Shown here one piece after another: positions 1 to 64,000 of a stretch of DNA of 64,000 nt. Source of the DNA: Catellatospora methionotrophica (GTDB lineage Bacteria > Actinomycetota > Actinomycetes > Mycobacteriales > Micromonosporaceae). Below the pieces are notes generated by a model. The model was not told the origin of the DNA and did no database searches. It worked only from the letters and a program-made list of their open reading frames with translations. A program made the position numbers and the translations under genes. The stretch's first letter is position 1. Every line of letters begins with the position of its first letter. The stretch covers positions 62,001-126,000 of the forward strand of contig NZ_JAAOTJ010000020.1 in NCBI RefSeq assembly GCF_011297335.1, in the 5' to 3' direction.

Positions 1-296
1 ACTACCTGCACCGCGGTGGCCGCACCGCCCGCGCCGGTCGCACCGGCACGGTCGTCACCCTGGTGGTGGCCGAGGAGCGCCGGGAGACCGCACGGCTGAT
101 CGCCGCCGCGGGTGTCGCCGCGCGCACCACCGCCGTCCGCCCGCACGACCAGGAGCTGGCCCGGATCACCGGCGCCCGCACCCCGTCGGGCACCCCGGCC
201 GTCCTCCCGGCCCCGCCTGCCGTGGCGACCCGGACCAGCGAGGGCCAGCCCGCCAGCCGCTCCAGCCGTTCCCGCCGAGGCCGCCGTTCGCGCTGA
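1..296 (+). CDS. DEAD-box RNA helicase, C-terminal end (partial)
   Basis: The reading frame is open from base 3 to the TGA at 294-296; the start lies outside the window. The first residues read YLHRGGRTARAGRTG, the motif VI of DEAD-box RNA helicases (Arg residues that contact the ATP gamma-phosphate), followed by the closing strand of RecA-like domain 2 (TVVTLV). About 60 residues of low-complexity Pro/Ala/Arg/Ser tail follow, ending in an SRSRRGRRSR-like basic stretch, typical of actinobacterial RhlE/DeaD proteins whose basic tails bind RNA. Which DEAD-box subgroup cannot be decided from this fragment. Confidence 0.88.
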   Translation, partial: YLHRGGRTARAGRTGTVVTLVVAEERRETARLIAAAGVAARTTAVRPHDQELARITGARTPSGTPAVLPAPPAVATRTSEGQPASRSSRSRRGRRSR

Positions 297-344
297 CGTC
301 CGCCCGGCACGCCGAGCGCACTGCGCAAAACCCCGTTTTTAATA

Positions 345-403
345 GACGCTGGCCTATCTCATCGAATTTTCGTGGCTGAAATTCGATGAGATAGGCCAGC
401 GTC
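345..403. repeat. 59-nt palindromic element, family C copy 1
   Basis: Two perfect 25-base inverted arms (345-369 and 379-403) around a 9-base loop. The arm begins GACGCTGGCCTATCTCATCG. The same 59-nt palindrome occurs at 59744-59802 with a different loop. It could end transcription of the helicase gene, but there is no clear T-run, and the recurrence 59 kb away suggests a dispersed REP-like repeat. Confidence 0.85.
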
Positions 404-538
404 GTTACGAAGCGAAGCGAAGCGGGGCGGGGCGGGGCGGGTGGGGCGAAGGTGCGGTCGTTGCGGGTTGTCGTCGGGATGGCGACGTTTCGTGGTCGCG
501 TTTGGACAGGGCGCATTCGGCTGCTGCACAATGGCCGC

Positions 539-802
539 ATGACCCGCTGGCAGTACGCACGGCTCGAATACCGGTCCGCAGGCACCCTGGGCACCGACCG
601 CTTCATGGACTGGGACGCGGTCTTCCACGGCCCCGACGGTGTCGAGCGGTGGGGCACCGACGAGCGCTTCGACGACCTGCGCCACCTCAACCGGGCGGGG
701 GAGGCGGGCTGGCAGGCGTACGACCGGGGTTCGGTGTTCCTGCACACCGAGCCCTACCGCATGCACGCCTGCACCTACTCGTTGCGCCGCCGGCTCGCCT
801 GA
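539..802 (+). CDS. Small conserved-type protein of unknown function (87 aa)
   Basis: ATG at 539 begins MTRWQYARLEY and runs 87 residues to a TGA at 800-802. Aromatic- and Asp/Arg-rich (DRFMDWDAVFHGPDGVERW), with no signal peptide or membrane segment. The text resembles small actinobacterial proteins that begin with a W-Y-A-R-L strand, but I do not recognise a named family. An overlapping ATG at 531 is in another frame. It faces the methyltransferase gene, 17 bases away. Confidence 0.6.
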   Translation: MTRWQYARLEYRSAGTLGTDRFMDWDAVFHGPDGVERWGTDERFDDLRHLNRAGEAGWQAYDRGSVFLHTEPYRMHACTYSLRRRLA

Positions 803-825
803 GCGGTCGCCCCGGCGGCTCAGGC
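797..825. terminator. Short hairpin between convergent genes
   Basis: GCCTGAGC (797-804) pairs with GCTCAGGC (818-825) over a 13-base GC-rich loop. It overlaps the stop codons of both flanking convergent genes, so it may act as a compact bidirectional terminator. No U-tract is present. Confidence 0.45.
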
Positions 826-1593
826 CGTGCGGCGGCCCAGGTAGAGCAGCGTCTCCACGGCCAGGGTCACCTTCTCGGGCAGCCGCTGCAGCAGCGCTGT
901 GAACAGCGCCTCGCGGGTGGCCTCCGGCAGGATGCGGTACGTCGGCTGGGTCGACAGGTACGACACGTAGTCGTCGGCCGACAGCGTGCGCTCCCAGGTG
1001 TAGAGCCGCTCGGTCAGGTCGCCGAACTCGGGCAGCGCGGCCAGGTCGGGTCCGGGCCAGTACGCCGACAGGTCGGTGCCGTCCGAGGGCTCCTCGTCGA
1101 TCATGGCGTGCGGGGCGTAGCCGCTGTGCACCTCGCGGACCAGGGCACGCAGGTCGTCGTCGGCGATACGGTCGAAGTTCCAGAACAGGGCGATCGTGCC
1201 GCCGGGAGCCAGTGCCGCCGCGGCCCGCCGCCAGCGCTGCGAACCGTCCGTCCACTGCCATGCCTGCGCGCAGAACAGCAGGTTGAAGGCGGTGTCGGGC
1301 TCGTACTGCTCCCACAGCGCGACCACGATGCGCACCGCGGAGTGCCCGGCCAGGCGCTCGGACAGCAGGGCGGCCATCTTCGGGTCCGGCTCGATCGCGG
1401 TGATCTGCAGGCCGCGCGCCGCGAAGGCGGTGGTCGCCTTGCCGGTGCCCGCGCCGACCTCCAGCGCCTGCACCCCGATCCCGGTGTACGCGAGCACGTC
1501 GTCGACGAGCCCTTCCGGGTAGCCGGGGCGGATCCGGTCGAACTCCTCGGCTATCTCGCCGAACATGAGGCCCTGGGCGCGCGCGTCACTCAT
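820..1593 (-). CDS. Class I SAM-dependent methyltransferase
   Basis: 257 residues from ATG 1593. The N-terminus (FGEIAEEFDRIRPGYPEGLV) is the usual lead-in of small-molecule methyltransferases in this family. Motif I is ALEVGAGTG at residues 43-51, the glycine-rich SAM loop; IEPDP at about residue 70 is the acidic motif that holds the SAM ribose; LAPGGTIALF at about 130 is the post-motif III strand. The family methylates diverse metabolites and the substrate cannot be read from sequence. A monocistronic gene, convergent with the small gene at 539 and separated from the next gene upstream by 67 bases. Confidence 0.85.
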   Translation of the reverse strand: MSDARAQGLMFGEIAEEFDRIRPGYPEGLVDDVLAYTGIGVQALEVGAGTGKATTAFAARGLQITAIEPDPKMAALLSERLAGHSAVRIVVALWEQYEPDTAFNLLFCAQAWQWTDGSQRWRRAAAALAPGGTIALFWNFDRIADDDLRALVREVHSGYAPHAMIDEEPSDGTDLSAYWPGPDLAALPEFGDLTERLYTWERTLSADDYVSYLSTQPTYRILPEATREALFTALLQRLPEKVTLAVETLLYLGRRTA

Positions 1594-1660
1594 TCGCGAG
1601 AGCGTAGTGCCATCCGGTCCGGTGCGACAGCCGGGGGAAACGATGTGGACCCGGCGCGGG

Positions 1661-2089
1661 CTAGGGCCAGTCGTCCCCGGCGTCCAGGCGGCGCTGCAGC
1701 AGCGTCTCCAGCGGCATCGACTCGCCGTCGCGAGCACCCCGGCCGACGATCAGCGGCGGGTCCGCGGGCGGCACCTGGGCCCCGAACAGGCGGGCCCGCA
1801 GCGACGAGGACACCCCGAGCACGTAGTAGCGGCCGTCCTCGGTGATCGCCAGGGTGCGGTTGCGGTGCACGTACCAGCCGCGCAGCCCGGTCCGGAAGCG
1901 GCCGCCGCCGTCGTAGGCGAACGCCGTCAGCGCCGTGGTGCGCAGCCCGCGCGCGGCGGCCTCGCGGGCGAACCGGGTCACCAGTTCCATCGCCCGCGCC
2001 GTCTCGGCCGCCCGGTGGCGCTGCTCGGCCAGGGCATGCTGGGCCACCGCGTGATCGCGCTTCGCGCGCCAGTCCGACTCTTCCGCCAC
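1661..2089 (-). CDS. Hypothetical protein (142 aa)
   Basis: GTG start at 2089. The first third is a charged helix rich in Ala/Arg/Glu; the middle reads GWYVHRNRTLAITEDGRYYVLG, a compact beta region rather like a small sensor or binding fold, and the end (LETLLQRRLDAGDDW) is helical. No signal peptide or transmembrane segment. It lies in the same direction as the methyltransferase and the sigma factor gene, with a 48-base gap to the latter. I do not recognise a function. Confidence 0.65.
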   Translation of the reverse strand: MAEESDWRAKRDHAVAQHALAEQRHRAAETARAMELVTRFAREAAARGLRTTALTAFAYDGGGRFRTGLRGWYVHRNRTLAITEDGRYYVLGVSSSLRARLFGAQVPPADPPLIVGRGARDGESMPLETLLQRRLDAGDDWP

Positions 2090-2137
2090 AGCCCGACCCT
2101 AACGCGGCCGCCCCGCTCTCCGGCGCGGGACCGGGGC

Positions 2138-3580
2138 TCAGCCCGCGGGCATCACCGCCAGCCACCAGTCACCCGTCAGCTGGTCGGGCTCGACGGTGAT
2201 GGTGAGCCGGTCCGGATACTGGGCGGTCAGCCCGCGCGCCTTCGCGTCGTCGGAGGCGGGGGCGAACTCCGACTGCCAGGTCTGCTGCTCGTAGTCCCAC
2301 CACGTCTTGACGTCGACGAGCACGCCGTTGATGCGCACCCGCAGCACGCCCGGCGTCTGCGAGCGGGCCATGATGCGCACTCCGCCGCTGCGCCAGTCCA
2401 GCGTGGCCGTGCGGGGCCCGTCGGCGGTGATCAGCACGCTGGTGCCCGACGCGTACGCGGGCCGGTCCAGCACCGGCAGGGTCTGCGGGCGGTCGGGCAG
2501 CTCGACCTCGCCGAAGCCGACCATCTCCCCGACGAGCAGCGCGAGCACGCCGTCGCTGGGCACCGGAGTGGGGGACGGGTCGATGACGACCGAGGAACCG
2601 GTGTAGGCGTAGCGCACGTCCAGGTTGAACTGCACCGTGATCGGCTTGCCGACCTCGACGCCGGCTGAGCGCAGCGTCTCCGTGGCCGGGGTGATCCGGT
2701 GCTCGAAGGACAGCCCGTCCGTGGCGCAGTCGACCGCGCCGAGGGAGTAGCCGCCGACCCACACGGAGATCTGCAGCCGCTGCTGGTCGTATCCCGAATG
2801 CGTGCAGGCCGGGAAGAACGCCAGGTCCAGGCTGGACGGGGTGAGAGTGAGCTCCCCGCTGCGCTCGGCGAAGGTGGTCTGCGCGCGCTCCGTGACGCGG
2901 TACCCCTGGTAGTAGTCGGGCACCCCGGCCAGCCCTTCCGGCTCGCCGCGCGGCCCGAGGGCGTAGCCGACGATGCCGGCCAGGAACACGGCGACCGCCG
3001 CGGCGGCGGAGGCGAGACGGCCGCGGCGCTGCGCCACGATGCGGCGGCGTACGCCCGCCAGCCGTTCGTTGCCCGCCGGGGCGTCCTCGACGGCACGCGG
3101 CAGGGCCTGCAGGTCCGGGTCGAGGCGCAGCCGGGCCAGGCCCTTGGCGGCGTAGCTCTTCACCGAACCCGGCGAGATGTCCAGCGCCTTGGCGATCTCG
3201 GCCTCGGTCAGGTCCTCGAAGTAGCGCAGCACCAGCACGACCCGCTGCTGGCGGGACAGCCTGCCCAGCGCCCGCCACACCTCGTCGCGCTCGTCGACGG
3301 CCGACTGCGGGGCGGCCATCGCCTGCTCGGGCAGCGACTCGGCGGGGCGCTCGCCGTTCCACCGGCGACGCCACCACGACCGGTACGTGTTGAGCAGCAC
3401 CTGCCGCACGTACGGTTCCGGGTCGCCGTGGATGCGCTTCCAGGCCGACCACGACTTGACCAGCGCCGTCTGCAGCAGGTCCTCGGCCAGCGCGTGGTCG
3501 CCGGTGAGCAGGTACGCGATCCGCAGCAGGTGCCGCGACCGCGCCATGACGAACTCGTCGAACTCCGCCGTGCCGGCCAT
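2138..3580 (-). CDS. SigE-type ECF sigma factor fused to a membrane-anchored extracytoplasmic domain
   Basis: 480 residues from ATG 3580, preceded by AGGAGG 10 bases upstream; a TTG at 3589 is possible but lacks spacing. Residues 7-70 are sigma region 2 (LLRIAYLLTGDHALAEDLLQ), residues 105-155 are region 4 with the HTH DLTEAEIAKALDISPGSVKS. A basic patch (VRRRIVAQRRGR) leads into one transmembrane helix at about 189-209 and then about 270 residues that would lie outside the membrane, Thr/Val/Asp-rich and beta-like. In most actinobacteria the SigE-type factor is about 170 residues and the membrane protein is a separate downstream gene; here the frame is continuous. The domain may tether or restrain the sigma factor as a built-in anti-sigma module; that role is inferred. 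Confidence 0.85.
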   Translation of the reverse strand: MAGTAEFDEFVMARSRHLLRIAYLLTGDHALAEDLLQTALVKSWSAWKRIHGDPEPYVRQVLLNTYRSWWRRRWNGERPAESLPEQAMAAPQSAVDERDEVWRALGRLSRQQRVVLVLRYFEDLTEAEIAKALDISPGSVKSYAAKGLARLRLDPDLQALPRAVEDAPAGNERLAGVRRRIVAQRRGRLASAAAAVAVFLAGIVGYALGPRGEPEGLAGVPDYYQGYRVTERAQTTFAERSGELTLTPSSLDLAFFPACTHSGYDQQRLQISVWVGGYSLGAVDCATDGLSFEHRITPATETLRSAGVEVGKPITVQFNLDVRYAYTGSSVVIDPSPTPVPSDGVLALLVGEMVGFGEVELPDRPQTLPVLDRPAYASGTSVLITADGPRTATLDWRSGGVRIMARSQTPGVLRVRINGVLVDVKTWWDYEQQTWQSEFAPASDDAKARGLTAQYPDRLTITVEPDQLTGDWWLAVMPAG

Positions 3581-3795
3581 GCTCCGCAAGCCTCCTGATC
3601 GCCGCCGTCAGCAACACGTACCGGTTGGACGGCGGCGCCGGTGGGGTGCTGTCGCGAGAAAACTTCGCCCGTAGGGTACGCGTCCGCGCGGGCGGCGGCC
3701 GGTGGCCCGGCACCGGTCCCACCGGTCGGCGGAAGTCTCGTGGATCACGCCGGTCCGCCGGGCGGATCGGCCCCGGGATCAGGGAGGATGACGGG

Positions 3796-4167
3796 GTGGA
3801 GATGTGGAACAACCCTTCGTGCGGCAAGTGCGCCACCGCCCGGGAGACGTTCGAGCTCAACCAGGTGCCGGTGACGCTGCGGCCCTACCTGGACGCGCCG
3901 CCGACCGCCGCGGAGCTCGCCGATGTGCTCGACCGGCTCGGCGCGCAGCCGTGGGACGTCTGCCGGCTGGGCGAGCCCGCCGCCGCCGAACTGGGCCTGG
4001 CGGGCTGGAGCCGCGACGAGGCCGACCGCCCGCGCTGGATCGCGGCGATGGTCGCCTGTCCACAGCTCATCCAGCGCCCGATCCTGCTGCTCGACGACGG
4101 CACCGCGATCGTGGGGCGTACGCCCGAGGCCCTGGCTCGTGCCCTGGCCACCCCGGCGACCCACTGA
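3796..4167 (+). CDS. ArsC/Spx-family thioredoxin-fold reductase
   Basis: 123 residues from GTG 3796, which has GGGAGGA about eight bases upstream; ATG 3802 is a nested alternative. The protein opens VEMWNNPSCGKCATA, matching the ArsC-family start (NPxC) with a CxxC in place of the usual CxKS. PYLDAPPTAAELADVLDRLG and IQRPILL followed by an Arg later in the chain (RTPEAL) are family landmarks. The family reduces arsenate using glutaredoxin, although many members have unknown substrates. It is followed by a single base and then the ATG of an ArsB-like transporter, so the two are almost certainly co-transcribed. Confidence 0.8.
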   Translation: MEMWNNPSCGKCATARETFELNQVPVTLRPYLDAPPTAAELADVLDRLGAQPWDVCRLGEPAAAELGLAGWSRDEADRPRWIAAMVACPQLIQRPILLLDDGTAIVGRTPEALARALATPATH

Positions 4168-4168
4168 C

Positions 4169-5392
4169 ATGGGGCAGGCGACAGTCCCGGCGGACGCCGC
4201 CGGGGCCGGGCCCGCGCGCGCCCGGACCAGGTTCAGCGGACTCGACCTGCTGGCGTTCGCGCTGCTCGGCACGGGGCTGCTGGCGGTGGCGACGCGGCTG
4301 GTGCCGCCCGCCGGGGCGCTGGCGACCGGCCGCCGCATCCTGCCCATCCTGATCTTCCTCGGCACGGTGATCGTGCTGGCCGAACTCGCGGCGCGGGCCC
4401 AGCTGTTCGACGTGATCGCCACCCGGCTGACCGGCTGGGCGCGCGGCCGCAACGTGGCGCTGTTCGCGCTGTGCTTCGCGTTCGCCGCGGCGACCACCGC
4501 GCTGCTCAACCTCGACACGACGGCGGTGCTGCTCACACCGGTGATGCTGGCGACCGCGGCCCGCGCGGGCGTGCCGCCGCTGCCGCTGGCGATGACCACG
4601 ATCTGGCTGGCCAACGGTGCGAGCCTGCTGCTGCCGGTGTCGAACCTGACGAACCTGCTGGCCGCCGACCGGATCGGCCTGTCGGTCGGCGGCTTCGCCG
4701 GAGCGATGGTCCTGCCGCAGGCGGCGGTGCTGGTCGCGGTCGGCCTCTGTCTGTGGATCTTCTACTGGCGCGGCAACCCGGCCCGGTTCACCCCGCCCGC
4801 CCCGGTGCGCCCCCGCGACCGGCGGCTGCTGCTGGTCGCGGCGGCAGCCTGCGTGGTGTTCCTCGCGGGCGTGCTGTGGGGTGAGCGGCTGGACCTGGTG
4901 TCGGCGGTCTGCGCGCTGCTGCTGGTCATCGCGTACGCCCGCTGGGACCGGGCCGCGCTGCGCTGGAACCTGCTGCCGTGGCGGCTGCTCGTCCTGGTCA
5001 CCGGCCTGTTTCTGACCGTGGAGGCGCTCGGGCGGCTGGGCCTGGCCGACCTGATGGGCGCCATGATCGGGGCGGACCCCGGCGCGGTGGGCGTCGTGCG
5101 GGCGGCGGCGTCCGGCGGGCTGCTGGCCAACGTCGTCAACAACCTGCCCGCGTACGTGGCAGGCGAGGCCGTGATCGCCGCCGGGCACCGCGACCAGCTC
5201 CTCGGGCTGCTCATCGGCGCGAACGTCGCCCCGCTGGTGACGGCCTGGGCGTCGCTGGCCACGCTGCTGTGGGCGCAGCGCTGCCAGGCCGCCGGGGTGC
5301 GCGTCGGCTGGGGCCGGTTCGCGCTGACCGGGGCGGTCACCGGGGCCGCCGCGCTGACCGCCGGGACCGCCGCCCTGCTGCTGACGCGGTGA
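4169..5392 (+). CDS. ArsB/NhaD-type SLC13 family membrane transporter
   Basis: 407 residues, ATG 4169 immediately after the ArsC-like stop. Some ten to eleven hydrophobic helices are visible, with the paired re-entrant signatures of the ion-transporter superfamily: LLNLDTTAVLLTPVML in the first half and GGLLANVVNNLPAYV in the second. Members export arsenite (ArsB) or exchange Na+/H+ (NhaD) or move dicarboxylates. The pairing with an ArsC-like reductase favours arsenite efflux, but no ArsR regulator is next to it, so this remains inference. It converges with the next gene with only one base between the stops. Confidence 0.82.
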   Translation: MGQATVPADAAGAGPARARTRFSGLDLLAFALLGTGLLAVATRLVPPAGALATGRRILPILIFLGTVIVLAELAARAQLFDVIATRLTGWARGRNVALFALCFAFAAATTALLNLDTTAVLLTPVMLATAARAGVPPLPLAMTTIWLANGASLLLPVSNLTNLLAADRIGLSVGGFAGAMVLPQAAVLVAVGLCLWIFYWRGNPARFTPPAPVRPRDRRLLLVAAAACVVFLAGVLWGERLDLVSAVCALLLVIAYARWDRAALRWNLLPWRLLVLVTGLFLTVEALGRLGLADLMGAMIGADPGAVGVVRAAASGGLLANVVNNLPAYVAGEAVIAAGHRDQLLGLLIGANVAPLVTAWASLATLLWAQRCQAAGVRVGWGRFALTGAVTGAAALTAGTAALLLTR

Positions 5393-5393
5393 C

Positions 5394-6185
5394 TCAGGCC
5401 AGCAGCTTGTTCAGCTCGCCGTAGCCCATCGCGTCCGACAGCGTGTCGTAGGTGCCCTTGGTCAGCAGCTCCTCGGTCGCCCGGCGCATCACCGCGTACG
5501 CGGCCGCGGCCACCGACGAGCCGAGGCTCACCCGGGCCACGCCGAGCGCGGCCAGCTCGGCGATGCTGGGGGAGCCCGGCCCGGCCAGGATGTTCAGCGG
5601 CGCGCCGACCCCGGCGACCAGTTCGGCGATCACGGCCGGGTCGGCCGTGCCGGGCACGAAGACGCCGTCCGCGCCGGCCGCGACGTACGCCCGTGCGCGG
5701 GTCAGCGCGTCCGCGACGTCCCCGCTCCCCATCAGGAACGTGTCGACCCGTGCGTTGATGAACAGCCCCGCCCCGGCGGCCGCGCGCGCGGCCGCGATGC
5801 GCCGGGCGGCCTCGTCGACGGGCAGCAGCCCGCTCGGGCCGCTGTCCTCCAGGTTGACCCCCGCCGCTCCGGCCGCGACCACCCGCCGCACCGTCTCGGC
5901 GACCCCGGCCGCGTCGTCGGCGAAGCCGCCCTCGATGTCGGCGGTCACCGGCACGGCCACCGCGCCCGCGACCCGCGCGACCAGGTCGACCGCACGGTCG
6001 GAGTCCAGCCCGCCGCCGTCGGCCGCGCCCAGGCTCCAGGCCACTCCCGCGCTGGTCGTGGCCACTGCGGCCGAGCCCACCTGCTCGGCGAGCCGGGCGC
6101 TGGCCACGTCCCAGGCGTTGGCGAGCAGGAGCGGGGTGCCGGGCCGGTGCAGAGCGCGGAAGGCGGCGTACTTGTCGTTCGTCAT
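5394..6185 (-). CDS. Isocitrate lyase/PEP mutase family protein
   Basis: 263 residues from ATG 6185. The TIM-barrel of the carboxyvinyl-carboxyphosphonate phosphorylmutase group is visible: LLLANAWDVASARL at the start, the metal-binding TADIEGGF at about residue 82, GVNLEDSG, LFINARVDTFL, and GADGVFVPG near the C-terminal half. The lyase KKCGH loop is absent, as in many actinobacterial members that are annotated as oxaloacetate decarboxylase or PEP mutase-like. The reaction is a C-C or C-P bond step on a 2-oxo acid, substrate unknown. Confidence 0.85.
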   Translation of the reverse strand: MTNDKYAAFRALHRPGTPLLLANAWDVASARLAEQVGSAAVATTSAGVAWSLGAADGGGLDSDRAVDLVARVAGAVAVPVTADIEGGFADDAAGVAETVRRVVAAGAAGVNLEDSGPSGLLPVDEAARRIAAARAAAGAGLFINARVDTFLMGSGDVADALTRARAYVAAGADGVFVPGTADPAVIAELVAGVGAPLNILAGPGSPSIAELAALGVARVSLGSSVAAAAYAVMRRATEELLTKGTYDTLSDAMGYGELNKLLA

Positions 6186-6337
6186 GCGGCCAGTCCACCA
6201 CGGTCCTGCGACACCGGCTGGCAGGAAGACGACACCAGCGTGCCGGCCACCGCCATGTCGCCCTCTCGCGAGTCGCCTCGCCGGGTGACCGGTCCGGCGT
6301 CTTGGCAGGACACGGCGGCCCGGGTTACGGTGCGCCG

Positions 6338-6691
6338 ATGCGAGAGACGTCGATCAGTCGCGGCACGGCCGGGACGCTCAGCGCCGCCCTGCTACTGCTC
6401 GTGCTGGCCTACGGCTACGGTGCCGTCGCCTACCTCACGACCGACGCGGCCTACTTCCCCGAACAGTCCCCGCCCGGCTGGTCCTGGCCGGCCGTCCTGG
6501 TGACCATGTTCGGTTTCGTGCCCGCCGCGGTGCTGCTGGTGTTCGCGTGGCGCGCCTGGCGCTCGCCGCTGGTGCAGTCCGATCCGTTCACCCGCCGGCT
6601 GCTGGTCGCGGCCGGGGCGGCCACCGCGCTCATGCTGCTGGTGATGGCCACCCCGCCCGGCTGGCAGCTGTTCGACTGGTACGTCAGCTGA
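6338..6691 (+). CDS. Small integral membrane protein
   Basis: 117 residues from ATG 6338. Three hydrophobic helices (residues ~12-33, ~49-68 and ~85-105) with a short charged loop RAWRSPLVQSDPFTRR. No known family recognised. It converges with the next gene and their 3' ends overlap by eight bases. No obvious Shine-Dalgarno sequence is visible, only CGGTGCGCCG upstream. Confidence 0.65.
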   Translation: MRETSISRGTAGTLSAALLLLVLAYGYGAVAYLTTDAAYFPEQSPPGWSWPAVLVTMFGFVPAAVLLVFAWRAWRSPLVQSDPFTRRLLVAAGAATALMLLVMATPPGWQLFDWYVS

Positions 6692-7163
6692 CCGGCTGCT
6701 GCTCCGGCTCCGAGCGGCGCACCGTGCGCTGCTCGGCCCACTGCGACGTCTCCGCGGCCACCAGGCTCTCGATGTTCTCCACCAGCAGGGTCTCGGCGCG
6801 CTCGCCGTCATAGGGGACCGCGCCCGCGCTCCACACCACGGCCTCGCGCTGCATCGCGACGAGTGTCGCGCTGGCCCGGACCCAGCTCTCACCCGGCCGC
6901 ACCAGCTGCCGCAGGCCCGCCAGCACCGCGACGGTGGCGCCGAGCACCGCGGCCAGGGCCGTCGACCCGCCGAGCGCCGCCGCCGCGGGGATGCTCGCGG
7001 CGATCACGACGGTCACCCCCTCCAGGGTGTAGTTCGTGACCCGCTGGCGGCGCACCTGCTTCGAATACCACAGCAGCCGCTCCTGCACGCTCATCGGCAG
7101 CTGCGCGCCGCCGGGCGAGGTGAGCCGCTGCCACCAGATCGTCTGCGCCGTGCCGTCCGCCAT
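6684..7163 (-). CDS. DUF4231-type membrane protein
   Basis: 159 residues from ATG 7163, preceded by GGGGAGGGCGC. The layout is that of DUF4231/SLATT-like proteins: a cytoplasmic start, the turn YSKQVRRQRVTNYTLEGVTVVIAASIPAAAAL, two adjacent transmembrane helices (about 55-75 and 80-98), then a long amphipathic helix ending in Glu/Arg-rich tail. Some SLATT-domain proteins belong to nucleotide-signalling conflict systems, but no partner enzyme (CD-NTase, TIR) is near here, so an independent membrane role is more likely. Confidence 0.68.
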   Translation of the reverse strand: MADGTAQTIWWQRLTSPGGAQLPMSVQERLLWYSKQVRRQRVTNYTLEGVTVVIAASIPAAAALGGSTALAAVLGATVAVLAGLRQLVRPGESWVRASATLVAMQREAVVWSAGAVPYDGERAETLLVENIESLVAAETSQWAEQRTVRRSEPEQQPVS

Positions 7164-7264
7164 CGCGCCCTCCCCAAAGTCCCGATGATGGTGGCACGCC
7201 AAGCCTTCCGGAACCACCCATGGTGGAACTACCTGACACCGACGGACGGCCACACCCCCGTGGA

Positions 7265-7325
7265 GATCGTCGTTTCAGGTCATGATCTGCGGCTGGACCG
7301 CACATCCTGACCCGAAACAGCGATC
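7265..7325. repeat. 61-nt palindromic element, family A copy 1 (inverted)
   Basis: Imperfect inverted arms 7265-7292 and 7298-7325 (28 bases each). Read on the minus strand it begins GATCGCTGTTTCGGGTCA and is exactly 61 nt, like the copies at 42925, 51506 and 59963. It lies between two divergently transcribed genes, so it is not simply a terminator. The remaining 250 bases up to 7577 hold no gene I can support. Confidence 0.85.
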
Positions 7326-7576
7326 ATCGCCCGTGCGCCGCAACCCGGAAGTGGTACGCCGTCCAGTCACCGAGGCGGGATCAGCAGGTCGGCGGCGACC
7401 GCTCGTCGACGGGTATCGCGCGACATCGGGCCCGCCTTTTCGCGGATGGGACGTCGGCGGCGGTCGATCATCCCAGCCGCCGGTGACGGACAGGCGACAA
7501 GGCCAACACGGAACGTCGACATAGCAGTGCGGTCGGACCGTTCCCGCCAGAGCCGATCTGTTCGAGCATTCATCAG

Positions 7577-8257
7577 GTGACGAACCAGAACTTCGGGCAG
7601 CCCATCCCGCCACCTCCGATGTATCCCGCACCGCCGCCCAAGAAAGGCCTGGGCACGGGCGCGATCATCGCCATCGTCATCGGAGCGGTGATCATCGCGT
7701 GCTGCGGCTTCGGCGCGATCGTGTCCGTCTTCGGCGGAGACGACACCCAGCCGAGCGCCGTGGCGGCCACCGACGACGCACCGCCGCCGGCGGCCAGTCC
7801 GGCCGCGGTCGTCTCGCCGGCCGCTCCGAAGCCGACCGAGGCCGCCGCACCCGATGGTCCAGCCACCGTCAAGGTCGGGCAGGCGCTCAATCTGAAGGCG
7901 CGGGGCAGCGAGACCAAGGTGACGGTCAAGTCGGTGAAGAAGGCGAAGTCGGACAACATGTTCGACAAACCCGAGCGCGGCCAGTACGTGGCAGTGAACG
8001 TCGACATCTTCGCCACCAAGGGCCAGACCGACCTGGGCCCCTCGAACTTCCGGCTGATCGCCAAGGACGGCACGGTATACCAGTACGAGATCCTGGTCGC
8101 GGGCATCGACCCGCAACTGGACGCGATGACCACCGTCGAGCAGGGCCAGCGCAAGACCGGCCTGGTCGTGTTCGACATCGACCCGGAGAAGTTCGCGGGG
8201 CTGAAGGTCCAGGTGTCCGACGACTACGGCGACGTGCAGGGGTACTGGACCAGCTGA
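7577..8257 (+). CDS. Membrane-anchored DUF4352 (telokin-like) protein
   Basis: 226 residues from GTG 7577. A short cytoplasmic Pro-rich tail (PIPPPPMYPAPPPKKG) precedes one transmembrane helix at about 26-52, then an Ala/Pro/Thr-rich linker, then a beta-rich extracellular domain beginning VKVGQALNL and containing GQYVAVNVDIFATKGQTDLGPSNFRLIAKDG, the typical DUF4352 Ig-like pattern. Such proteins are surface anchored and of unknown role. A strong hairpin terminator follows five bases after the stop. The cytoplasmic Pro-rich/TM plan resembles the two small element proteins at 19301 and 27972. Confidence 0.75.
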   Translation: MTNQNFGQPIPPPPMYPAPPPKKGLGTGAIIAIVIGAVIIACCGFGAIVSVFGGDDTQPSAVAATDDAPPPAASPAAVVSPAAPKPTEAAAPDGPATVKVGQALNLKARGSETKVTVKSVKKAKSDNMFDKPERGQYVAVNVDIFATKGQTDLGPSNFRLIAKDGTVYQYEILVAGIDPQLDAMTTVEQGQRKTGLVVFDIDPEKFAGLKVQVSDDYGDVQGYWTS

Positions 8258-8261
8258 GCGC

Positions 8262-8300
8262 GAGAAGAGGCCACCGGGGAGTGCCCGGTGGCCTCTTCTC
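8262..8300. terminator. Strong bidirectional hairpin terminator
   Basis: Perfect 17-bp stem (8262-8278 with 8284-8300) and a five-base loop, between the convergent DUF4352 and msrB genes. The arm begins GAGAAGAGGCCACCGGG; the TCTTCTC end gives a pyrimidine-rich tail. Confidence 0.88.
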
Positions 8301-8312
8301 CTGTCGCCGCCG

Positions 8313-8717
8313 TCACTCCGCCCCGGGCTCCAGGTCCAGGCACACGCTGTTGATGCAGTACCGGGCGTCCTTCGGGGTGAAACCCTCGCCGTCGAACCGG
8401 TGCCCCAGGTGCGAGTCGCAGTTGGCGCACCGCACCTCGACCCGCACCATGCCCAGCGCCCGATCCTCGATGTACTTGATGGTCCCCGGCAGCGCCTCGT
8501 CGAACGACGGCCACCCGCAGTGGCTGTCGAACTTCGTCACGCTGTCGAACAGTGCCACACCGCACGCCCGGCAACGGTAGGTGCCCGGGGTCTTGGTCTC
8601 CACGTACTTGCCGCTCCACGGGGCCTCGGTGCCCGCCTGGCGGAGCACCCGGAACTCCTCGGGGTTGAGGCGCACGCGCCATTCCTGCTCGCTCAGCTGG
8701 CTCACGTTCTGCTCCAT
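8313..8717 (-). CDS. msrB: Peptide-methionine (R)-S-oxide reductase MsrB
   Basis: 134 residues from ATG 8717. Two structural zinc CxxC motifs are present (YRCRACGVALF and VRCANCDSHLGHRF), the family motif HCGWPSF, and the catalytic Cys in RYCINSVC close to the C-terminus. The enzyme reduces methionine-R-sulfoxide in proteins with thioredoxin, in the cytoplasm. Length matches stand-alone MsrB. It is divergent from the LigD-type polymerase gene, with 29 bases between the starts. Confidence 0.95.
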   Translation of the reverse strand: MEQNVSQLSEQEWRVRLNPEEFRVLRQAGTEAPWSGKYVETKTPGTYRCRACGVALFDSVTKFDSHCGWPSFDEALPGTIKYIEDRALGMVRVEVRCANCDSHLGHRFDGEGFTPKDARYCINSVCLDLEPGAE

Positions 8718-8746
8718 GCCTCGACCGTACGCGGTAGCGTCGGGCC

Positions 8747-9778
8747 ATGCCCAAGGCCCCAGCGCTCGAGTACGAGGTCGGTAACCGTTCCGTAAGACTC
8801 AGCAGCCCGGACAAGATCTACTTTCCGGAGCGCGGTTACACGAAACAGGACGTCTTCGAGTACTACCTCGCCGTGTCCGAGCCGATGCTGCGGTACATGC
8901 ACGACCGGCCCACCATGCTGCAGCGCTTCCCCGACGGGCTCGACGGGGAGATGTTCTTCCAGAAACGGGTGCCCGCCCGGGGCGTTCCCGACTGGATCAC
9001 CACCGCCGAGATCAAGTTCCCGAGCGGGCGCAAGGCCGACGAGCTGTGCCCGAAGGAGCCCGCCGCCCTGCTCTGGGCAGCCCAGATGGGCACCATCGTC
9101 TACCACCCGTGGCCGGTCCGCGCCCCCGCCACCGAGAACCCCGACGAGCTGCGCATCGACCTCGACCCCCAGCCCGGCACCGACTTCGCCGACGCGGTCA
9201 AGGTGGCGGGCCTGGCCCGCACGGTGCTCGCCGACGCGGGCCTGGTCGGCTTCCCGAAGACCTCCGGCGGCCGGGGCATCCACATCTACGTCCGGATCAA
9301 ACCCGACTGGCCGTTCGTCGAGGCCCGCCGGGCGGCGATCGCGTTCGCCCGGGAGCTGGAGCGGCGCGACCCCAAGCTGATCACCACCGCGTGGTGGAAG
9401 GAGGAGCGCGGCGAGCAGGTCTTCATCGACTACAACCAGATGGCCCGCGACCGCACCATCGCCGCGCCGTACTCCCTGCGCGCCAACCCCCGCGCCACCG
9501 TCAGCACCCCGGTCACCTGGGACGAGCTGACCCAGGTCGAACCCAACGACTTCGACCTGCGTACGGTTCCCGCCCGGCTCGCCGAGGTCGGCGACCTCTA
9601 CGGCGGCATGGACGACGTGCGGCACGACCTCGGCACGCTGCTGGAGTGGTGGGACCGCGACGAGCGCGACCGCAAACTCGGCGAGATGCCCTACCCCCCG
9701 GACTACCCGAAGATGCCGGGTGAACCGATGAGAGTTCAACCTAGTCGCGCGAAGGGCTCTAGCAGCGAAGACGACTGA
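8747..9778 (+). CDS. LigD-type DNA polymerase/primase domain protein (NHEJ)
   Basis: 343 residues from ATG 8747, encoding only the archaeo-eukaryotic primase-like PolDom of LigD, without ligase or phosphoesterase domains. Markers: NRSVRLSSPDKIYFPE, the 5'-phosphate recognition region MLQRFPDGL, the metal-binding ELRIDLDPQPGTDF, TSGGRGIHIYVRI, and FIDYNQMARDRTIAAPYS. The family fills gaps at broken ends with rNTPs in non-homologous end joining together with Ku and a ligase. Its last 25 codons (from PKMPGEPMRVQP) are the attachment site of the element that follows; related ends occur at 27649 and 28513, so this C-terminus was probably supplied by the element. Confidence 0.93.
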   Translation: MPKAPALEYEVGNRSVRLSSPDKIYFPERGYTKQDVFEYYLAVSEPMLRYMHDRPTMLQRFPDGLDGEMFFQKRVPARGVPDWITTAEIKFPSGRKADELCPKEPAALLWAAQMGTIVYHPWPVRAPATENPDELRIDLDPQPGTDFADAVKVAGLARTVLADAGLVGFPKTSGGRGIHIYVRIKPDWPFVEARRAAIAFARELERRDPKLITTAWWKEERGEQVFIDYNQMARDRTIAAPYSLRANPRATVSTPVTWDELTQVEPNDFDLRTVPARLAEVGDLYGGMDDVRHDLGTLLEWWDRDERDRKLGEMPYPPDYPKMPGEPMRVQPSRAKGSSSEDD

Positions 9779-9789
9779 CTGTCCAGCCA
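9706..9789 (+). other. Attachment site attL in the polymerase 3' end
   Basis: Begins CCCGAAGATGCC and runs through the TGA at 9776-9778 into CTGTCCAGCCAAT. The right-hand part (GTTCAACC, the codons for SSSEDD and CTGTCCAGCCAAT) is shared with the site at 27649 but not with the one at 28513, as expected if both right-hand parts come from left ends of related elements. It is 45 bases upstream of the integrase start. Confidence 0.8.
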
Positions 9790-9833
9790 ATGTGGGGCTA
9801 GCATAACGCTGACTCGCCCGATAATCTAGCCCC

Positions 9834-10766
9834 GTGACTTCCTCCCCCCGGATCGACGACCTCGCGGCCAGCTTCCGGCGGCACCTCCGGGCCGCCGGCA
9901 AGGCCGATCGGACGATCGTCCTGTATGGCCAGTCGATCCGCTTCTACTGCGACTGGCTCGAATCGCAGCAGCGACCCGCAACGCTCGACCAGCTCACACG
10001 CCACAGCATCTCCGCGTGGCTGGCCGGGCTGATCGAGGCGGGTAACGAGGTCTCCACGGTGGCCACACGTCTGCGCGGACTCCGGCGTTTCTGCCGCTGG
10101 CTGGTCCTGGAGGGCGAGGTCGACAAGGCGCCGACCGAGGGCGTGGAGATGCCCGCGAAGGTCGACAAGCCGGTGCGTGTCTTCTCCGACGCCGAGCTGG
10201 CCAAGCTCATCAAGGCGTGTGCGGTGCCCCGCGGCAAGCCGGGCATCTTCGACCGTTCCATCTTCGACGGCCGACGCGACGAGGTCCTGATCAGGATGCT
10301 CGCCGACTGCGGGCTACGCGTATCCGAGCTCGTCGGGCTGGAACTCGGGCACGTCGATCTCGACCAGGAGCTGGCGTACGTGACCGGTAAGGGCGCCCGG
10401 CCGCGGGTGGTGCCGTTCGGGGCCAGGACCGCGCAGTCGGTCGACAGGTACAAGCGGGTGCGGGCCGGCCACCCGCACGCCACCAACCCGCGCCTGCTGC
10501 TCGGGGAGCGCGGGGCGATGTCCGCCGACGGCGTGCGGTGGCGGCTGGAGCAGCTGGGCGAGGCGGCCGGTGTCGTCGACGTCCACCCGCACGCTTTCCG
10601 GCACACGTTCGCCCACCGCTGGCTGGCCGGCGGTGGACAGGAGCGGGACCTGATGATGCTGGCGGGCTGGCGGTCCGACTCGATGCTGAGTGTCTACGCC
10701 AGGTCGACCGCAGGGGAGCGGGCCCGGTCGGCGCACCGTCGGTTCGGACTCGGCGACCAGATCTGA
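9834..10766 (+). CDS. int: Tyrosine recombinase/integrase
   Basis: 310 residues from GTG 9834. N-terminal SAM-like core-binding domain (residues ~5-90: SFRRHLRAAGKADRTIVLYGQ) and C-terminal catalytic domain (from ~115). Catalytic residues visible: Arg in CGLRVSELVGLELGHVD, Lys in GKGARPRVVPF, HxxR in HAFRHTFAHRW, Trp in AGWRSDSML and the nucleophile Tyr in SVYARS. XerD-like size, shorter than pSAM2-type integrases. Position next to attL is typical. It would recombine the site in the polymerase gene with the element's circle. Confidence 0.93.
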   Translation: MTSSPRIDDLAASFRRHLRAAGKADRTIVLYGQSIRFYCDWLESQQRPATLDQLTRHSISAWLAGLIEAGNEVSTVATRLRGLRRFCRWLVLEGEVDKAPTEGVEMPAKVDKPVRVFSDAELAKLIKACAVPRGKPGIFDRSIFDGRRDEVLIRMLADCGLRVSELVGLELGHVDLDQELAYVTGKGARPRVVPFGARTAQSVDRYKRVRAGHPHATNPRLLLGERGAMSADGVRWRLEQLGEAAGVVDVHPHAFRHTFAHRWLAGGGQERDLMMLAGWRSDSMLSVYARSTAGERARSAHRRFGLGDQI

Positions 10767-10784
10767 TCGCCGAGTCGGTCGCGA

Positions 10785-11369
10785 CTAGTCGACCGGCGGC
10801 ATCTCGGTGGGCAGGGCCGGCGGCGTCATCTTCCGGTTCTTCATCAACTCGCGCAGCCACCGCAGCTCGCCGCGCATCATCTCGGCAAGCTCCTCGTTCC
10901 GCCTGACCTCCTCGGCGTTTTCAGCGTGCCGCGCGAGGTGCCGATACTTGTTCCAGTTCTCCACCAAGGTCGCATGGCTCTTGTAGCTGGAGATGGCACT
11001 CAGCTCCCTGGACGCTCCGTCCCAGTCAGAGCCTGGCAGGGCTTCCTCGCCAGCAAGCCACTTCATCGCCTCGACGATCGGCACGTCGGAGCCAGGCAGG
11101 ATCTCGACGCTCTCGGCGACCCCGACGGGAACCATCAGCGCGAGTGGCGGCACCCCGAGCGCCTGCGCGAGAACGTAGACATCCGCGAGCGTGACGGTCT
11201 GGCGGCGGCCGCTTTCGAAGTTCGCAAGCACGGACCGCTGAAGCGGGTAGCCGAGGCCGGCGCACGCGTCGGCCAGCTGCTGCGCGCTGATCTTCCGGTC
11301 TTCCCGAAGCCTCTTCACCTGGGAGGCCACCGTGGCGGCGACGCGCGCAGGCCAGTCCGGTTGTGTCAT
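10785..11369 (-). CDS. XRE-family helix-turn-helix regulator of the element
   Basis: 194 residues from ATG 11369. HTH at about residues 18-75 (VKRLREDRKISAQQLADACAG ... FESGRRQTVTLADVYVLAQALG), followed by a hydrophobic patch and a C-terminal charged helix (HAENAEEVRRNEELAEMM). It is the only gene of the left arm on the minus strand and reads away from xis-rep, the layout of an element repressor (as KorSA or phage CI). The frame continues upstream past 11369 without a stop but that part overlaps the xis promoter and reads as low-complexity, so the ATG at 11369 is chosen. Two TGACATCTGA repeats lie just upstream. Confidence 0.85.
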   Translation of the reverse strand: MTQPDWPARVAATVASQVKRLREDRKISAQQLADACAGLGYPLQRSVLANFESGRRQTVTLADVYVLAQALGVPPLALMVPVGVAESVEILPGSDVPIVEAMKWLAGEEALPGSDWDGASRELSAISSYKSHATLVENWNKYRHLARHAENAEEVRRNEELAEMMRGELRWLRELMKNRKMTPPALPTEMPPVD

Positions 11370-11392
11370 GGCGTCACAGTAACCCATCAAGT

Positions 11393-11460
11393 TGACATCT
11401 GAGAACTGCCGAGTCAGACTGCCACTCAGGAGCACAGACAAGCCATGAGGTGACATCTGA
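11393..11460. promoter_or_regulatory. Divergent control region with two TGACATCTGA direct repeats
   Basis: TGACATCTGA occurs at 11393-11402 and again at 11451-11460, 58 bases apart, in the 90-base gap between the XRE regulator and xis. The second copy overlaps the xis start codon. The spacing is about 5.5 helical turns. They are good candidates for the operator of the divergent XRE protein. No classical promoter hexamer pair is unambiguous. Confidence 0.55.
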
Positions 11461-11633
11461 TGACACAAGAACCCTCTCAGTTGGTCGAGGCCGTTGCTGT
11501 GGCGAAGCACTACCACGTATCGCCCCGGACCGTTCATCGACTTGCCAGCGAAGGCAAGATCCCTAGCTACCGCGTTGGCCGCCAGCGTCGATTCGACCTT
11601 GCTGAGGTCAAAGCCGCATTGGCCGCGGCATGA
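11460..11633 (+). CDS. xis: Excisionase-like small HTH protein (57 aa)
   Basis: ATG 11460, with GAGG nine bases upstream, to TGA 11631-11633. The text (VAVAKHYHVSPRTVHRLA, then EGKIPSYRVGRQRRFD) is the HTH_17/MerR-like excisionase fold: a recognition helix followed by the wing that carries the Arg-rich tip. Size and position directly before the replication genes fit AICE Xis proteins, which steer integrase toward excision. The stop overlaps the next ATG (ATGA), so it is translationally coupled to the gene at 11630. Confidence 0.85.
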   Translation: MTQEPSQLVEAVAVAKHYHVSPRTVHRLASEGKIPSYRVGRQRRFDLAEVKAALAAA

Positions 11634-11902
11634 GCGCCCGGACCCCCTCGGAGCGGGCACTGATTGCCCGCATCGCCGCGGCCACCCGGTGGGCGAAGGA
11701 GCCGAGCCGCACCGAGGCCACGAAGGCGGCGCGGAACGCGTTCGCCAGCAAGTTCGAGCAGGAGGTCGACCCCGAGGGCGTGCTCGCTCCCGCAGAGCGG
11801 GCGAAGAGGGCGGCCTCGCTGCGCAGCGCCTACTACTCGCGGCTCGCGCTCCGGAGCGCCCAGGCCCGGCGCGGCCGCAGGGGAGGGGCGAAGGCCGCAT
11901 GA
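11630..11902 (+). CDS. Small basic protein, paralogue of 21400-21648
   Basis: 90 residues, starting in the ATGA overlap with xis and ending in an ATGA overlap with the replication gene. The core RWAKEPSRTEATKAARNAFASKF followed by EVDPEGVLAPAERAKRA is clearly related to RWAKESDPKTATAPARKGFMARF and QVDPDGVLPEEERTRRA in the 82-residue protein at 21400-21648. Both are rich in Arg/Lys/Ala and predicted helical, so nucleic-acid binding is plausible. No named family recognised. Confidence 0.75.
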   Translation: MSARTPSERALIARIAAATRWAKEPSRTEATKAARNAFASKFEQEVDPEGVLAPAERAKRAASLRSAYYSRLALRSAQARRGRRGGAKAA

Positions 11903-12975
11903 ACCCCGGAAACGCTGAGGGCCGCCCCCGACAGAGCGGCCCCGTGATCAGCGAAAGCAGTGTTGCGACCGAGTCGAAGGTAACCCAGCGGCCCGCTGCC
12001 GCGCCACAGTCCGGCCTCGACCTGGTCGTCGACATGGAGAGCATCGCGCTGCAGTACGCCGTCTTCGCGGGCTGGCCGGTCTTCCCCGTCCACTGGACGG
12101 ACGAGCACGGCTGCTCCTGCCGCAAGGACTGCGGCCGTGACGCGGGCAAGCACCCGCGAACCCCGCACGGCGTCCTCGACGCCACCACCGACGCGGCCCA
12201 GGTCGCGGCGTGGTGGCAGGAGTGGCCGCTCGCGAACATCGGCATCGCCACCGGAGCTCCCGGCCCGGACGTGCTCGACTTCGACGTCAAGAACGGCGGC
12301 CTCGGCATGGAGACCTACCAGCGGCTGCGTGCCGCCGGACTGCTCCGTGGCGTGCAGGCCACCGTCACCACGCCCAGCGGCGGATGCCACCTCTACTTCC
12401 CGGCCGGCGGACACCGCAGCGGCGCGCCTAAGGCAGACGGGAAGGCGCTCGGCCTCGACATCCAGTGCCAGGGCAAGTACGTGCTCGCGCCGCCGTCCCG
12501 GATCTTCGGCCGCAAGTACCGGTTGACCGGCAAGCGGCACCGGCAGCATCCGGCCGTGCACGCCGCCGACATCCCGGCGATCCTGCAGCTGCTCAGCCCG
12601 GCACCGCCGGTGCCCGCACCCCGCCCGGCGAGGGAGCGCCAGCCCGGCGAGATCAGCCCCGGCGACGACTTCGAAGCGCGCGCCGACTGGGCGGACCAGA
12701 TGCTCCTCGGCGGCGCCGGGTGGACGTTCGTACGCCAGCGCGGGGCCGCCCTGCAGTGGCGACGCCCCGGCAAGGACGGCGGCAAGTCAGCGCTCACCGG
12801 CGGCGACCGCGGCGACCTGTTCAGCGTGTTCACCAGCGAGGCCCCGCCGTTCGACAAGGACGTCAGCTACAGCAAGTTCGCCGTGTACACGCTGCTGCAC
12901 CACGGCGGCGACTTCAGCGCCGCGGCGCGTGAACTGCGCAGGATCGGCTACGGCAGCGTCGGGGCGGTGAGCTGA
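11899..12975 (+). CDS. Bifunctional DNA primase/polymerase (prim-pol) replication protein
   Basis: 358 residues from ATG 11899. The N-terminal half is the prim-pol domain: GWPVFPVHWTDEHGCSCRKDCGRDAGKHPRTPHG, AAWWQEWPLANIGIATG, then VLDFDVKNGG with the acidic metal ligands, ATVTTPSGGCHLYFPAG and LDIQCQGKYVLAPPS. The C-terminal ~100 residues (WADQMLLGGAGWTFVRQRGAALQWRRPGKDGG) resemble the DNA-binding tail of such Reps. In AICEs these proteins start replication of the excised circle. Coupled by ATGA to the gene before and by overlap to the ATPase gene after it. Confidence 0.88.
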   Translation: MNPGNAEGRPRQSGPVISESSVATESKVTQRPAAAPQSGLDLVVDMESIALQYAVFAGWPVFPVHWTDEHGCSCRKDCGRDAGKHPRTPHGVLDATTDAAQVAAWWQEWPLANIGIATGAPGPDVLDFDVKNGGLGMETYQRLRAAGLLRGVQATVTTPSGGCHLYFPAGGHRSGAPKADGKALGLDIQCQGKYVLAPPSRIFGRKYRLTGKRHRQHPAVHAADIPAILQLLSPAPPVPAPRPARERQPGEISPGDDFEARADWADQMLLGGAGWTFVRQRGAALQWRRPGKDGGKSALTGGDRGDLFSVFTSEAPPFDKDVSYSKFAVYTLLHHGGDFSAAARELRRIGYGSVGAVS

Positions 12976-13973
12976 TGACCACAGCATTCACCGCCGAGGA
13001 CCTGAGTTTCGACGCCCTCGACACCGAGCCGTTGGACCAGGGTGCGCACCGCGACCACGGCACCCCGCAGGCCCAGGCGCGGCGCACCTGGCGGCCGGTC
13101 GACCTCGACGACGTCCTGTCCGGGCGCTACGTCGCACCTCGTCCCACCGTGGGACGACGTGACGACGGGGTCGGCCTGTTCTACCCCGGGCGCGTGCACT
13201 CCATCGCGTCCGAGTCCGAGGCGGGCAAGACCTGGTTCGCTCTCATCGCCGCGCGGGAGGAGATCGAGGCGCTGACCAACGCCGGTGACCTGGCCGAAGT
13301 GCTCGGCGACCTCAAGCCGACGCTGGCGATCCTCGACGGCGTCACCGAGGCGATGAGCATGCACGGGCTGGAACTCAAGGACAACACCGACGTCGCCCGC
13401 TTCGGCAAACTGCTGCCGCGGGCCATCGCCGAGCACGGCCCGGCCGCCGTCGCGCTGGACCACGTCGTGAAGAACGCCGAGGGGCGAGGCCGGTACGCCA
13501 TCGGCGGCGTGCACAAGCTCAACGGCATCAACGGGGCCGCCTACGTGCTGGAGAACCGCACGCCGTTCGGGATCGGCCGCACCGGCAGGTCCACGGTCTA
13601 CGTGGCGAAGGACCGGCCCGGCCAGCTCCGCAAGGCAGCCCTGCCGTCCGCCGAGGGACTGTTCTGGCTGACCACCATGGAGATCATCAGCCACGACGAG
13701 ACATTCGTGGAGACGAGTCTCGTCGTGCCCGCCTCGAACGGGGAGCGCCCGCGGCCGACCGCGCTGATGCAGAAGATCTCCGACGCGCTCGCCGGTGCCG
13801 GCCAGCCGCTGACGAAGCAGGGCATCGAGGACCGCGTCACCGGCAAGGCCACGTTCGTACGCCTGGCGCTGGCCGCACTGGTCGACGAGGGCTACGTGGC
13901 AGTCACCGCCGGTTCTCGCGGATCGCTGCTCCACAGCCTGAAGAAGCCCTTCGGGGAGGGGGAGCGTTCATGA
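12975..13973 (+). CDS. RecA-like (AAA_25/RepA-type) replication ATPase, apparently shortened
   Basis: 332 residues; its ATG overlaps the prim-pol stop. Walker A is SESEAGKTW (79-87, Lys85). Walker B is LAILDGVTEAM from residue 117. Only about 33 residues lie between them, whereas RepA/KaiC-type ATPases usually have about 60 or more, including strands that hold a catalytic Glu. LDHVVKNAEGRGRYAIGG and the C-terminal winged-helix-like part (IEDRVTGKATFVRLALAALVDEGYV) are otherwise normal. It probably works as the element's helicase or helicase loader with the prim-pol; whether it is still active is uncertain given the short spacing. Confidence 0.75.
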   Translation: MTTAFTAEDLSFDALDTEPLDQGAHRDHGTPQAQARRTWRPVDLDDVLSGRYVAPRPTVGRRDDGVGLFYPGRVHSIASESEAGKTWFALIAAREEIEALTNAGDLAEVLGDLKPTLAILDGVTEAMSMHGLELKDNTDVARFGKLLPRAIAEHGPAAVALDHVVKNAEGRGRYAIGGVHKLNGINGAAYVLENRTPFGIGRTGRSTVYVAKDRPGQLRKAALPSAEGLFWLTTMEIISHDETFVETSLVVPASNGERPRPTALMQKISDALAGAGQPLTKQGIEDRVTGKATFVRLALAALVDEGYVAVTAGSRGSLLHSLKKPFGEGERS

Positions 13974-13981
13974 CTTCGTCC

Positions 13982-14089
13982 CTCGTCCCAGCTCGTCCCG
14001 TCCTCGTCCCGGACGGGGTCCAGTGTCCTCGTCCCGTCCCTATAGGGGACGAGGACTGGACGGGGACTGAAACCACGTCAGCTCGTCCC
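13982..14089. repeat. Iteron-like CTCGTCCC cluster with hairpin
   Basis: CTCGTCCC occurs directly at 13982, 13992, 14003, 14028 and 14082 and inverted (GGGACGAG) at 14046. GTCCTCGTCCC (14025-14035) and GGGACGAGGAC (14046-14056) form an 11-bp hairpin. The cluster follows the rep and ATPase genes at once. It is a candidate origin or Rep-binding site. A reading frame crosses it from 13970 but codes low-complexity text, so I treat it as non-coding. Confidence 0.6.
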
Positions 14090-14209
14090 CTTCGCCTCCC
14101 TCGCCACCCGCTGTGTGGTGTCCGCCTGATGAGTGAGACCGCATGGCCTTGCCCCGTGGTGCGGCCGCTGCGGTTCGGCTCCGCCCCGTCGACTCGAACG
14201 GAGAGACCC

Positions 14210-14662
14210 ATGACCCACCTCATCACCCGCCAGGCCGCAGTCGACGCCATCGCCGGGCACCTGGCCGACCGGACGGCGTTCGTCGTCCTCGCCCCGCCAG
14301 ACCTGCTCGCCGAGACAACCGGCCGCCTGCGCCACCTGCCCGGCTGGACCGGCTACCTCGACACCGGCCGCGACACCGTCGCCCAGGGCAACGCCGAGCA
14401 GTTCGCAGCCCTGTGCGGCGTCGCCCAGGTCCTCGGCCGACCCGCGGTCGCCGTGCTGACCATCCCGAAGACCGTGCCCGCCCGGCGCGTCGCCCAGGCA
14501 CTGCGCCGCCCGGTGGCCGCCGACGGGTCGCAGGACGTCCTCGTGGTCCGGGTCGACGGCGGCCCTGTCTGCTGGCCGCTGCTGTTCGTCGACGCCCTCG
14601 AGCGGGTCGAGCCCGCGGCGGCCGCGCAGTTGCACGCCGAGGACCTGGCGGGGCTGTCATGA
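14210..14662 (+). CDS. Hypothetical element protein (150 aa)
   Basis: ATG 14210 with GGAG six bases upstream. The text reads ITRQAAVDAIAGHLADRTAFVVLAPPDLLAETTGRLRHLPGWTGYL and later AVLTIPKTVPARRVAQALRR and VLVVRVDGGPVCWPLLFVDALERVEP, a mixed alpha/beta pattern. No motif recognised. An in-frame extension to 13970 exists but runs through the iteron-like cluster. Its stop overlaps the next start (ATGA), so it heads a tightly packed set of small genes. Confidence 0.6.
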   Translation: MTHLITRQAAVDAIAGHLADRTAFVVLAPPDLLAETTGRLRHLPGWTGYLDTGRDTVAQGNAEQFAALCGVAQVLGRPAVAVLTIPKTVPARRVAQALRRPVAADGSQDVLVVRVDGGPVCWPLLFVDALERVEPAAAAQLHAEDLAGLS

Positions 14663-15135
14663 CCAGCCACTACGAGGAGCCCATCCACGAGCACGAGATC
14701 TGCTTCGTCGACGGCGAGCTCGTCATCTCCGAGGAGCTGCTCGCCCGGATCGAGCAGGCCCCACCGATCCGGTGCGCCTGCGGCCTCGAACCGACCCCCG
14801 ACGACCGCGACCTGTGGCGCGTATGGGTGCTGCGCGAAGAGGTCACGCACCAGATGCACGGCAGCGGCCACCTGCCCGTGGTCAGCCTGCCCGTCGGCGT
14901 CCCGTCCTACGTCTGCGGGACCTGCACGGAGCTGATGACCACGGGACAGCTGCGGCCGCTAGCACGGCGGCTGTTGAAGCCGCTGCCGTCGCCGTTGCCG
15001 CTGGCACGGCTCAGGCCGGGGGCGTACGACCAGACGGTCACCGAGCTGGTGCTGTGGCTGATGAAGATCCGCGAGAAGAGCGACGTGTTCACTGGCGACG
15101 AATGGCTCGCACGGACCCTCGGTGAGCAGCGGTGA
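14659..15135 (+). CDS. Hypothetical Cys-motif protein (158 aa)
   Basis: ATG 14659 overlaps the previous stop. Acidic start (MTSHYEEPIHEHEICFVDGELV), a CAC motif (RCACGLEP) at about residue 39 and CGTC (YVCGTCTELM) at about 93; together these four Cys could bind zinc. The C-terminal half is helical and basic (LARRLLKPLPSPLPLARL). Conserved-looking in actinobacterial elements but I cannot name the family or role. Confidence 0.6.
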   Translation: MTSHYEEPIHEHEICFVDGELVISEELLARIEQAPPIRCACGLEPTPDDRDLWRVWVLREEVTHQMHGSGHLPVVSLPVGVPSYVCGTCTELMTTGQLRPLARRLLKPLPSPLPLARLRPGAYDQTVTELVLWLMKIREKSDVFTGDEWLARTLGEQR

Positions 15136-15521
15136 CCGGCACGCTCAGCCCCGGGCACCTGCTCGTCGTCCCCGGCGACGCCGCCGCGCTGGCACGACTC
15201 GTCGCCGCCGGCGTTGACGCGCTCGGCCGTGGCCGGAACCCGACCGACCAGGAGATGCGGCTGCTCCGGGCTGTCACGCAGGCCGCCCGGAACGCGTCCC
15301 GTTCCGTGCTCGGAAGTGCCTGTTCCGACGAGGGCTCAACGGCGGCACAGTCGGCACTGACCACAGCGCAGGCGGCGAAGGCCCTGGACGTCAGCACCAG
15401 CCGGATCCGGCGCCTGTGCCGCGAAGGCCGGCTGAGCGCCGTCCAGCGCGGACGGTCCTGGTTCATCGTCACGGACTCGCTCGGCGAATACGTCCAGCAG
15501 CAGAGGCAGGGGAAGTCATGA
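15132..15521 (+). CDS. Helix-turn-helix DNA-binding protein (129 aa)
   Basis: GTG 15132, four bases inside the previous gene. The N-terminal part is Ala/Arg-rich and helical. The C-terminal part (TTAQAAKALDVSTSRIRRLCREGRLSAVQRGRSWFI) is an excisionase/MerR-type HTH with wing, similar in plan to the Xis at 11460. It may be a second recombination directionality factor or a regulator of the genes that follow; the sequence does not decide. Confidence 0.7.
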   Translation: MTGTLSPGHLLVVPGDAAALARLVAAGVDALGRGRNPTDQEMRLLRAVTQAARNASRSVLGSACSDEGSTAAQSALTTAQAAKALDVSTSRIRRLCREGRLSAVQRGRSWFIVTDSLGEYVQQQRQGKS

Positions 15522-16180
15522 CAGAGCAGCACACGCCGGGCCCGTGGGGAGCCAACGAGCACCCCGCCGACTGGGCCTTCCGCACCGGCAGGATCTCCGA
15601 CAAGACCCTCAGCTCGTGGAAGGCGCAGTACGCCGCGGACCCTGCGGGCATCGCGCAGACCCTCGCGAGCCTCGGCGCATTTCCGTGGATCGCCGAGGAG
15701 AACGCGAAGAAGCTCGGCCTCACGCCGCCCGCCCTGGCCGACGCCCCGCAGGCCGCGACCAGGAACAGCGGCGCACCCGGCTACGCCAACCTGGTCGAGG
15801 AGCTGCGCTCGAACATGCCGCGCACCGTCGCCGCAGCCGAGCGCCACACCAGCGCGCCGCAACTGTTCGCCGGCAGCGGCAACATGCCCCTGGCCACGGC
15901 CAGCGGAGTAGAGACGTCGCTGCTCGGCCCGCTCCCGTGGCGTGCCCGCCTCGTCGTCGCCTACGAACCCGACCGGCAGCGCGCCTTCGAGCTGGCCCAG
16001 CAGTACGCCGACCACGGCGGCGAGGAGATCTGGCAGGACCTCGACAGCAACGACGCGGTGAGGGACTACACCGCCCGCGTCAACTCCTGGTTCCGCAGCG
16101 CGCCGCACGATGACGAAGACGACCTGGCCGCCGACGAGGCAGTGAACAGGCTGTTCAACCAGACCCGATCCCGGCGCTAG
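15518..16180 (+). CDS. Phage scaffold/protease-tail-like protein (220 aa)
   Basis: ATG 15518 overlaps the HTH gene stop; GGGGAAG lies upstream. Residues 18-60 (WAFRTGRISDKTLSSWKAQYAADPAGIAQTLASLG) look like the helix pair at the end of phage prohead protease or scaffold proteins, where a shortened linker is followed by repeats of this kind. The end is acidic (DDEDDLAADEAVNRLFNQ). The match is by eye and weak. Its position just ahead of a tape-measure gene strengthens a phage origin. Confidence 0.45.
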   Translation: MTEQHTPGPWGANEHPADWAFRTGRISDKTLSSWKAQYAADPAGIAQTLASLGAFPWIAEENAKKLGLTPPALADAPQAATRNSGAPGYANLVEELRSNMPRTVAAAERHTSAPQLFAGSGNMPLATASGVETSLLGPLPWRARLVVAYEPDRQRAFELAQQYADHGGEEIWQDLDSNDAVRDYTARVNSWFRSAPHDDEDDLAADEAVNRLFNQTRSRR

Positions 16181-16762
16181 CGCCACAGCCGATGCAGTGC
16201 GTCAACGTCACCCGGGCCGGGTCGCATCCATCCCTGGCCGTACGCGGGAGCGAAGCCGGGGAGCCGTTCCCTCCTTTCGCGGCACTGATCCGCGCTGCGC
16301 GACGCATCGGCCCCGCCCCCGTGTCACACACCGTGATGCGGGGGCTGTTTGCATGACCATGCGATGCATACATATACCGCATAAAAGAAAATTTGATATG
16401 CATCAGGGCGACCGCCGGGCCACTCGCGACGCTCTCTCCCCTGAGAGGGGGGTACCGGGTGTGACTCTGCGTCATGAAAGCGGGCCCAACGCCTCTGACC
16501 AGCCCTTTCAGGCCACCGATCAGCGTTACGTTTCCGCAGGTCAAGGGCATGGTGACCTTGGAAAAAATCCAGAAACGATCATCAGGCGGACCGCGGGGGC
16601 ACGGGACTTCTTTTTTGTACGGGTCTGGGATTACAGAGAGTTACATCGTCCCGGATTGACCTCAAATTTCTGGAATGTATAGAGATCCACAATTTATGCA
16701 TCGGCTTCCGGCGGCGACTACAGATAGTAATCTTCCCTCGGCCAAGATTGGAGTGATCTTCG
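16181..16762. other. 580-base gene-poor, AT-richer region before the tape-measure gene
   Basis: This gap holds a terminator-like hairpin (16315-16345) and the only clearly AT-rich patch of the window: around 16362-16405 with CATACATATACCGCATAAAA inside, flanked by GATGCATA (16363-16370) and its inverse TATGCATC (16397-16404). Short open frames here are not convincing. The AT patch could hold a promoter for the tape-measure gene, a DNA-unwinding element or an import from a lower-GC source. GGAG sits about ten bases before the ATG at 16763. Confidence 0.55.
16315..16345 (+). terminator. Hairpin terminator after the rep-side operon
   Basis: GCCCCCG (16315-16321) pairs with CGGGGGC (16339-16345), followed by TGTTTGC. 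It would end the long plus-strand transcript running from xis to the gene at 15518. Confidence 0.6.
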
Positions 16763-19189
16763 ATGGCAACACGTACGGTCTCGGTCCGCTTGTCGCTGGA
16801 GGCGCACGCGTATCTGCGGCAGGCACGCGATGTCCAGCGGGCGACCCGGGACATCCGCGACGAAGCTCAGCGCCTGCAGGAGGCTGGGGCAGCGATGTCG
16901 CGCGGCGGCTTCAGCACCATGCTCGCCGGTGTGCCCGGCGTTGCGTCGGCGGCCGCGGCCGGGCTCGGGCTGCTCCCGGCGGCGGCGCTGTCCGGCTTCG
17001 CGGCCATGACCACGCTGATGGCTGCGACCAACGGCGTAGGTGAGGCGCTGTCGGCGGTTGCCGATGACGACGCGGCGCTGCTGGTCAAGGCACTGGATGG
17101 CCTCACCGAGGAGGCGCAGGCCTTTGTCCGGGAGTTCCAGCGCGTAGGGCCGGCGTTGGGAGCTGTCGGCGATGCCAGCCAGTCTGCGCTCTTCAGCCAA
17201 CTGGAAGGTGATCTGACGCGTCTGACCTCGGTGTACATCCCCACGTTGTTGAGGCAGATGCCGCAGTTGGCCGCGGCCACAGCACGGGTCGGCACCGACT
17301 TCACGGCCTGGGCGACCGCGCCGAAGACGGTGAGCCAGGTCAGCGGTCAGCTTCGTCTCGCGGTCGACGTCGTCGACGACCTGAGCCGCCTGCTGCGGTC
17401 TGGTGCCGGGGCGATGCTGGACCTGGCCGATGCTGGTAAGGACTTCACCCGTGACACGGTCGACGGTCTCGCCGACGGCGCGGAGGCTTTCGAGCGTTGG
17501 GTGGGCACGGCTCGCAGCACCGGCCAGCTCAACCAGATCTTCGACAACGGCGGCCGGATCCTGCAGCGGCTCGGTGAGATCGCGGGACGTGCCGGCCTGC
17601 TGCTGGCCGACATCGTCGACAACCCTGCGCTCGTCGACGGGGCCGAGGCGCTGTTCGATGTGCTGCACATCGGCTTGGACGTGGTCCATGGGCTGCTGCT
17701 GGCGTTCGAGGCGCTGCCGACTGGCGTGCAGTCGGCTGTGGTGACGTTCGCCGTTTTCGGCGGTGCGGCGCTCATGGTGACCGGCCGGGTCATCATGCTG
17801 AAGGGCGCGCTCGACGCCATGAAGGTGTCGGCGGTCCAGGCGGGCACCGCGGCCAAGGGTGTCGCGGCGATGTTCGGCGGGCCTTGGGGCTTGGCGCTGA
17901 CCGCTGCCGCTACGGCGGTCACTGTCCTGGCGATGTCGGAGGCTGACGCCCGTCAGCGGGTCCAGGCGCTGGCCGAGTCCCTGGACCAGCAGACCGGTGC
18001 CGTCACCGAGAACACCCGGGCGGTCATCGCCGCAGAGTTGCAGGGCCGTGGACTGCTGAAGCATTTCGCCGACCTGGGCGTCGGCAGTGACGTGGTCGTG
18101 GACGCGATCCTCGGCAACGCCGCCGCGATGAACACGCTGAACGATGCTCTGCTCCGCAACCAGACCGAGGTCACGCACATCGGCCCGGCATACGCGCAGC
18201 AGGGCAAGTCGACGAAGGAGGTCAGGGACTTCCTGGCCGAGTACGGCGTCGAGTTGGACGAGGCCACCGCAGGTAACGCGCTCCAGCGGCAGGCGGTGCA
18301 GGGCAGTACGAATGCCATCCGCGGGCAGATCAGCGCGGTCAAGGCTCTCGGTGAGGAACTGCGGGCACAGACCGATCCGGCCTTCGCGCTGCTCAAGGCG
18401 CAGAAGGACCTGAAGGCCGCGCAGGCCGGGTACAACGAGGCCGTCAGGGAGCACGGCAGGAACTCACCCGAGGCGAAGGCCGCGTCCTTGGCCTTGGCGG
18501 AGGCCTCGGTGACCCTTGCCGGGGCGGTGTCGACGGCGAGCGAGAAGTTCAACGGGCAGCTGACGCCGCAGCTGTACGCGGCGCTGCGCGCGGCTGGGCT
18601 GACCGAGAAGCAGATCGATGACGTCGAGGAAGCGTTCATGGCCGCGGCGAAGGCCGGCGGCGAGTTCGCCGGGACGTACACCGCCAAGGTGCATGCGGAC
18701 ACTGCACAGGCTGACGCGGCGCTGCAGGCGACAATCGCGAAGACGCTGCTGTTGAAGGACAAGTCGATCCGAATCAGTGCGAGCGTGTACTGGACCAGCA
18801 GCGGTGACCTCCATGTTCCTGGCGGCACGCTCATCCGCCGCTGGGGTGGCATCACCGAGCACGCCCAGACGGGCCTGCTGCGCGACGCGGCGATCTACTC
18901 ACCGGTCGCGGCCGGAGCGCGGTACGCCTTCGCAGAGCCCGCCACCGGCGGCGAGGCGTTCATTCCGAAGTACGGCGACCACGACCGCAACATGGCGATC
19001 CTGTCGGAGGCGGCCCGCTGGAACCGGGCGTCGGTCGTGCCCTGGGAGAACGGCGGAGGCGGAGGCGGCGGCAACAGCTACAGCACCGCCTACAACATCT
19101 ACCCCCAGCAGGCGAACTTCGGCGTGAACGAGCTACGCGCCGTGCAGGCAGCACGGGACGCCTACGACCGGGTCGGCCGGCCGCGCTGA
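16763..19189 (+). CDS. Phage tail tape-measure-like protein (808 aa)
   Basis: ATG 16763. Layout typical of siphophage tape-measure proteins: N-terminal SVRLSLEAHAYLRQARDVQRATRDIRDEAQRL helix, then Ala/Gly-rich hydrophobic stretches (about 58-95 and 318-400: AAALSGFAAMTTLMAA, VVTFAVFGGAALMVTG, GLALTAAATAVTVLAM), long helical repeats, and a C-terminal part with GGITEHAQTGLL, GEAFIPKYGDHDRN, a GGGGGGG run and ARDAYDRVGRPR, which is the usual tape-measure end. No tube, baseplate, portal or terminase gene is present nearby. Its role in an AICE-type element is unknown; it could be a relic, or a membrane-active protein reused in transfer. Confidence 0.85.
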   Translation: MATRTVSVRLSLEAHAYLRQARDVQRATRDIRDEAQRLQEAGAAMSRGGFSTMLAGVPGVASAAAAGLGLLPAAALSGFAAMTTLMAATNGVGEALSAVADDDAALLVKALDGLTEEAQAFVREFQRVGPALGAVGDASQSALFSQLEGDLTRLTSVYIPTLLRQMPQLAAATARVGTDFTAWATAPKTVSQVSGQLRLAVDVVDDLSRLLRSGAGAMLDLADAGKDFTRDTVDGLADGAEAFERWVGTARSTGQLNQIFDNGGRILQRLGEIAGRAGLLLADIVDNPALVDGAEALFDVLHIGLDVVHGLLLAFEALPTGVQSAVVTFAVFGGAALMVTGRVIMLKGALDAMKVSAVQAGTAAKGVAAMFGGPWGLALTAAATAVTVLAMSEADARQRVQALAESLDQQTGAVTENTRAVIAAELQGRGLLKHFADLGVGSDVVVDAILGNAAAMNTLNDALLRNQTEVTHIGPAYAQQGKSTKEVRDFLAEYGVELDEATAGNALQRQAVQGSTNAIRGQISAVKALGEELRAQTDPAFALLKAQKDLKAAQAGYNEAVREHGRNSPEAKAASLALAEASVTLAGAVSTASEKFNGQLTPQLYAALRAAGLTEKQIDDVEEAFMAAAKAGGEFAGTYTAKVHADTAQADAALQATIAKTLLLKDKSIRISASVYWTSSGDLHVPGGTLIRRWGGITEHAQTGLLRDAAIYSPVAAGARYAFAEPATGGEAFIPKYGDHDRNMAILSEAARWNRASVVPWENGGGGGGGNSYSTAYNIYPQQANFGVNELRAVQAARDAYDRVGRPR

Positions 19190-19300
19190 CCGCCTGACGG
19201 CACCCGCTCGGCCACATCGGCGGGGCGGGTGCGACTCGGCCAGGATCGTAGCCACATCGACGGAGGGCGATCACGGTGACGACGCGCGTACGGTGCGCTG

Positions 19301-19804
19301 ATGTCCGAACTCCACATCGGTGCACCGCCGCCTCCGCCTCCCGCCCCCGCCGCCCGGCCGCCGTGGATGGTGCCGCTGGTGGCAGGCCTGGTCGCCTTCG
19401 CTGTCCTCGCCGTGGGCGTCATCGTCGTTCTGGCCTTCACGCTGGGGCGTGACAGCGGCGAAGCGGCCCCCACTGCCCCGCCGGTCCGGCTCGACTCCCC
19501 TCAGGCGATCGCTGCACGCCTGGCGGAACTGGGGATGCCGTGCGCGAACCTGTCTCCGATCAGCAACCCGATCGGGGCGGTGGCACGCTCGTCGTGCTAC
19601 GTGGGCACCGACGAGGTCACCATCAGCGTGTACGAGTCGAAGGCGGACGTCGAGGCGCAGTGGAACATGCACAAGGCGCTGATCCTCGGCGAGTCCAAGG
19701 CGGCCCTGGTGGTCGGCGACATCTGGACCCTGAACCCGGACGACCACGAGTGGGGCAGGCGGGCGGCCGAGAAGCTGGGTGCCGAGTTCAGGACAACGCC
19801 GTGA
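19301..19804 (+). CDS. Pro-rich, single-pass membrane protein (167 aa)
   Basis: ATG 19301. The cytoplasmic start has LHIGAPPPPPPAP, then one transmembrane helix (about 22-48) and an extracellular part with two Cys (PCANLS and SSCYVG) that probably form a disulfide. FHIGAPPPAPEP and the same plan occur in the protein at 27972-28475, and CGCGTACGGTGC precedes both starts, so the two genes are related copies. No enzymatic motif. Possibly a surface lipoprotein-like or exclusion factor; that is inference. Confidence 0.72.
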   Translation: MSELHIGAPPPPPPAPAARPPWMVPLVAGLVAFAVLAVGVIVVLAFTLGRDSGEAAPTAPPVRLDSPQAIAARLAELGMPCANLSPISNPIGAVARSSCYVGTDEVTISVYESKADVEAQWNMHKALILGESKAALVVGDIWTLNPDDHEWGRRAAEKLGAEFRTTP

Positions 19805-19822
19805 CAGCCCAGGGGTGCAGCT

Positions 19823-20383
19823 GTGGATGACGGCCAGCTTTTCGTGCACACGCTGCGCGACCTCGACCGGCGGACTGCACTATCCGACGAGTACGAGGTG
19901 CTCATGGGTGCCGCCCTGCTCAGGAAGCTGCTGCTGGACCAGACTCGCGTCATGGACCGGGTCAACCGGCAGTTCAAGCTGAAGCTGCGGTTCCGCTATG
20001 TTGGCTCCGGCCCGATGGAGGAGCTGATCCTAAGCCGCAAGCCGGTGTTCTGGGCGATCGATGACGCGCTCGACCCGGAGCAGGGCGCGCCGTTCGGACC
20101 GGTAGTGGACGCCACCCTGGACCAGTTCCTGGCCAGGCCGCTAATGCTGTTCCAGAACGAGATGATCACGGTCCGGGATGTGATCGACCAGCTCGCCAAC
20201 GTCGAGGGAGCCGTGCATCGGTCGACGGCGAGAGAGGGCCGGGAGAAGATGCTCCAGGCCGCCGGTCAGTTCTACAGCCGCAACGGCCTCTCGGGAGTGG
20301 TGAGCCAGGTGCGCTTGATCGGCCGGATCACCGTGCGCGGGCTGAAGCCGCTGCACGACGCCGTCATCGCCGCGGGTAGTTAG
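19823..20383 (+). CDS. Hypothetical protein (186 aa)
   Basis: GTG 19823, GGGG eight bases upstream. No membrane segment. The text (RALSDEYEVLMGAALLRKLLLDQTRVMDRVNRQFKLKLRFRY in abbreviated form) is helix-rich, followed by MEELILSRKPVFWAIDDAL and DQFLARPLMLFQNEMITVRDVID. Globular and probably soluble; no recognised family. It ends against a hairpin shared with the convergent gene at 20538. Confidence 0.6.
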   Translation: MDDGQLFVHTLRDLDRRTALSDEYEVLMGAALLRKLLLDQTRVMDRVNRQFKLKLRFRYVGSGPMEELILSRKPVFWAIDDALDPEQGAPFGPVVDATLDQFLARPLMLFQNEMITVRDVIDQLANVEGAVHRSTAREGREKMLQAAGQFYSRNGLSGVVSQVRLIGRITVRGLKPLHDAVIAAGS

Positions 20384-20468
20384 CCGAGCCACCAGTAGGG
20401 CGAACGTTGCAGCTGCTCGACTTCGGCCCGCTGCCGGCGTGCGGCGTCCTCGGTGACAAGCCAGCGCG

Positions 20469-20507
20469 GCCCAGCTGGGCGCAGCGTCCGCCTGCGCCCA
20501 GCTGGGC
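20469..20507. terminator. Bidirectional hairpin at the switch of gene direction
   Basis: Perfect 15-bp stem: 20469-20483 with 20493-20507 around nine bases. Each arm also contains the self-complementary GCCCAGCTGGGC, so cruciform forms are possible. It separates the plus-strand left arm from the minus-strand transfer arm of the element. Confidence 0.75.
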
Positions 20508-20537
20508 AGTCACCCGTTCACCCAACGACCCGTCGCC

Positions 20538-21122
20538 TTATGACCGGCTCGTACGCACGGTGTTCTCAGGCAACTCGAAGATCTCCCGCTGCATCAGCGC
20601 GAAGAGCTCCACCTTGATGGCCTTCATCTCGTCGTGTCCGTGGCCATCTTCGTCAGGGCCCTTACCGTGGATCAGGTTGGCCGTAGCCATGTCGACGGCC
20701 TGCTGCTGGAGCAGCTCTACCAGCTCGGCGACACGAGGACTCCACATCCACTGGGCGTCGGCCGTGTCCTCCGGGATGCGGAGCAGGTCGTCGCGGAGGT
20801 GAACGCACACGCCGTACGGGGTGTGGTCCTCAGGCTTCAGGCCCTCGAGGGTGCCCCGGTTACAGATTCCCTCCGCCGTGTCCATCACCCTGGACACCCA
20901 TCGGGTGAGCCTGGTGTAGGCAGCCTCCAGCTTCTCGACCTTCAGAGTCTGCAGGTGCTTACGCCGGTCACGCCCTTCCTGGCTCTCGGCGATCTTCCTA
21001 TCGTTCTTGTTCTTCAGCGCCACTCCGATCAGGCCGAGGGCGGCCGTGACGATGACACCGACCAGGACGCCACCGCCGATCCAAAGTGGCTGGGAAGCGG
21101 TTGAGATGTTCAATGCGAGCAT
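20538..21122 (-). CDS. Single-pass membrane protein with long helical domain (194 aa)
   Basis: ATG 21122. One transmembrane helix at about 12-34 (LWIGGGVLVGVIVTAALGLIG), then a charged helical region (KNKNDRKIAESQEGRDRRKHLQTLKVEKLEAAYTRL in outline) and an acidic C-terminal part. A similar plan occurs in SLATT-like or holin-associated proteins, but I see no defining motif. First gene (3'-most) of the minus-strand arm. Confidence 0.62.
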   Translation of the reverse strand: MLALNISTASQPLWIGGGVLVGVIVTAALGLIGVALKNKNDRKIAESQEGRDRRKHLQTLKVEKLEAAYTRLTRWVSRVMDTAEGICNRGTLEGLKPEDHTPYGVCVHLRDDLLRIPEDTADAQWMWSPRVAELVELLQQQAVDMATANLIHGKGPDEDGHGHDEMKAIKVELFALMQREIFELPENTVRTSRS

Positions 21123-21230
21123 CGGTCGATTGTCCTCAGGCCGCCCGCGAAAGGCAGCCGAGTTAGCCGCTGAAGATCGCGATCGGTGCCGATGGCATAA
21201 TGGCCGCTCCGGGGTGCGAGCCGCGGGGAA

Positions 21231-21266
21231 GGCCCGCCCTCCCGCTACGGCGGTCGAGGGCGGGCC
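21231..21266 (-). terminator. Hairpin overlapping a gene's 3' end
   Basis: GGCCCGCCCTC (21231-21241) pairs with GAGGGCGGGCC (21256-21266); the right arm codes the last residues (ARPRPP) of the 52-residue protein that ends at 21245. A terminator for the small-gene pair 21245-21648. Confidence 0.6.
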
Positions 21267-21403
21267 GCCTTTGCCTTGGCGGCACGGACGGCGGCGAAGC
21301 CGGGGGCCATGAGGACCCGGATCGCGGCGAGCGTCTCAGCGGTGAGCGGCGGCATCTTCGCGACCTGCTCCCGGGCGTAGGCCCGGCGCTCCTCGGGGGT
21401 CAT
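21245..21403 (-). CDS. Small protein (52 aa), coupled to 21400-21648
   Basis: ATG 21403 starts in an ATGA overlap with the stop of the gene upstream. Text: MTPEERRAYAREQVAKMPP, LTAETLAAIRVLMAPG, and a basic Ala/Lys/Arg tail. Predicted helical, no Cys. Similar short proteins are frequent in actinomycete elements, function unknown. Confidence 0.65.
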   Translation of the reverse strand: MTPEERRAYAREQVAKMPPLTAETLAAIRVLMAPGFAAVRAAKAKAARPRPP

Positions 21404-21648
21404 CGCTTGGCCCTGGCGATCGACGACTTGAGCGCGAGCGCGGTCATGTACGCCTGCCGGGCGTGCTTGGCGCGGCGGGTCCGCTCCTCCTCGGGCAGTA
21501 CGCCGTCGGGGTCGACCTGCTTCTCGAACCGGGCCATGAAGCCCTTGCGGGCGGGTGCGGTCGCGGTCTTCGGGTCGGACTCCTTGGCCCAGCGGATGTG
21601 GGCGCCGAGTCGTCCGGCGGTGGCGCGCTGCTGCGGGGTGATCTTCAT
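21400..21648 (-). CDS. Small basic protein (82 aa), paralogue of 11630-11902
   Basis: ATG 21648. Shares the block RWAKE...TATAPARKGFMARFE followed by VDPDGVLPEEERTRRA with the 90-residue protein beside xis. Both end in Ala/Leu/Arg-rich helices. Two members of one small family inside one element, on opposite arms, may point to a DNA-binding role in recombination or replication, or to an internal duplication. Confidence 0.72.
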   Translation of the reverse strand: MKITPQQRATAGRLGAHIRWAKESDPKTATAPARKGFMARFEKQVDPDGVLPEEERTRRAKHARQAYMTALALKSSIARAKR

Positions 21649-21714
21649 GCAGCGCGGCTGCCCACCGTCCTACGGGCCGAACCGCTAGTCGATCAAGAAG
21701 TGACCTTGTCCACT

Positions 21715-22086
21715 TCAGCTGGCAGCTGCCTGCATCCAGCTGCCGATCAGGTCGACAAGGAGGCCGATAGCGACTACAGCTGCCGGGCCGCGCCATCCTG
21801 CGACATGCTCGCGGGCAGCGACTTCAGAGGCTTCCTCGGGGGGCAGCAGGGCGTCGCTGTAGGGCGGGGACGTCAGCCCCAGCCTGGCCAGTTCATCGCG
21901 GTACCACTCGCCTGCCGTCGGATCGTTCCCCATCCGTTCGAGGTATTCGGCCGTGACCCGTTTCGCCTCGGCGCGGGTCCGGTTGGCGCGGCGGGCGGTG
22001 AACCACGCACCTGCGGCGAACCAGACGACGCCAGCGAACTCGATCGACGTGCCGACGGCACTGACGAATGATCCACAATCAGCCAC
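21715..22086 (-). CDS. Small membrane protein with two transmembrane helices (123 aa)
   Basis: ATG 22086. Helix one at about 11-32 (SIEFAGVVWFAAGAWFT), a charged cytoplasmic middle (RRANRTRAEAKRVTAEYLERMG), and helix two close to the C-terminus (GPAAVVAIGLLVDLIGSWM). No family recognised. Such small membrane proteins in AICE transfer regions are often Spd (spread) proteins, but the name is not earned here. Confidence 0.6.
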   Translation of the reverse strand: MADCGSFVSAVGTSIEFAGVVWFAAGAWFTARRANRTRAEAKRVTAEYLERMGNDPTAGEWYRDELARLGLTSPPYSDALLPPEEASEVAAREHVAGWRGPAAVVAIGLLVDLIGSWMQAAAS

Positions 22087-22116
22087 GAAGCGACATTAGA
22101 CATGCCGCGCAACAAA

Positions 22117-22144
22117 GGCCGCCCTCCGCTGACGAAGGGCGGCC
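22117..22144 (-). terminator. Hairpin downstream of the gene at 22160
   Basis: GGCCGCCCT (22117-22125) pairs with AGGGCGGCC (22136-22144), ten-base loop, fifteen bases past the stop of the minus-strand gene. Confidence 0.6.
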
Positions 22145-22159
22145 CGGCGGGGGAGATGG

Positions 22160-22627
22160 TCAGTCCATGCGTCCCTGGAACGTGCCGCTGAACGTGCGGC
22201 CGCTGGCCTTGCCGAGGACGACCAGGATGACGGCGATGAGCAGCAGCGCACCTAGGATGACCGCCGCGTGCTCGACGAGCGCGGTCACCGCGGCGTACAG
22301 CAGCCAGCCGAACCCGGCCAGCACCATCGCCGCAGCTGCGGCGATGGCCACGAGCGCGCGGGTCGACAGCTGTCGGCGGACTGGTGCCTGTCGCTGCACG
22401 AGTCGTGGGATCAGGCGGACGTTGACGAGCACCTGGCCGCGCTCGCCGGTCGGTGCGGGCGACGTCGACGAAACCAGCCGCCCGGTCGCCTGCAGGTGCG
22501 CCAGGGCCTGGCCGACCTCGCCGACGGTGCCGGTGATGGCGGCCCGGCCGCCGGGCAGGTGCACGATCTCAGCACTACTCGCTGTGACCGGTGTGCGGGT
22601 GGTTCCTAGTGCCTGTCGGGTGTCCAT
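22160..22627 (-). CDS. Membrane protein with two transmembrane helices, transfer region (155 aa)
   Basis: ATG 22627. Residues 20-75 form a soluble domain (IVHLPGGRAAITGTVGEVGQALAHLQATGRLV), followed by a basic patch (VQRQAPVRRQL) and two adjacent helices at about 90-112 and 118-138 (ALVAIAAAAAMVLAGFGWLLY; AAVILGALLLIAVILVVLG). It follows the FtsK-type gene in the same direction with a hairpin between. Spd-like function is plausible by position. Confidence 0.62.
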   Translation of the reverse strand: MDTRQALGTTRTPVTASSAEIVHLPGGRAAITGTVGEVGQALAHLQATGRLVSSTSPAPTGERGQVLVNVRLIPRLVQRQAPVRRQLSTRALVAIAAAAAMVLAGFGWLLYAAVTALVEHAAVILGALLLIAVILVVLGKASGRTFSGTFQGRMD

Positions 22628-22709
22628 GAGGTGCCTCCGGGGTGTGGTCTGCCGTCGAGCCGAGAGATTCGCTAGCCACTAGCCACCTGGCCAGGGCATA
22701 TGCGGACCG

Positions 22710-22746
22710 CTAGCGGGCGCGCTAGGTCTAGCACCGCGCCCGCTAG
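22710..22746 (-). terminator. Hairpin after the FtsK/TraB-type gene
   Basis: Perfect 12-bp stem CTAGCGGGCGCG (22710-22721) / CGCGCCCGCTAG (22735-22746), eleven bases beyond the tra stop. GCTAG also recurs several times in this 130-base gap. Confidence 0.7.
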
Positions 22747-22757
22747 ATTCACGCCGC

Positions 22758-24803
22758 CTACTTGCGCCGTTTTCCGTCACGCTCCGCGATTGCTCGGCGG
22801 ATCGCGTCGGCCGTGACGCCGTACCGGTTCGCGCCCTTGCCAGTCGCCGAATCGGTCAGCCACGTCTGCGCCGGCACGATGCCGTACGGCCGCAGCGCCG
22901 CCGACACGGAGGTTTTGTCCCAGCCCTCGTAGGCGGGGCGGAACTCGGCCAGTCGTTCGGCGATGGACTCCAGCCACGCCTTGTCGGCGATGACGCCCAG
23001 GACGTCGGCGAGCACGTCATGGGACGGCCCGGCCTGCACGTCCTGCTCGACACCCAGGGCGTAGCCCGACAGCGTCCCTGCCGCCTCCCGCACGGCGCGG
23101 GCCCTGGTCACGACCTGCTCGGCGACGACCGCGTCGACGTAGTGGGTGCGGACGATCTGCGGGTCGTCGCCCTCACCTGCCAGGTAGCCGATACCGCGGT
23201 CGGACCGAGCGAACGCCTGCGCCTTGATGCCCGAGCTGGACGCGCCCGACCCGAGGATCATGTCGTTGGCCTGGTGGGTCATGACCTTCATCGCGTACCG
23301 CAGGACGACGTTGCTGCTGATGACCGGCGGCAGGCTCTTCGCGTCCGGCCGCTGGGTCGCGAACAGCATCATGATCCCGGTCGCCGGTCCGCGCCGGACC
23401 AGGTCCTCACAGATGGCCTGGATCTGCTCGCCGAACTCCGGGTGCTCGAACCAGCGCTGGCACTCGTCGACCCCGACGACGATCGGGAACAGCCCGAGCG
23501 AGGAGTTGTCGGCGAGTTGGTCGGTGACCTTCGACTCCGGGACCAGGTCCGAGGGCAGCCCGCGCAGCACCTTCGTTCTGCGGGTCATCTCGGTCTGCAG
23601 CTCGGTCAGCGCGGTCAGCGCGTATTCGATGTCGTCCGGGTCGTCACCGGCGCGGTATCGGTGCGCGATCGGCTGCAGCGGCCTGAAGTCACCGGTGCCC
23701 TTGAGGTCGAACGGCCAGACCTGGGCGCGCGGGTCGAGAGCGGCGGCGAGCAGTAGCAGGCGCAGGCTGAACGTCTTGCCCATGCGCGGGATGGAGCCGA
23801 TCGCCGCCGAGGCGTACATGAGGGTGACCGAGGCGGCCCGGCCGCGCGGGTCGGTGCCGAACGGGAACGGGTTGAACAGGTTCACCGCTCCGCCACGGGC
23901 CAGCGGCCAGGGCGGGTTCGGAGACTTCGACATCTCCCGGTCACCGACCCACAGGACCAGCCGGCCAGGGTGCACACTCGGGGCACCTTCGGGCCAGACG
24001 CAGCCCAGCGGACGCGACAGCGCCGACGCCAGGGCCTCGCGGCGCTCGATGACGTCGCCTGCGGTGACGCCCGGCGGCAGATCGACCTCGGCCCGCCAAC
24101 CGGCACCGTCGCGGCTGATCGGTGCTGGCCACCCGATCTCCTTCGGCGAGCGGTTGATGCCCGCGATACCTAGCGACTGCAGCGCACGCATGACCGTCTC
24201 GCTGTGCAGCCGGGCGACCCTGCTGGTGACCACGGCCGAGGTCGCCAGCGGCGCATCGGGGCGTCCGCCGGCCGCACCGAGACAGGCCACGGCGACACCC
24301 GCGGTGAGCAGCTGCACCCACGCCGGTGCGGCCAGCAGCGCGACACCGACAGCACCTGACACGAGCACGCCGAACCCGGACATGCGCAGCCTGGCCTTCA
24401 TGCGGCGGCTGCGCTCTTCGGCGAGAGTCACGTACTGGGCCCGCGCCATGCCGTCCGCTGACACCGCCACGGCCGAGCGCACGACCTGGCGGCCGTCCCA
24501 GTCGAGCATCCAGGCGACCCAGCTGCGCAGCACGCGTCCCAGGCCGCGCGGTGCCCTGGCGATGAGCCGAGCGACGTACAGCGGCAGGCGTACGGCGTGG
24601 TAGCCGGCGCGGTGAGCGGCGTTCTCCGCGGCCCAGCGCATCTGCGCCTGGAACGCCTCGGCCGAACGCGCCCACTTCGGCAGGATCGGCTGACGGTCGG
24701 TGTGTCGCGGCGCCCGGTGCTCGTCGACGTCGACGGGCTGCGGCGTGGTCAGGTCGACCAGTTCGGCATCCCAGTCGATGGGGATGTTCGGGTCGATTGC
24801 CAT
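22758..24803 (-). CDS. FtsK/SpoIIIE-type DNA translocase, AICE conjugation protein (TraB-like)
   Basis: 681 residues from ATG 24803 with AAAGGAGG upstream. N-terminal part has two hydrophobic helices (about 148-185). Walker A is GSIPRMGKT at about 340; Walker B is FPIVVGVDECQRW at about 468; then MMLFATQRPDAKSLPPVISSN, the sensor region of FtsK-type pumps. The C-terminal ~70 residues, with ADAIRRAIAERDGKRRK at the end, resemble a winged helix that in TraB binds 8-bp clt repeats. In this family one hexameric pump moves double-stranded element DNA between mycelia. Size is as expected. Confidence 0.9.
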   Translation of the reverse strand: MAIDPNIPIDWDAELVDLTTPQPVDVDEHRAPRHTDRQPILPKWARSAEAFQAQMRWAAENAAHRAGYHAVRLPLYVARLIARAPRGLGRVLRSWVAWMLDWDGRQVVRSAVAVSADGMARAQYVTLAEERSRRMKARLRMSGFGVLVSGAVGVALLAAPAWVQLLTAGVAVACLGAAGGRPDAPLATSAVVTSRVARLHSETVMRALQSLGIAGINRSPKEIGWPAPISRDGAGWRAEVDLPPGVTAGDVIERREALASALSRPLGCVWPEGAPSVHPGRLVLWVGDREMSKSPNPPWPLARGGAVNLFNPFPFGTDPRGRAASVTLMYASAAIGSIPRMGKTFSLRLLLLAAALDPRAQVWPFDLKGTGDFRPLQPIAHRYRAGDDPDDIEYALTALTELQTEMTRRTKVLRGLPSDLVPESKVTDQLADNSSLGLFPIVVGVDECQRWFEHPEFGEQIQAICEDLVRRGPATGIMMLFATQRPDAKSLPPVISSNVVLRYAMKVMTHQANDMILGSGASSSGIKAQAFARSDRGIGYLAGEGDDPQIVRTHYVDAVVAEQVVTRARAVREAAGTLSGYALGVEQDVQAGPSHDVLADVLGVIADKAWLESIAERLAEFRPAYEGWDKTSVSAALRPYGIVPAQTWLTDSATGKGANRYGVTADAIRRAIAERDGKRRK

Positions 24804-24829
24804 GATGGATCCCTCCTTTGCGGGAGAGC

Positions 24830-24865
24830 GGGGCGCACCGAACTGTCCAAGGTGGGGTGCGCCCC
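24830..24865 (-). terminator. Intercistronic hairpin upstream of the FtsK-type gene
   Basis: GGGGCGCACC (24830-24839) pairs with GGTGCGCCCC (24856-24865). It sits between the 59-residue gene at 24879 and the translocase; the Shine-Dalgarno sequence of the latter is just outside, so it may lower downstream expression rather than stop it. Confidence 0.55.
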
Positions 24866-24878
24866 GCGCGGGGTCGGG

Positions 24879-25058
24879 TCAGACGTTGTAGCCGTGCTTG
24901 GCGATGTCGCGCAGTTCGGAGATGTGTTCCTCCAGGGCCACCTCGCGGGTCCGGGCCGCGATGAACGCCGTCCGCTCGTCGAACCTGCCCGGCGCGTTCA
25001 GCCCACGGGCCTTGGCCTCGGCGGAGATGTCCTGCGCGGTGGGGAATTTCTTGGCCAT
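24879..25058 (-). CDS. Small protein (59 aa) of the transfer operon
   Basis: ATG 25058 with AGGAG ten bases upstream. Text: KKFPTAQDISAEAKARGLNAPGRFDERTAFIAARTREV, then EEHISELRDIAKHGYNV. Charged, helical and soluble; typical of the small proteins that fill AICE transfer regions. I cannot assign a function. It is followed by a hairpin and the FtsK-type gene. Confidence 0.65.
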   Translation of the reverse strand: MAKKFPTAQDISAEAKARGLNAPGRFDERTAFIAARTREVALEEHISELRDIAKHGYNV

Positions 25059-25105
25059 GGCTGCTCTCCTTCTATGTCTGGTCGCCCCGCTGGCGGCCAC
25101 CGCGC

Positions 25106-25130
25106 GGGCCGGGACTGCAGGCTCCGGCCC
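25106..25130 (-). ncRNA. Conserved intercistronic RNA hairpin, copy 1
   Basis: GGGCCGG (25106-25112) pairs with CCGGCCC (25124-25130). The block from about 25100 to 25145 is clearly similar to 25591-25637, with paired changes in the stem (see the other copy). It lies directly after the stop of the gene at 25142-25381 on the minus strand. It could be an attenuating element that recurs between genes of the operon. Confidence 0.5.
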
Positions 25131-25141
25131 CACGGAAGCTG

Positions 25142-25381
25142 TCAGAGGGAGAAGTGGCCGCCGGTGATGTGGCCCATCTGGATTCCGACCGTGGCCGAGC
25201 CCTCAGCCACGTTGACGACGCCGGGCCGCCGCGGAGAGCGTCGGGCCGTGAACGTCACCGCGGCCAGCTGGGCTAGCAGTGTCTCGAGGATGTAGCTGCG
25301 ATTGGCGGTCTCGTCGTCCATCGCGGCGCTTGCCTCGCTGGCGATCCGGTCGATCTCGTCGCAGAGCTGGATGGTGTCCAT
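25142..25381 (-). CDS. Hypothetical protein (79 aa) of the transfer operon
   Basis: ATG 25381 with GGAAGGGG ten bases upstream. The first half is acidic and helical (QLCDEIDRIASEASAAMDDETANRSYILETLLAQLAAV in outline), the second half basic and Gly-rich. No transmembrane segment and no recognised family. Confidence 0.62.
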   Translation of the reverse strand: MDTIQLCDEIDRIASEASAAMDDETANRSYILETLLAQLAAVTFTARRSPRRPGVVNVAEGSATVGIQMGHITGGHFSL

Positions 25382-25403
25382 CGGTGTGCCCCTTCCTGGG
25401 CTG

Positions 25404-25544
25404 CTACTTCTTGTCCTTGTTGCCGTCGCCCTTGGGCTTCTTCACCGCGTACGGGTCGTGCGGCTCGGAGTCGTCGTTGAAGTGCTTCTTCAGCAGCGCC
25501 CGCTCGCGCTCACGTCGCGCCAGGTCTCGCTCGTACCAGCCCAT
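25404..25544 (-). CDS. Small highly charged protein (46 aa)
   Basis: ATG 25544 with a strong AGGAGG seven bases upstream. Text: MGWYERDLARRERERALLKK, HFNDDSEPHDPYAVKK, then PKGDGNKDKK. Rich in Arg/Lys/Asp. The strong ribosome binding site is the main support. Unknown function. Confidence 0.65.
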   Translation of the reverse strand: MGWYERDLARRERERALLKKHFNDDSEPHDPYAVKKPKGDGNKDKK

Positions 25545-25596
25545 GTCGTCCTCCTGATCTCGGGTTGTGCCACTGCCGCTCTGGCAGCCACCGCGA

Positions 25597-25621
25597 GGAC
25601 CGGGCGTGCTGGTTCCGGTCC
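25597..25621 (-). ncRNA. Conserved intercistronic RNA hairpin, copy 2
   Basis: GGACCGG (25597-25603) pairs with CCGGTCC (25615-25621). Compared with the copy at 25106 one G-C pair has become A-T on both sides, so the stem is kept while the sequence changes. The flanking bases CCACGGA and GTCA are shared too. It lies after the stop of the DUF2637 gene. Confidence 0.5.
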
Positions 25622-25632
25622 CACGGAGGCCG

Positions 25633-26343
25633 TCACGCGGCGACCTGCTCCAGGACCTCGGTGCCGTTGACCTTCCGCTGCTCGCCGGTGTCCTCGTTGA
25701 GGACCTGGCGCACACGCCGCTCCGTGAGGTCGAGAGCCTGGGCGACGTCCTTCCGCTTCACGTCCGGGGCGGAAGCAAGCAGTTCGGTGGCGAGCTTCCG
25801 GGTCTCCTCGACCGGACGCCGGGGCGTTGCCTTCTTCACCGGCGCGGCCTTCTTCGCGGCAGGCTTGGTCGGCGCAACTTCCGCCGGAAGCTCGTCAACC
25901 GTGGTTGACGGAGCCACGTTCGGCGGCGTGGTCAACCGTCGCCGTGTGACAACGGTTGCTTCCGCCGGAAGCTCGGCCGACTTCCGCCCCGTCGCGAGCA
26001 CCTCGATGACGAGCAGCAGGGCGATGGCGGGCCATGCGGAGATGACGCGGCTGGTGATGTCGTCGGCGGCGGCGAGGACGTTCGCGACGACGGACGCGGC
26101 GACGCCGAGGACGAACGCGATCCACGCCCACGGGCGGACCCTCAGGTTCGCCTGGCGGTCCTCGCGCATCGCGATGGTGGCCACGATCAGCATCCCGTCG
26201 ACGCTGACCGGAAGGAGCGCGGCGACAAGGCCCGGCTGTCCGTGGTCGACGGCCAGCTCCCGCATGTGGGTGTAGGAGGCGTACGCGGCGATCCCGGCAA
26301 CAGCGCCGATCGCGGCGTACTTGGTGAACTGGGCAAGCTTCAC
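25633..26343 (-). CDS. DUF2637/SpdB-like membrane protein with C-terminal HTH
   Basis: 236 residues from GTG 26343 with GAGAGGAA upstream. Four hydrophobic helices in the first 125 residues (AAIGAVAGIAAYASYTHM; AALLPVSVDGMLIVATIAM; WAWIAFVLGVAASVVANVLA; AWPAIALLLVIEVLA) are the DUF2637 pattern of Spd proteins, which help element DNA spread through the mycelium. A Pro/Lys-rich linker follows, then a Lys/Arg-rich HTH (ELLASAPDVKRKDVAQALDLTERRVRQVLNE) at about 195-225. The combination of membrane and DNA-binding parts fits a role at the transfer pore. Confidence 0.82.
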   Translation of the reverse strand: MKLAQFTKYAAIGAVAGIAAYASYTHMRELAVDHGQPGLVAALLPVSVDGMLIVATIAMREDRQANLRVRPWAWIAFVLGVAASVVANVLAAADDITSRVISAWPAIALLLVIEVLATGRKSAELPAEATVVTRRRLTTPPNVAPSTTVDELPAEVAPTKPAAKKAAPVKKATPRRPVEETRKLATELLASAPDVKRKDVAQALDLTERRVRQVLNEDTGEQRKVNGTEVLEQVAA

Positions 26344-26361
26344 GGTGGTTCCTCTCAGAGG

Positions 26362-26390
26362 GGGCGGGCCTGCACTCCGCGGGCCCGCCC
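26362..26390 (-). terminator. Intercistronic hairpin upstream of the DUF2637 gene
   Basis: Nine-base arms GGGCGGGCC (26362-26370) and GGCCCGCCC (26382-26390) with an eleven-base loop, between the stop of the 55-residue gene and the Spd-like start. Confidence 0.55.
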
Positions 26391-26398
26391 GGGGGATG

Positions 26399-26566
26399 TC
26401 AGCGGCGCTTGCTGGCGCGGGCCTCGGCGGCGAACACCGCAACCTGCTGCTGGTCGGTCATGTCGGCGAGCACGGCCCGGTCAACGCTGGCGCGCTCCAG
26501 GCGGCGCAGCAGCGCGGTCACCGCGGCGTCCTCGATCTGCTGGTCGGTCGGCGGCTGGTCGCTCAT
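26399..26566 (-). CDS. Small acidic protein (55 aa)
   Basis: ATG 26566 overlaps the stop of the gene upstream (ATGA). Text: MSDQPPTDQQIEDAAVTALL, RRLERASVDRAVLADMTDQQ, then a basic end. Helical, without Cys. Translational coupling with 26563-26838 supports it as a real gene. Confidence 0.68.
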   Translation of the reverse strand: MSDQPPTDQQIEDAAVTALLRRLERASVDRAVLADMTDQQQVAVFAAEARASKRR

Positions 26567-26838
26567 CGGGCACCCCCGGCGAGCAGGTCGGCGGCCTGGC
26601 CGAGCAGCGCGGCGACCTCGCGGCCGGTCGGGCCGTCCAGGTCGGCAGAGGCGTACGCGCCGTCCTCGTCGGTGACACCGATGCTCACCAGCGGGCCGCG
26701 GTCGTCGCGGTCGTTCAGCTCGACCAGGACGCTGCCGCCGTCGGCGGTGGGGATGTCGCCGAGGGTCCGGGAGTGGACGCCCTGGGCTGCCTGCCCGGCC
26801 GGGTGCCGGATCTGGCACCAGGCCGGGTGGCTGCTCAT
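26563..26838 (-). CDS. Hypothetical small protein (91 aa)
   Basis: ATG 26838 overlaps the stop of the gene upstream (ATGA). Begins MSSHPAWCQIRHPAGQ, then GDIPTADGGSVLVELNDRDDRGPLVSIGVTDEDGAYASADL, an all-beta pattern, and ends with GREVAALLGQAADLLAGGA. Similar HPAWC-starting small proteins accompany AICE transfer genes. Role unknown. Confidence 0.65.
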   Translation of the reverse strand: MSSHPAWCQIRHPAGQAAQGVHSRTLGDIPTADGGSVLVELNDRDDRGPLVSIGVTDEDGAYASADLDGPTGREVAALLGQAADLLAGGAR

Positions 26839-27473
26839 GCCGCGACCAGGGCGGTGACGGTGGCCTGGCGCGGGATCTTGCAGTCGGTCGACTTCGGGGC
26901 CCGGCGCGGGTTCACCGGCGCGGCGGTGGTGCGGGGCTTGCGGTCGGCCTTCTCCCAATCGGTCTTCGCCTGCAGCACGCCGAGCTCCCGGCCGACCCGG
27001 TACGCCTCGACGACCTCGTCCATGCCCGTCAGCTCGCCGGTCGCGGCGGTGATCAGCGCGTTCAGGTTGTCGCGCAGCTGCCTGGCCTGCTCGACGCTCA
27101 GCTCGGCGAAGCCGGTGGACGAGTCGATGGCGAGCATGACGGCCTGGTCGTCGGCGTTGCCGTGGCGCCGCTGCAGCCAGGCGATGACGCTGTTCTCCTC
27201 CGGCAGCTCGACACGGCGGTCGGGCGTGCCGTGCAGGTCCGCCCCGCCCTGGCCGCACACCTCGCGGTCGCACCAGGCGGGGTGCTCGATGCTGTCGAGG
27301 TAGTGGTCCCAGGCCTCGTTGCGGGCGTCCACGACGCGGTTGAACCCGTCGAAGAACCTGCCGCACAGGCACTCCGCGCCGCACTCACCGGGGCCACCGG
27401 CCCAGCTGCGGGCGATGCCGTGGGCGGCGGGGGTGGTGACGACGGCCACAGAGGGCCGATTACGCTTTCCCAT
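26835..27473 (-). CDS. Hypothetical Cys-rich protein, first gene of the transfer operon (212 aa)
   Basis: ATG 27473. Residues 31-70 hold several Cys (GECGAECLCGRFF; HPAWCDREVCG), probably a zinc site, and the HPAWC motif is shared with the protein coded just downstream. The middle is DDQAVMLAIDSSTGFAELSVEQARQLRDNLNALI, mixed alpha/beta. The C-terminal third is basic. It leads the minus-strand series 27473 to about 21245, preceded by a hairpin at 27496. Confidence 0.65.
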   Translation of the reverse strand: MGKRNRPSVAVVTTPAAHGIARSWAGGPGECGAECLCGRFFDGFNRVVDARNEAWDHYLDSIEHPAWCDREVCGQGGADLHGTPDRRVELPEENSVIAWLQRRHGNADDQAVMLAIDSSTGFAELSVEQARQLRDNLNALITAATGELTGMDEVVEAYRVGRELGVLQAKTDWEKADRKPRTTAAPVNPRRAPKSTDCKIPRQATVTALVAA

Positions 27474-27495
27474 AGCCGGACTCGCTTCCGGTCAG

Positions 27496-27530
27496 GCCCC
27501 GGGTCGCGGTGCTCGAACACCGTCCGGGGC
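27496..27530. terminator. Two-stage hairpin at the head of the transfer operon
   Basis: GCCCCGG (27496-27502)/CCGGGGC (27524-27530) encloses CGGTG (27507-27511)/CACCG (27518-27522), followed on the plus strand by TGCTTTG. It lies 23 bases upstream of the minus-strand start at 27473. It may insulate the operon from plus-strand reading or fold in its leader. Confidence 0.55.
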
Positions 27531-27648
27531 TGCTTTGTAGGCGGGACCAGCCCCGAAACGGGTCAGAAATTCACCCGATAACCTGGCCGGTCACAGTGCC
27601 TGGCCAGCAGCGTTTTCCCTGGTGAGTACAGCGCTTAGACCGCGACAT

Positions 27649-27738
27649 CCCGAAGATGCCCGGCGAACCGATGAGGGTTCAACCCAGTCGAGCGAAGGCC
27701 TCCAGCGGCGAAAACGACTAGCTGTCCAGGCAATCGGT
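27649..27738 (+). other. Internal attachment site (attL/attR junction of the two tandem elements)
   Basis: CCCGAAGATGCC begins at 27649. In frame it reads PKMPGEPMRVQPSRAKASSGEND and ends with TAG at 27719-27721, a second copy of the polymerase C-terminus detached from its gene. Its left flank (AGACCG.GACATC) matches the left flank of the site at 28513; its right flank (CTGTCCAGGCAAT) matches the site at 9706. From here to 27971 I see no further gene. Confidence 0.82.
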
Positions 27739-27971
27739 GATGGTGGGAGATGGCGCTCGTCATTCGCGGCCAGAACGGCCGCAAGACCCGCAGAGGATGC
27801 GGGCTGAGGCCGTTGGCCGCTGCGTCCCACCGCCAATGTCCGGGCGGCGTATCCGTGAGCGACTCGGCCGCATCGACGTCGCCTGCTGGTCGGTCCGGCC
27901 GTCCACCAGTTGAGTACCGCTGCCATATTGGCGGACGGTGATCAAGCAGGCACTCCGCGTACGGTGCCGAG

Positions 27972-28475
27972 ATGGACGAGATGCCTCACCGGGACGACTT
28001 CCACATCGGCGCACCTCCTCCGGCTCCGGAGCCTGCCTCTCGACCCGCGAAACGCCGGAGAACCAGCTTGTTCGTCGGCCTCATCGCGCTGGCCGTGCTG
28101 GTTCTCCTTGCTGGCGGTGGGCTGCTCGTGTGGGTCGTGCTGACGAAAACGCCCGCCGGTGACGTGGTCGCGTCCGCCGTGGAGTCGCCCCTCGTATCGG
28201 CGCAGAAGAAGTGCGCGCCCGGCAATTCGTACGCGAAGATCGGCGATGGCGGCAACACCCTGACGCTGCAATCCGAGGGTGAGGAAGACCCAGGCATCAG
28301 CTACACGCAGCTGAGGTGCTTCCTCGACGAGCTGAAGGTGTCCGACGCGGTGCGGTCCGAGATCGGCCAGACACGGGCGCTGGACGGTAAGCAGAACGGC
28401 GAGTGGGGCAAGTTCAAGGCGTCGTGGCGCTACCACCCTGACAGCGGACTGAACATGGTCGTGACGATGCCCTAG
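27972..28475 (+). CDS. Pro-rich single-pass membrane protein, related to 19301-19804 (167 aa)
   Basis: ATG 27972. FHIGAPPPAPEP, then a basic stretch (RPAKRRRTS) and one transmembrane helix at about 35-60 (LFVGLIALAVLVLLAGGGLLVWVV), then an extracellular domain with two Cys (KKCAPGNSYAKIGDGGNTLTL; QLRCFLDEL). Same size and plan as the protein at 19301 and the same CGCGTACGGTGC before the start. It is the only gene of the reduced second element, so it may be a cargo gene carried by both. Confidence 0.72.
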   Translation: MDEMPHRDDFHIGAPPPAPEPASRPAKRRRTSLFVGLIALAVLVLLAGGGLLVWVVLTKTPAGDVVASAVESPLVSAQKKCAPGNSYAKIGDGGNTLTLQSEGEEDPGISYTQLRCFLDELKVSDAVRSEIGQTRALDGKQNGEWGKFKASWRYHPDSGLNMVVTMP

Positions 28476-28512
28476 CCGAGCCAACAGCTCGACAGCCACC
28501 AGACCGTGACAT

Positions 28513-28578
28513 CCGAAGATGCCCGGCGAACCCATGCGCTTGCAGCCCCGTCGTGCGCGGGACAACAACGCGGATTGA
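28513..28578 (+). other. Attachment site attR, probably the native polymerase 3' end
   Basis: CCGAAGATGCCCGGCGAACC (28513-28532) is identical to 27650-27669. In frame it reads PKMPGEPMRLQPRRARDNNAD and a TGA at 28576-28578. Its right side differs from the two other copies, as expected for chromosomal sequence, so it likely is the original end of the polymerase gene before integration. No gene lies between it and 28699. Confidence 0.8.
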
Positions 28579-28698
28579 CCGGCCGCGACGGCGAGCGTTA
28601 GCAAACGTCCCGTGGTCGTTATGTAGTCGTAAGCCGCGAGTGGCGTGGTGGCGGTGCGAGGATGTGCGGGACACGGTCGATGGCGCGAGGAGGTCGGC

Positions 28699-29340
28699 AT
28701 GTCCTACGAACCGAAGCTTGCCGCCGCCCTGTCCGGCGCGACACTCGCCCAGCTTGCGCACTGGCGCAACGCCAGGGACGGCCAGGGCGCGATTCTCCTG
28801 CCGGAGCTCTCTGCCACCAAGCCAGTCCTCTACTCGTTTCGGGACATCCTCGCTCTGCGCACCTGCGTGGCGCTACGCAGAGAGTCCTCGCTGCAAAGAA
28901 TCCGCAAAGCGCTGAGCACCCTGCGCGTCGACCTCGGCGAACGTGATCATCTCTCCCGATACACGCTCGTGGCTGGCAACGACACGATCTACTTCGTGGA
29001 CGTCGACGAGCAGGAGGCCGTCGACCTGGTGCGCAGTCGGGCCAATCTCGTCATGCACGAGCTGGTCGAGGTGCTGCGGCCGTATTACTACAACGGCCGC
29101 CGCGTCCCAGCGCTGTTCGAACCGCGCCCCCATCTTTCGGTCAGACCCGACGTCCGGGGCGGCGAACCGGTGATCAAGGGCACCCGTGTGCCGTACCAGC
29201 AGGTCGCCAGCCTGGTGCGGGACGGCGTCGCAGCGGCCCGCATCCGGGACTTCTACCCCGGGGTTTCCGAGGCCGCGGCAGTGGACGCGGCAGACTTCGC
29301 CGACTATGCGGACAGCTATCAGACCCAGGTGGCCGCTTGA
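28699..29340 (+). CDS. DUF433 antitoxin with N-terminal MerR-like HTH
   Basis: 213 residues from ATG 28699, GAGGAGG upstream. The first ~75 residues (GATLAQLAHWRNARDG, YSFRDILALRTCVALRRESSLQRIRKALSTL) form a MerR-type HTH. The C-terminal ~60 residues (LSVRPDVRGGEPVIKGTRVPYQQVASLVRDG) are the DUF433 domain, which is the usual antitoxin of DUF5615 PIN-like toxins. Its TGA overlaps the TTG start of the toxin gene. It probably binds and represses its own promoter. Confidence 0.85.
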   Translation: MSYEPKLAAALSGATLAQLAHWRNARDGQGAILLPELSATKPVLYSFRDILALRTCVALRRESSLQRIRKALSTLRVDLGERDHLSRYTLVAGNDTIYFVDVDEQEAVDLVRSRANLVMHELVEVLRPYYYNGRRVPALFEPRPHLSVRPDVRGGEPVIKGTRVPYQQVASLVRDGVAAARIRDFYPGVSEAAAVDAADFADYADSYQTQVAA

Positions 29341-29780
29341 GGATCCTCATGGATGAGAACGTCGCCCGGCCGCTCGCCGTGGCGGTGCGATCGTTCTTGA
29401 CGGCACATACCCTTCACCACCTCACGGAACTCGACGGCTGGGCGGGCACGCCGGATGTCGATCTGTACAAACGCGCCGCTCAAGACGGCTACGAAGCGAT
29501 CCTGACCACCGATGGTCGGCAGATGCAGCGCCCGAACGAGGTCGCTGCCATCGCCGATGCCGGAATTCATCGCATCGAGTTCAGTCAGCGACACTCCGGG
29601 CTGGTGGGCTTGGGCGTCGCCATCGGTGCGGTCTGCGCCGGGCTGCCGATCGCACTGGCCGCGTTGGAGAACGCACCGACACAGCTGCTGGTCCAGCTCA
29701 ACGGCATCAGTCCCACGGCTCGTGATCGGCTTCGCGTCACGGACCCCGCGATGGCACCTCCCAAACACTGGCCGGGCTGA
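29337..29780 (+). CDS. DUF5615 PIN-like toxin (putative ribonuclease)
   Basis: 147 residues from TTG 29337 (TTGA overlap with the antitoxin), or ATG 29349. Opens RILMDENVARPLA, the typical first strand with the metal-binding Asp-Glu of DUF5615 proteins, and continues DVDLYKRAAQDGYEAILTTDGRQM with a second conserved Asp. These proteins are PIN-fold nucleases of type II toxin-antitoxin pairs. It sits directly downstream of attR. Confidence 0.82.
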   Translation: MRILMDENVARPLAVAVRSFLTAHTLHHLTELDGWAGTPDVDLYKRAAQDGYEAILTTDGRQMQRPNEVAAIADAGIHRIEFSQRHSGLVGLGVAIGAVCAGLPIALAALENAPTQLLVQLNGISPTARDRLRVTDPAMAPPKHWPG

Positions 29781-29859
29781 GCTACTGCCGCAGGGCTGGT
29801 CGGCCGTACATGCCGATGCCCCGTCGCCGAGAACGGAGACGGGGCATCGGATGTCACGG

Positions 29860-31404
29860 TCACTGTGGTGGGCACACCGTGCCCGGTGGCGGGACCGTCA
29901 GGTTGATCAGGAAGTCGTTGACGTGTTTGTTGATGCAGCGTGTCTCCGGGTAGGCGGTGTGGCCCTCGCCGTCCCAGGTGAGCACGACGCCAACCCCGAG
30001 CATGTCGGCGAGCTTCTGGGTCTGCTCGTACGGCGTGGCCGGGTCGCCCTTGGTGCCGACGACCAGGATCGGCGGTGCTCCCTCGGCCTTGCCGGTCGGG
30101 TACGGGTCGCGCTGGGCGGGCCAGACCGAGCAGGTCAGCTGGCCGACCGCCAGCGGCGCGCCGAACAGCGGGTACTTCTCCCGCCACTCCGACTGGAGCT
30201 TGCGCACCTCCTCGACGCTCGGCGACTTGCCGTCGTCGGCGCAGTTGACGGCGGCGTTGGCGTCGAACAGGTTGGTGTACTCGCCGTTGGCGTTGCGGTC
30301 GGCGTACGAGTCGGCCAGCGCGAAGATCGCTTCGGACTTGCCGTCCTGCAGGTCCGCCAGGGCCTGACCGAGGTCGGGCCAGCGGGCCTGGGTGTACAGC
30401 GACGACACCACGCCCCAGAAGATCCAGCCGGCGGTGGCCTTGCGGCCGTCAGGATTGCCGACCGGGTTGGTGTCGGCCTCCTGCATCAGCTTCTCCACGA
30501 CCGCGCGGGCGTCGCCGTCGATCGGGCACTGACTCTTGTTCTTGGCGCACCAGGCGGCGAAGTTGTCGAACGCGCGCTCGAAGCCCATCGCCTGGCTCTC
30601 CGAGGACTGGATCGAGGTCTGCAGCGGGTCGACCGCGCCGTCGAGCACCATGGCCCGGATGTTCTGCGGGAACAGCTGCGCGTACACGGCGCCGAGCAGC
30701 GTGCCGTAGGAGTAGCCGAGGTAGTTCATCTTGCCCTCGCCCAGCGACAGGCGGATGGCCTCCATGTCCCGGGCGGCCTGCTCGGTGGCGAACAGGCCGA
30801 GCCGGTCGCCGTACTTGGCCTTGCAGCCGTCGGCCATCTTCTTGGTCAGCGCCAGGACCTCGTCGAACTCCTCCTGGGTCACCGGGTCGGGCTCGCTGCC
30901 GAAGGTGGCGTCGAGGTCGGCGTCGGTGTAGCAGTCGACCGGGGTGGAGCGGGCGACGCCGCGCGGGTCGAAGCCGACGATGTCGAAGCGCCGGGTGATC
31001 TCCGCGGGCAGGCCCAGGGTCAGGTATGCCGCGAGGTCCACGCCGGACGCGCCCGGACCGCCCGGGTTGACCATGAGCGCGCCGATGCGGTCGCGCTGGT
31101 CGGTGGCCCGGGCGCGGATGACCTCGATGTCGAACGTCTGGCCGTCCTCGGGCTTGTGCCAGTTCTGCGGCACCTGCACGGTCTTGCATTCGAAGGTGTA
31201 CCCGGAAGGGGCTTTGCCCAGCAGGTCGGCGGCGATCTCGGGGCACAGCCGCCAGCCCGCCTCGGGGCTGACCGCGGCGGCGGGACGGCGTCCGAAGTCG
31301 GGCAGCGGCAGTATGCAGCCGCTGGTGGTCAGTGCTGAGGTCAGTAGCGCGACAACCGCGCCCGCCACTCGCTTGTCAACCCTGAGTCGCACGAGCGTGT
31401 TCAC
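29860..31404 (-). CDS. Secreted lipoprotein peptidase, alpha/beta hydrolase with TAP-like C-terminus
   Basis: 514 residues from GTG 31404. Signal peptide with lipobox LTTSGC (Cys30). Nucleophile motif GYSYGTLLG at about residue 230, the acid in GTKGDPATPY and the His in GEGHTAYP, the three members of the S33-type catalytic triad; the last ~100 residues are the TAP-like domain with paired Cys. The family cleaves short N-terminal peptides (tripeptidyl aminopeptidase) outside the cell. Monocistronic, 79 bases from the toxin gene (convergent). Confidence 0.9.
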   Translation of the reverse strand: MNTLVRLRVDKRVAGAVVALLTSALTTSGCILPLPDFGRRPAAAVSPEAGWRLCPEIAADLLGKAPSGYTFECKTVQVPQNWHKPEDGQTFDIEVIRARATDQRDRIGALMVNPGGPGASGVDLAAYLTLGLPAEITRRFDIVGFDPRGVARSTPVDCYTDADLDATFGSEPDPVTQEEFDEVLALTKKMADGCKAKYGDRLGLFATEQAARDMEAIRLSLGEGKMNYLGYSYGTLLGAVYAQLFPQNIRAMVLDGAVDPLQTSIQSSESQAMGFERAFDNFAAWCAKNKSQCPIDGDARAVVEKLMQEADTNPVGNPDGRKATAGWIFWGVVSSLYTQARWPDLGQALADLQDGKSEAIFALADSYADRNANGEYTNLFDANAAVNCADDGKSPSVEEVRKLQSEWREKYPLFGAPLAVGQLTCSVWPAQRDPYPTGKAEGAPPILVVGTKGDPATPYEQTQKLADMLGVGVVLTWDGEGHTAYPETRCINKHVNDFLINLTVPPPGTVCPPQ

Positions 31405-31430
31405 TCCCCCCGGAACGGATCCGCCCGAGC

Positions 31431-32495
31431 CTACGGGGTACGCAGTACCTCGTCGACGTTGAGGCTGATAGGACGGTCGAGCTGGTCATAGGTGCAGGAC
31501 CGGGGTTCGCGGTCGGGACGCCAGCGCTTGAACTGGGCGGTGTGCCGGAAGCGGTCGCCCTCCATCGCGTCGTACCCGACCTCGACCACGAGTTCGGGGC
31601 GTAGCGGTTCGAAGCCAAGGTCCTTCCCCCCACTCCATCGGCTGGGCGCACCCGGCACGCGCTGGCCCTCCGTCGCCGTCCCCCACGTGTGCTCGGTGGG
31701 GTTGCGGTAAGGCTCCAGCTCCTCCAGCAGTTCGGCCCGGCGTGCCGCGGTGAACGCCGAACTCGCGCCGACGTGGTGCAGCACGCCGTGCTCGTCGTAC
31801 AGGCCGAGCAGCAGCGACCCGACCACCGGCCCGGACGTGTGGTACCGGAACCCGGCCACCACCACGTCCGCCGTACGCGCGTGCTTGATCTTGAACATGA
31901 GCCGCTTGCCGGGGGAGTAGGGCATGTCGGCCGGTTTCGCGATGAGCCCGTCGAGCCCCGCGCCCTCGAACGCGGTGAACCATTCCCGGGCGGTGTCGGC
32001 GTCGGTGGTGACCGGGGTCAGGTGCACCGGCGGCTCGACGTGGGCGAGAGTCTGCGCCAGCAGGGCCCGGCGCTGGGCGTACGGCTGGTCCATCAGCAGC
32101 CGGTCGTCCAGCGCCAGCAGGTCGAAGGCGATGACGTCGGCGGGGGTCTCCACGGACAGCTTGTTCACCCGCGTGGCCGCAGGGTGGATGCGCTGGTTGA
32201 GCATGTCGAAGTCGAGGCGGGGGATGCGGTCGGCGTCGCGGCGGATGCAGACCAGCTCGCAGTCGATCACCGACCGGGCCGGGAACTGCTTGAGAGCCAG
32301 GTTCACGACCTCGGGAAAGTATCGGGTCAGCGTCTTGCCACCGCGGCTGGCCAGCTCGACCTCGTCGCCGTCACGGAAGATGATGCAGCGGTAGCCGTCC
32401 CACTTGGGCTCGAACGTCATACCCGGCGCATCGGGAATCGTCGACACCGGCTTGGCCAGCATCGGTTCCACAGGGGGGTTCACCGGTAGATCCAT
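31431..32495 (-). CDS. ATP-dependent DNA ligase (LigC/LigD-ligase type)
   Basis: 354 residues from ATG 32495; a longer frame upstream reads unlike coding. Catalytic Lys31 in EPKWDGYRCIIF; nucleotidyltransferase motifs SRGGKTLTRYFPE, IDCELVCIRRD, DVIAFDLLALD, EGAGLDGLIAKPADM and MFKIKHARTADVVV; OB-fold at about 240-354. Seals nicks with AMP transfer in end joining or other repair. In the absence of the element it would lie about 2 kb from the LigD-type polymerase gene, which suggests a split NHEJ cluster. Confidence 0.92.
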   Translation of the reverse strand: MDLPVNPPVEPMLAKPVSTIPDAPGMTFEPKWDGYRCIIFRDGDEVELASRGGKTLTRYFPEVVNLALKQFPARSVIDCELVCIRRDADRIPRLDFDMLNQRIHPAATRVNKLSVETPADVIAFDLLALDDRLLMDQPYAQRRALLAQTLAHVEPPVHLTPVTTDADTAREWFTAFEGAGLDGLIAKPADMPYSPGKRLMFKIKHARTADVVVAGFRYHTSGPVVGSLLLGLYDEHGVLHHVGASSAFTAARRAELLEELEPYRNPTEHTWGTATEGQRVPGAPSRWSGGKDLGFEPLRPELVVEVGYDAMEGDRFRHTAQFKRWRPDREPRSCTYDQLDRPISLNVDEVLRTP

Positions 32496-32571
32496 GCCAT
32501 CAGTCAACCAGCAAACCGCCCACCCCGCGCCAATCCCCCCGTTTTCCCAGCCCCTTCTCACCTTTCGAGTC

Positions 32572-32627
32572 GATCATGAACTTGTGGGCACGGCTAGATG
32601 GCGTGTCGCGTCCAAAAGTTCATGATC
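32572..32627. repeat. 56-nt palindromic element, family B copy 1 (inverted)
   Basis: GATCATGAACTT ... AAAAGTTCATGATC, total 56 nt. The middle carries GCGTGTCGCG, the inverse of the CGACACGCCG seen in the copies at 33433 and 39677. It lies upstream of the ligase gene and downstream of the SDR gene. Confidence 0.85.
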
Positions 32628-32646
32628 GTCGGGGTGGGTCGTGCCA

Positions 32647-33375
32647 TCAGGCGGTGGCTGGGGTGGGACTGGACCGCTCCTGCTCGAAGCGGAACTCGCG
32701 GATGAAGCAGTCGCGCGGTTGGCCCACCGCGAACAGCACGCAGTCGGCGACCGAGCGCGCCGTGAGCAGCGCCCCGGCGGTACGCGGCCCGTCCTGCACG
32801 AAGTCCGGCGGGTACAGCGAGATCACCCGGATGCCCTCGGGGCGCAGCCGGTGCGACAGGATGCCGGCCAGCCCCGCCTGCGCGTGTTTGGCGGCGTAGA
32901 AGGCCGGATGTGCGGTCGAGCGGTGGTGGCCGATCTCGCCGCAGCCGGAGATCAGGTTGACGACGTCCGGTCGGGCCGACGCCCTCAGCAGTGGCAACAG
33001 GTGCTTGATCAGCAGCGTGGTCCCGGTCGCCGCCCCGCTGATCATCGACACGATGACGTCGTCGGGGACATCCTCCAGATCTGGCCCCTTCGCGTACGCG
33101 GCCGCGTTGTTGACGAGCACGTCGAGATGGCCGGTCCGCTCGGCGAGGGCCGCGGCGAACCCGCGTACCGCGTCGGGGTCGGCCAGGTCGCACCGGAACG
33201 CCTCGGCGCGGCCAGGCCCGTCCCTGTTGATCAGCTCAGCGGCGGTGGCGGCGGCATCGGCGTCCCGGGCGGACAGGTACACATGCGCGCCCCGGGCCGC
33301 GAAGTCGGCGGCGAGCAGCCGCCCGGTGTCCCGCCCCGCACCGGTGATCGCCACCCGCAGTCCCTCGAAGATCAT
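32647..33375 (-). CDS. Short-chain dehydrogenase/reductase
   Basis: 242 residues from ATG 33375. Rossmann start AITGAGRDTGRLLA (TGxxxxxGR), DVLVNNAAAYAKG (NNAA), the catalytic Ser in NLISGCGEIG, the Tyr-x-x-x-Lys in FYAAKHAQ, and the PPDFVQDG following strand 6. A classical SDR of standard length; substrate and cofactor preference (probably NADP by the basic residue context) cannot be decided. Flanked on both sides by palindromes of family B. Confidence 0.88.
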   Translation of the reverse strand: MIFEGLRVAITGAGRDTGRLLAADFAARGAHVYLSARDADAAATAAELINRDGPGRAEAFRCDLADPDAVRGFAAALAERTGHLDVLVNNAAAYAKGPDLEDVPDDVIVSMISGAATGTTLLIKHLLPLLRASARPDVVNLISGCGEIGHHRSTAHPAFYAAKHAQAGLAGILSHRLRPEGIRVISLYPPDFVQDGPRTAGALLTARSVADCVLFAVGQPRDCFIREFRFEQERSSPTPATA

Positions 33376-33432
33376 GCCTAGATCCCATCACCTCCATCGT
33401 GCTTGAGGTCAACCTTCCGCCCCCCGCTAGAC

Positions 33433-33487
33433 GATCATGAACTTAGGCCGGCGACACGCCGCCGAACCCGCCCATGAGTTCATGATC
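33433..33487. repeat. 55-nt palindromic element, family B copy 2
   Basis: GATCATGAACTT (33433-33444) to AGTTCATGATC (33477-33487), with CGACACGCCG in the middle. It is located between divergent genes (SDR and pectate lyase), so termination is not its obvious role. Confidence 0.85.
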
Positions 33488-33536
33488 AACGCGGACGGCG
33501 GACGGCGGGCTGCAACAAACCTGCACATCGATAACC

Positions 33537-33566
33537 TTGCATGCGTGGAAAGCGCTTTCCTATGCT
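33537..33566 (+). promoter_or_regulatory. Pectate lyase promoter with LacI-type operator in the spacer
   Basis: TTGCAT (33537-33542) and TATGCT (33561-33566) are separated by 18 bases. The spacer holds the perfect palindrome GGAAAGCGCTTTCC (33547-33560), the half-site style of LacI-family sugar repressors, with central CG. A repressor here would block polymerase directly. The ATG of the first pectate lyase is 70 bases downstream. Confidence 0.65.
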
Positions 33567-33635
33567 CGGAGGTCACGTCGGGTTTCGTCGATGTTTCAGG
33601 CGCTCGACGGCTCGATCTCGCGGAAGGGAAGGCGC

Positions 33636-35300
33636 ATGAAGGTACGTTCCCGGCTCGCCACCGCCGCGGTGGCTGCCGCGGTGGCGGCGGCGATGCTGTA
33701 CGCGGGCACCGCCAACGCCGCCACGCTGTTCCATGACGACTTCAACGACGGCGACTCGGCCGGCTGGACGATGTCCGGCGGGACCTGGTCTGTCATCGCC
33801 GACGGCACGTCCGTGCTGCGGCAGGCGGGCACGAGCTCCGACGCCCGCGCCCGGGCGGGCTCGACCGCGTGGGCGAACTACACCGTCACCGCGCGGGTGA
33901 AGATCACCGCGGTCAACGGCACAAACCGGTTCGCCGCGCTGCTGGCCAGGGCGCAGTCGAACACCAACTACTACTACCTGGCCCTGCGCACCGACCACAC
34001 GGTCGAGCTGAAGAAGCTGGTCGGCGGGTCGTCCACGACCCTGGCCAGCGCGGCGGTCACGGTGACCACCGGCGCCTGGTACACGCTGAGCCTCAAGGTC
34101 AGCGGCAGCAGTCTCCAGGGCACCGTCAACGGCGGCACGGCCGTGTCCGCGACGGACAGCCAGTTCGCCACCGGGCAGATCGGCGTGGCCACCTACAACG
34201 CCGCCGCGAACTTCGACGACGTGCTGGTGGCCGACGCGGCCGGGCCGTCACCGAGCCCGAGCGCCGGCCCGTCCGCGAGCAGCAGCCCGAGCGCCAGCCC
34301 GCGGCCGAGCACCAGCCCGAGCACAAGCCCCAATCCGAGCCCCAGCCCGAGCGGGCCGCCCCCGAACCCGCCGGGCCCGGGGCAGCCGGACGGGTTCGCG
34401 ACCGTCGCCGGATACGGGCAGGCCACCACCACGGGCGGGGCCGGCGGGCCGACCGTCACGGTGGACACCACCGAGGAGTTCCTGGACTACATCGCGCGCA
34501 CGGGGCCGTACACGATCCAGGTGTCCGGCACGATCACGCTGCCGACCGGCACCACCGACGGCATGCACAACGTGACCTCCGACAAGACGATCGTCGGTCT
34601 CGGCTCGACCGCGCGCCTGGTCGGCGGGGGCCTCAACATCGGCGTGCCGATCAGCGACGCGGTGACCTCGCCCCCCGCGAACGCCGTGCACAACGTCATC
34701 ATCCGCAACCTGTCCATCAGCGGCGCGACCGACGACCTGATCAACGTGCAGATGTTCTCGCACCACATCTGGATCGACCACAACGACCTGTCCGACGGCG
34801 GCGACGGCGCGCTCGACATCAAGCGCGGCTCTGACCTGCTCACGGTGTCCTGGAACAGGTTCCACGACCACGACAAGACGACCCTGGTCGGCCACGACGA
34901 CGCCAACGGCGCGCAGGACACCGGCCGGCTGCGAGTCACCTACCACCACAACTTCTTCGACCGCTCCGACCAGCGCAACCCGAGGGTGCGCTTCTCGCCG
35001 CTGGTCCACGTCTACAACAACTACTACTACGACAACAGCTACGGCATCGCGTCGACCAACGAGTCCGGCCTGTTCGTGGAGGGCAACTACTTCTACAGCG
35101 TGAACAACCCCGGCCGGGTGGAGTTCAGCGGCCCGCTGGGCCGCATGGTCGAGCGCAACAACATCCTCGTCGAGTGCAACCACCCCATCGAGGTGCGCGG
35201 CACCGTCACCGACCCGGCGACCTTCTACCCGTACACCGTGGACGCACCGGCCTCCGTGCCGACGATCGTCCCGGCGGGCGCGGGCGTCGGAAAGATCTGA
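33636..35300 (+). CDS. Secreted pectate lyase (PL1), with N-terminal concanavalin-like domain
   Basis: 554 residues from ATG 33636 (GGAAGG upstream). Signal peptide with AxA cleavage (YAGTANAATL) at about 28-31. Residues 31-202: LamG/DUF1080-like beta-sandwich starting LFHDDFNDGDSAGWT, probably carbohydrate binding. Residues 202-250: Pro/Ser/Thr linker. Residues 250-554: PL1 right-handed beta-helix with HHIWIDHNDL, RLRVTYHHNFFD, the catalytic Arg region RNPRVRFSPLVHVYNNYYY. Cleaves polygalacturonate by beta-elimination with calcium. Paired with a paralogue 11 bases downstream. Confidence 0.9.
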   Translation: MKVRSRLATAAVAAAVAAAMLYAGTANAATLFHDDFNDGDSAGWTMSGGTWSVIADGTSVLRQAGTSSDARARAGSTAWANYTVTARVKITAVNGTNRFAALLARAQSNTNYYYLALRTDHTVELKKLVGGSSTTLASAAVTVTTGAWYTLSLKVSGSSLQGTVNGGTAVSATDSQFATGQIGVATYNAAANFDDVLVADAAGPSPSPSAGPSASSSPSASPRPSTSPSTSPNPSPSPSGPPPNPPGPGQPDGFATVAGYGQATTTGGAGGPTVTVDTTEEFLDYIARTGPYTIQVSGTITLPTGTTDGMHNVTSDKTIVGLGSTARLVGGGLNIGVPISDAVTSPPANAVHNVIIRNLSISGATDDLINVQMFSHHIWIDHNDLSDGGDGALDIKRGSDLLTVSWNRFHDHDKTTLVGHDDANGAQDTGRLRVTYHHNFFDRSDQRNPRVRFSPLVHVYNNYYYDNSYGIASTNESGLFVEGNYFYSVNNPGRVEFSGPLGRMVERNNILVECNHPIEVRGTVTDPATFYPYTVDAPASVPTIVPAGAGVGKI

Positions 35301-35311
35301 GGGGGTACGCG

Positions 35312-36937
35312 ATGAGGACAGCACACCGGGCGTGGGTCGCCACGGCCGTGCTCGCCGCGACGGTGGCGTTCAGCGCCGTCGCGGTCGGCCGGGCCGACGC
35401 GGCGAACCTGTTCAGCGACGACTTCGCCGACGGCAACGCGAGCGGCTGGTCGACCTCGGGCGGCAGCTGGTCGGTGTCCGGTCAGGCCTACCGCCAGTCC
35501 GGCACCGGCGCGGACGCGAAAGCACAGGCGGGCTCCACCGCGTGGACCGACTACACGGTGCAGGCGCGGGTGCAGCCGACGGCATTCGGCAACAGCACCC
35601 GGGCCGCGGGTGTGCTCGCCCGCGCCCAGAACACGACCAACTTCTACGCCCTGGTGCTGACCGGCGCCGGCACGGCGCAACTGCGCCGCGTCTCCGGCGG
35701 CGGGGTGACGACCCTGGCCAGCGCGCCGGTGACGGTCACCACCGGCACCTGGTACACGCTCGCGCTGCGGGTCAGCGGGTCCCAGCTGTCCGGCGCGGTC
35801 AACGGCGCGACGCTGGTCAGCACCGCTGACGGCACATTCGCCAGCGGGCGGGTCGGGCTGACGGCGTCCTACGCGAGCGCGGCCTTCGACGACGTGACCG
35901 TCGACGGCGGGCCCGGCACCCCGCCGAGCCCGAGCACCAGCCCGATGCCGTCACCGAGCGCGTCCGCATCACCCGGTCCGAGCAGCAGCCCGAGCCCGAG
36001 CGCGTCGCCGTCGCGGCCGCCGAGCCCGTCGCCGAGCACCAGCCCCGGACCGGTGCCGCCGAACCAGGCCGACGGTTTCGCCAGCGTGAACGCGCTCGGC
36101 CAGAACGGCACGTACGGCGGTGTGGGCGGGCCGACGGTCGTCGTCGACACCACCGCCGAGCTGCTGGCCGCGATCGACACCATCGGGCCGATGGTCATCC
36201 AGGTGCAGGGGACGATCACCATCGACAGCAAGCGGGGCGTACGCCCGCACAAGACGATCATCGGGCTGGGCTCCAGCGCCGTCATCAACGGGGGCGGATT
36301 CGACTTCTACCGCTCGTACAACGTGATCGTCAGGAACTTGACCTTCACCAACGCCGAGGACGACGCGGTCAACGTGGGCCAGAACTCGCACCACGTCTGG
36401 ATCGACCACAACCGCTTCGTGGCCCCGGTCGACGGCTCGATCGACATCGTGCGGGGCGCGGAGTACGTCACCGTGTCCTGGAACCACTTCGACCACACCG
36501 ACAAGTCGATGCTGATCGGCCACTCCGACGGCAGCGCCAGCGAGGACGTCGGCCACCTCAAGGTGACCATCCATCACAACTTCTTCGACCACAGCCGCCA
36601 GCGCCACCCGCGCGTGCGCTGGGGCGACCCGGTGCACGTCTACAACAACTACTTTCTGGGCAACGAGCTGTACGGCGTCGCGTCGACGCAGGACGGCGGC
36701 GTGCTGCTGGAGGGCAACTATTTCCAGGACGTGCCGTTCCCGTGCTTCTCGGCCGGCGGCTACGCCGACAGCGGCCCCGGCCGCCTGGTTCAGCGCAACA
36801 ACATCTTCACAGCATCCGGCCCCTGCGAGGTCTCCGGAACCGTCGGCGACCCCGCCGCGTACTACCCGTACACCGTCGCGGCCCCCTCCACCGTTCCCGC
36901 GATAGTGACCGCCGGAGCAGGTGCGGGCCGCCTCTGA
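35312..36937 (+). CDS. Second secreted pectate lyase (PL1), paralogue of the preceding gene
   Basis: 541 residues from ATG 35312, preceded by GAGGGGG. Signal peptide ending in GRADA-A; N-terminal sandwich LFSDDFADGNASGWS (residues ~31-203), Pro/Ser linker (~203-251), PL1 domain (~252-541) with HHVWIDHNRF, LKVTIHHNFFDHSRQRHPRVRWGD and VYNNYF. Same domain order as its neighbour, clearly a tandem duplicate, but the catalytic domain has diverged, so substrate methylation preference may differ. Co-transcribed with it; a long hairpin follows. Confidence 0.9.
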   Translation: MRTAHRAWVATAVLAATVAFSAVAVGRADAANLFSDDFADGNASGWSTSGGSWSVSGQAYRQSGTGADAKAQAGSTAWTDYTVQARVQPTAFGNSTRAAGVLARAQNTTNFYALVLTGAGTAQLRRVSGGGVTTLASAPVTVTTGTWYTLALRVSGSQLSGAVNGATLVSTADGTFASGRVGLTASYASAAFDDVTVDGGPGTPPSPSTSPMPSPSASASPGPSSSPSPSASPSRPPSPSPSTSPGPVPPNQADGFASVNALGQNGTYGGVGGPTVVVDTTAELLAAIDTIGPMVIQVQGTITIDSKRGVRPHKTIIGLGSSAVINGGGFDFYRSYNVIVRNLTFTNAEDDAVNVGQNSHHVWIDHNRFVAPVDGSIDIVRGAEYVTVSWNHFDHTDKSMLIGHSDGSASEDVGHLKVTIHHNFFDHSRQRHPRVRWGDPVHVYNNYFLGNELYGVASTQDGGVLLEGNYFQDVPFPCFSAGGYADSGPGRLVQRNNIFTASGPCEVSGTVGDPAAYYPYTVAAPSTVPAIVTAGAGAGRL

Positions 36938-36963
36938 CCGGCGGGCCACTCCATCGACAGGAG

Positions 36964-37022
36964 GGTACGGCGGGCACGTCCAGCCAGGTGCGAGCCATGG
37001 TGGAGGACGTGCCCGCCGTACC
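36964..37022. terminator. Long hairpin after the pectate lyase pair
   Basis: Perfect 18-base arms (36964-36981 and 37005-37022), the left reading GGTACGGCGGGCACGTCC, around 23 bases. It lies between convergent genes. Confidence 0.75.
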
Positions 37023-37036
37023 GGCACTAGAGCTGG

Positions 37037-37249
37037 TCAGCGCTCCGGCGAGGGCCCGTCGTGGGGCCAGTCGGCGAAGTGGGCCAGCAGCTGGGCTCCA
37101 TGAACGCGGCGTTCACAGGGGTGGCTACGGCCGCAGTGACAGCAGCAGCCGCTGAGGTCTCGCCGATGTGCGGCCAGCAGGTGAGCGCCGTAGGCCGCTT
37201 GTGCTTCGGCGTAGCGGGTGAACTCCTGCTCCGGGATCGTTCTAACCAT
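37037..37249 (-). CDS. Small Cys-rich protein paired with the XRE-PLD gene (70 aa)
   Basis: ATG 37249; a further in-frame start lies at 37291 but the shorter one fits better. Text: MVRTIPEQEFTRYAEAQAAY, then GCCCHCGRSHPCERRVHG with five Cys in twelve positions, and AQLLAHFADWP. The Cys/His cluster suggests zinc. Small proteins of this sort are often next to HTH regulators in Micromonosporaceae. The gene is divergent from 37362 with about 110 bases between. Confidence 0.65.
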   Translation of the reverse strand: MVRTIPEQEFTRYAEAQAAYGAHLLAAHRRDLSGCCCHCGRSHPCERRVHGAQLLAHFADWPHDGPSPER

Positions 37250-37361
37250 GAGTCGATGTAACGCCTGCGGGCGGGGGCGTTGGCACCGCACCGAGGTTCC
37301 CTTCCTGGGATATTTAGTGGACTATGTAGATGCCCCTGAACGTTCCAAGGAATGGCCGTCC

Positions 37362-38096
37362 ATGGCGAACGAACGCCTCCGTGCTGTCATGCACTCGACC
37401 GGGATCACCACGCATCGGCTGGCTGCGGAACTCGGCGTGGACCCGAAGACCGTCGAACGCTGGGTCACCCGCGACACCGTTCCCCATCGGACGACAGCCT
37501 TCAACGCGGCGCGCCTGCTCGGCAGCCCCATGGCGTACGTCTGGCCCGCGCTCGCCAGCAGAGCGGCGGCACCCGAGAACGAGGTGATCGGCCTCTACCC
37601 GCACCGTCATCTCGTACCTCGATCACTGTGGTTCGACCTGCTCAAGAACGCACAGCGCGAGATCGTCGTGATGGCATACGCCAGCCTGTTCCTGCCCGAG
37701 GACAACCCCGAGTCGATACGGCTCCTGGCGGAGAAGGCGGAGTCCGGTGTGCGGGTCCGGCTCGCGCTGGGGGACCCGGACTCACCCGAGGTGGCGCGAC
37801 GCGGTGCCGAGGAGGGCTTGGGGGAGGCGCTGGCGGGCCGCGTGCGCATGGCAGTCGCCTACTACCGCCCCCTGCTGGACGTCGTCGCGGTCGACTTCCG
37901 CCTGCACCGCACGACGCTGTACAACTCCGTCTTCGTCTACGACGACGAGATGCTGGTCAACCAGCACGCCTACGGCGTGTACGGGTACCTGGCACCAATT
38001 CTGCACCTGCGCAGACACGGGGAAGACGGCCTCTTCGGCATGTATGCCGGATCCTTCGAACGTGTCTGGGAACGTGCCTACCCGTGCCCCCGATGA
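37362..38096 (+). CDS. XRE-type HTH protein with phospholipase D-like domain
   Basis: 244 residues from ATG 37362; an in-frame extension to 37218 reads implausibly. Residues 1-65 are the HTH (MANERLRAVMHSTGITTHRL, ELGVDPKTVERWVTRD). From about 85 a PLD-like fold follows: VPRSLWFDLLKNAQREIVVMAYASLFL, ESGVRVRLALGDPDS, and VYDDEMLVNQHAYG where an HKD motif would lie. The HKD Lys/Asp pattern is not complete, so catalysis is doubtful. The family is common in actinobacteria and its role is unknown. Confidence 0.75.
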   Translation: MANERLRAVMHSTGITTHRLAAELGVDPKTVERWVTRDTVPHRTTAFNAARLLGSPMAYVWPALASRAAAPENEVIGLYPHRHLVPRSLWFDLLKNAQREIVVMAYASLFLPEDNPESIRLLAEKAESGVRVRLALGDPDSPEVARRGAEEGLGEALAGRVRMAVAYYRPLLDVVAVDFRLHRTTLYNSVFVYDDEMLVNQHAYGVYGYLAPILHLRRHGEDGLFGMYAGSFERVWERAYPCPR

Positions 38097-38115
38097 CGAG
38101 TCGGTCTGGCCGCCG

Positions 38116-38826
38116 TCACGGGGACACCACGGTACGTACGAGTGCCGCGGTATCGCGCAGGTCGCGTAGCACGGTCTGCGCACCGGCGGCCCGCAACTCG
38201 GCCTCGCTGAATTTGCCCGTGCACACGCCGACCACCCTCGCCCCGCCGAGCCGACCGGCTTCGACATCGCGAGGTGTGTCCCCGATCAACACCGTGTCCT
38301 CGGAGCTGAACACCGTGCCGTACTTCCCGCTGGCCTTGCGCCTCGCGGCTGTGACCAGGTCGGCCCTGACTTCGCTGTCCTCGCCGTAGCCGCCGACCTC
38401 GAAGTCCAGGCCCGCCTCCAGACCGAACGCGGCAACCTTGGCGTACGCGTTGCGCGCGATGTTGCCGGTGAGCACCGACTGGACGACGCCCGGTGCCGCT
38501 GCGAGTGCCGCAATAGCCTGGCCTGCACCGGGCATGGCCCGTCCGCGCTCCCGCAATCGAGGAACGAGGGCTTCGAGAGCGGCTGCCATCACATCGGGGA
38601 GGGCAGCTCTCGGCTCATCGCTGAAGGCCAAGCCATGTCGCTCGAACAGCGTACGCATGATCGCCGGATCGGTCATGCCGTCGGTGACGACGGGCTGTGT
38701 GGAGGGGGCCCCGGTCAGAATCTCGAAGCCGCGCGCGTAGGCCTCCTTACTCACCCCGCCGTTATCGATCAGTGTGCCGTCCACGTCCCATAGGACGAAA
38801 ATACGAGTCTTCGCTGCGAGGCTCAT
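38116..38826 (-). CDS. HAD-superfamily phosphatase (phosphoglycolate phosphatase-like)
   Basis: 236 residues from ATG 38826. Motif I is LWDVDGTLIDNGG (nucleophile and acid Asp), helical cap at about 20-90, motif II VLTGNIARNAYAKVA, motif III Lys in the ADLVTAARRKAS region, motif IV VLIGDTPRDVEAG. Cytoplasmic phosphatase of the Gph type; the exact substrate is not readable. Convergent with the XRE-PLD gene. Confidence 0.88.
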   Translation of the reverse strand: MSLAAKTRIFVLWDVDGTLIDNGGVSKEAYARGFEILTGAPSTQPVVTDGMTDPAIMRTLFERHGLAFSDEPRAALPDVMAAALEALVPRLRERGRAMPGAGQAIAALAAAPGVVQSVLTGNIARNAYAKVAAFGLEAGLDFEVGGYGEDSEVRADLVTAARRKASGKYGTVFSSEDTVLIGDTPRDVEAGRLGGARVVGVCTGKFSEAELRAAGAQTVLRDLRDTAALVRTVVSP

Positions 38827-39094
38827 GCAAGCACCGTACGTACCGACAGCGAGAGCCGTCGCGTCGCAGGCGGTGACCTGTCTCCACGGTCCAGGTCCGA
38901 GTGGCCCATGCCCCCCGACCGGCGGTGGTGGCGGATGGCTCGGTGGGCCACGCTCAGTGACCGGGCCACTCGGAACGGGTAAGCCGGGCGGTGGCCGAAC
39001 AGTGCTCACCGGTCGTCGCGCGATGTCGACCGTCCAAAGCGGTCAGCCTACTCGCACGGTGATGGTGATCACGCATCGTGCTCAGAATGTCACG

Positions 39095-39652
39095 ATGAGG
39101 AAATCGCAGAAACCGCTGCTTCTGGTCGCCGCCCTCGGCGTGGCCGCGTTCGCCTTCTGTGGCGTCTGTAACGGCGTCAACTCCATGATCGGTGGGGGCG
39201 ACGACGAAGCAGCACCGGGCTCCCGCCCCGCTGCCGCTGTCGCACCGGGTGGGCCCACGCCGGGCGGGGTCGTTCCGTCCGCGTCGGCGGCCACACAGGT
39301 GACCACGCCCGCGCCGACCAAGGCGGCTCCTTCGCCCACGCCGGTTTATTTCGCCAGCTGCGACGCCGTACGCAAGGCGGGCAAGGCGCCACTGCGCAGA
39401 GGGCTGCCCGGCTACCGTGCGGCGCTGGATCGTGACGCCGACGGGGTGGCCTGCGAGCAGACCGAAGGTTCGACCGGTGGCCAGCCCAAGACTCAGCCGA
39501 AGGCCTCCCCCAAACCGAAGCCGCAGAACGACCCGCGCTACAGCACCTGCGCGAAGGCGAAGGCCGCGGGATACGGCCCGTACCGCAGGGGTGTCGACCC
39601 CGAGTACTCGTGGTATCGCGACGCTGACAGCGACGGAGTCGTCTGCGAGTAG
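39095..39652 (+). CDS. Membrane-anchored protein with two excalibur calcium-binding domains
   Basis: 185 residues from ATG 39095 (five-base GATGAGG region weakly spaced). N-terminal helix (LLLVAALGVAAFAFCGVC) as anchor or signal, Pro/Thr/Ala linker, then two excalibur repeats: YFASCDAVRKAGKAPLRRG...LDRDADGVACE at about 115-148 and YSTCAKAKAAGYGPYRRG...RDADSDGVVCE at the C-terminus. The DxDxDGxxCE motif binds calcium. Extracellular; function unknown. A 268-base gap upstream holds only an 11-bp inverted repeat (38897-38907 and 38963-38973). Confidence 0.88.
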   Translation: MRKSQKPLLLVAALGVAAFAFCGVCNGVNSMIGGGDDEAAPGSRPAAAVAPGGPTPGGVVPSASAATQVTTPAPTKAAPSPTPVYFASCDAVRKAGKAPLRRGLPGYRAALDRDADGVACEQTEGSTGGQPKTQPKASPKPKPQNDPRYSTCAKAKAAGYGPYRRGVDPEYSWYRDADSDGVVCE

Positions 39653-39676
39653 CGGCCGACAGTCCCTCCCGCCGTC

Positions 39677-39732
39677 GATCATGAAGTTACGGGTGCCGAC
39701 ACGCCGTCGAACACATCCATAAGTTCATGATC
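39677..39732. repeat. 56-nt palindromic element, family B copy 3
   Basis: GATCATGAAGTT to AAGTTCATGATC, 56 nt, with CGACACGCCGTCGAAC in the middle as in the copy at 33433. It lies between convergent genes here. Confidence 0.85.
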
Positions 39733-39750
39733 AACGCGGGGGGTGTCTGG

Positions 39751-40362
39751 TCAGCAGGGGGTGGTGTTGGTGGTCCGGGTTACGGGGATGGTGGCGAGCG
39801 GGGTCAGGGGCGGGTTGTCGACGGCGTACGGGGCACCGTCGTGCTTGCTGAACTCGACCACGGCCTGCACTGACATCGGCACGAAGAACAGCTCGAACTC
39901 CTTGCCCGCATCGCCGGGTGCACCGATCATCACCTTGTCGACCCGCCACGAGTCGCCGTCGAACTGGAGGAGCTTCTCCCAGAAGTACTTCGTGTCGCCC
40001 ACGTGCTTGATGAACAGCCCGACCTCCCGGCCCGCCGGTTTGGTGCCCTGCCCGGTGAGGTCGGCGCACTGCGGCACGGCAGCGGCGCTGGTCAGCGTGT
40101 AGGCGACCGGTGAGGGCGACGGCGGTGTGGCGGGTGCGGCGGCCGACTGCGGCGCGGAGGCGGTGGAAGTCGGTTTCGGGTCGGGCCGCAGCCGCTCCGC
40201 CAGCGGGGGTCCGACAGCGGCGATGACGGCGACGATGATGCCACCGAGGACGGTCCACTTGACCGCGGCCGGGACGCGGCCGTCTCGGGTGGGCTCCGGC
40301 GTTGGCGTGTTCTCCGGTTCAGGCATCCTTTGTGGATACCGCACACGGGCGAGGTGTGCCAT
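39751..40362 (-). CDS. Single-pass membrane protein of unknown function
   Basis: 203 residues from ATG 40362, or 191 from ATG 40326; neither start has a good Shine-Dalgarno. Acidic/Pro-rich cytoplasmic start (PEPENTPTPEPTRDG), one transmembrane helix (VKWTVLGGIIVAVIAAVG), a Pro/Ser/Thr linker, then an extracellular domain with AAVPQCADLTGQG and FELFFVPMSVQAVVEF. Looks like a surface-exposed beta domain; no family recognised. The gene upstream ends 22 bases before. Confidence 0.65.
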   Translation of the reverse strand: MAHLARVRYPQRMPEPENTPTPEPTRDGRVPAAVKWTVLGGIIVAVIAAVGPPLAERLRPDPKPTSTASAPQSAAAPATPPSPSPVAYTLTSAAAVPQCADLTGQGTKPAGREVGLFIKHVGDTKYFWEKLLQFDGDSWRVDKVMIGAPGDAGKEFELFFVPMSVQAVVEFSKHDGAPYAVDNPPLTPLATIPVTRTTNTTPC

Positions 40363-40384
40363 CGCCCGCGCGCGGTATATCGCG

Positions 40385-41011
40385 TCAGCGCAACGTCACT
40401 GCGGCCAGGACGGTCGGTGAGCCGCCGTCCCAGGAACCGGTGAGCACGGGTCCGTCACTGTCGGCGGATCCGAGCACCCGGTGTACGACCAGCTCGACAG
40501 TGCCGGTGATGATGCGGCCGGGGTCGCCGTCGGTGGTCTGCTCGATGGGGCCGACGGTCGGCACGGCGGTGCCGGGGGTGCCGCTGCCGCGCAGGGTCAT
40601 CGCGGGGGTGCGCTGCTCCTGGCCGTCGTCGCCGTCGACGAACTCCTCGGCCTCGCCGCCGCCGGTCAGGATCGCGGTGGCCAGCGCCTGCAGGTAGACG
40701 GGGTCGCCGGTGGCGTCGTACACCCAGCGCTTGCCGAGCACGGAGTGCTCGGTGGTGCCGACCAGCCACGGCTCGCCGCCGTCCAGCGGCGCGGCCCGGT
40801 AGGTGAGCGGGACGTGCAGGACGGGGCCGTCACCGGCCTGGACGAGCATCGTCTCGACGCCGACCTCGCCGTCGGGGTCGTCGAAGCGGCAGGCGGACAC
40901 CCGCCGCACGCCGGGCTCGGCCGGTCCCTGATACCAGGACCGGGTGGGCAGCCACGAGTCGATCAATTCGAGCTTGGTCGGTCGGATCTCCGCACGGTAC
41001 AGAAGCGCCAT
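40385..41011 (-). CDS. CG0192-type/maltokinase-N-like domain protein
   Basis: 208 residues from ATG 41011 (MALLYRAEIRPTKLELIDSW). The pattern PTKLELIDSWLPTRSWYQG, CRFDDPDGEVGVETML, and LTYRAAPLDGGEPWLVGTTEHSVLGKRWVYDATGDPVY is that of actinobacterial CG0192-related proteins that share the N-terminal cap of maltokinase. The function is not established; kinases of this kind have a further catalytic domain that is absent here. Possible operon with the next minus-strand gene. Confidence 0.82.
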   Translation of the reverse strand: MALLYRAEIRPTKLELIDSWLPTRSWYQGPAEPGVRRVSACRFDDPDGEVGVETMLVQAGDGPVLHVPLTYRAAPLDGGEPWLVGTTEHSVLGKRWVYDATGDPVYLQALATAILTGGGEAEEFVDGDDGQEQRTPAMTLRGSGTPGTAVPTVGPIEQTTDGDPGRIITGTVELVVHRVLGSADSDGPVLTGSWDGGSPTVLAAVTLR

Positions 41012-41145
41012 GTCCGGCATGGTAGACGCCGGTCGGGACGCCCCAGCGGGGCCGCCGCGGTGCGGTAGCACGCGTCACCGCCCAAACGCGGCGAAGATCG
41101 GCGAAGCGAACTCCGGGCGTACGCTCGGGGCGTAGTTTCGGACGG

Positions 41146-42882
41146 GTGGCCACCCTGCTGACGGTGAGCGTGGGCCTGCCCAAGGACGTCGACTGGCGCG
41201 GGCGGACCGTGTACACCGGTGTGTGGAAGCAGCCCGTGGACGGCCCGGTGCTGCTGCGCCGCCTCAACCTCGACGGCGACGGCCAGGGCGACCTGGGCGG
41301 GCACGGCGGTGAGCAGCGCGCCGTGCTGGTGTACCAGCAGGACTCCTACCGCTACTGGCAGGAGGTGCTGGGCCGGGACGACCTGGTGCCGGGCCAGTTC
41401 GGGGAGAACTTCACCGTCGACGGGCTGCCCGACGACGAGGTGTGCATCGGTGACCGCTACCGCGTCGGCGAGGCCGTCGTCGAGGTGACCCAGCCTCGGG
41501 TGACCTGCTATCGGGTCGGGATGCGGATGAACGAGCCGCGTATGGCGGCGCTGATGGTCGCCCACCACCGGCCGGGTTTCTACCTGCGGGTGCTGACCGA
41601 GGGGCTGGTGCGGGCCGGGGACGAGTTCGTGAAACTGTCGACCGGGCCCGAGGCGATGACGGTCGCGGAGATCGACGCCCTGCTGTACCTGCCGGGCCAC
41701 TCCCGTGACGACGCCGCGCGGGCGCTGCGTATACCGGCGCTCAGCCCGGGCTGGCAGACCTCCATGCAGGGGCTGCTGGAGCAGGCCGGTGGGCAGGAGG
41801 GCAACGCGGGTCTGGAGACGGCGGCCGCCCCGCCCGCGTGGGCCGGGTTCCGGCCGCTGACCGTGACCGCGCTCGACGAGGAGACCAGCGACGTCTTCTC
41901 GCTGCACCTGGCCGCCGCCGACGGGACCCCGCTGCCGGCCGCGCTGCCCGGCCAGTTCCTGACGGTGCGGCTGCCCGGTCCGGCCGGGCCGATCATCCGC
42001 AGCTACTCGCTGTCGGGCACGCCCGGCGACGCGGTGTACCGGATCAGCGTGAAGCAGGAGCCGCACGGCGCGGCGGGCACGTATCTGCGCGCCAACGCCC
42101 GGCCCGGCCTGACCGTGGACGCGGCCGCGCCGCGCGGCTCGTTCACGCTGGACACCGGCGAGCAGCCGGTGCTGCTGCTGTCGGCCGGGATCGGGGCGAC
42201 GCCGGTGATGGCGATGCTGCACGCCCTCGCCGCGACGCAGCCGGAGCGCACGGTGTGGTGGGTGCACGGCGCGCGGGACGCCGCCGAGCATGCCTTCGCT
42301 GTGGAGAGCCGCGAGCTGCTGAGACGGCTGCCGAACGCGCACGCGTACATCTGTTACAGCCGCCCCGGCCCCGAGGACCGCGATTTCGACAGCACGGGAC
42401 GGATCACGCCGGACGTGCTGCGCGCGCTGAACCTGCCCCCGGACACGGCCGCCTACCTGTGCGGCCCGACGGCGTTCATGAGCGAGATCACGGCCGCGCT
42501 CGGCGAACTGGGGCTGGGCGCAACGCAGGTGCACAGCGAGCTGTTCGGCGCGCAGGGCGGCCTGACCCCCGGCATCGCGGCCGCGCCCGCCCCGCCGCCG
42601 CATGCGCCGGACGGCACACCGGGCACGGGTCCGGCGGTGTCGTTCGTCCGCAGCGGGCTGACCGTGCCGTGGAGTCCGGCGTACGCCAGCCTGCTGGAGT
42701 TCGCCGAGGCGTGTGATGTGCCGGTGCGCTGGTCCTGCCGGACAGGGGTGTGTCACACCTGCGTGAGCGGTCTGCTGTCCGGCCAGGTGGCGTACTCGCC
42801 CGAGCCGGTCGAGGAGCCCGGCGACGGGAACCTGCTGATCTGCTGCTCCGAGCCGACCTCGGAGCTGGCCCTGGACCTGTGA
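41146..42882 (+). CDS. MOSC-FNR-2Fe-2S ferredoxin fusion oxidoreductase
   Basis: 578 residues from GTG 41146. Residues 1-165: MOSC domain (GDGQGDLGGHGGEQRAVLVY, GQFGENFTVDGL, Cys in PRVTCYRVGM). Residues ~235-460: ferredoxin reductase-like FAD/NAD domain (RSYSLSGTP for FAD, LLSAGIGATPVMAMLHAL and YLCGPTAFM for NAD). Residues ~485-578: plant-type ferredoxin with C-x4-C-x2-C (WSCRTGVCHTCVSG) and the fourth Cys in LICCSEP. Related to YiiM/CBS-type reductases that transfer electrons to Moco-using or reductive detoxification partners (e.g. N-hydroxylated purines). Start of a monocistronic unit; a family A palindrome follows. Confidence 0.9.
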   Translation: MATLLTVSVGLPKDVDWRGRTVYTGVWKQPVDGPVLLRRLNLDGDGQGDLGGHGGEQRAVLVYQQDSYRYWQEVLGRDDLVPGQFGENFTVDGLPDDEVCIGDRYRVGEAVVEVTQPRVTCYRVGMRMNEPRMAALMVAHHRPGFYLRVLTEGLVRAGDEFVKLSTGPEAMTVAEIDALLYLPGHSRDDAARALRIPALSPGWQTSMQGLLEQAGGQEGNAGLETAAAPPAWAGFRPLTVTALDEETSDVFSLHLAAADGTPLPAALPGQFLTVRLPGPAGPIIRSYSLSGTPGDAVYRISVKQEPHGAAGTYLRANARPGLTVDAAAPRGSFTLDTGEQPVLLLSAGIGATPVMAMLHALAATQPERTVWWVHGARDAAEHAFAVESRELLRRLPNAHAYICYSRPGPEDRDFDSTGRITPDVLRALNLPPDTAAYLCGPTAFMSEITAALGELGLGATQVHSELFGAQGGLTPGIAAAPAPPPHAPDGTPGTGPAVSFVRSGLTVPWSPAYASLLEFAEACDVPVRWSCRTGVCHTCVSGLLSGQVAYSPEPVEEPGDGNLLICCSEPTSELALDL

Positions 42883-42924
42883 CGGGTCGCCGCTGGCGGC
42901 CGTGAGGGCCGTTGTCCCGCTGTT

Positions 42925-42985
42925 GATCGCTGTTTCGGGTCAGAAACGGTGGTTGGAGCGCAGATCATGACACGAAACAGCGATC
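42925..42985. repeat. 61-nt palindromic element, family A copy 2
   Basis: GATCGCTGTTTCGGGTCA at the left and TGACACGAAACAGCGATC at the right (17 of 18 positions pair). Exactly 61 nt. Between convergent genes. Confidence 0.88.
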
Positions 42986-43020
42986 ATGCCTGGGTGCTCC
43001 GGGCGGCCTGCTGGCGTGCA

Positions 43021-43920
43021 TCAGAACGTCTTGAAGCTGCGGATCGGCATGCGGGGGCCGTATTTCGGGGCGCCGATGCCGGAGGACTCGATGAGGTGGC
43101 AGACCCGGCCGCGGTGGCCGGCGAACGGGGCGAGCAGCTCCAGCATCCGGGCGTCGGTGCCGCGCGGCTCCCCGGCCAGGGCGTAGCAGACGAAGTTCGG
43201 CAGGTGGAAGTCGCCGACGCTGACCGCGTCGGGGTCGCCGAACACCACGGCGGCCGTCTCGGCGGCGGTCCACGGGCCGATGCCGCGGATGGTGAGCAGG
43301 TGCGCGGTCAGGGCCGCGCTGTCGGGGCGGCGTTCGAGCCGCCCGGCCTGGGCGGCGACCCGGCGCAGGGTGTCGGCCCGCCGCTGCTCCAGCCCCAGTG
43401 GATGGAACTCGTAGTACTGGGCGCCCGCGATGACCTCCGGGTCCGGGGGCAGCCACAGGTTGTCGACCGGGCCGGGGGCCTTGCCGCCGAACCTGCGGAC
43501 GATGGCCGCGTACGCGCGGTAGGCCTCGGTGCCGGTGACCTTCTGCTCGCACACCGCGCGCAGCAGCCGGGGCCAGGCCAGGCCGGTCGCGGGCAGGCGC
43601 AGTCCGGCGAACTCGCGGGCCAGCCGGGCGACCAGCGGATGGGCCCTGGCCAGCGCGGCGAACCCGGTGACGTCGTCGCGCAGCCCGGCGATGGCCTCGG
43701 CGCGTTCGGCCAGCCAGCCCGCGCCCGCCCCGTACGCCTCGATGTGCAGGAAGCCGCCTGCCGAGCGCAGGGCGAGACTGCCCGGACCCTCGGGTGTCCG
43801 GGCAGCCAGCCAGTAGACGCCGTCGACCCAGCGTGAGCAGGGGTCGTGGCGACCGAGGCTGAGCTGCGCGAGCGTACCGGCGATGTCGTATCGCTCAGGC
43901 AGCTCGTGTCGCTCGGTCAC
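43021..43920 (-). CDS. AlkA-type DNA-3-methyladenine glycosylase (HhH-GPD)
   Basis: 299 residues from GTG 43920. C-terminal half is the HhH-GPD fold: LLRAVCEQKVTGTEAYRAY (HhH first helices), LLTIRGIGPWTAAETAAVVFGDPDAVSVGDFHLPN, with the catalytic Asp in VGDFHLP and the hairpin GIGPW. N-terminal half (SLGRHDPCSRWVDGVYWLA) is the AlkA-like beta domain. Removes alkylated purines, base excision repair. Adjacent to the LPMO gene, no shared operon beyond 19 bases. Confidence 0.88.
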   Translation of the reverse strand: MTERHELPERYDIAGTLAQLSLGRHDPCSRWVDGVYWLAARTPEGPGSLALRSAGGFLHIEAYGAGAGWLAERAEAIAGLRDDVTGFAALARAHPLVARLAREFAGLRLPATGLAWPRLLRAVCEQKVTGTEAYRAYAAIVRRFGGKAPGPVDNLWLPPDPEVIAGAQYYEFHPLGLEQRRADTLRRVAAQAGRLERRPDSAALTAHLLTIRGIGPWTAAETAAVVFGDPDAVSVGDFHLPNFVCYALAGEPRGTDARMLELLAPFAGHRGRVCHLIESSGIGAPKYGPRMPIRSFKTF

Positions 43921-43939
43921 GGCATCGAATCTGCCACGC

Positions 43940-44881
43940 TCAGACGGCCACCCACAGGGCGGGGGTGGTGGCGGGCTCCCAGCCGGACAGCGAGGTGTGC
44001 GCCTGGCGGCAGGCGTAGACGACGCCCTGGTAGGTCACCCGGGCCCCGGTCGCGTAGCCGACGTTCGGCGCCCACGCCGGGTACGACCCGGTCGGGCTGG
44101 CCGACGGGCTGCTGCTCGGCGGTGCCGACGGGGAAGCGCTGGGCGACCTGCTCGGCGACGCGCTGGGCGAGGGCGGGGCACTGGGCGACGCGCTCGGCGA
44201 CGGCGGCGCGCTCGGCGACACCGACGGCGACGGCACGGTGCCGCCGAGGACCACGTCGGCGCACGAGTAGAACGCCTCCGGGCTGTCCGAGCGCTGCCAG
44301 ACCATGTAGATCAGGTGGCGGCCGGGGTGCCCGGACGGGATGGTCCCGGCGAGGTGGTAGTAGCCGTCGGTGACCGCCGGGTTGGTGACGGTCAGGAACG
44401 GGCTGGCCTCCAGGTCGCTCCAGCGCAGCGGGGTGACCGGGTTGTAGCCGGGCCGGGTGATGTAGAGCTGCCAGGTGCCCAGGTGCGGGGCGGTGGCGCG
44501 GATCCGGAAGGTGTACGCCCCGGACGCGGGCAGCGTGGTCGTCGGCCAGTCGCCGCGGCCCAGGTCGAGGCCGGCGTACTTGGTGCGGTTGGCGCTGCAC
44601 AGCTTGCCGTCGGGGATGATGCTGCGGTGCTGCCCGGCGGCGTTGGCGACGTTCACCTCGTTCCAGTCGTAGAGCGGCTGGGTGCCGCCGAGCGCGACGA
44701 CGGCCTTGCAGGCGTTCGTGTCGGGCGACTCGGGGCCTTCGAGGTAGCAGGTGTAGACGCGGCTGGCCGGGTTGGTCATGGTGCCGTGGCTCGACGCGGG
44801 CCCGGTCAGGGCGATCACGGCGAGGGTCGGGGCGAGGGCCAGGACGGTCGTGGCGAGGGCAGCGCGGGTAACGGCGCGCAT
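43940..44881 (-). CDS. Secreted AA10 lytic polysaccharide monooxygenase with CBM5/12
   Basis: 313 residues from ATG 44881 with AGAGAGG eight bases upstream; GTG 44890 is a weaker start. Signal peptide (~1-31) leaves His32 as the mature N-terminal copper ligand (HGTMTNPASR). Second histidine-brace His in APHLGTWQLYI. AA10 domain to about 205, then a Pro/Ser linker of about 60 residues, then a CBM5/12 module (YPAWAPNVGYATGARVTYQGVVY, ending ATTPALWV). Oxidative cleavage of chitin or cellulose. The upstream region holds AAGTTTCCTTATTGGAACTT, an imperfect inverted repeat that may be an operator. Confidence 0.92.
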   Translation of the reverse strand: MRAVTRAALATTVLALAPTLAVIALTGPASSHGTMTNPASRVYTCYLEGPESPDTNACKAVVALGGTQPLYDWNEVNVANAAGQHRSIIPDGKLCSANRTKYAGLDLGRGDWPTTTLPASGAYTFRIRATAPHLGTWQLYITRPGYNPVTPLRWSDLEASPFLTVTNPAVTDGYYHLAGTIPSGHPGRHLIYMVWQRSDSPEAFYSCADVVLGGTVPSPSVSPSAPPSPSASPSAPPSPSASPSRSPSASPSAPPSSSPSASPTGSYPAWAPNVGYATGARVTYQGVVYACRQAHTSLSGWEPATTPALWVAV

Positions 44882-44980
44882 GCGGTCCACCTCTCTGTGG
44901 GAAGTTCCAATAAGGAAACTTAACTAAGAGATGAACTTACGCCTCACGTCCATGCTGATCAATGGGTCGCCGCCGGACCG

Positions 44981-45940
44981 TTACGCGACGGCGGACTGCC
45001 CCCGCTGGGCGGCCAGGGCCAGCGAGCGGTGCAGGAGTTTGCCGTCGCCGAGCAGGTGGCGCAACTTCTTCTCCAGGCCCGCGATCGGGACCAGGTTCTG
45101 CGGGGCGCGGGGGTCCTTGTAGGGCAGCGAGGCGAAGCGGGGGATCGTCGCCGTCGACAGCTCGGCCAGCGCGACGGCCTGGTGTTCGGGCAGTTCGGCC
45201 GAGCACTCGACACGCACGATGCCCGCCCAGGGCGAGCTGCCGCCGTGCGGCAGGCGCAGATACCAGGTGAGCCGCTCGTAGACGCCCGCGATCCGGAAGA
45301 CCGGGGTGCGCTGCGCGGGCTTCAGCGCGGCGACCACGCTGATCAGGCGGTCGGGCAGGTACTGCTTCTGCTGGGTCTTGATGTAGCCCAGGGTGCGCGG
45401 CAGCGCGTCGCGGCTGCGCAGCGGCCCGTCCACGATCAGCAGATCGCCGTCCTCCCGCAACTGCCGGGACACCTCGATCTCCAGCTCGGTCAGCGCCCGC
45501 TGCACGCCGTTGGACAGGTCGCCCTCCTCCGCGCCGATGATGGTCTCCGCGCGGTAGCGGGCGGCCTGCCCGGCGTTCACGTCGGCGGGGCGCTCGGCGG
45601 CGGTGAACAGGGTGCGCTCGACCTTCACGCCGGTGACGCTGGCCCCGGACGAGCGCTCGCAGCGCACCACCCCGGCCGCGTACGAGCAGGCCAGACCGGG
45701 GCGGGTGACCCCGTCGTGGTCCTCGATCCAGAGCCGGGCGTCGGTGCGGCGTACGCCGTCGACGAGCAGCACCACGTCCGGGGCGCGTACGCCCGGCGGG
45801 GTGTCCAGGGGTCGCCAGTCCGCCGCCAGCAGCTCGATCTCGGCGTCGAGCTTGGCGCTGCTGGCCTCGGCGGGCCCCCGGTCCGCGCCGTCGAGGCTGG
45901 CGCCGAAGCCGGGATCCCAGGCGTCCACATGGAACTTCAT
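44981..45940 (-). CDS. nurA: NurA-domain nuclease, last gene of the herA-sbcD-sbcC-nurA operon
   Basis: 319 residues from ATG 45940. NurA-like features: first acidic site VVLLVDGVRRTD (Asp61), second DLLIVDGPLRSRD (Asp171) followed by LPRTLGYIKTQQKQYLP, and a C-terminal RFASLPYKDPRAPQNLVPIAGLEKKLRHLLGD which matches the closing part of the family. NurA is an RNase H-like nuclease with 5'-3' exo and ssDNA endo activity that is driven by the HerA ring. It starts 23 bases after the SbcC stop. The assignment is by eye and by operon context; residues should be checked with a profile. Confidence 0.75.
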   Translation of the reverse strand: MKFHVDAWDPGFGASLDGADRGPAEASSAKLDAEIELLAADWRPLDTPPGVRAPDVVLLVDGVRRTDARLWIEDHDGVTRPGLACSYAAGVVRCERSSGASVTGVKVERTLFTAAERPADVNAGQAARYRAETIIGAEEGDLSNGVQRALTELEIEVSRQLREDGDLLIVDGPLRSRDALPRTLGYIKTQQKQYLPDRLISVVAALKPAQRTPVFRIAGVYERLTWYLRLPHGGSSPWAGIVRVECSAELPEHQAVALAELSTATIPRFASLPYKDPRAPQNLVPIAGLEKKLRHLLGDGKLLHRSLALAAQRGQSAVA

Positions 45941-45963
45941 GAGATCTGTCTACCAGCTCTCGT

Positions 45964-48441
45964 CTATCCGACCCGCTCCACGCGGGCCGTACGGGCGTCC
46001 TTGCTGATCTCGAAGCGGACCGGGATGCGTTCAGCCAGCGCCTGCACGTGCGTCACCACGCCGACCATGCGATCACCCGTCGCCGCAAGGTTCTCCAGCG
46101 TAGCGGCGACCGTGTCCAGGGTGGACGCGTCCAATGTGCCGAAGCCCTCGTCGAGCATGATGGACTCCAGGCTCGCCGTCGGCGACAGGCCGCCGAGCTG
46201 GTCGGCCAGCGCCAGCGCGAGCGCCAGCGAGGCCTGGAACGTCTCGCCGCCCGACAGGGTGCGCACGGTGCGGCGCAGCCCGGCGTCGTGGTGGTCGACC
46301 ACGAAGAACTCGCGGTCCTCGTGGATGAGGTCGTACTGCCCGCCGGACAGCTCGCGCAGGATCGCCGACGCGCCGTCCACGAGGGCGTCCAGCGCCTCCT
46401 GCAGCAGCCACGCCTCGAAGTTGTTGGCCCGCAGGTGGGTGGCCAGCGCCGTGGCCACCTGCCGGTCGGTCTCGACCACGGCCCGCTGCGCCCGCAGCGT
46501 CTCGGCCTGCGCGCGCCGCTCCAGCAGCGTGTCCCGGGCGGCGGCCATGCGCTCCACGGTCACCGCGGCGGCCCGCTGGTGCTCCCCGGCACCCGGCCGG
46601 GGCAGCGCGGCTGCCGCGAACATCTCGTCGAGGCGGTGCACCAGCGCGGTCGCGTGCTCGCGGGCCTGGGCCAGCCGCCCCCGCTCGCCGTCACGGGCGG
46701 TCTGCGCGGCGGCGGCCTGCTCGCGGGCCCAGCCGTCCAGGGCGCGCCACGCGGCCGCGAGGTCGTCGCGGTCGGCGGCGGGCGGGACCAGCGCGGTCAC
46801 CGTGTCGCGGGCCGCGTCGAACGAGCGCCAGCCCGCCGCCAGCCGGTCCTGGGCCTGCTGGGCGAACCCGGCGGCCTGCCGTTGCGCCTCCCGCGCGGCC
46901 CGCAGTGCCGTGGTCGCCATGGCCAGTTCGCGGCGCAGCGCCTCGGCGGCGGTGAGCTGTTCGCGCAGCTTCGGCACCGGGGCGGCGCCGTGCAGCACCC
47001 GGGCGACCTCGGCGGCCCGCACCCCGAGGGCCTCACGCTGCGTGGACGCCCGCGCGTGCCGCACGCTCGCCTCGTTGACCTTGCGGTCGAGCTGCTCGCG
47101 CGCGGCACGGGTGGTGGTCACCGTCTGCTCGGCCTGCTCGACGACCTTCTTCGCGGCGGTCATCGCGGGCTGGTCGGGCATCGGTGGCACGGTCGCCACG
47201 TGCTGCGTGCAGACCGGGCAGGCGTGCCCCGCCTTCAGGTCCCGGCGCAGCCAGGCGGCCCGGTCGGAGGTCTGCGCGGCCTGCAGCGCCTGCTGCGCGT
47301 CGGTCAGCGCCCGCTCGGCCTGCGTCTGGCGGGCCACGGCGGTCTGCTGCGCGCCGAGCGCGGAGTCGTGCAGCTGCTGCGCCTGCGACGCGGCCGCGTC
47401 GAGTTCGGACAGCTGGGTGGCCAGCCGCGAGTTCTCGGCGTGCGCCTCCAGCAGCCCGCGCAGCACCGTCGGGTCGGCGGCTGCCTCCAGCTGGGCGCGC
47501 ACCTTCTCCTCGGACTCCTCGGCGGTGCCGACCGCGATCGCGGCGTCGGCCGCGGCGGCCGCCGCGGCACGGGCCGTCTGCGCCAGCGTGGTCACCCCGG
47601 CGGGCGCGGCGACCGCGGTGAGCACGCGCAGCCGCTGCTCGGCGGCGGTCGCCTCGGCGCTGACCTGCTCGACCCTGCGCTGGGCCTCGGCCAGCTCCGG
47701 CAGCGCGGCGTCGACGTCGGCGGCCAGCGCGCGGGCCTGCTCCAGCCGCTGCTCGGCGGCCTCGATCGCCTCGTCGGAGGCGGCGGCGGTCAGCTCGTTG
47801 AGCACCGGCTCGGTCGCGGCGAGCTTCGCGTTGGCCTCGCCGACCAGCGTGGCGGCCTTCTCCCGGATCTTCTCGTACACGTCCAGGCCCAGCAGCCGGA
47901 CCAGGATCTCCTGCCGCTCGGCGGGCCGCGCGTGCAGGAACGCCGCGAACTCGCCCTGCGGCAGCACCACACACTTGATGAACTGGTCGTACGGCAGCCC
48001 GACCACGTCGGCAACAGCGTGGTCCAGTTCGCTCGGCGTGCCCGCCAGGGCCTCGCCCAGCTCGTCGAGCAGGTCGTCGCCGTCCAGCGTGGACGCGTCG
48101 AAGCCCGGCGTGAGCGCCTGCAGCCCGGCGGCCCGGGTCGCGGCGCGACCCTTGCCGTCCCGGCGCACCACCCGCGTCGCCGCGTACCGGGTGCCGCCCG
48201 CCTCGAAGATGAGCCGGACCGCGGCTTCGGTGGCCGACGGCGCGAGCGCGTGCGCGACGCTGCGGCCGCCGCCCCAGCGCGGCGCGGTCCCGTAGAGCGC
48301 GAAACAGATCGCGTCCAGCAGCGTCGACTTTCCCGAACCGGTCGGCCCGACCAGGGCGAAGAAGTCGCAGTCGGTCAGGTCGACCGTGGTCGGCTCCCGG
48401 AACACGGTGAACCCGCGCAGGTCCAGTCGCAGCGGCCTCAT
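45964..48441 (-). CDS. sbcC: SbcC/Rad50-type SMC-like ATPase
   Basis: 825 residues from ATG 48441, overlapping the sbcD stop by four bases (ATGA). Walker A GPTGSGKST (32-40), a long coiled coil broken by a Rad50 zinc hook CPVC at 408-411 (in HACPVCTQHV), second coiled coil, signature LSGGETFQASLALALALADQL, Walker B SIMLDEGFGTLD, and the switch His in VVTHVQALAERI. With SbcD it forms the end-processing SbcCD complex. Shorter than E. coli SbcC (~1050), typical of actinobacteria. Confidence 0.95.
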   Translation of the reverse strand: MRPLRLDLRGFTVFREPTTVDLTDCDFFALVGPTGSGKSTLLDAICFALYGTAPRWGGGRSVAHALAPSATEAAVRLIFEAGGTRYAATRVVRRDGKGRAATRAAGLQALTPGFDASTLDGDDLLDELGEALAGTPSELDHAVADVVGLPYDQFIKCVVLPQGEFAAFLHARPAERQEILVRLLGLDVYEKIREKAATLVGEANAKLAATEPVLNELTAAASDEAIEAAEQRLEQARALAADVDAALPELAEAQRRVEQVSAEATAAEQRLRVLTAVAAPAGVTTLAQTARAAAAAAADAAIAVGTAEESEEKVRAQLEAAADPTVLRGLLEAHAENSRLATQLSELDAAASQAQQLHDSALGAQQTAVARQTQAERALTDAQQALQAAQTSDRAAWLRRDLKAGHACPVCTQHVATVPPMPDQPAMTAAKKVVEQAEQTVTTTRAAREQLDRKVNEASVRHARASTQREALGVRAAEVARVLHGAAPVPKLREQLTAAEALRRELAMATTALRAAREAQRQAAGFAQQAQDRLAAGWRSFDAARDTVTALVPPAADRDDLAAAWRALDGWAREQAAAAQTARDGERGRLAQAREHATALVHRLDEMFAAAALPRPGAGEHQRAAAVTVERMAAARDTLLERRAQAETLRAQRAVVETDRQVATALATHLRANNFEAWLLQEALDALVDGASAILRELSGGQYDLIHEDREFFVVDHHDAGLRRTVRTLSGGETFQASLALALALADQLGGLSPTASLESIMLDEGFGTLDASTLDTVAATLENLAATGDRMVGVVTHVQALAERIPVRFEISKDARTARVERVG

Positions 48442-49601
48442 CCGGCCACCTCCGTGTAGAGGCGGTCGAACAGGTTCTTCGTCGCGGTGTCCTCGTGGCC
48501 CCGGTGGGTCAGGTAGTCCGAGAACAGCTCCGGCGCGCTGCGCCCTGAGCGCTGCGGGCGGGCCGCGCGGGTCGCCGCGTCGGGCAGCATCGACGGGTCC
48601 ACCCGGATCTCCAGGGCGCGCGGATACAGCTCCTGCACCTGCTCTCGCAGTCCGGCGCGGGGCGCCTCGGCGACGTACACCCGCAGCCAGGCGTCGTCCT
48701 CGCCCTGCGCCTCGGCCTGCGCGGCCAGCTCCTCCAGGGTGCCGCGCAGCGTACGCAGCGGCGTGACCGTCGGCAGTTCCACCGTGCGCGCCTGCGCCGA
48801 GGTCTGTGCGGTCACCTCGACCATGGTCACGCTGGGCCGGTTCTCCTGCTCGCCGAAGTCGACCGCGATAGGGGAGCCGCTGTAGCGGATCGGGCACGCG
48901 CCCGGCAGCAGTTGTGCCCGGTGCAGGTGGCCCAGCGCCACGTAGTGGGCGTTGCTCGGGAACACCGACGACGGCACGGCGTAGCCGAGGATGCAGTGCG
49001 CGTCGCGCTCGCCGCCGCCCATCGTGCCGCCGACCACGGTCAGGTGCGCGGTGAGCAGGTTGACCGTCTTCGGGTCGGCGAACGCCTGCTCGGCCAGCCG
49101 CGCCATCAGCCGCGCCAGGTGATCGGCGTACGTGGCCTGCGCCTCCGCCTCGGTCAGGTCGAACATCTCCAGCGCGCGCACCGCGTACCGCTGGGACAGG
49201 AACGGCAGCGCGACGCAGCGCCACGCCTCGCCGTCCTTCGTCGTGCCGGAGACGATGTGGTCGGCCGGATTGTCGCTGACCCGGCCGCGCAGGATGATGC
49301 CCGCCGCGTCGGCCCAGGCGCGCAGCGCGTCCAGCGCCGCCCCGTTGTCGTGGTTGCCCGCGATGGCCAGCACCTGCGCCCCGGTGGCCCGCAGCGCGCT
49401 CAGCGCCCGGGTCACGATCTTCGTGGCCTCCGGCGACGGGGCGGCCACGTCGAACAGGTCCCCGGCGACGATGATCAGGTCGGGCTGCTCGGCCTGGGCG
49501 ATCTGGACGACCGCGTGCAGCGCGGCGATCTGCTCCCCGGTGCGGGAGCGGCCTTTGAGCACCTTGCCGACGTGCCAGTCGGAGGTGTGCAGAATCCGCA
49601 T
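48438..49601 (-). CDS. sbcD: SbcD/Mre11-type nuclease
   Basis: 387 residues from ATG 49601 with AAGGA ten bases upstream. Phosphoesterase motifs: TSDWHVGK (residues 6-13), VAGDLFDVAAPS, AIAGNHDNGAALDALR, LLTAHLTVVGG and YVALGHLHRAQ, all binding two Mn ions. C-terminal cap includes the dimer and SbcC-binding part. Cleaves hairpins and protein-blocked ends with SbcC. Confidence 0.95.
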   Translation of the reverse strand: MRILHTSDWHVGKVLKGRSRTGEQIAALHAVVQIAQAEQPDLIIVAGDLFDVAAPSPEATKIVTRALSALRATGAQVLAIAGNHDNGAALDALRAWADAAGIILRGRVSDNPADHIVSGTTKDGEAWRCVALPFLSQRYAVRALEMFDLTEAEAQATYADHLARLMARLAEQAFADPKTVNLLTAHLTVVGGTMGGGERDAHCILGYAVPSSVFPSNAHYVALGHLHRAQLLPGACPIRYSGSPIAVDFGEQENRPSVTMVEVTAQTSAQARTVELPTVTPLRTLRGTLEELAAQAEAQGEDDAWLRVYVAEAPRAGLREQVQELYPRALEIRVDPSMLPDAATRAARPQRSGRSAPELFSDYLTHRGHEDTATKNLFDRLYTEVAG

Positions 49602-49632
49602 CGTCAGTCCTTAAACTCGCTGCTCGGGGGAC

Positions 49633-51384
49633 TCAGAAGGGGATCTCGTCGTCGGCCATGCCGTTGCGCGAACCGGAGCCGACGACGGCGAACGGGTCGG
49701 TGGCGCTGACCATGCTGGCCAGCGTCGCCCGCGGCGCGGGGCCCGCCTCGCTGGGCCGGGTCGCCCAGGCCGGGAACGGGAACTCCACGGCCAGCGGCAC
49801 CGGGATCTCCGGCTGGCCCACGAACATGGTGCCCGGCTTGGCCAGCAGCACCCGCTGGCGCTGCGCGGGGGGCAGGAAGCCGTACTCCGGGCGGCCCGCC
49901 TCGGCCGGGTCCAGGCGGCCGACGACCCGGATCGCCGAGTTGGCGACGATGCGCCGCTCGACCTCGGACGCGGTCTGCTGCGCCCCGATCAGCACGACGC
50001 CCAGCGAGCGGCCGCGCTCGGCGATGTCGAGCAGCACGTCCTTGATCGGGCTGGACCCGTCGCGGGGCGCGTACTTGTTCAGCTCGTCGAGGACCACGAA
50101 CAGCAGCGGCTTGGGTGAACCCGCCTTCTCCTTGCGCTCGAACTCGGTCTTCAGCGTCACGCCGACCACGAAACGCTGCGCGCGGTCCGGCAGGTTGTGC
50201 AGGTCGACCACGGTGACCTGCGCACTTTCGGCGGTGGAGATGCTGTGCGCCCGGCGTTCGGGCAGGTCGCCGCGGACCAGCCGGGCCAGGTCGCGCTTGC
50301 TGTTGATCAGCCGCCGGGCGAACGCGTTGATGGTGCCGATGCCGACCGAGCTGCCGGACCAGGTGCCCCGGGTGTCCTCGTCGTTGAGCTGCTCGACCAG
50401 GTGGTCGACGAGCTGCTCGTAGCTGTTGATCCGGAAGCCGTCGAGGGTGATGCCGCCGTCGGTGGGCACCGCGTTCTTGGCCAGCTGCGCGGTGACCGAG
50501 TGCACCACCATCGTGTACTGCTGGCGTTCGTCGTCGGCGTCGGCGAACACGTACGGCAGCAGCCGGTCGGAGCAGAACTGCGCCAGCGTCCAGTAGAACG
50601 GGTCCACGCCGGTCAGGCGGCTGGCCACGTCGGGGCTGCCCGTCGGGTCCCCGGCCCGCGCCGGAGCGAACACGCTGACCTGCGGGAACGGCGCGGCCTC
50701 CAGGCCGAGCTTGTGATACTGCGCGCGGGTGCGCTCGTCCAGGCGGGTGTTCTGGTGGTCCAGGAACAGCAGGTCCTCGCCCTTGACGTTGAAGATCAGC
50801 GCCTTGGTGTTGACCGCGTCGCCGCCGAACACCCCGGACCGGAACACGGAGTAGAGCAGGAAGGTCGCGAAGCTGGTCTTCGTCGCGACGCCCGAGATGC
50901 CCGAGATGGACACGTGCGCGCCGCGGCTGCCGTCGAGGAAGTCGGCGTTGAGGTAGACCGGCTGGCCGTCGCGGCCGGTGCCGATCGGCAGGCGGCGCTG
51001 CATGCGGTCGAACGACAGCGCGCTGTCGCGCGACGCGCCCTGGGCCCGGAACGCGACCGCGCCCGGCAGCGGCGGCACGTACACCTCCGGCTCGACGCGG
51101 GTCACCGTGACCTCGGCCGCCTCCTGCACCTGCGCGGGCAGCATGCCCTCGGCGATGGCGAACACGTCGGAGTCGAAGCTCGCGCCCTCGTGGCGCGCCC
51201 GCACGCTGGTCACCACCCCGGCGATGGTGACCATGCCGATGTCGGGCAGTGGCCGCTGGGTCACCACGACGTCGTCCAGTTGCAGGTACGACCCCTCGGC
51301 GACCGCGACCCAGAAGGTCAGCGGACTCGCGTCCTCGGTGCCCAGCACCCGCCCGACCGGCGTACCCGGCTGCTCCTCGCTCAC
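49633..51384 (-). CDS. herA: HerA-type hexameric DNA translocase, first gene of the operon
   Basis: 583 residues from GTG 51384 (AGGG upstream); the ORF extends farther but the upstream text is low complexity. Residues 8-100 are the HAS-barrel (PVGRVLGTEDASPLTFWVAV) that defines HerA. The P-loop is ISGISGVATKTS (160-171), an unusual Walker A where A-T-K-T replaces G-x-G-K-T; Walker B is PLLFVVLDELNKYAP; then SLGVVLIGAQQTASEVERRIVANSAIRVVGRLDP, the sensor and arginine finger region. HerA pumps DNA and drives NurA in end resection. 31 bases separate its stop and the SbcD start. Confidence 0.88.
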   Translation of the reverse strand: MSEEQPGTPVGRVLGTEDASPLTFWVAVAEGSYLQLDDVVVTQRPLPDIGMVTIAGVVTSVRARHEGASFDSDVFAIAEGMLPAQVQEAAEVTVTRVEPEVYVPPLPGAVAFRAQGASRDSALSFDRMQRRLPIGTGRDGQPVYLNADFLDGSRGAHVSISGISGVATKTSFATFLLYSVFRSGVFGGDAVNTKALIFNVKGEDLLFLDHQNTRLDERTRAQYHKLGLEAAPFPQVSVFAPARAGDPTGSPDVASRLTGVDPFYWTLAQFCSDRLLPYVFADADDERQQYTMVVHSVTAQLAKNAVPTDGGITLDGFRINSYEQLVDHLVEQLNDEDTRGTWSGSSVGIGTINAFARRLINSKRDLARLVRGDLPERRAHSISTAESAQVTVVDLHNLPDRAQRFVVGVTLKTEFERKEKAGSPKPLLFVVLDELNKYAPRDGSSPIKDVLLDIAERGRSLGVVLIGAQQTASEVERRIVANSAIRVVGRLDPAEAGRPEYGFLPPAQRQRVLLAKPGTMFVGQPEIPVPLAVEFPFPAWATRPSEAGPAPRATLASMVSATDPFAVVGSGSRNGMADDEIPF

Positions 51385-51505
51385 CCGCAGAACCCTAGCG
51401 GCCCCCAGCGACAAACCCACCGCTCCGACGCCCCCACAGTGACCAGCCCCCCTCCCCGTGTCGCCTCCCCGACACCCCGTCGCCCGCGCGTCCCCCTCCA
51501 GCCGA

Positions 51506-51566
51506 GATCGCTGTCTTGTGCCGAAAACTAAGGTCAGGCCCCACTTTCGGACACGAGACAGCGATC
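51506..51566. repeat. 61-nt palindromic element, family A copy 3, overlapping a gene 3' end
   Basis: GATCGCTGTCTTGTGCCG at the left and CACGAGACAGCGATC at the right, 61 nt in total. The right arm and part of the loop encode the last eleven residues (QDRCLVSESGA) of the gene ending at 51534, whose stop is in the loop. It is upstream of herA. Confidence 0.82.
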
Positions 51567-52301
51567 TTGGCTGGGCGATAGGAAGGTGCCCTTCCTTCGG
51601 GTGTGGCGGGTGAGGAGGGAGCCTTCGTCGGTGGTGAGGACGTGGGTGGTGGTCAGGCGGCGGGGCGGGTGGGGGCGGCCTGAGGTGATGCGGCCGGAGC
51701 CGGGACCGGCCAGCAGGGGGGACAGGGTCAGGCACAGGTCGTCGACCAGGTCCTCGCCGCCGAGGGAGCCGAGCAGGGTCGGACCGCCCTCGCAGAGGAG
51801 CTGGGTGAGGCCGAGGCCGTGCAGCAGTTGCAAGCCGGTGGACAGGTCGGCGATGTCGGCGAGGTCGGCGACGGCGGACAGGGCCCGCCGGGCGGCGGGG
51901 TCGGCAGCGGGGCCGGTGAGGATCAGGGGCCGCACGGGGGCGCCGGCCAGGGCGGGTGCGGCGGGGTCCAGGCGCAGCGTGGCCGAGACCACCACCAGCC
52001 GGGGGTACGCGCAGAGCCCGTGCTCGCCGCGCCACGCCCGCCGGGCGGGGTCCAGCGTCAGCGGGCGGTAGCGCTCGTCGCGCAGGGTGCCCGCCCCGAC
52101 GAGCAGCCCGTCGCAGAGCATGCGCAGCAGGCGGAACACGCGCTTGTCGTCCGCGCCGGACAGGCCGGTGGACAGCCCGTCGACGGCGACCGCCCCGTCG
52201 AGGCTGGACACGAAGTTCACCCGCAGCCAGGGGGCGTCGGCGCGCGGGTACAGCCGCACCAGTTCGTCGTCGTCCAGCGCGCCCAGGTGCGCGGCGATCA
52301 C
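51534..52301 (-). CDS. RibD C-terminal domain (pyrimidine reductase family) protein
   Basis: 255 residues from GTG 52301, whose GTGA overlaps the stop of the 39-residue gene upstream. DHFR-like fold of RibD-C: RVNFVSSLDGAVAVDGLSTGLSGADDKRVFRLLRMLCDGLLVGAGTLRDERY, RLVVVSATLRLDP, LLCEGGPTLLGSL and DDLCLTLSPLLAGPGSGR. RibD reduces the pyrimidine in riboflavin synthesis, but the genes around are unrelated, and stand-alone RibD-C proteins serve other reductions. The C-terminus comes from a palindromic repeat. Confidence 0.85.
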   Translation of the reverse strand: MIAAHLGALDDDELVRLYPRADAPWLRVNFVSSLDGAVAVDGLSTGLSGADDKRVFRLLRMLCDGLLVGAGTLRDERYRPLTLDPARRAWRGEHGLCAYPRLVVVSATLRLDPAAPALAGAPVRPLILTGPAADPAARRALSAVADLADIADLSTGLQLLHGLGLTQLLCEGGPTLLGSLGGEDLVDDLCLTLSPLLAGPGSGRITSGRPHPPRRLTTTHVLTTDEGSLLTRHTRRKGTFLSPSQDRCLVSESGA

Positions 52302-52417
52302 TCGCCCGCCGCCCCGGTGGCCGGGGGAGTGGGCTGCTGCGGCCGGTGCTGGCAGTCGCACCACGACCGGCCCCGGCACTCGCGGTGCCGCCGTTCCCGG
52401 CAGGCCTGGCAGATCAT
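52298..52417 (-). CDS. Cys-rich micro-protein (39 aa), coupled to the RibD-C gene
   Basis: ATG 52417 begins MICQACRERRHRECRGRSWC followed by DCQHRPQQPTPPATG. Cys at positions 3, 6, 14, 20 and 22 with two His make a zinc site likely. The GTGA overlap (52298-52301) with the next gene supports translation. It is too short for ordinary gene callers. Function unknown; it may assist or regulate the reductase. Confidence 0.72.
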   Translation of the reverse strand: MICQACRERRHRECRGRSWCDCQHRPQQPTPPATGAAGE

Positions 52418-52464
52418 GTGACCACTTTATCCGCCGCCGGCGTCCGGCAGTGCCGGTGCGGCGG

Positions 52465-53535
52465 TCAGGGGGTGCCGATCACGGAGGTGACCTCGCCGTT
52501 GCGCTTGCGGGGGCGGCAGCCGACCACGACCAGGCAGTCGCCGGACTGCAGGGTGGTGACCTCCTGCCAGGGCAGCGCCTTGCCGTCGCGCAGCACCGCG
52601 ACGACCGGCTCGGGGTATTCGCGCGGGGTCCGGCCGACCTCCTCCGGCTGCACCGGCCGCTCGACGAGCTCCAGGCCGTCGCCGTGCACCAGCAGGTCCG
52701 AGAAGACCTCGCTGAGCTGCGGAGACTTCGCGGCGACGCCGAGCAGCCGGCCCGCCGCCGCGGACGAGGTGATCACCGCGTCGGCGCCGGAGCGCAGCAG
52801 CAGGGGCTCGTTCTCGGCCTCCCTGATCGCGACCGCGACCAGGCACTTCGGGTTGAGCTGGCGGACGGTGAGGGTGGCCAGCACGGCGGTGTCGTCGCGG
52901 TTGGTGGCGATGATGACGCGTGCGGCGGTGTGCACCGAGGCCTGCCGCAGCACGATCGCGCGGGTGGCGTCGCCGAGCACGGCGGCGTACCCGTCGCGGT
53001 TGGCCTCGTCGACGTACTCCTGCCGGTTGTCGACGACGACCACCTGCTCCGGGGAGGTGCCGGAGGCGTGCAGTTGCTTGATGGCGTTGGCGCCCTTGGT
53101 GCCGTATCCGATGACGACGGTGTGCCCTCGCAAGGTCTTCCTCCAGCGGTCGCGCCGCACTTGGTCGCGGTAGTTCTTGGTGAGCACCTGGAACGCGGTG
53201 CCGACCAGGATGGCCAGGAAGGCGATCCGCAGCGGGGTGATGACCAGGACGTTCACCAGCCGGGCGGTCGGGCTGACCGGCACGATGTCGCCGTAGCCGG
53301 TGGTCGACAGCGTCACCGTGGCGTAGTACAGCGCGTCCAGCCAGCTCATCTGCCCGTCGGAGCTGTCCTTGTAGCCGGTGCCGTCGGCCATCACCACGCA
53401 CACGACGGCGGCGAGGATGCCCAGGCCGTACAGGACGCGCCGGGTGATCTGGCGGACCGGGTCGATCTCGCGCTCCGGCAGCTTGATCTGCCCGCGTTCG
53501 ATCGCGGCTCCACTAGTCGTCTTCGGCCCGGCCAT
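52465..53535 (-). CDS. Potassium channel with RCK (TrkA-N and TrkA-C) domains
   Basis: 356 residues from ATG 53535. TM1 at about 35-55 ([16 protein letters not shown]), pore helix and selectivity filter TVTLSTTGYGDIVPVS at about 70-85, TM2 at about 95-115; then TrkA-N (HTVVIGYGTKGANAIKQL, VVVVDNRQEYVDEA, AVLGDATRAIVLRQA) and TrkA-C (EVFSDLLVHGDGLELVER, DCLVVVGCRP). Two-helix ligand-gated K+ channel of the Kch/MthK type. Divergent from the cellobiose operon; 281 bases between. Confidence 0.92.
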   Translation of the reverse strand: MAGPKTTSGAAIERGQIKLPEREIDPVRQITRRVLYGLGILAAVVCVVMADGTGYKDSSDGQMSWLDALYYATVTLSTTGYGDIVPVSPTARLVNVLVITPLRIAFLAILVGTAFQVLTKNYRDQVRRDRWRKTLRGHTVVIGYGTKGANAIKQLHASGTSPEQVVVVDNRQEYVDEANRDGYAAVLGDATRAIVLRQASVHTAARVIIATNRDDTAVLATLTVRQLNPKCLVAVAIREAENEPLLLRSGADAVITSSAAAGRLLGVAAKSPQLSEVFSDLLVHGDGLELVERPVQPEEVGRTPREYPEPVVAVLRDGKALPWQEVTTLQSGDCLVVVGCRPRKRNGEVTSVIGTP

Positions 53536-53668
53536 GCTCGGAGAGTATCCGACGATCAGCCGCCCAACCCTGACCGTTAGAACGAATTAATAATCGTCGA
53601 ACGGCCAACAATCTGGCCGTCGTTCCTGGCCAGCCGCTCTCGATCATGCAGTGACGTAGGTAACAGAA

Positions 53669-53736
53669 TGGGAACGCTCCCATCACCTCCCTTGACACCC
53701 ACGTAACCTCACGGCAATCTCATGGGAGCGCTCCCG
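53669..53736 (+). promoter_or_regulatory. Cellobiose operon promoter flanked by two CebR-like boxes
   Basis: TTGACA (53692-53697), 17 bases, CAATCT (53715-53720). A box TGGGAACGCTCCCA (53669-53682) lies just upstream and TGGGAGCGCTCCCG (53723-53736) overlaps the expected start of transcription. The known Streptomyces CebR site is TGGGAGCGCTCCCA. Repressor bound at both would block the promoter; cellobiose would release it. The cebE ATG is 80 bases further on. Confidence 0.88.
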
Positions 53737-53816
53737 ACCATGTGGTCCACGCCACAGGGAGACCGATCCCCAAGTTTTCACCCCCACCGCACATCGACGA
53801 CCTGAGAGGGGTCAGG

Positions 53817-55121
53817 ATGAGCACGAATATGCGGCGCCGTTCCTTCGCGGCGATCGCACTCGCTGCCGCCGTCACGCTCGGCGCAGCGGCCTGCTCGTCG
53901 GAGGAGCCGGGCACCGGCACCACTGAGCAGATCACCCTGAATGTGGATGTCTTCGGCAACTTCGGTTACGAAGAGCTTTACAAGCAGTACATGGCCGAGC
54001 ACCCCAACGTGAAGATCGTTGAGCGTGGCACCGGTTCCCAGCTGGACGCCCACAACCAGCAGCTGACCCAGCGGCTCGCCGCCGGCGCCGGTGCGGGTGA
54101 CATCGTCGCCCTCGAAGAGGGCGTGATCATCTCCTACCTGGACAAGGCCAACCTGTTCACCGACCTCGGTGAGTACGGTGCCAAGGACCTCGCGGGCAAC
54201 TTCATCCCGTGGAAGTTCCAGCAGGGCACCACGGCCGACGGCAAGATCCTGGGCCTCGGCACCGACGTCGGCTCGATGGCCATGTGCTACCGCACCGACC
54301 TGTTCAAGAAGGCCGGTCTGCCGACCGACCGCGCCGCGGTCTCGGCCCTGTGGCCGACCTGGGACGACTACATCAAGACCGGTCAGACCTTCAAGAGCAA
54401 GGTGAAGGACGCGGGCTTCATCGACGCGGTGACCAACACGTACAACACGATCCTGATGCAGAAGGCCGGTCAGGGCGCGGGCTACACGTACTTCGACAAG
54501 TCCGGTGCGATGACGATCGACACCAACCCGGCGGTCAAGGACTCCTACGACCTCGCGGTCAAGATCCTGGACGCCGGCCTGTCGGCCAAGCTCCAGGCCT
54601 GGACCCAGGAGTGGAACAACGGCTTCAAGCAGGCGCAGTTCGCCACCATCGCCTGCCCGGCGTGGATGACCGGTTACATCACCGAGCAGAACGGCGCCGA
54701 CGGCAAGGGCAAGTGGGACATCGCTGCCGCGCCCGGCGGCGGCGGCAACTGGGGCGGCTCGTTCCTGGCCGTGCCGAAGCAGTCCAAGCACGCCAAGGAG
54801 GCTGCCGAGCTGGTCAAGTTCCTGACCAACCCGGCCGGTCAGACCGCTTCGTTCAAGTCGAAGGGCAACCTGCCCTCGTCGCCGCAGGCGCTGGCCGACC
54901 CGGCCGTCAAGGCGGCCGTGAACGAGTACTTCAGCAACGCCCCGACCGGCGACATCTTCGCCAAGGGCGCGCTGGACCTCAAGCCGGTCTACCTGGGTGC
55001 GAAGAACGCCCCGGTGCGCACCGCGGTCGAGAACGCGCTCCGCACGGTGGAGCAGGGCACCAAGAAGTCTGCCGACGCCTGGACGGCCGCCGTCACCGAC
55101 GGCAAGAAGGCCGCTCAGTAA
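53817..55121 (+). CDS. cebE: Cellobiose ABC transporter substrate-binding lipoprotein
   Basis: 434 residues from ATG 53817, with GAGAGGGG upstream. Lipobox LGAAACSS (Cys26). Family 1 sugar-binding fold: NVDVFGNFGYEELYKQYMAEHPNVKI, QRLAAGAGAGDIVALEEG, LGTDVGSMAMCYRTDLFKKAGLP, CPAWMTGYITEQN and SKHAKEAAELVKFLTNP. CebE binds cellobiose and cello-oligosaccharides at the outer face. It is the first gene of cebE-cebF-cebG-bglC-cebR. Confidence 0.92.
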   Translation: MSTNMRRRSFAAIALAAAVTLGAAACSSEEPGTGTTEQITLNVDVFGNFGYEELYKQYMAEHPNVKIVERGTGSQLDAHNQQLTQRLAAGAGAGDIVALEEGVIISYLDKANLFTDLGEYGAKDLAGNFIPWKFQQGTTADGKILGLGTDVGSMAMCYRTDLFKKAGLPTDRAAVSALWPTWDDYIKTGQTFKSKVKDAGFIDAVTNTYNTILMQKAGQGAGYTYFDKSGAMTIDTNPAVKDSYDLAVKILDAGLSAKLQAWTQEWNNGFKQAQFATIACPAWMTGYITEQNGADGKGKWDIAAAPGGGGNWGGSFLAVPKQSKHAKEAAELVKFLTNPAGQTASFKSKGNLPSSPQALADPAVKAAVNEYFSNAPTGDIFAKGALDLKPVYLGAKNAPVRTAVENALRTVEQGTKKSADAWTAAVTDGKKAAQ

Positions 55122-55213
55122 GCAACGCCCGATGAAGCCGGGGTGCGCGGTCGATCCGACCGCCCACCCCGGCCATGGCAGTCACGGTCGGCCGGCAACG
55201 CACAGGAGTGGTC

Positions 55214-56242
55214 ATGACAGTGCAATCCTCCACGCGACCTGAGGTCGCGCCGGGGCATCGCCGGGGCGGGTCGACCCCGCCCACGGAACCGCAGCGGAGC
55301 AAGGGAGTGCTCGGGCGGCTCGACATCAAATACTCCCCGTACCTGTACATCGCGCCTTTCTTCGTCGTGTTCGGGATCTTCGGCCTCTGGCCGCTGATCT
55401 ACACGCTGCGGATGTCGCTCTACGACTGGGACCTGGGGTCCACGGTCGAGACCGCGAAGTTCGTCGGGTTCGACAACTTCGCGATGTTCCTGGGCGACTC
55501 CGACTTCTGGAACTCGGTCGTCAACACGATCGCGATGTTCCTGATGTCCACGATCCCGCAGCTGATCCTCGCGCTGATCCTCGCGAACGCGCTCAACAAG
55601 CGCCTGCGCGGCCGCACGCTGCTGCGCATGGGCGTGCTGATCCCGAACATCACCTCGGTGGCCGCGGTCTCCATCGTCTTCACCCAGCTCTACAACCGCG
55701 ACTTCGGTCTGATCAACTGGGTGCTCGGCCTCTTCGGCGTCGACGCGATCGACTGGACGGCGCGCAGCTGGTCGTCCTGGGTGGCCATCTCCTCGATGGT
55801 CGACTGGCGCTGGACCGGCTACAACGCGCTGATCTTCCTGGCCGCGATGCAGTCCATCCCGCGCGACATCTACGAGTCGGCGTCGATCGACGGCGCGTCG
55901 GGCTGGCGGCAGTTCTGGACCATGACCGTGCCGATGCTGCGGCCCACGATCATCTTCGTGACCATCATCTCGACCATCGGCGGCCTGCAGCTCTACGGCG
56001 AGCCGCTGCTGTTCACCGGCGGCGGCAACCCGCTGCTGGGCGGCTCGGACCGACAGTCGCAGACGGTCACCATGTTCCTGATGGAGCAGTTCTACATGAA
56101 GTTCGAGCTGGGCCGCGCCGCGACGGTCGCCTGGCTGCTCTTCATCCTGATCATGATCTTCAGCATCATCAACTTCCTGTTCACCCGGAGTCTCCGGTCC
56201 GCCGACGGGAAGGTCAAGCAGAAGAAGGGCGCGAGCCGATGA
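55214..56242 (+). CDS. cebF: Cellobiose ABC transporter permease
   Basis: 342 residues from ATG 55214, AGGAG nine bases upstream. Six hydrophobic helices; the first is [25 protein letters not shown] loop at about 235 ([28 protein letters not shown]) contacts the ATPase. No MsiK-type ATPase gene is nearby, consistent with Streptomyces, where a shared MsiK powers several sugar systems. The last codon overlaps cebG (ATGA). Confidence 0.92.
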
Positions 56243-57146
56243 CCGCCACCGCAGTCCGGACCGGCACCACGCCCGCTCCCGCCCCGAAGCGCCGTCGCCG
56301 CAAGGGCGGCGGCGCGGCCGAGCGGCTCTGGCAGGCCAGCCCGCTCACGTACGTCACGCTGCTGGCCGCGGTGGCGCTGTCGATGTTCCCGCTGTACTAC
56401 ATGTTCGTCATCGCGACGCGCACCAACGACGCGATCGGGCAGACCCCGCCCCCGGTGACCCCGGGCGGCGAGATCGGCGGCAACGTCGACCGCCTGCTGG
56501 GCAACGAGAGCGCCGCGTTCATGACGGGCCTGGTGAACTCCGCGATCGTCGCGACGGTCGTCACCGTGTTCGTGGTGTTCTTCTCGTCGCTGGCCGGCTT
56601 CGCGTTCGCCAAGCTGCGGTTCAAGGGCCGCAACGGGATGATGCTGGCCATCCTCATCACGATGATGGTGCCGACGCAGCTGGGCATCGTGCCGCTCTAC
56701 CAGATGATGTACGAGTGGGACCTGCACAACAAGCTGCCCTCGATCATCCTGCCGTTCCTGGTCAGCGGCTTCGGCGTGTTCATGATGCGCCAGTACGCGA
56801 GCCAGGCCGTGCCCGACGAGCTGATCGAGGCCGCCCGCATGGACGGCTGCAGCACGTTCCGCACGTACTGGAACGTCGTGCTGCCGGGACTGCGTCCCGC
56901 CATCGCGGTGCTGGGCCTGTTCACCTTCATGGAGCAGTGGAACTCGTTCCTCTGGCCGCAGATCGCGCTGGGCGACCCGACGAACCCGACCGTTCAGCTG
57001 TCCCTGCAGCGCCTCTCGCAGGGTTATTACAACGATTACTCCCAGGTGTTCGCGGGTACGCTGCTCAGTGTCGTGCCGTTGCTCGTGATCTTCATTATCT
57101 TCGGTCGTCAGATCATCGGCGGCATCATGGAAGGTGCTGTAAAAGC

Positions 57147-57150
<4 letters not shown>
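56239..57150 (+). CDS. cebG: Cellobiose ABC transporter permease
   Basis: 303 residues from ATG 56239. Six helices, with AEAAL-type EAA loop [32 protein letters not shown] at about 190-220. Pairs with CebF. Its last codon overlaps the GTG of bglC, so the three genes are translationally coupled. Confidence 0.92.
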
Positions 57151-58565
<1,415 letters not shown>

Positions 58566-58628
58566 CGGCACAGCATTCCGGGGCCGGTCACCGGCCGGCC
58601 CCGGACCTGCCCAGAACGAGGAGCATCG

Positions 58629-59651
58629 ATGACGACGCAGCGCACCAGGTCTGCGGGGCGGCCCACGCTGGATGAGGTGGCCGCGCTCGCCGGCGTGGGC
58701 CGGGGCACCGTGTCGCGGGTCGTCAACGGCTCACCCCAGGTCAGCCCGGAAGCCCGCTCGGCCGTCCAGGAGGCGATCAAGGAGCTGGGCTACGTGCCCA
58801 ACCGCGCCGCCCGCGCCCTGGTCACCCAGCGCACCGACTCCGTCGCCCTGGTCGTGTCCGAGTCTCAGGAGCGCGTCTTCACCGAGCCGTTCTTCGCCGG
58901 CATCGTGCGCGGCATCAGTTCCGCCCTGGCCGACACGTCCCTGCAGCTGTGGCTGGCCATGGCGCAGACCCACGGCGAGCGCCAGCGCATCGAGAACCAC
59001 CTGACCAGCCAGCACGTCGACGGCGTACTGCTGGTCATGCTGCACGAGTCCGACCCGCTGCCGCAGCTGCTGCGCCAGCGCGGCCTGCCGACCGTGCTCG
59101 GCGGCCGCCCCGTCAACGTCGACCCGCAGATCTCGTACGTCGACATGGACAACGTCAACGGCGCCCGCGCCGCCGTCGAGTACCTGCTGGCCTCCGGCCG
59201 CAAGCGGGTCGCCACCATCGCCGGACCGCAGGACCTCGGCGTCGGCGTCGACCGGCTCGTCGGCTACCGCGCCGCCGTGCAGAACGCCGCCGTCGAGCCG
59301 CTCATCGAGTTCGGCGACTTCAGCGAGTACAGCGGCGTCGACGCGATGCGCCGCCTGCTGGCCCGCCGCCCCGACCTCGACGCCGTCTTCGTCGCCTCCG
59401 ACCTGATGGCGGCCGGTGCGGTGCGCGCCCTGCGCGACAACGGCCGCCGCATCCCCGAGGACGTCGCCGTGATCGGGTTCGAGGATTCGCCCGTCGCCCG
59501 GCAGACCGACCCGCCGCTCACCACGGTCTACCAGCCTGTCGAGGACATGGGCCGGCACATGGTCCGACTGCTGCTCAGCCGCATCCGCGGCGAGGACCAG
59601 CCCACCCACGTCCTGCTCGACACCCACCTGGTCCACCGCAACTCCGCATAA
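58629..59651 (+). CDS. cebR: LacI-family regulator of the cellobiose operon (CebR)
   Basis: 340 residues from ATG 58629 with GAGGAG upstream. HTH at 12-32 (TLDEVAALAGVGRGTVSRVVNGSPQVS), hinge at ~45-60 (LGYVPNRAARALV), periplasmic-binding-protein-like effector domain (from ~63) with TDSVALVVSE, VLLVMLHESDPLPQLL and GFEDSPVARQTDPPLTTVYQP. CebR is released by cellobiose. Two matching boxes flank the operon promoter at 53669-53736. It lies 63 bases after bglC. Confidence 0.9.
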   Translation: MTTQRTRSAGRPTLDEVAALAGVGRGTVSRVVNGSPQVSPEARSAVQEAIKELGYVPNRAARALVTQRTDSVALVVSESQERVFTEPFFAGIVRGISSALADTSLQLWLAMAQTHGERQRIENHLTSQHVDGVLLVMLHESDPLPQLLRQRGLPTVLGGRPVNVDPQISYVDMDNVNGARAAVEYLLASGRKRVATIAGPQDLGVGVDRLVGYRAAVQNAAVEPLIEFGDFSEYSGVDAMRRLLARRPDLDAVFVASDLMAAGAVRALRDNGRRIPEDVAVIGFEDSPVARQTDPPLTTVYQPVEDMGRHMVRLLLSRIRGEDQPTHVLLDTHLVHRNSA

Positions 59652-59743
59652 CCACCTCCCCGCCCTGCGCCCCGCCCCTGCCCCCGAGCAGCGCGCGCCT
59701 GCGCGCCCACTCCGCGCGCCGCGCGGCGGCCCCGTTTCTCATA

Positions 59744-59802
59744 GACGCTGGCCTATCTCATCGAGTTTGATCTGCTTATTTTCGATGAGATAGGCCAGCG
59801 TC
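59744..59802. repeat. 59-nt palindromic element, family C copy 2
   Basis: GACGCTGGCCTATCTCATCG ... CGATGAGATAGGCCAGCGTC, same 59-nt length as 345-403; inverted arms extend to 59742 and 59804. The flanking bases CCCGTTT and ATA before the left arm also resemble copy 1. Only the loop differs. Confidence 0.85.
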
Positions 59803-59962
59803 TATCAAGAGCGTGAGTCGGGCGGCCGGGCCGGACGAATGGGCGGTGGGCGGGGAGAGAATTCATTCGTCGTCCGGTGGATGGACACGCGTTGACGGGT
59901 GTGCGGGCGGGCGGGGAGGATATGGGTCCGCCCCATGTCGGGCGGTGTGATTCATTTACTGT

Positions 59963-60023
59963 GATCGCTGTTGGTGAGGCGAAGGTGTGGTGTTACCGCA
60001 CCATTTGCCTGTGATCAGCGATC
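59963..60023. repeat. 61-nt palindromic element, family A copy 4
   Basis: GATCGCTGTTGGTGAGGCG at the left and CAGCGATC at the right, again 61 nt, with inner arms that pair less perfectly (AGGCGAAGGTGTGGT against ACCGCACCATTTGCCT). Confidence 0.75.
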
Positions 60024-60206
60024 ATGGGTGGGTCCCGGGTGGCGGCAATGGCGGCGCCGGACCGGTGAAGACGGCGCTGAGCTGCGGGTACGCGGTGGAT
60101 TTTGTCGCCCGCGGATACGGCGCCGCAATGTGTGCGAAACGGTAATAGGGCAAGGTCGGGCAGAGTTCCGGCACGAGCCCGTGTGCCGTCGTGGAGAGGA
60201 GCCGCC

Positions 60207-60998
60207 ATGCTGCTGAGGGTCAGAGTCGCCCTGCCCGATCGTCCCGGATCGCTGGGGCAGGTGGCCCGGACTCTGGGCGTGGCGGGTGCGGACATCGTCC
60301 AGGTGGTGGTGCTCGAACGCCTCGGCGGGCGGGCCATCGACGACTTCACCGTGGTGTGGCCCGGTGGGGCAGGGGTCGAGCGGCTGCGGGCGGGACTGGG
60401 CGCGATGCCCGGGGTGCGGGTCGACGGAATCTGGCGGGCGATCGGCGCACCGGTGGCCGGTGCGTTCGACGCCGAACTGCTGACCCAGGTGGCCGCGAAC
60501 CCGAACGAGGGCCTGGCCACCCTGGTGGACACGGTGCCCGCGCTGCTGGCCGCCGACTGGGCGATGGCGCTGCGGGTGCCCGCCGACTGGGCCGCCCGCG
60601 GCTCCGTGGGCATCGACGCCCGCCACGGCGCGGACGACATGGCCCTGCTGGGCGCGGTGCGCAAGCGCCCGCTGCCGCCGATCGTGTACTCAAGCTGGCG
60701 CGCACCGGAGCAGCTTCAGCTGCCCGAGGTCACGCCGCTGCGGGCACGGGCGATCACCGGTGCGGACGGCACCCGCTACGCGCTCGCGCCGTTCGGGCGG
60801 GCGGGACTGGTGCTGGTCGTGGCGCGCTCGGCAGACGCGGAGCTGCCCGTGGCGGTGTTCCACGCGACCGAGGTCGACCGGGTGGCGCAGCTGGTGCGGG
60901 CCGCCGCGGCGATCGTCGGCGAGCGGCTGGACGCGGCCAAGCCGCCCGTCCCCCGCGCGGCGCAGCGCTCTGCCGAGGAGCCGGCGTCTGCGGTCTGA
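60207..60998 (+). CDS. ACT-domain amino-acid sensing protein
   Basis: 263 residues from ATG 60207 with GGAGAGGAG upstream. N-terminal ACT domain (residues 2-70: LRVRVALPDRPGSLGQVARTLGVAGADIVQVVV ... AIDDFTVVWP). The rest (ALLAADWAMALRVPADW, IDARHGADDMALLGAVRKRPLPPIVYSSWRAP) does not contain a recognised catalytic motif. The ACT part is a close relative of the one in the next gene. It may be an amino-acid-binding regulator; unproven. Confidence 0.8.
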   Translation: MLLRVRVALPDRPGSLGQVARTLGVAGADIVQVVVLERLGGRAIDDFTVVWPGGAGVERLRAGLGAMPGVRVDGIWRAIGAPVAGAFDAELLTQVAANPNEGLATLVDTVPALLAADWAMALRVPADWAARGSVGIDARHGADDMALLGAVRKRPLPPIVYSSWRAPEQLQLPEVTPLRARAITGADGTRYALAPFGRAGLVLVVARSADAELPVAVFHATEVDRVAQLVRAAAAIVGERLDAAKPPVPRAAQRSAEEPASAV

Positions 60999-61165
60999 AC
61001 TGCGCAGATGTGCCTGCCGTGTGACCTCGGGCATAGTTAGATCTTGACCAGACCGTGTAACCGACCCGAAACACGGCAGGCGCACGCTGATTCCTGTCGG
61101 TGCTCGCCCTCATCATGGAGGAGCGTTCATCGGCAGGCAGTCTGCCGCAGGGATCGGAGCAGGTC

Positions 61166-62215
61166 ATGGCGTTGTGGCGAGTGAGGGCGACCGTCGACGA
61201 TCGTCCGGGGTTCCTGGCGGTGCTGACGGCGAGTCTCGCCCTGCGGACGGTCAACATCCTCGCCGTGCAGGTGCACACCACCGAGGCCGGGGCCGTCGAC
61301 GACTTCCTGGTGGACGCGCCCGACGCGCTTTCCGAGGACGAGCTGGTCGCCGCCATCGAGCGCGGCCGGGGCCGGGACGCCTGGGTCAGCCGCACCGACG
61401 CGTACGGCCTGATCGACCCGCCGACGCAGGCACTGGGCCTGGCCGCCCGGCTCGCCGCCGACCCCGACGACCTGCACACCGCGCTGTCCGGCCTGCTCGG
61501 CGGCAGCCTGGTCCGGCGCGAGCAGGGCGGCGCGACCGTCACCGGGCACGCCGACACCACGATGCGCCTGGCCGACCCGTTCACCGACGGCGGCGTGCTG
61601 GTGGTGACCCGGCTCGCCCCGGCGTTCACCCCGGCCGAGTTCGCCCGCGCGCAGGCGCTGGTCGAGGTCGCCCGGGCGGCGCTGACCCGGCGGCTGGCCA
61701 GCGCGGTCGTGCTGCTGCCCGACGGGACCGAGGTCGCCTTCCGCCCGGCCGGTTCGGCGGACGTGTCCGCGGTGGACGACATGCACGCCCGCTGCGGCGA
61801 CCGCAGCCTGTTCATGCGCTACCTCGCCGGGACGCGCGGCCCGAGCCGCGGGCGGCTGCACCGCCTGCTGACCCCGGCCCGCGGCTGCACGCTGGTCGCG
61901 GAGACCGCGGTTGCGGGCACCGAGGGCAGCCGGGTGGTGGCGGTGGCGAACCTGATCGGCGAGGGCGAGACCGCCGAGGTCGCGCTGCTGGTCGAGGACG
62001 GGTGGCAGCGGCGGGGCATCGGCACGGCGCTGCTGCGGCGGCTGCTGACGCTGGCCGGTCCGGCAGGCTTCCGCTCGGTCACCCTGCATACGCACTGCGA
62101 CAACGACGCGATGCTGCGGACGATGAAGCGGCTGCCGCACCCGGCCCGCACGGACCGCGACGGCACCCTCATCAGTGCCACGATCGCAGTGTCTGAGCTG
62201 CGTGCGGCCGTGTGA
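61166..62215 (+). CDS. ACT-GNAT protein acetyltransferase, AAPatA-like
   Basis: 349 residues from ATG 61166 (GGAGC eight bases before); in-frame starts at 61115 and 61100 are possible. N-terminal ACT domain (1-65: WRVRATVDDRPGFLAVLTASLALRTVNILAVQVH). C-terminal GNAT fold (~200-349): FRPAGSADVSAVDDMHARC, acetyl-CoA site EDGWQRRGIGTALLRRLL (QxxGxG variant), CDNDAMLRTMKR. Related actinobacterial fusions acetylate protein lysines and are controlled by amino acids such as Cys and Arg in Micromonospora. Follows the ACT gene by about 170 bases. Confidence 0.85.
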   Translation: MALWRVRATVDDRPGFLAVLTASLALRTVNILAVQVHTTEAGAVDDFLVDAPDALSEDELVAAIERGRGRDAWVSRTDAYGLIDPPTQALGLAARLAADPDDLHTALSGLLGGSLVRREQGGATVTGHADTTMRLADPFTDGGVLVVTRLAPAFTPAEFARAQALVEVARAALTRRLASAVVLLPDGTEVAFRPAGSADVSAVDDMHARCGDRSLFMRYLAGTRGPSRGRLHRLLTPARGCTLVAETAVAGTEGSRVVAVANLIGEGETAEVALLVEDGWQRRGIGTALLRRLLTLAGPAGFRSVTLHTHCDNDAMLRTMKRLPHPARTDRDGTLISATIAVSELRAAV

Positions 62216-62302
62216 CCTGGGTGGGTGACGCGATCGACCGTAGGTAGGCGGTCGCACACATTGTGCGATGGCGACACTTGCGCCCGTCACACCATTTCAC
62301 TC

Positions 62303-63811
62303 ATGACCGCCCCTCACATACCTCCCACGGGATACCGTGACGCTCCGTTGACCGCATGGGACCCGGACCGCCCCGTCGATTTCGCCGAGGCAGAGGAGTT
62401 CCTGCGTGCCTGCCACGCCGAGCTGCCCAAGCTCGGCCCGGTCGAGCCACGGCTGGCCGTGGTACGCGAACAGATCGCCGCGCTGGGGACGTACACCCAC
62501 ACCCACGCCGAGCTGGTCCACGGGGCCCGGATGGCCTGGCGCAACGCGAGCCGGTGCATCGGCCGGGTGTACTGGCGCAGCCTCACGGTGCTCGACCGGC
62601 GTCAGCACCGCGCGCCCGACCAGATCTTCGACGACCTCGTCAGCCACCTGCACACGGCCACCGGCGAGGGGCACAACCGGGGCAAGCTGCGGGCGGTCAT
62701 CTCGATCTTCGGCCAGGCGGTCCCCGGCCGCCCGGTGACCCGCCTGTGGAACGACCAGCTCATCCGGTACGCGGGCTACCGCGGCGACGACGGCATGACC
62801 GGCGACCCGCAGTACGAGCAGTTCACCTCGGCCGTGTCCCGGCTCGGCTGGACCGGCAAGGGCAGCGCGTTCGACCTGCTGCCGCTGGTGCTGCAGACCG
62901 GCGACGGCGACCCCCGGCTCTACGAGCTGCCCGAGTCGGCGGTGCTGGAGGTGCCGCTGGCCCACCCGGAGTACAGCTGGTTCGCCGAACTCGGCCTGCG
63001 CTGGCACGCGGTGCCCGCGATCGCCAACATGCGGCTGTCCATCGGCGGGGTCGACTACCCGCTCGCGCCGTTCTCGGGCTGGTACATGGGCACCGAGATC
63101 GGCGCCCGCAACCTCGCCGACGCCCACCGCTACGACCAGATCCCCGTGGTCGCGGAGCGGCTGGGCCTGGACACCAGCAGCGAGTCCACGCTGTGGCGGG
63201 ACCGGGCGCTGGTCGAGCTGAACCGGGCGGTGCTGTGGTCCTTCGAGCGCGCCGGGGTACGCGTCACCGACCACCACAGCGAGTCGCGGCTGTTTCTGAC
63301 CCACGTCGAGCGCGAGCGCCGCGCGGGCCGGGACACCCCGGCGGACTGGACCTGGATCGTGCCGCCGATCTCGGGCGGGCTCACCCCGGTGTTCCACCGC
63401 TACTACACCGAGGCTGACCAGCGGCCGAACTTCTACCTGGACCGCTCCGCACAGCAACTGTCGCTGACCGCGATACCGCAGGTGTCGGTGCCGGCGCAGC
63501 GCACCTCGCCGGAACTGCGCACCCCGGCCGAACCGGCGGCCGCGGTCTGCCCGGTCACCGGCCAGACCGGCGCCAGGCCCGTGGCGGAGCCGGAGCCGCT
63601 GCCCGCCGACCAGGACTTCGGCCCTGATATCGACCTGCATCCGGCGTACGCCGCCGATCCGGAGGCGACGGTGCGCATCCCGGTCCGGCCGAAGGCTGCA
63701 CCGGGGGCGGCCGACCCGGACGCCACCGTGGCGATCCCGGCTGGGCCGACGCCGATCACCGCCGAACCGGTGCCCGCCCGCAAGAGAGGACTGCGCCGAC
63801 TGCTCGGCTGA
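62303..63811 (+). CDS. nos: Bacterial nitric oxide synthase with C-terminal extension
   Basis: 502 residues from ATG 62303. NOS oxygenase core (about 1-380): heme ligand Cys85 in WRNASRCIGR, substrate-binding WYMGTEIGARNL, and HHSESRLFLTHVERE and WTWIVPPISGGLTPVFHRYY for pterin/dimer contacts. A 121-residue tail (382-502) follows, Pro/Ala-rich, with CPVTGQ at about 416 and twice the motif ADP[ED]ATV.IP (451-460 and 470-479), ending basic. Makes NO from arginine with a separate reductase. In Streptomyces, NOS is used in thaxtomin biosynthesis or signalling; no such cluster here. Confidence 0.92.
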   Translation: MTAPHIPPTGYRDAPLTAWDPDRPVDFAEAEEFLRACHAELPKLGPVEPRLAVVREQIAALGTYTHTHAELVHGARMAWRNASRCIGRVYWRSLTVLDRRQHRAPDQIFDDLVSHLHTATGEGHNRGKLRAVISIFGQAVPGRPVTRLWNDQLIRYAGYRGDDGMTGDPQYEQFTSAVSRLGWTGKGSAFDLLPLVLQTGDGDPRLYELPESAVLEVPLAHPEYSWFAELGLRWHAVPAIANMRLSIGGVDYPLAPFSGWYMGTEIGARNLADAHRYDQIPVVAERLGLDTSSESTLWRDRALVELNRAVLWSFERAGVRVTDHHSESRLFLTHVERERRAGRDTPADWTWIVPPISGGLTPVFHRYYTEADQRPNFYLDRSAQQLSLTAIPQVSVPAQRTSPELRTPAEPAAAVCPVTGQTGARPVAEPEPLPADQDFGPDIDLHPAYAADPEATVRIPVRPKAAPGAADPDATVAIPAGPTPITAEPVPARKRGLRRLLG

Positions 63812-63823
63812 CGGCGTACCCCC

Positions 63824-63873
63824 GGATCTTGTGCAGTCGGTGTCGTCCTGGCAGCACAGACTGCACAAGATCC
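63824..63873. terminator. 50-nt hairpin after the NOS gene
   Basis: GGATCTTGTGCAGTC (63824-63838) pairs perfectly with GACTGCACAAGATCC (63859-63873), loop 20 nt. It resembles the other palindromes in size and start (GATC), but a second copy is not seen in this window. Confidence 0.72.
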
Positions 63874-63974
63874 GACCCCGGCGGCCGGGTATCGATCTTG
63901 GAGGGAGCTGCCATCGGGGCAGGGGATGGACTATGGTCGGTGCACGCTGAACCCCCGCCCCCTCAGGAGTTCGC

Positions 63975-64000
63975 ATGCAACGACGCATCGCGGTTGTCGC
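63975..64000 (+). CDS. Start of a further gene, truncated by the window end
   Basis: ATG 63975 with AGGAG nine bases upstream; residues MQRRIAVV. Too little to name. It may begin with a signal or a short N-terminus. Confidence 0.5.

Follow-up and report, generated by a model that had tools for sequence, protein, structure and literature searches.

A linked HerA-SbcD-SbcC-NurA gene set in Catellatospora methionotrophica, a candidate damage-induced DNA end-processing system of Micromonosporaceae

Organization of the locus

The window, that is, the whole stretch of 64,000 nucleotides that was analysed from the genome of the soil actinobacterium C. methionotrophica, carries four minus-strand genes in the order herA-sbcD-sbcC-nurA, spanning 44981-51384. 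All four open reading frames are present where a preliminary description of this DNA had placed them, and the tight packing that it reported is real, with gaps of 31 bp between herA and sbcD and 23 bp between sbcC and nurA, and a 4-bp overlap of sbcD and sbcC. The herA gene (49633-51384, minus strand, GTG start) is predicted to encode a HAS-barrel/FtsK-HerA hexameric translocase of the Deinococcus type (583 aa), sbcD (48438-49601, minus strand) an Mre11-type nuclease (387 aa), sbcC (45964-48441, minus strand) a Rad50-type SMC ATPase (825 aa), and nurA (44981-45940, minus strand) an RNase H-fold nuclease of the bacterial NurA type (319 aa). A putative promoter of the RecA-NDp/PafBC-like type, TTGTCG-N11-TAGGGT (51392-51414, minus strand), lies 7 nt 5' of the herA GTG. 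A longer herA, starting with the GTG at 52035, was ruled out, and the short start is preferred, because the extension would cross the RibD_C gene and the homologues align from residues 1-12 onward.

The closest neighbours of the operon are genes for an LPMO/chitin-binding protein, an HhH-GPD glycosylase, a RibD_C protein and a K+ channel. The distance from the operon is 12.4 kb for LigC and 35 kb for the LigD-polymerase, and an integrase and an FtsK-like gene are located between these two.

Identity of the four gene products

The assignment of the first gene as HerA is supported by a phmmer match to 7f6d_B from Deinococcus radiodurans (E=1.3e-144, almost full length) and by the functional residues that are kept, although the protein matches no Pfam family at E<=1 and stays below the NCBIfam cut-offs (helicase_HerA, 9.9 bits vs 970; HerA_antiphage_2, 15.2 vs 850). 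It is 99% identical to the HerA of three named Catellatospora species. The key HerA and NurA residues were tested or seen in structure by Yang et al., as described in the available part of PMC9960219. Residues K169, T170, K201, D204, D433 and E434 of the Catellatospora protein correspond to K175, T176, K217, D220, D487 and E488 of D. radiodurans HerA (DrHerA), and R441, R459 and R498 to R495, R513 and R552; the Walker A K/T, the ASCE acid, the Walker B DE, the trans arginine and the pore arginines are all present, and nine functional positions are conserved in 117-120 of the 120 aligned rows. The P-loop ISGISGVATKTS, which had been called atypical, is present as described, yet it is normal for this HerA type: DrHerA has the same letters, and ISG[IV]SGVATKT[ST] is found in 115 of the 124 HerA matches from 120 relative loci (four of the other nine are pieces of one broken gene). 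The reading as a novel P-loop was dropped for these reasons.

The resemblance to the HerA-NurA system of D. radiodurans (7f6d, 7wrw, 7wrx), which for HerA covers the overall match (E=1e-144), the P-loop and the catalytic and pore residues, has its limits. DrHerA R154 is replaced by D in Catellatospora and in 108 of the 120 rows and, regarding the interface acids, D78 is kept (120/120 rows) while E80 is changed to F and D81 to A, so two of the three are missing. The HerA interface is said in part of the same source to align poorly outside Deinococcus (PMC9960219). The systems also differ in that sbcD and sbcC stand between herA and nurA in Catellatospora.

The proposed SbcD and SbcC identities were borne out by their motifs and profile matches. 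SbcD matches TIGR00619 sbcd with 179.4 bits (cut-off 77.65) as well as the Pfam families Metallophos and SbcD_C, and carries the phosphoesterase motifs DWH, GDLFD, GNHD and LGHLH. SbcC scores above the Pfam cut-off for AAA_23 and SbcC_Walker_B and reaches 253.6 bits with TIGR00618, under its cut-off of 478.5; it presents the P-loop GPTGSGKS at 32, the CPVC zinc hook at 408, the LSGGE signature at 729 and the Walker B LDEGF at 763.

For the last gene, the earlier suggestion of a NurA named two acidic sites, Asp61 and Asp171, and a closing motif; both sites show no variation across 34 aligned NurA homologues. The profile part of this suggestion fell short, as NurA (PF09376) gives 19.7 bits against a curated cut-off of 21, while the expected RNase H-like fold was found: the predicted structure strongly matches RNase H-like NurAs, those of Deinococcus and Thermotoga being the closest, and the PDB profile match has E=3.7e-55. 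PF09376 itself matches 9 of the 34 homologues at E<=0.01. In our judgement, the predicted fold and the PDB profile match outweigh the sub-cut-off Pfam score. D61, K188 and R278 correspond to D53, K201 and R309 of D. radiodurans NurA (DrNurA; chain numbering with an offset of 20, set from D53), and all three are invariant in the 34 homologues. Where the N-terminal pin motif would be expected, W8 is nearly invariant, but residues 13-21 have a pLDDT <50 and the structural alignments begin only at residue 12-15.

A putative recA-like promoter upstream of herA

The RecA-NDp consensus, reportedly given by Gamulin in 2004, is TTGTCRGTG-N8-TANNNT, and the herA element has one mismatch to it. In the same genome, recA presents TTGTCG-N11-TAGCGT 6 nt before its GTG, and the candidate herA promoter resembles this recA promoter and the RecA-NDp type. 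The pattern TTGTCR-N11-TANSGT has 10 matches in the 8.39-Mb genome, herA and recA among them, and its reversed control has 1. This pattern was relaxed from one with a fixed G (9 sites, reversed control 3), which was rejected because it missed recA and matched few named repair genes. The other motif-bearing genes encode a glyoxalase-like protein, a SWIM protein, a DinB-superfamily mycothiol transferase, an ABC ATPase and a DUF4230 protein; two others are without a Pfam family, and no start lies close to one of the sites. They are not clearly repair genes. A downstream gene, L200, resembled a uracil-DNA glycosylase by eye, but this assignment was dropped, as Pfam returned no match.

The RecA-NDp promoter is bound by PafBC, according to the available parts of PMC8223512 and PMC6789036. 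The Catellatospora genome encodes a PafC (HTH_PafC, 148 bits) and an adjoining WYL protein, presumably PafB, next to the genes for the Pup ligase and the proteasome. A search for the LexA box GAAC-N4-6-GTTC upstream of herA gave no match; a single loose GAA-N4-8-TTC lies at about -210.

Of 16 genomes from the family and the order, 2 have the strict TTGTCR-N11-TANSGT pattern at herA, those of Catellatospora and G228; a weaker form occurs elsewhere in the family. In a family-wide scan with the RecA-NDp consensus, 11 of the 12 loci L060-L071 had a site with <=2 mismatches close to the start. The site is missing in Rhizocola. In Micromonospora the RecA-NDp match is poor, and a different element of similar spacing, further upstream and with CAGGAT as -10, is conserved; in some of these loci the top matrix site differs from this element.

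The weight matrix was made from 56 of 150 candidate pattern hits, those from G160, G177, G000, G195, G158, G225 and G206, with the herA site excluded. Hits from G190, G165, G228, G151, G152, G159, G308, G365 and G398 were not used; the reversed-pattern controls were high in G190, G165, G228 and G152 and zero in G308, G365 and G398. Scoring covered 73 of the 80 family loci (7 had short flanks), which are related, so the counts are not independent. In 44/73 loci the best site 5' of herA was among the first 5 of ~27,000-43,000 positions, and in 67/73 among the first 20, with a median rank of 4; for eight control genes from these loci the corresponding figures were 1/493 and 15/493.

Conservation and gene order

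HerA was detected in 149 of 150 sampled Micromonosporaceae genomes, and the one where it is missing is 86% complete and in 690 contigs. The four-gene set is core genome in this family. Among the best 80 of 505 relatives retrieved by name, 67 loci keep the order herA-sbcD-sbcC-nurA; of the other 13, 12 have the first three genes and 1 has herA alone, and in these the contig ends 15-2912 bases after herA. The flanks are also conserved: of the 55 loci whose flanks are complete, 53 carry RibD_C, 49 a sugar-binding protein, 43 the HhH-GPD glycosylase, 12 LigC (within 10 kb of the operon) and 0 the LigD-polymerase. A conserved neighbourhood is thus confirmed, but these counts, together with the distances in Catellatospora, do not bear out the description of the surrounding genes as NHEJ-type.

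This conservation bears on the possibility that the system serves in anti-phage or anti-plasmid defence, with HerA-NurA shredding incoming DNA, like HerA with Sir2 or DUF4297, and SbcCD assisting. We regard this as very unlikely. The near-universal presence of HerA in a conserved neighbourhood is unlike defence islands, 0 of 34 NurAs match PADLOC at E<=0.1, the structural Z of NurA is far higher to the Deinococcus and Thermotoga NurA, and the herA promoter is recA-like.

Outside the family, HerA is patchy. At the order level, strong HerA matches were found in 38 of 200 genomes (29 Micromonosporaceae and 9 of other families), after 36 of 74 matches were discarded as weak. In 149 genomes of the phylum, 45 have HerA, 45 NurA and 44 both, with a HerA cut of 65 bits that discards 8 of 53 matches, FtsK-like ones at <=24 bits. 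The one genome with HerA and no NurA (G070) has a contig end at the locus, and the one with NurA and no HerA (G118) has a weak match with three stops.

Gene order was compared in 40 stretches from 39 Actinomycetota genomes outside the family, comprising the 9 order-level ones and 30 of the 44 further phylum genomes with HerA. In 31 of the 40 loci one of two orders is present, herA-sbcD-sbcC-nurA in 13 (in one of them herA is fragmented, and some have a 1-3 kb gap after herA) and nurA-herA-sbcD-sbcC in 18. The remaining 9 are partial, several of them at contig ends; in L153 and L154 HerA is the sole member within the stretch and NurA lies 15-19 kb off, L163 has sbcD ~5 kb away, and L146 has HerA with no SbcD within 6.8 kb downstream. 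Taken together with the family loci, these data support the linkage of SbcCD with HerA-NurA that was first noticed in the window.

On the HerA tree (47 rows, 41 of them labelled), the gene-order label switches once, at a branch with support 91/92 (under the program's star) that is found in 90% of 200 bootstrap trees, and 0 of 500 label shuffles were as low. The outer, long-branched rows are all nurA-first. Since the tree is rooted at midpoint, we infer nurA-first to be the ancestral state, a direction that agrees with the nurA-hepA-sbcD-sbcC cluster of Oceanithermus profundus, reported in the available part of PMC5448004. That cluster comprises the same four families, in the order of the nurA-first Actinomycetota; it differs from Catellatospora in having nurA first and not last. 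Transfer also occurs, as family f7 contains both orders, family f13 forms two branches and genome G146 has two cassettes.

The true gene order of the archaeal herA-mre11-rad50-nurA operon is presumably the same as in Catellatospora, and the likeness extends to four homologous genes in one operon. The set had been called archaeal-style, a label that is overstated: sequence, P-loop and predicted fold are nearest to Deinococcus and Thermotoga proteins, and on the HerA tree one switch inside Actinomycetota would account for nurA standing last. In Sulfolobus islandicus, the four genes form one operon, and a figure legend lists them in the Catellatospora order (part of PMC4351679). The archaeal four-gene operon is described as UV-induced in the available parts of PMC5448004 and PMC8708640.

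Coexistence with an AdnAB-like pair

AdnAB is an ATP-driven motor and nuclease that acts on DNA ends, and in this HerA-NurA is similar to it. The protein families of the actinobacterial AdnAB (UvrD helicase and PDDEXK) are, however, unrelated to HerA-NurA, and both systems are encoded in this genome, where an AdnAB-like pair has a UvrD helicase and a PDDEXK in each protein. Ku, LigD-polymerase and LigC are also encoded. HerA-NurA has been called limited to a few bacteria without RecBCD, and Deinococcus-Thermus is described as having neither RecBCD nor AddAB (available part of PMC9960219), whereas Catellatospora has the AdnAB-like pair.

In the 149 phylum genomes, an AdnA-type protein was found in 27 of 45 HerA-bearing and 22 of 104 HerA-lacking genomes, as counted by hand with a cut of 175 bits that we set ourselves and the second gene of the AdnAB-like pair as query. 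These counts rule out HerA-NurA as a general substitute for RecBCD/AdnAB; in turn, the 18 HerA-bearing genomes with no AdnA-type protein mean that the coexistence is not universal. The AdnAB of Mycobacterium smegmatis is PafBC-controlled, according to part of PMC8223512.

Proposed function

The four-gene set probably serves to trim DNA ends at breaks so that they can be repaired. With a probability of roughly 0.7, the operon would be a chromosomal and stably kept DNA end-processing system, in which a Deinococcus-type HerA-NurA is linked to SbcCD, induced by damage and working beside AdnAB. As judged from the promoter sequence, DNA damage would activate PafBC and raise transcription of the four genes from the one promoter before herA, alongside recA. 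SbcCD, by its family, would open hairpin, blocked or protein-bound ends and hand them over to HerA-NurA. Following the D. radiodurans biochemistry, the HerA hexamer would feed duplex DNA into the NurA dimer, which would cut the 5' strand and leave a 3' tail for RecA. HerA-NurA would work alongside AdnAB and not replace it.

The herA and nurA mutants of D. radiodurans show a 10-fold decrease in intermolecular recombination, which speaks for end processing, and are proliferation-defective yet radioresistant (both in the available part of PMC5448004); their damage resistance is described as modest or even improved (part of PMC9960219). Proliferation defects of this kind would suit a replication-linked role, in which SbcCD and HerA-NurA clear hairpins or stalled forks in high-GC DNA instead of resecting breaks for recombination. 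SbcCD acts on hairpins, which would suit this role too, and DrNurA is described as nicking single-stranded loops in hairpin DNA (available part of PMC9960219). Against this role, the recA-like promoter points to a response to damage, although damage at forks would also induce it; we consider the replication-linked role unlikely. As for the archaeal enzymes, the HerA-NurA of Thermococcus kodakarensis cuts both strands, and its authors doubted a resection role in 2026 (part of PMC12977600).

End processing for repair remains our preferred explanation. The resistance of the D. radiodurans mutants, the cutting of both strands in T. kodakarensis and the changed R154 and interface acids are points against it. 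The same is true of the strict promoter in 2/16 genomes, its weaker form in Micromonospora, the other motif-bearing genes, which are not clearly repair genes, and the AdnA-type protein missing in 18/45.

A wider account can be put forward tentatively, at somewhat less than even odds. Micromonosporaceae would possess a second damage-inducible end-resection machine, SbcCD with HerA-NurA, switched by PafBC together with recA and acting beside AdnAB. The cassette would be of ancient bacterial origin and have begun with nurA; its nurA-last form would have arisen once in Actinomycetota, with a convergent likeness to the archaeal gene order, and Deinococcus/Thermus would have lost the link with SbcCD.

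Actinobacterial homologues have been published before, and so has one bacterial cluster of the four genes, that of Oceanithermus (available part of PMC5448004). The literature search, covering parts of the sources, returned nothing on the system being near-universal in Micromonosporaceae, on its recA-like promoter, on its occurrence alongside AdnAB or on the single order change, although the 2004 FtsK-HerA survey may list actinobacterial clusters; no paper found there dealt jointly with NurA, HerA and Micromonospora, nor with 'DNA end resection', Actinobacteria, AdnAB and NurA together. The RecA-NDp/PafBC-like herA promoter and the coexistence with an AdnAB-like pair are new here. The bacterial HerA-NurA work that was found concerns Deinococcus and Thermus, with knock-out phenotypes that are modest or confusing. 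As the full set is core in a large culturable family, together with an AdnAB-like pair and a recA-like promoter, clean mutants could tell resection from defence or other roles. If the proposed function is true, the actinobacterial damage response would include one more pathway.

Gene neighbourhood of the operon

A gene encoding an HhH-GPD DNA glycosylase lies shortly downstream of nurA and on the same strand (43021-43920 of the window). Such a glycosylase gene is found near the operon in 43 of the 55 Micromonosporaceae loci with full flanks, and an LPMO gene is also near it in six of the 55, as in the window.

In the stretch containing the NHEJ-type genes, the genes encoding the LigD polymerase (8747-9778, plus strand) and LigC (31431-32561, minus strand) are separated by about 21 kb. 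This interval harbours a tyrosine integrase gene immediately after the LigD polymerase gene (9834-10766), a long open reading frame that looks tape-measure-like by eye (16763-19189), and an FtsK/SpoIIIE-like gene (22758-24803). An integrated element probably adjoins the NHEJ polymerase gene here.

Variant cassettes and promoter sites in other genomes

Concerning other Actinomycetota, nurA is located 15-19 kb from herA in two loci of one genus (L153, genome G075; L154, genome G051), and therefore the cassette is split in them through insertion or rearrangement. In locus L180 (G114, contig C5), herA is in pieces in several frames while nurA, sbcC and sbcD are open, which reflects either gene decay or sequencing errors. 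Genome G146 carries two full four-gene cassettes (L171 on contig C15 and L170 on contig C33). The second is so strongly diverged (HerA with 31% identity to that of the window, P-loop GIAGAGTKS) that it hints at a version acquired by transfer.

Regarding the RecA-NDp-like promoter pattern TTGTCR-N11-TANSGT, 38 sites were found in G398, a genome from the same taxonomic order as the window, versus 2-13 in the 15 other genomes searched. Many of the G398 sites present the classical GTG after TTGTCG, and the RecA-NDp regulon of this organism is possibly much larger.
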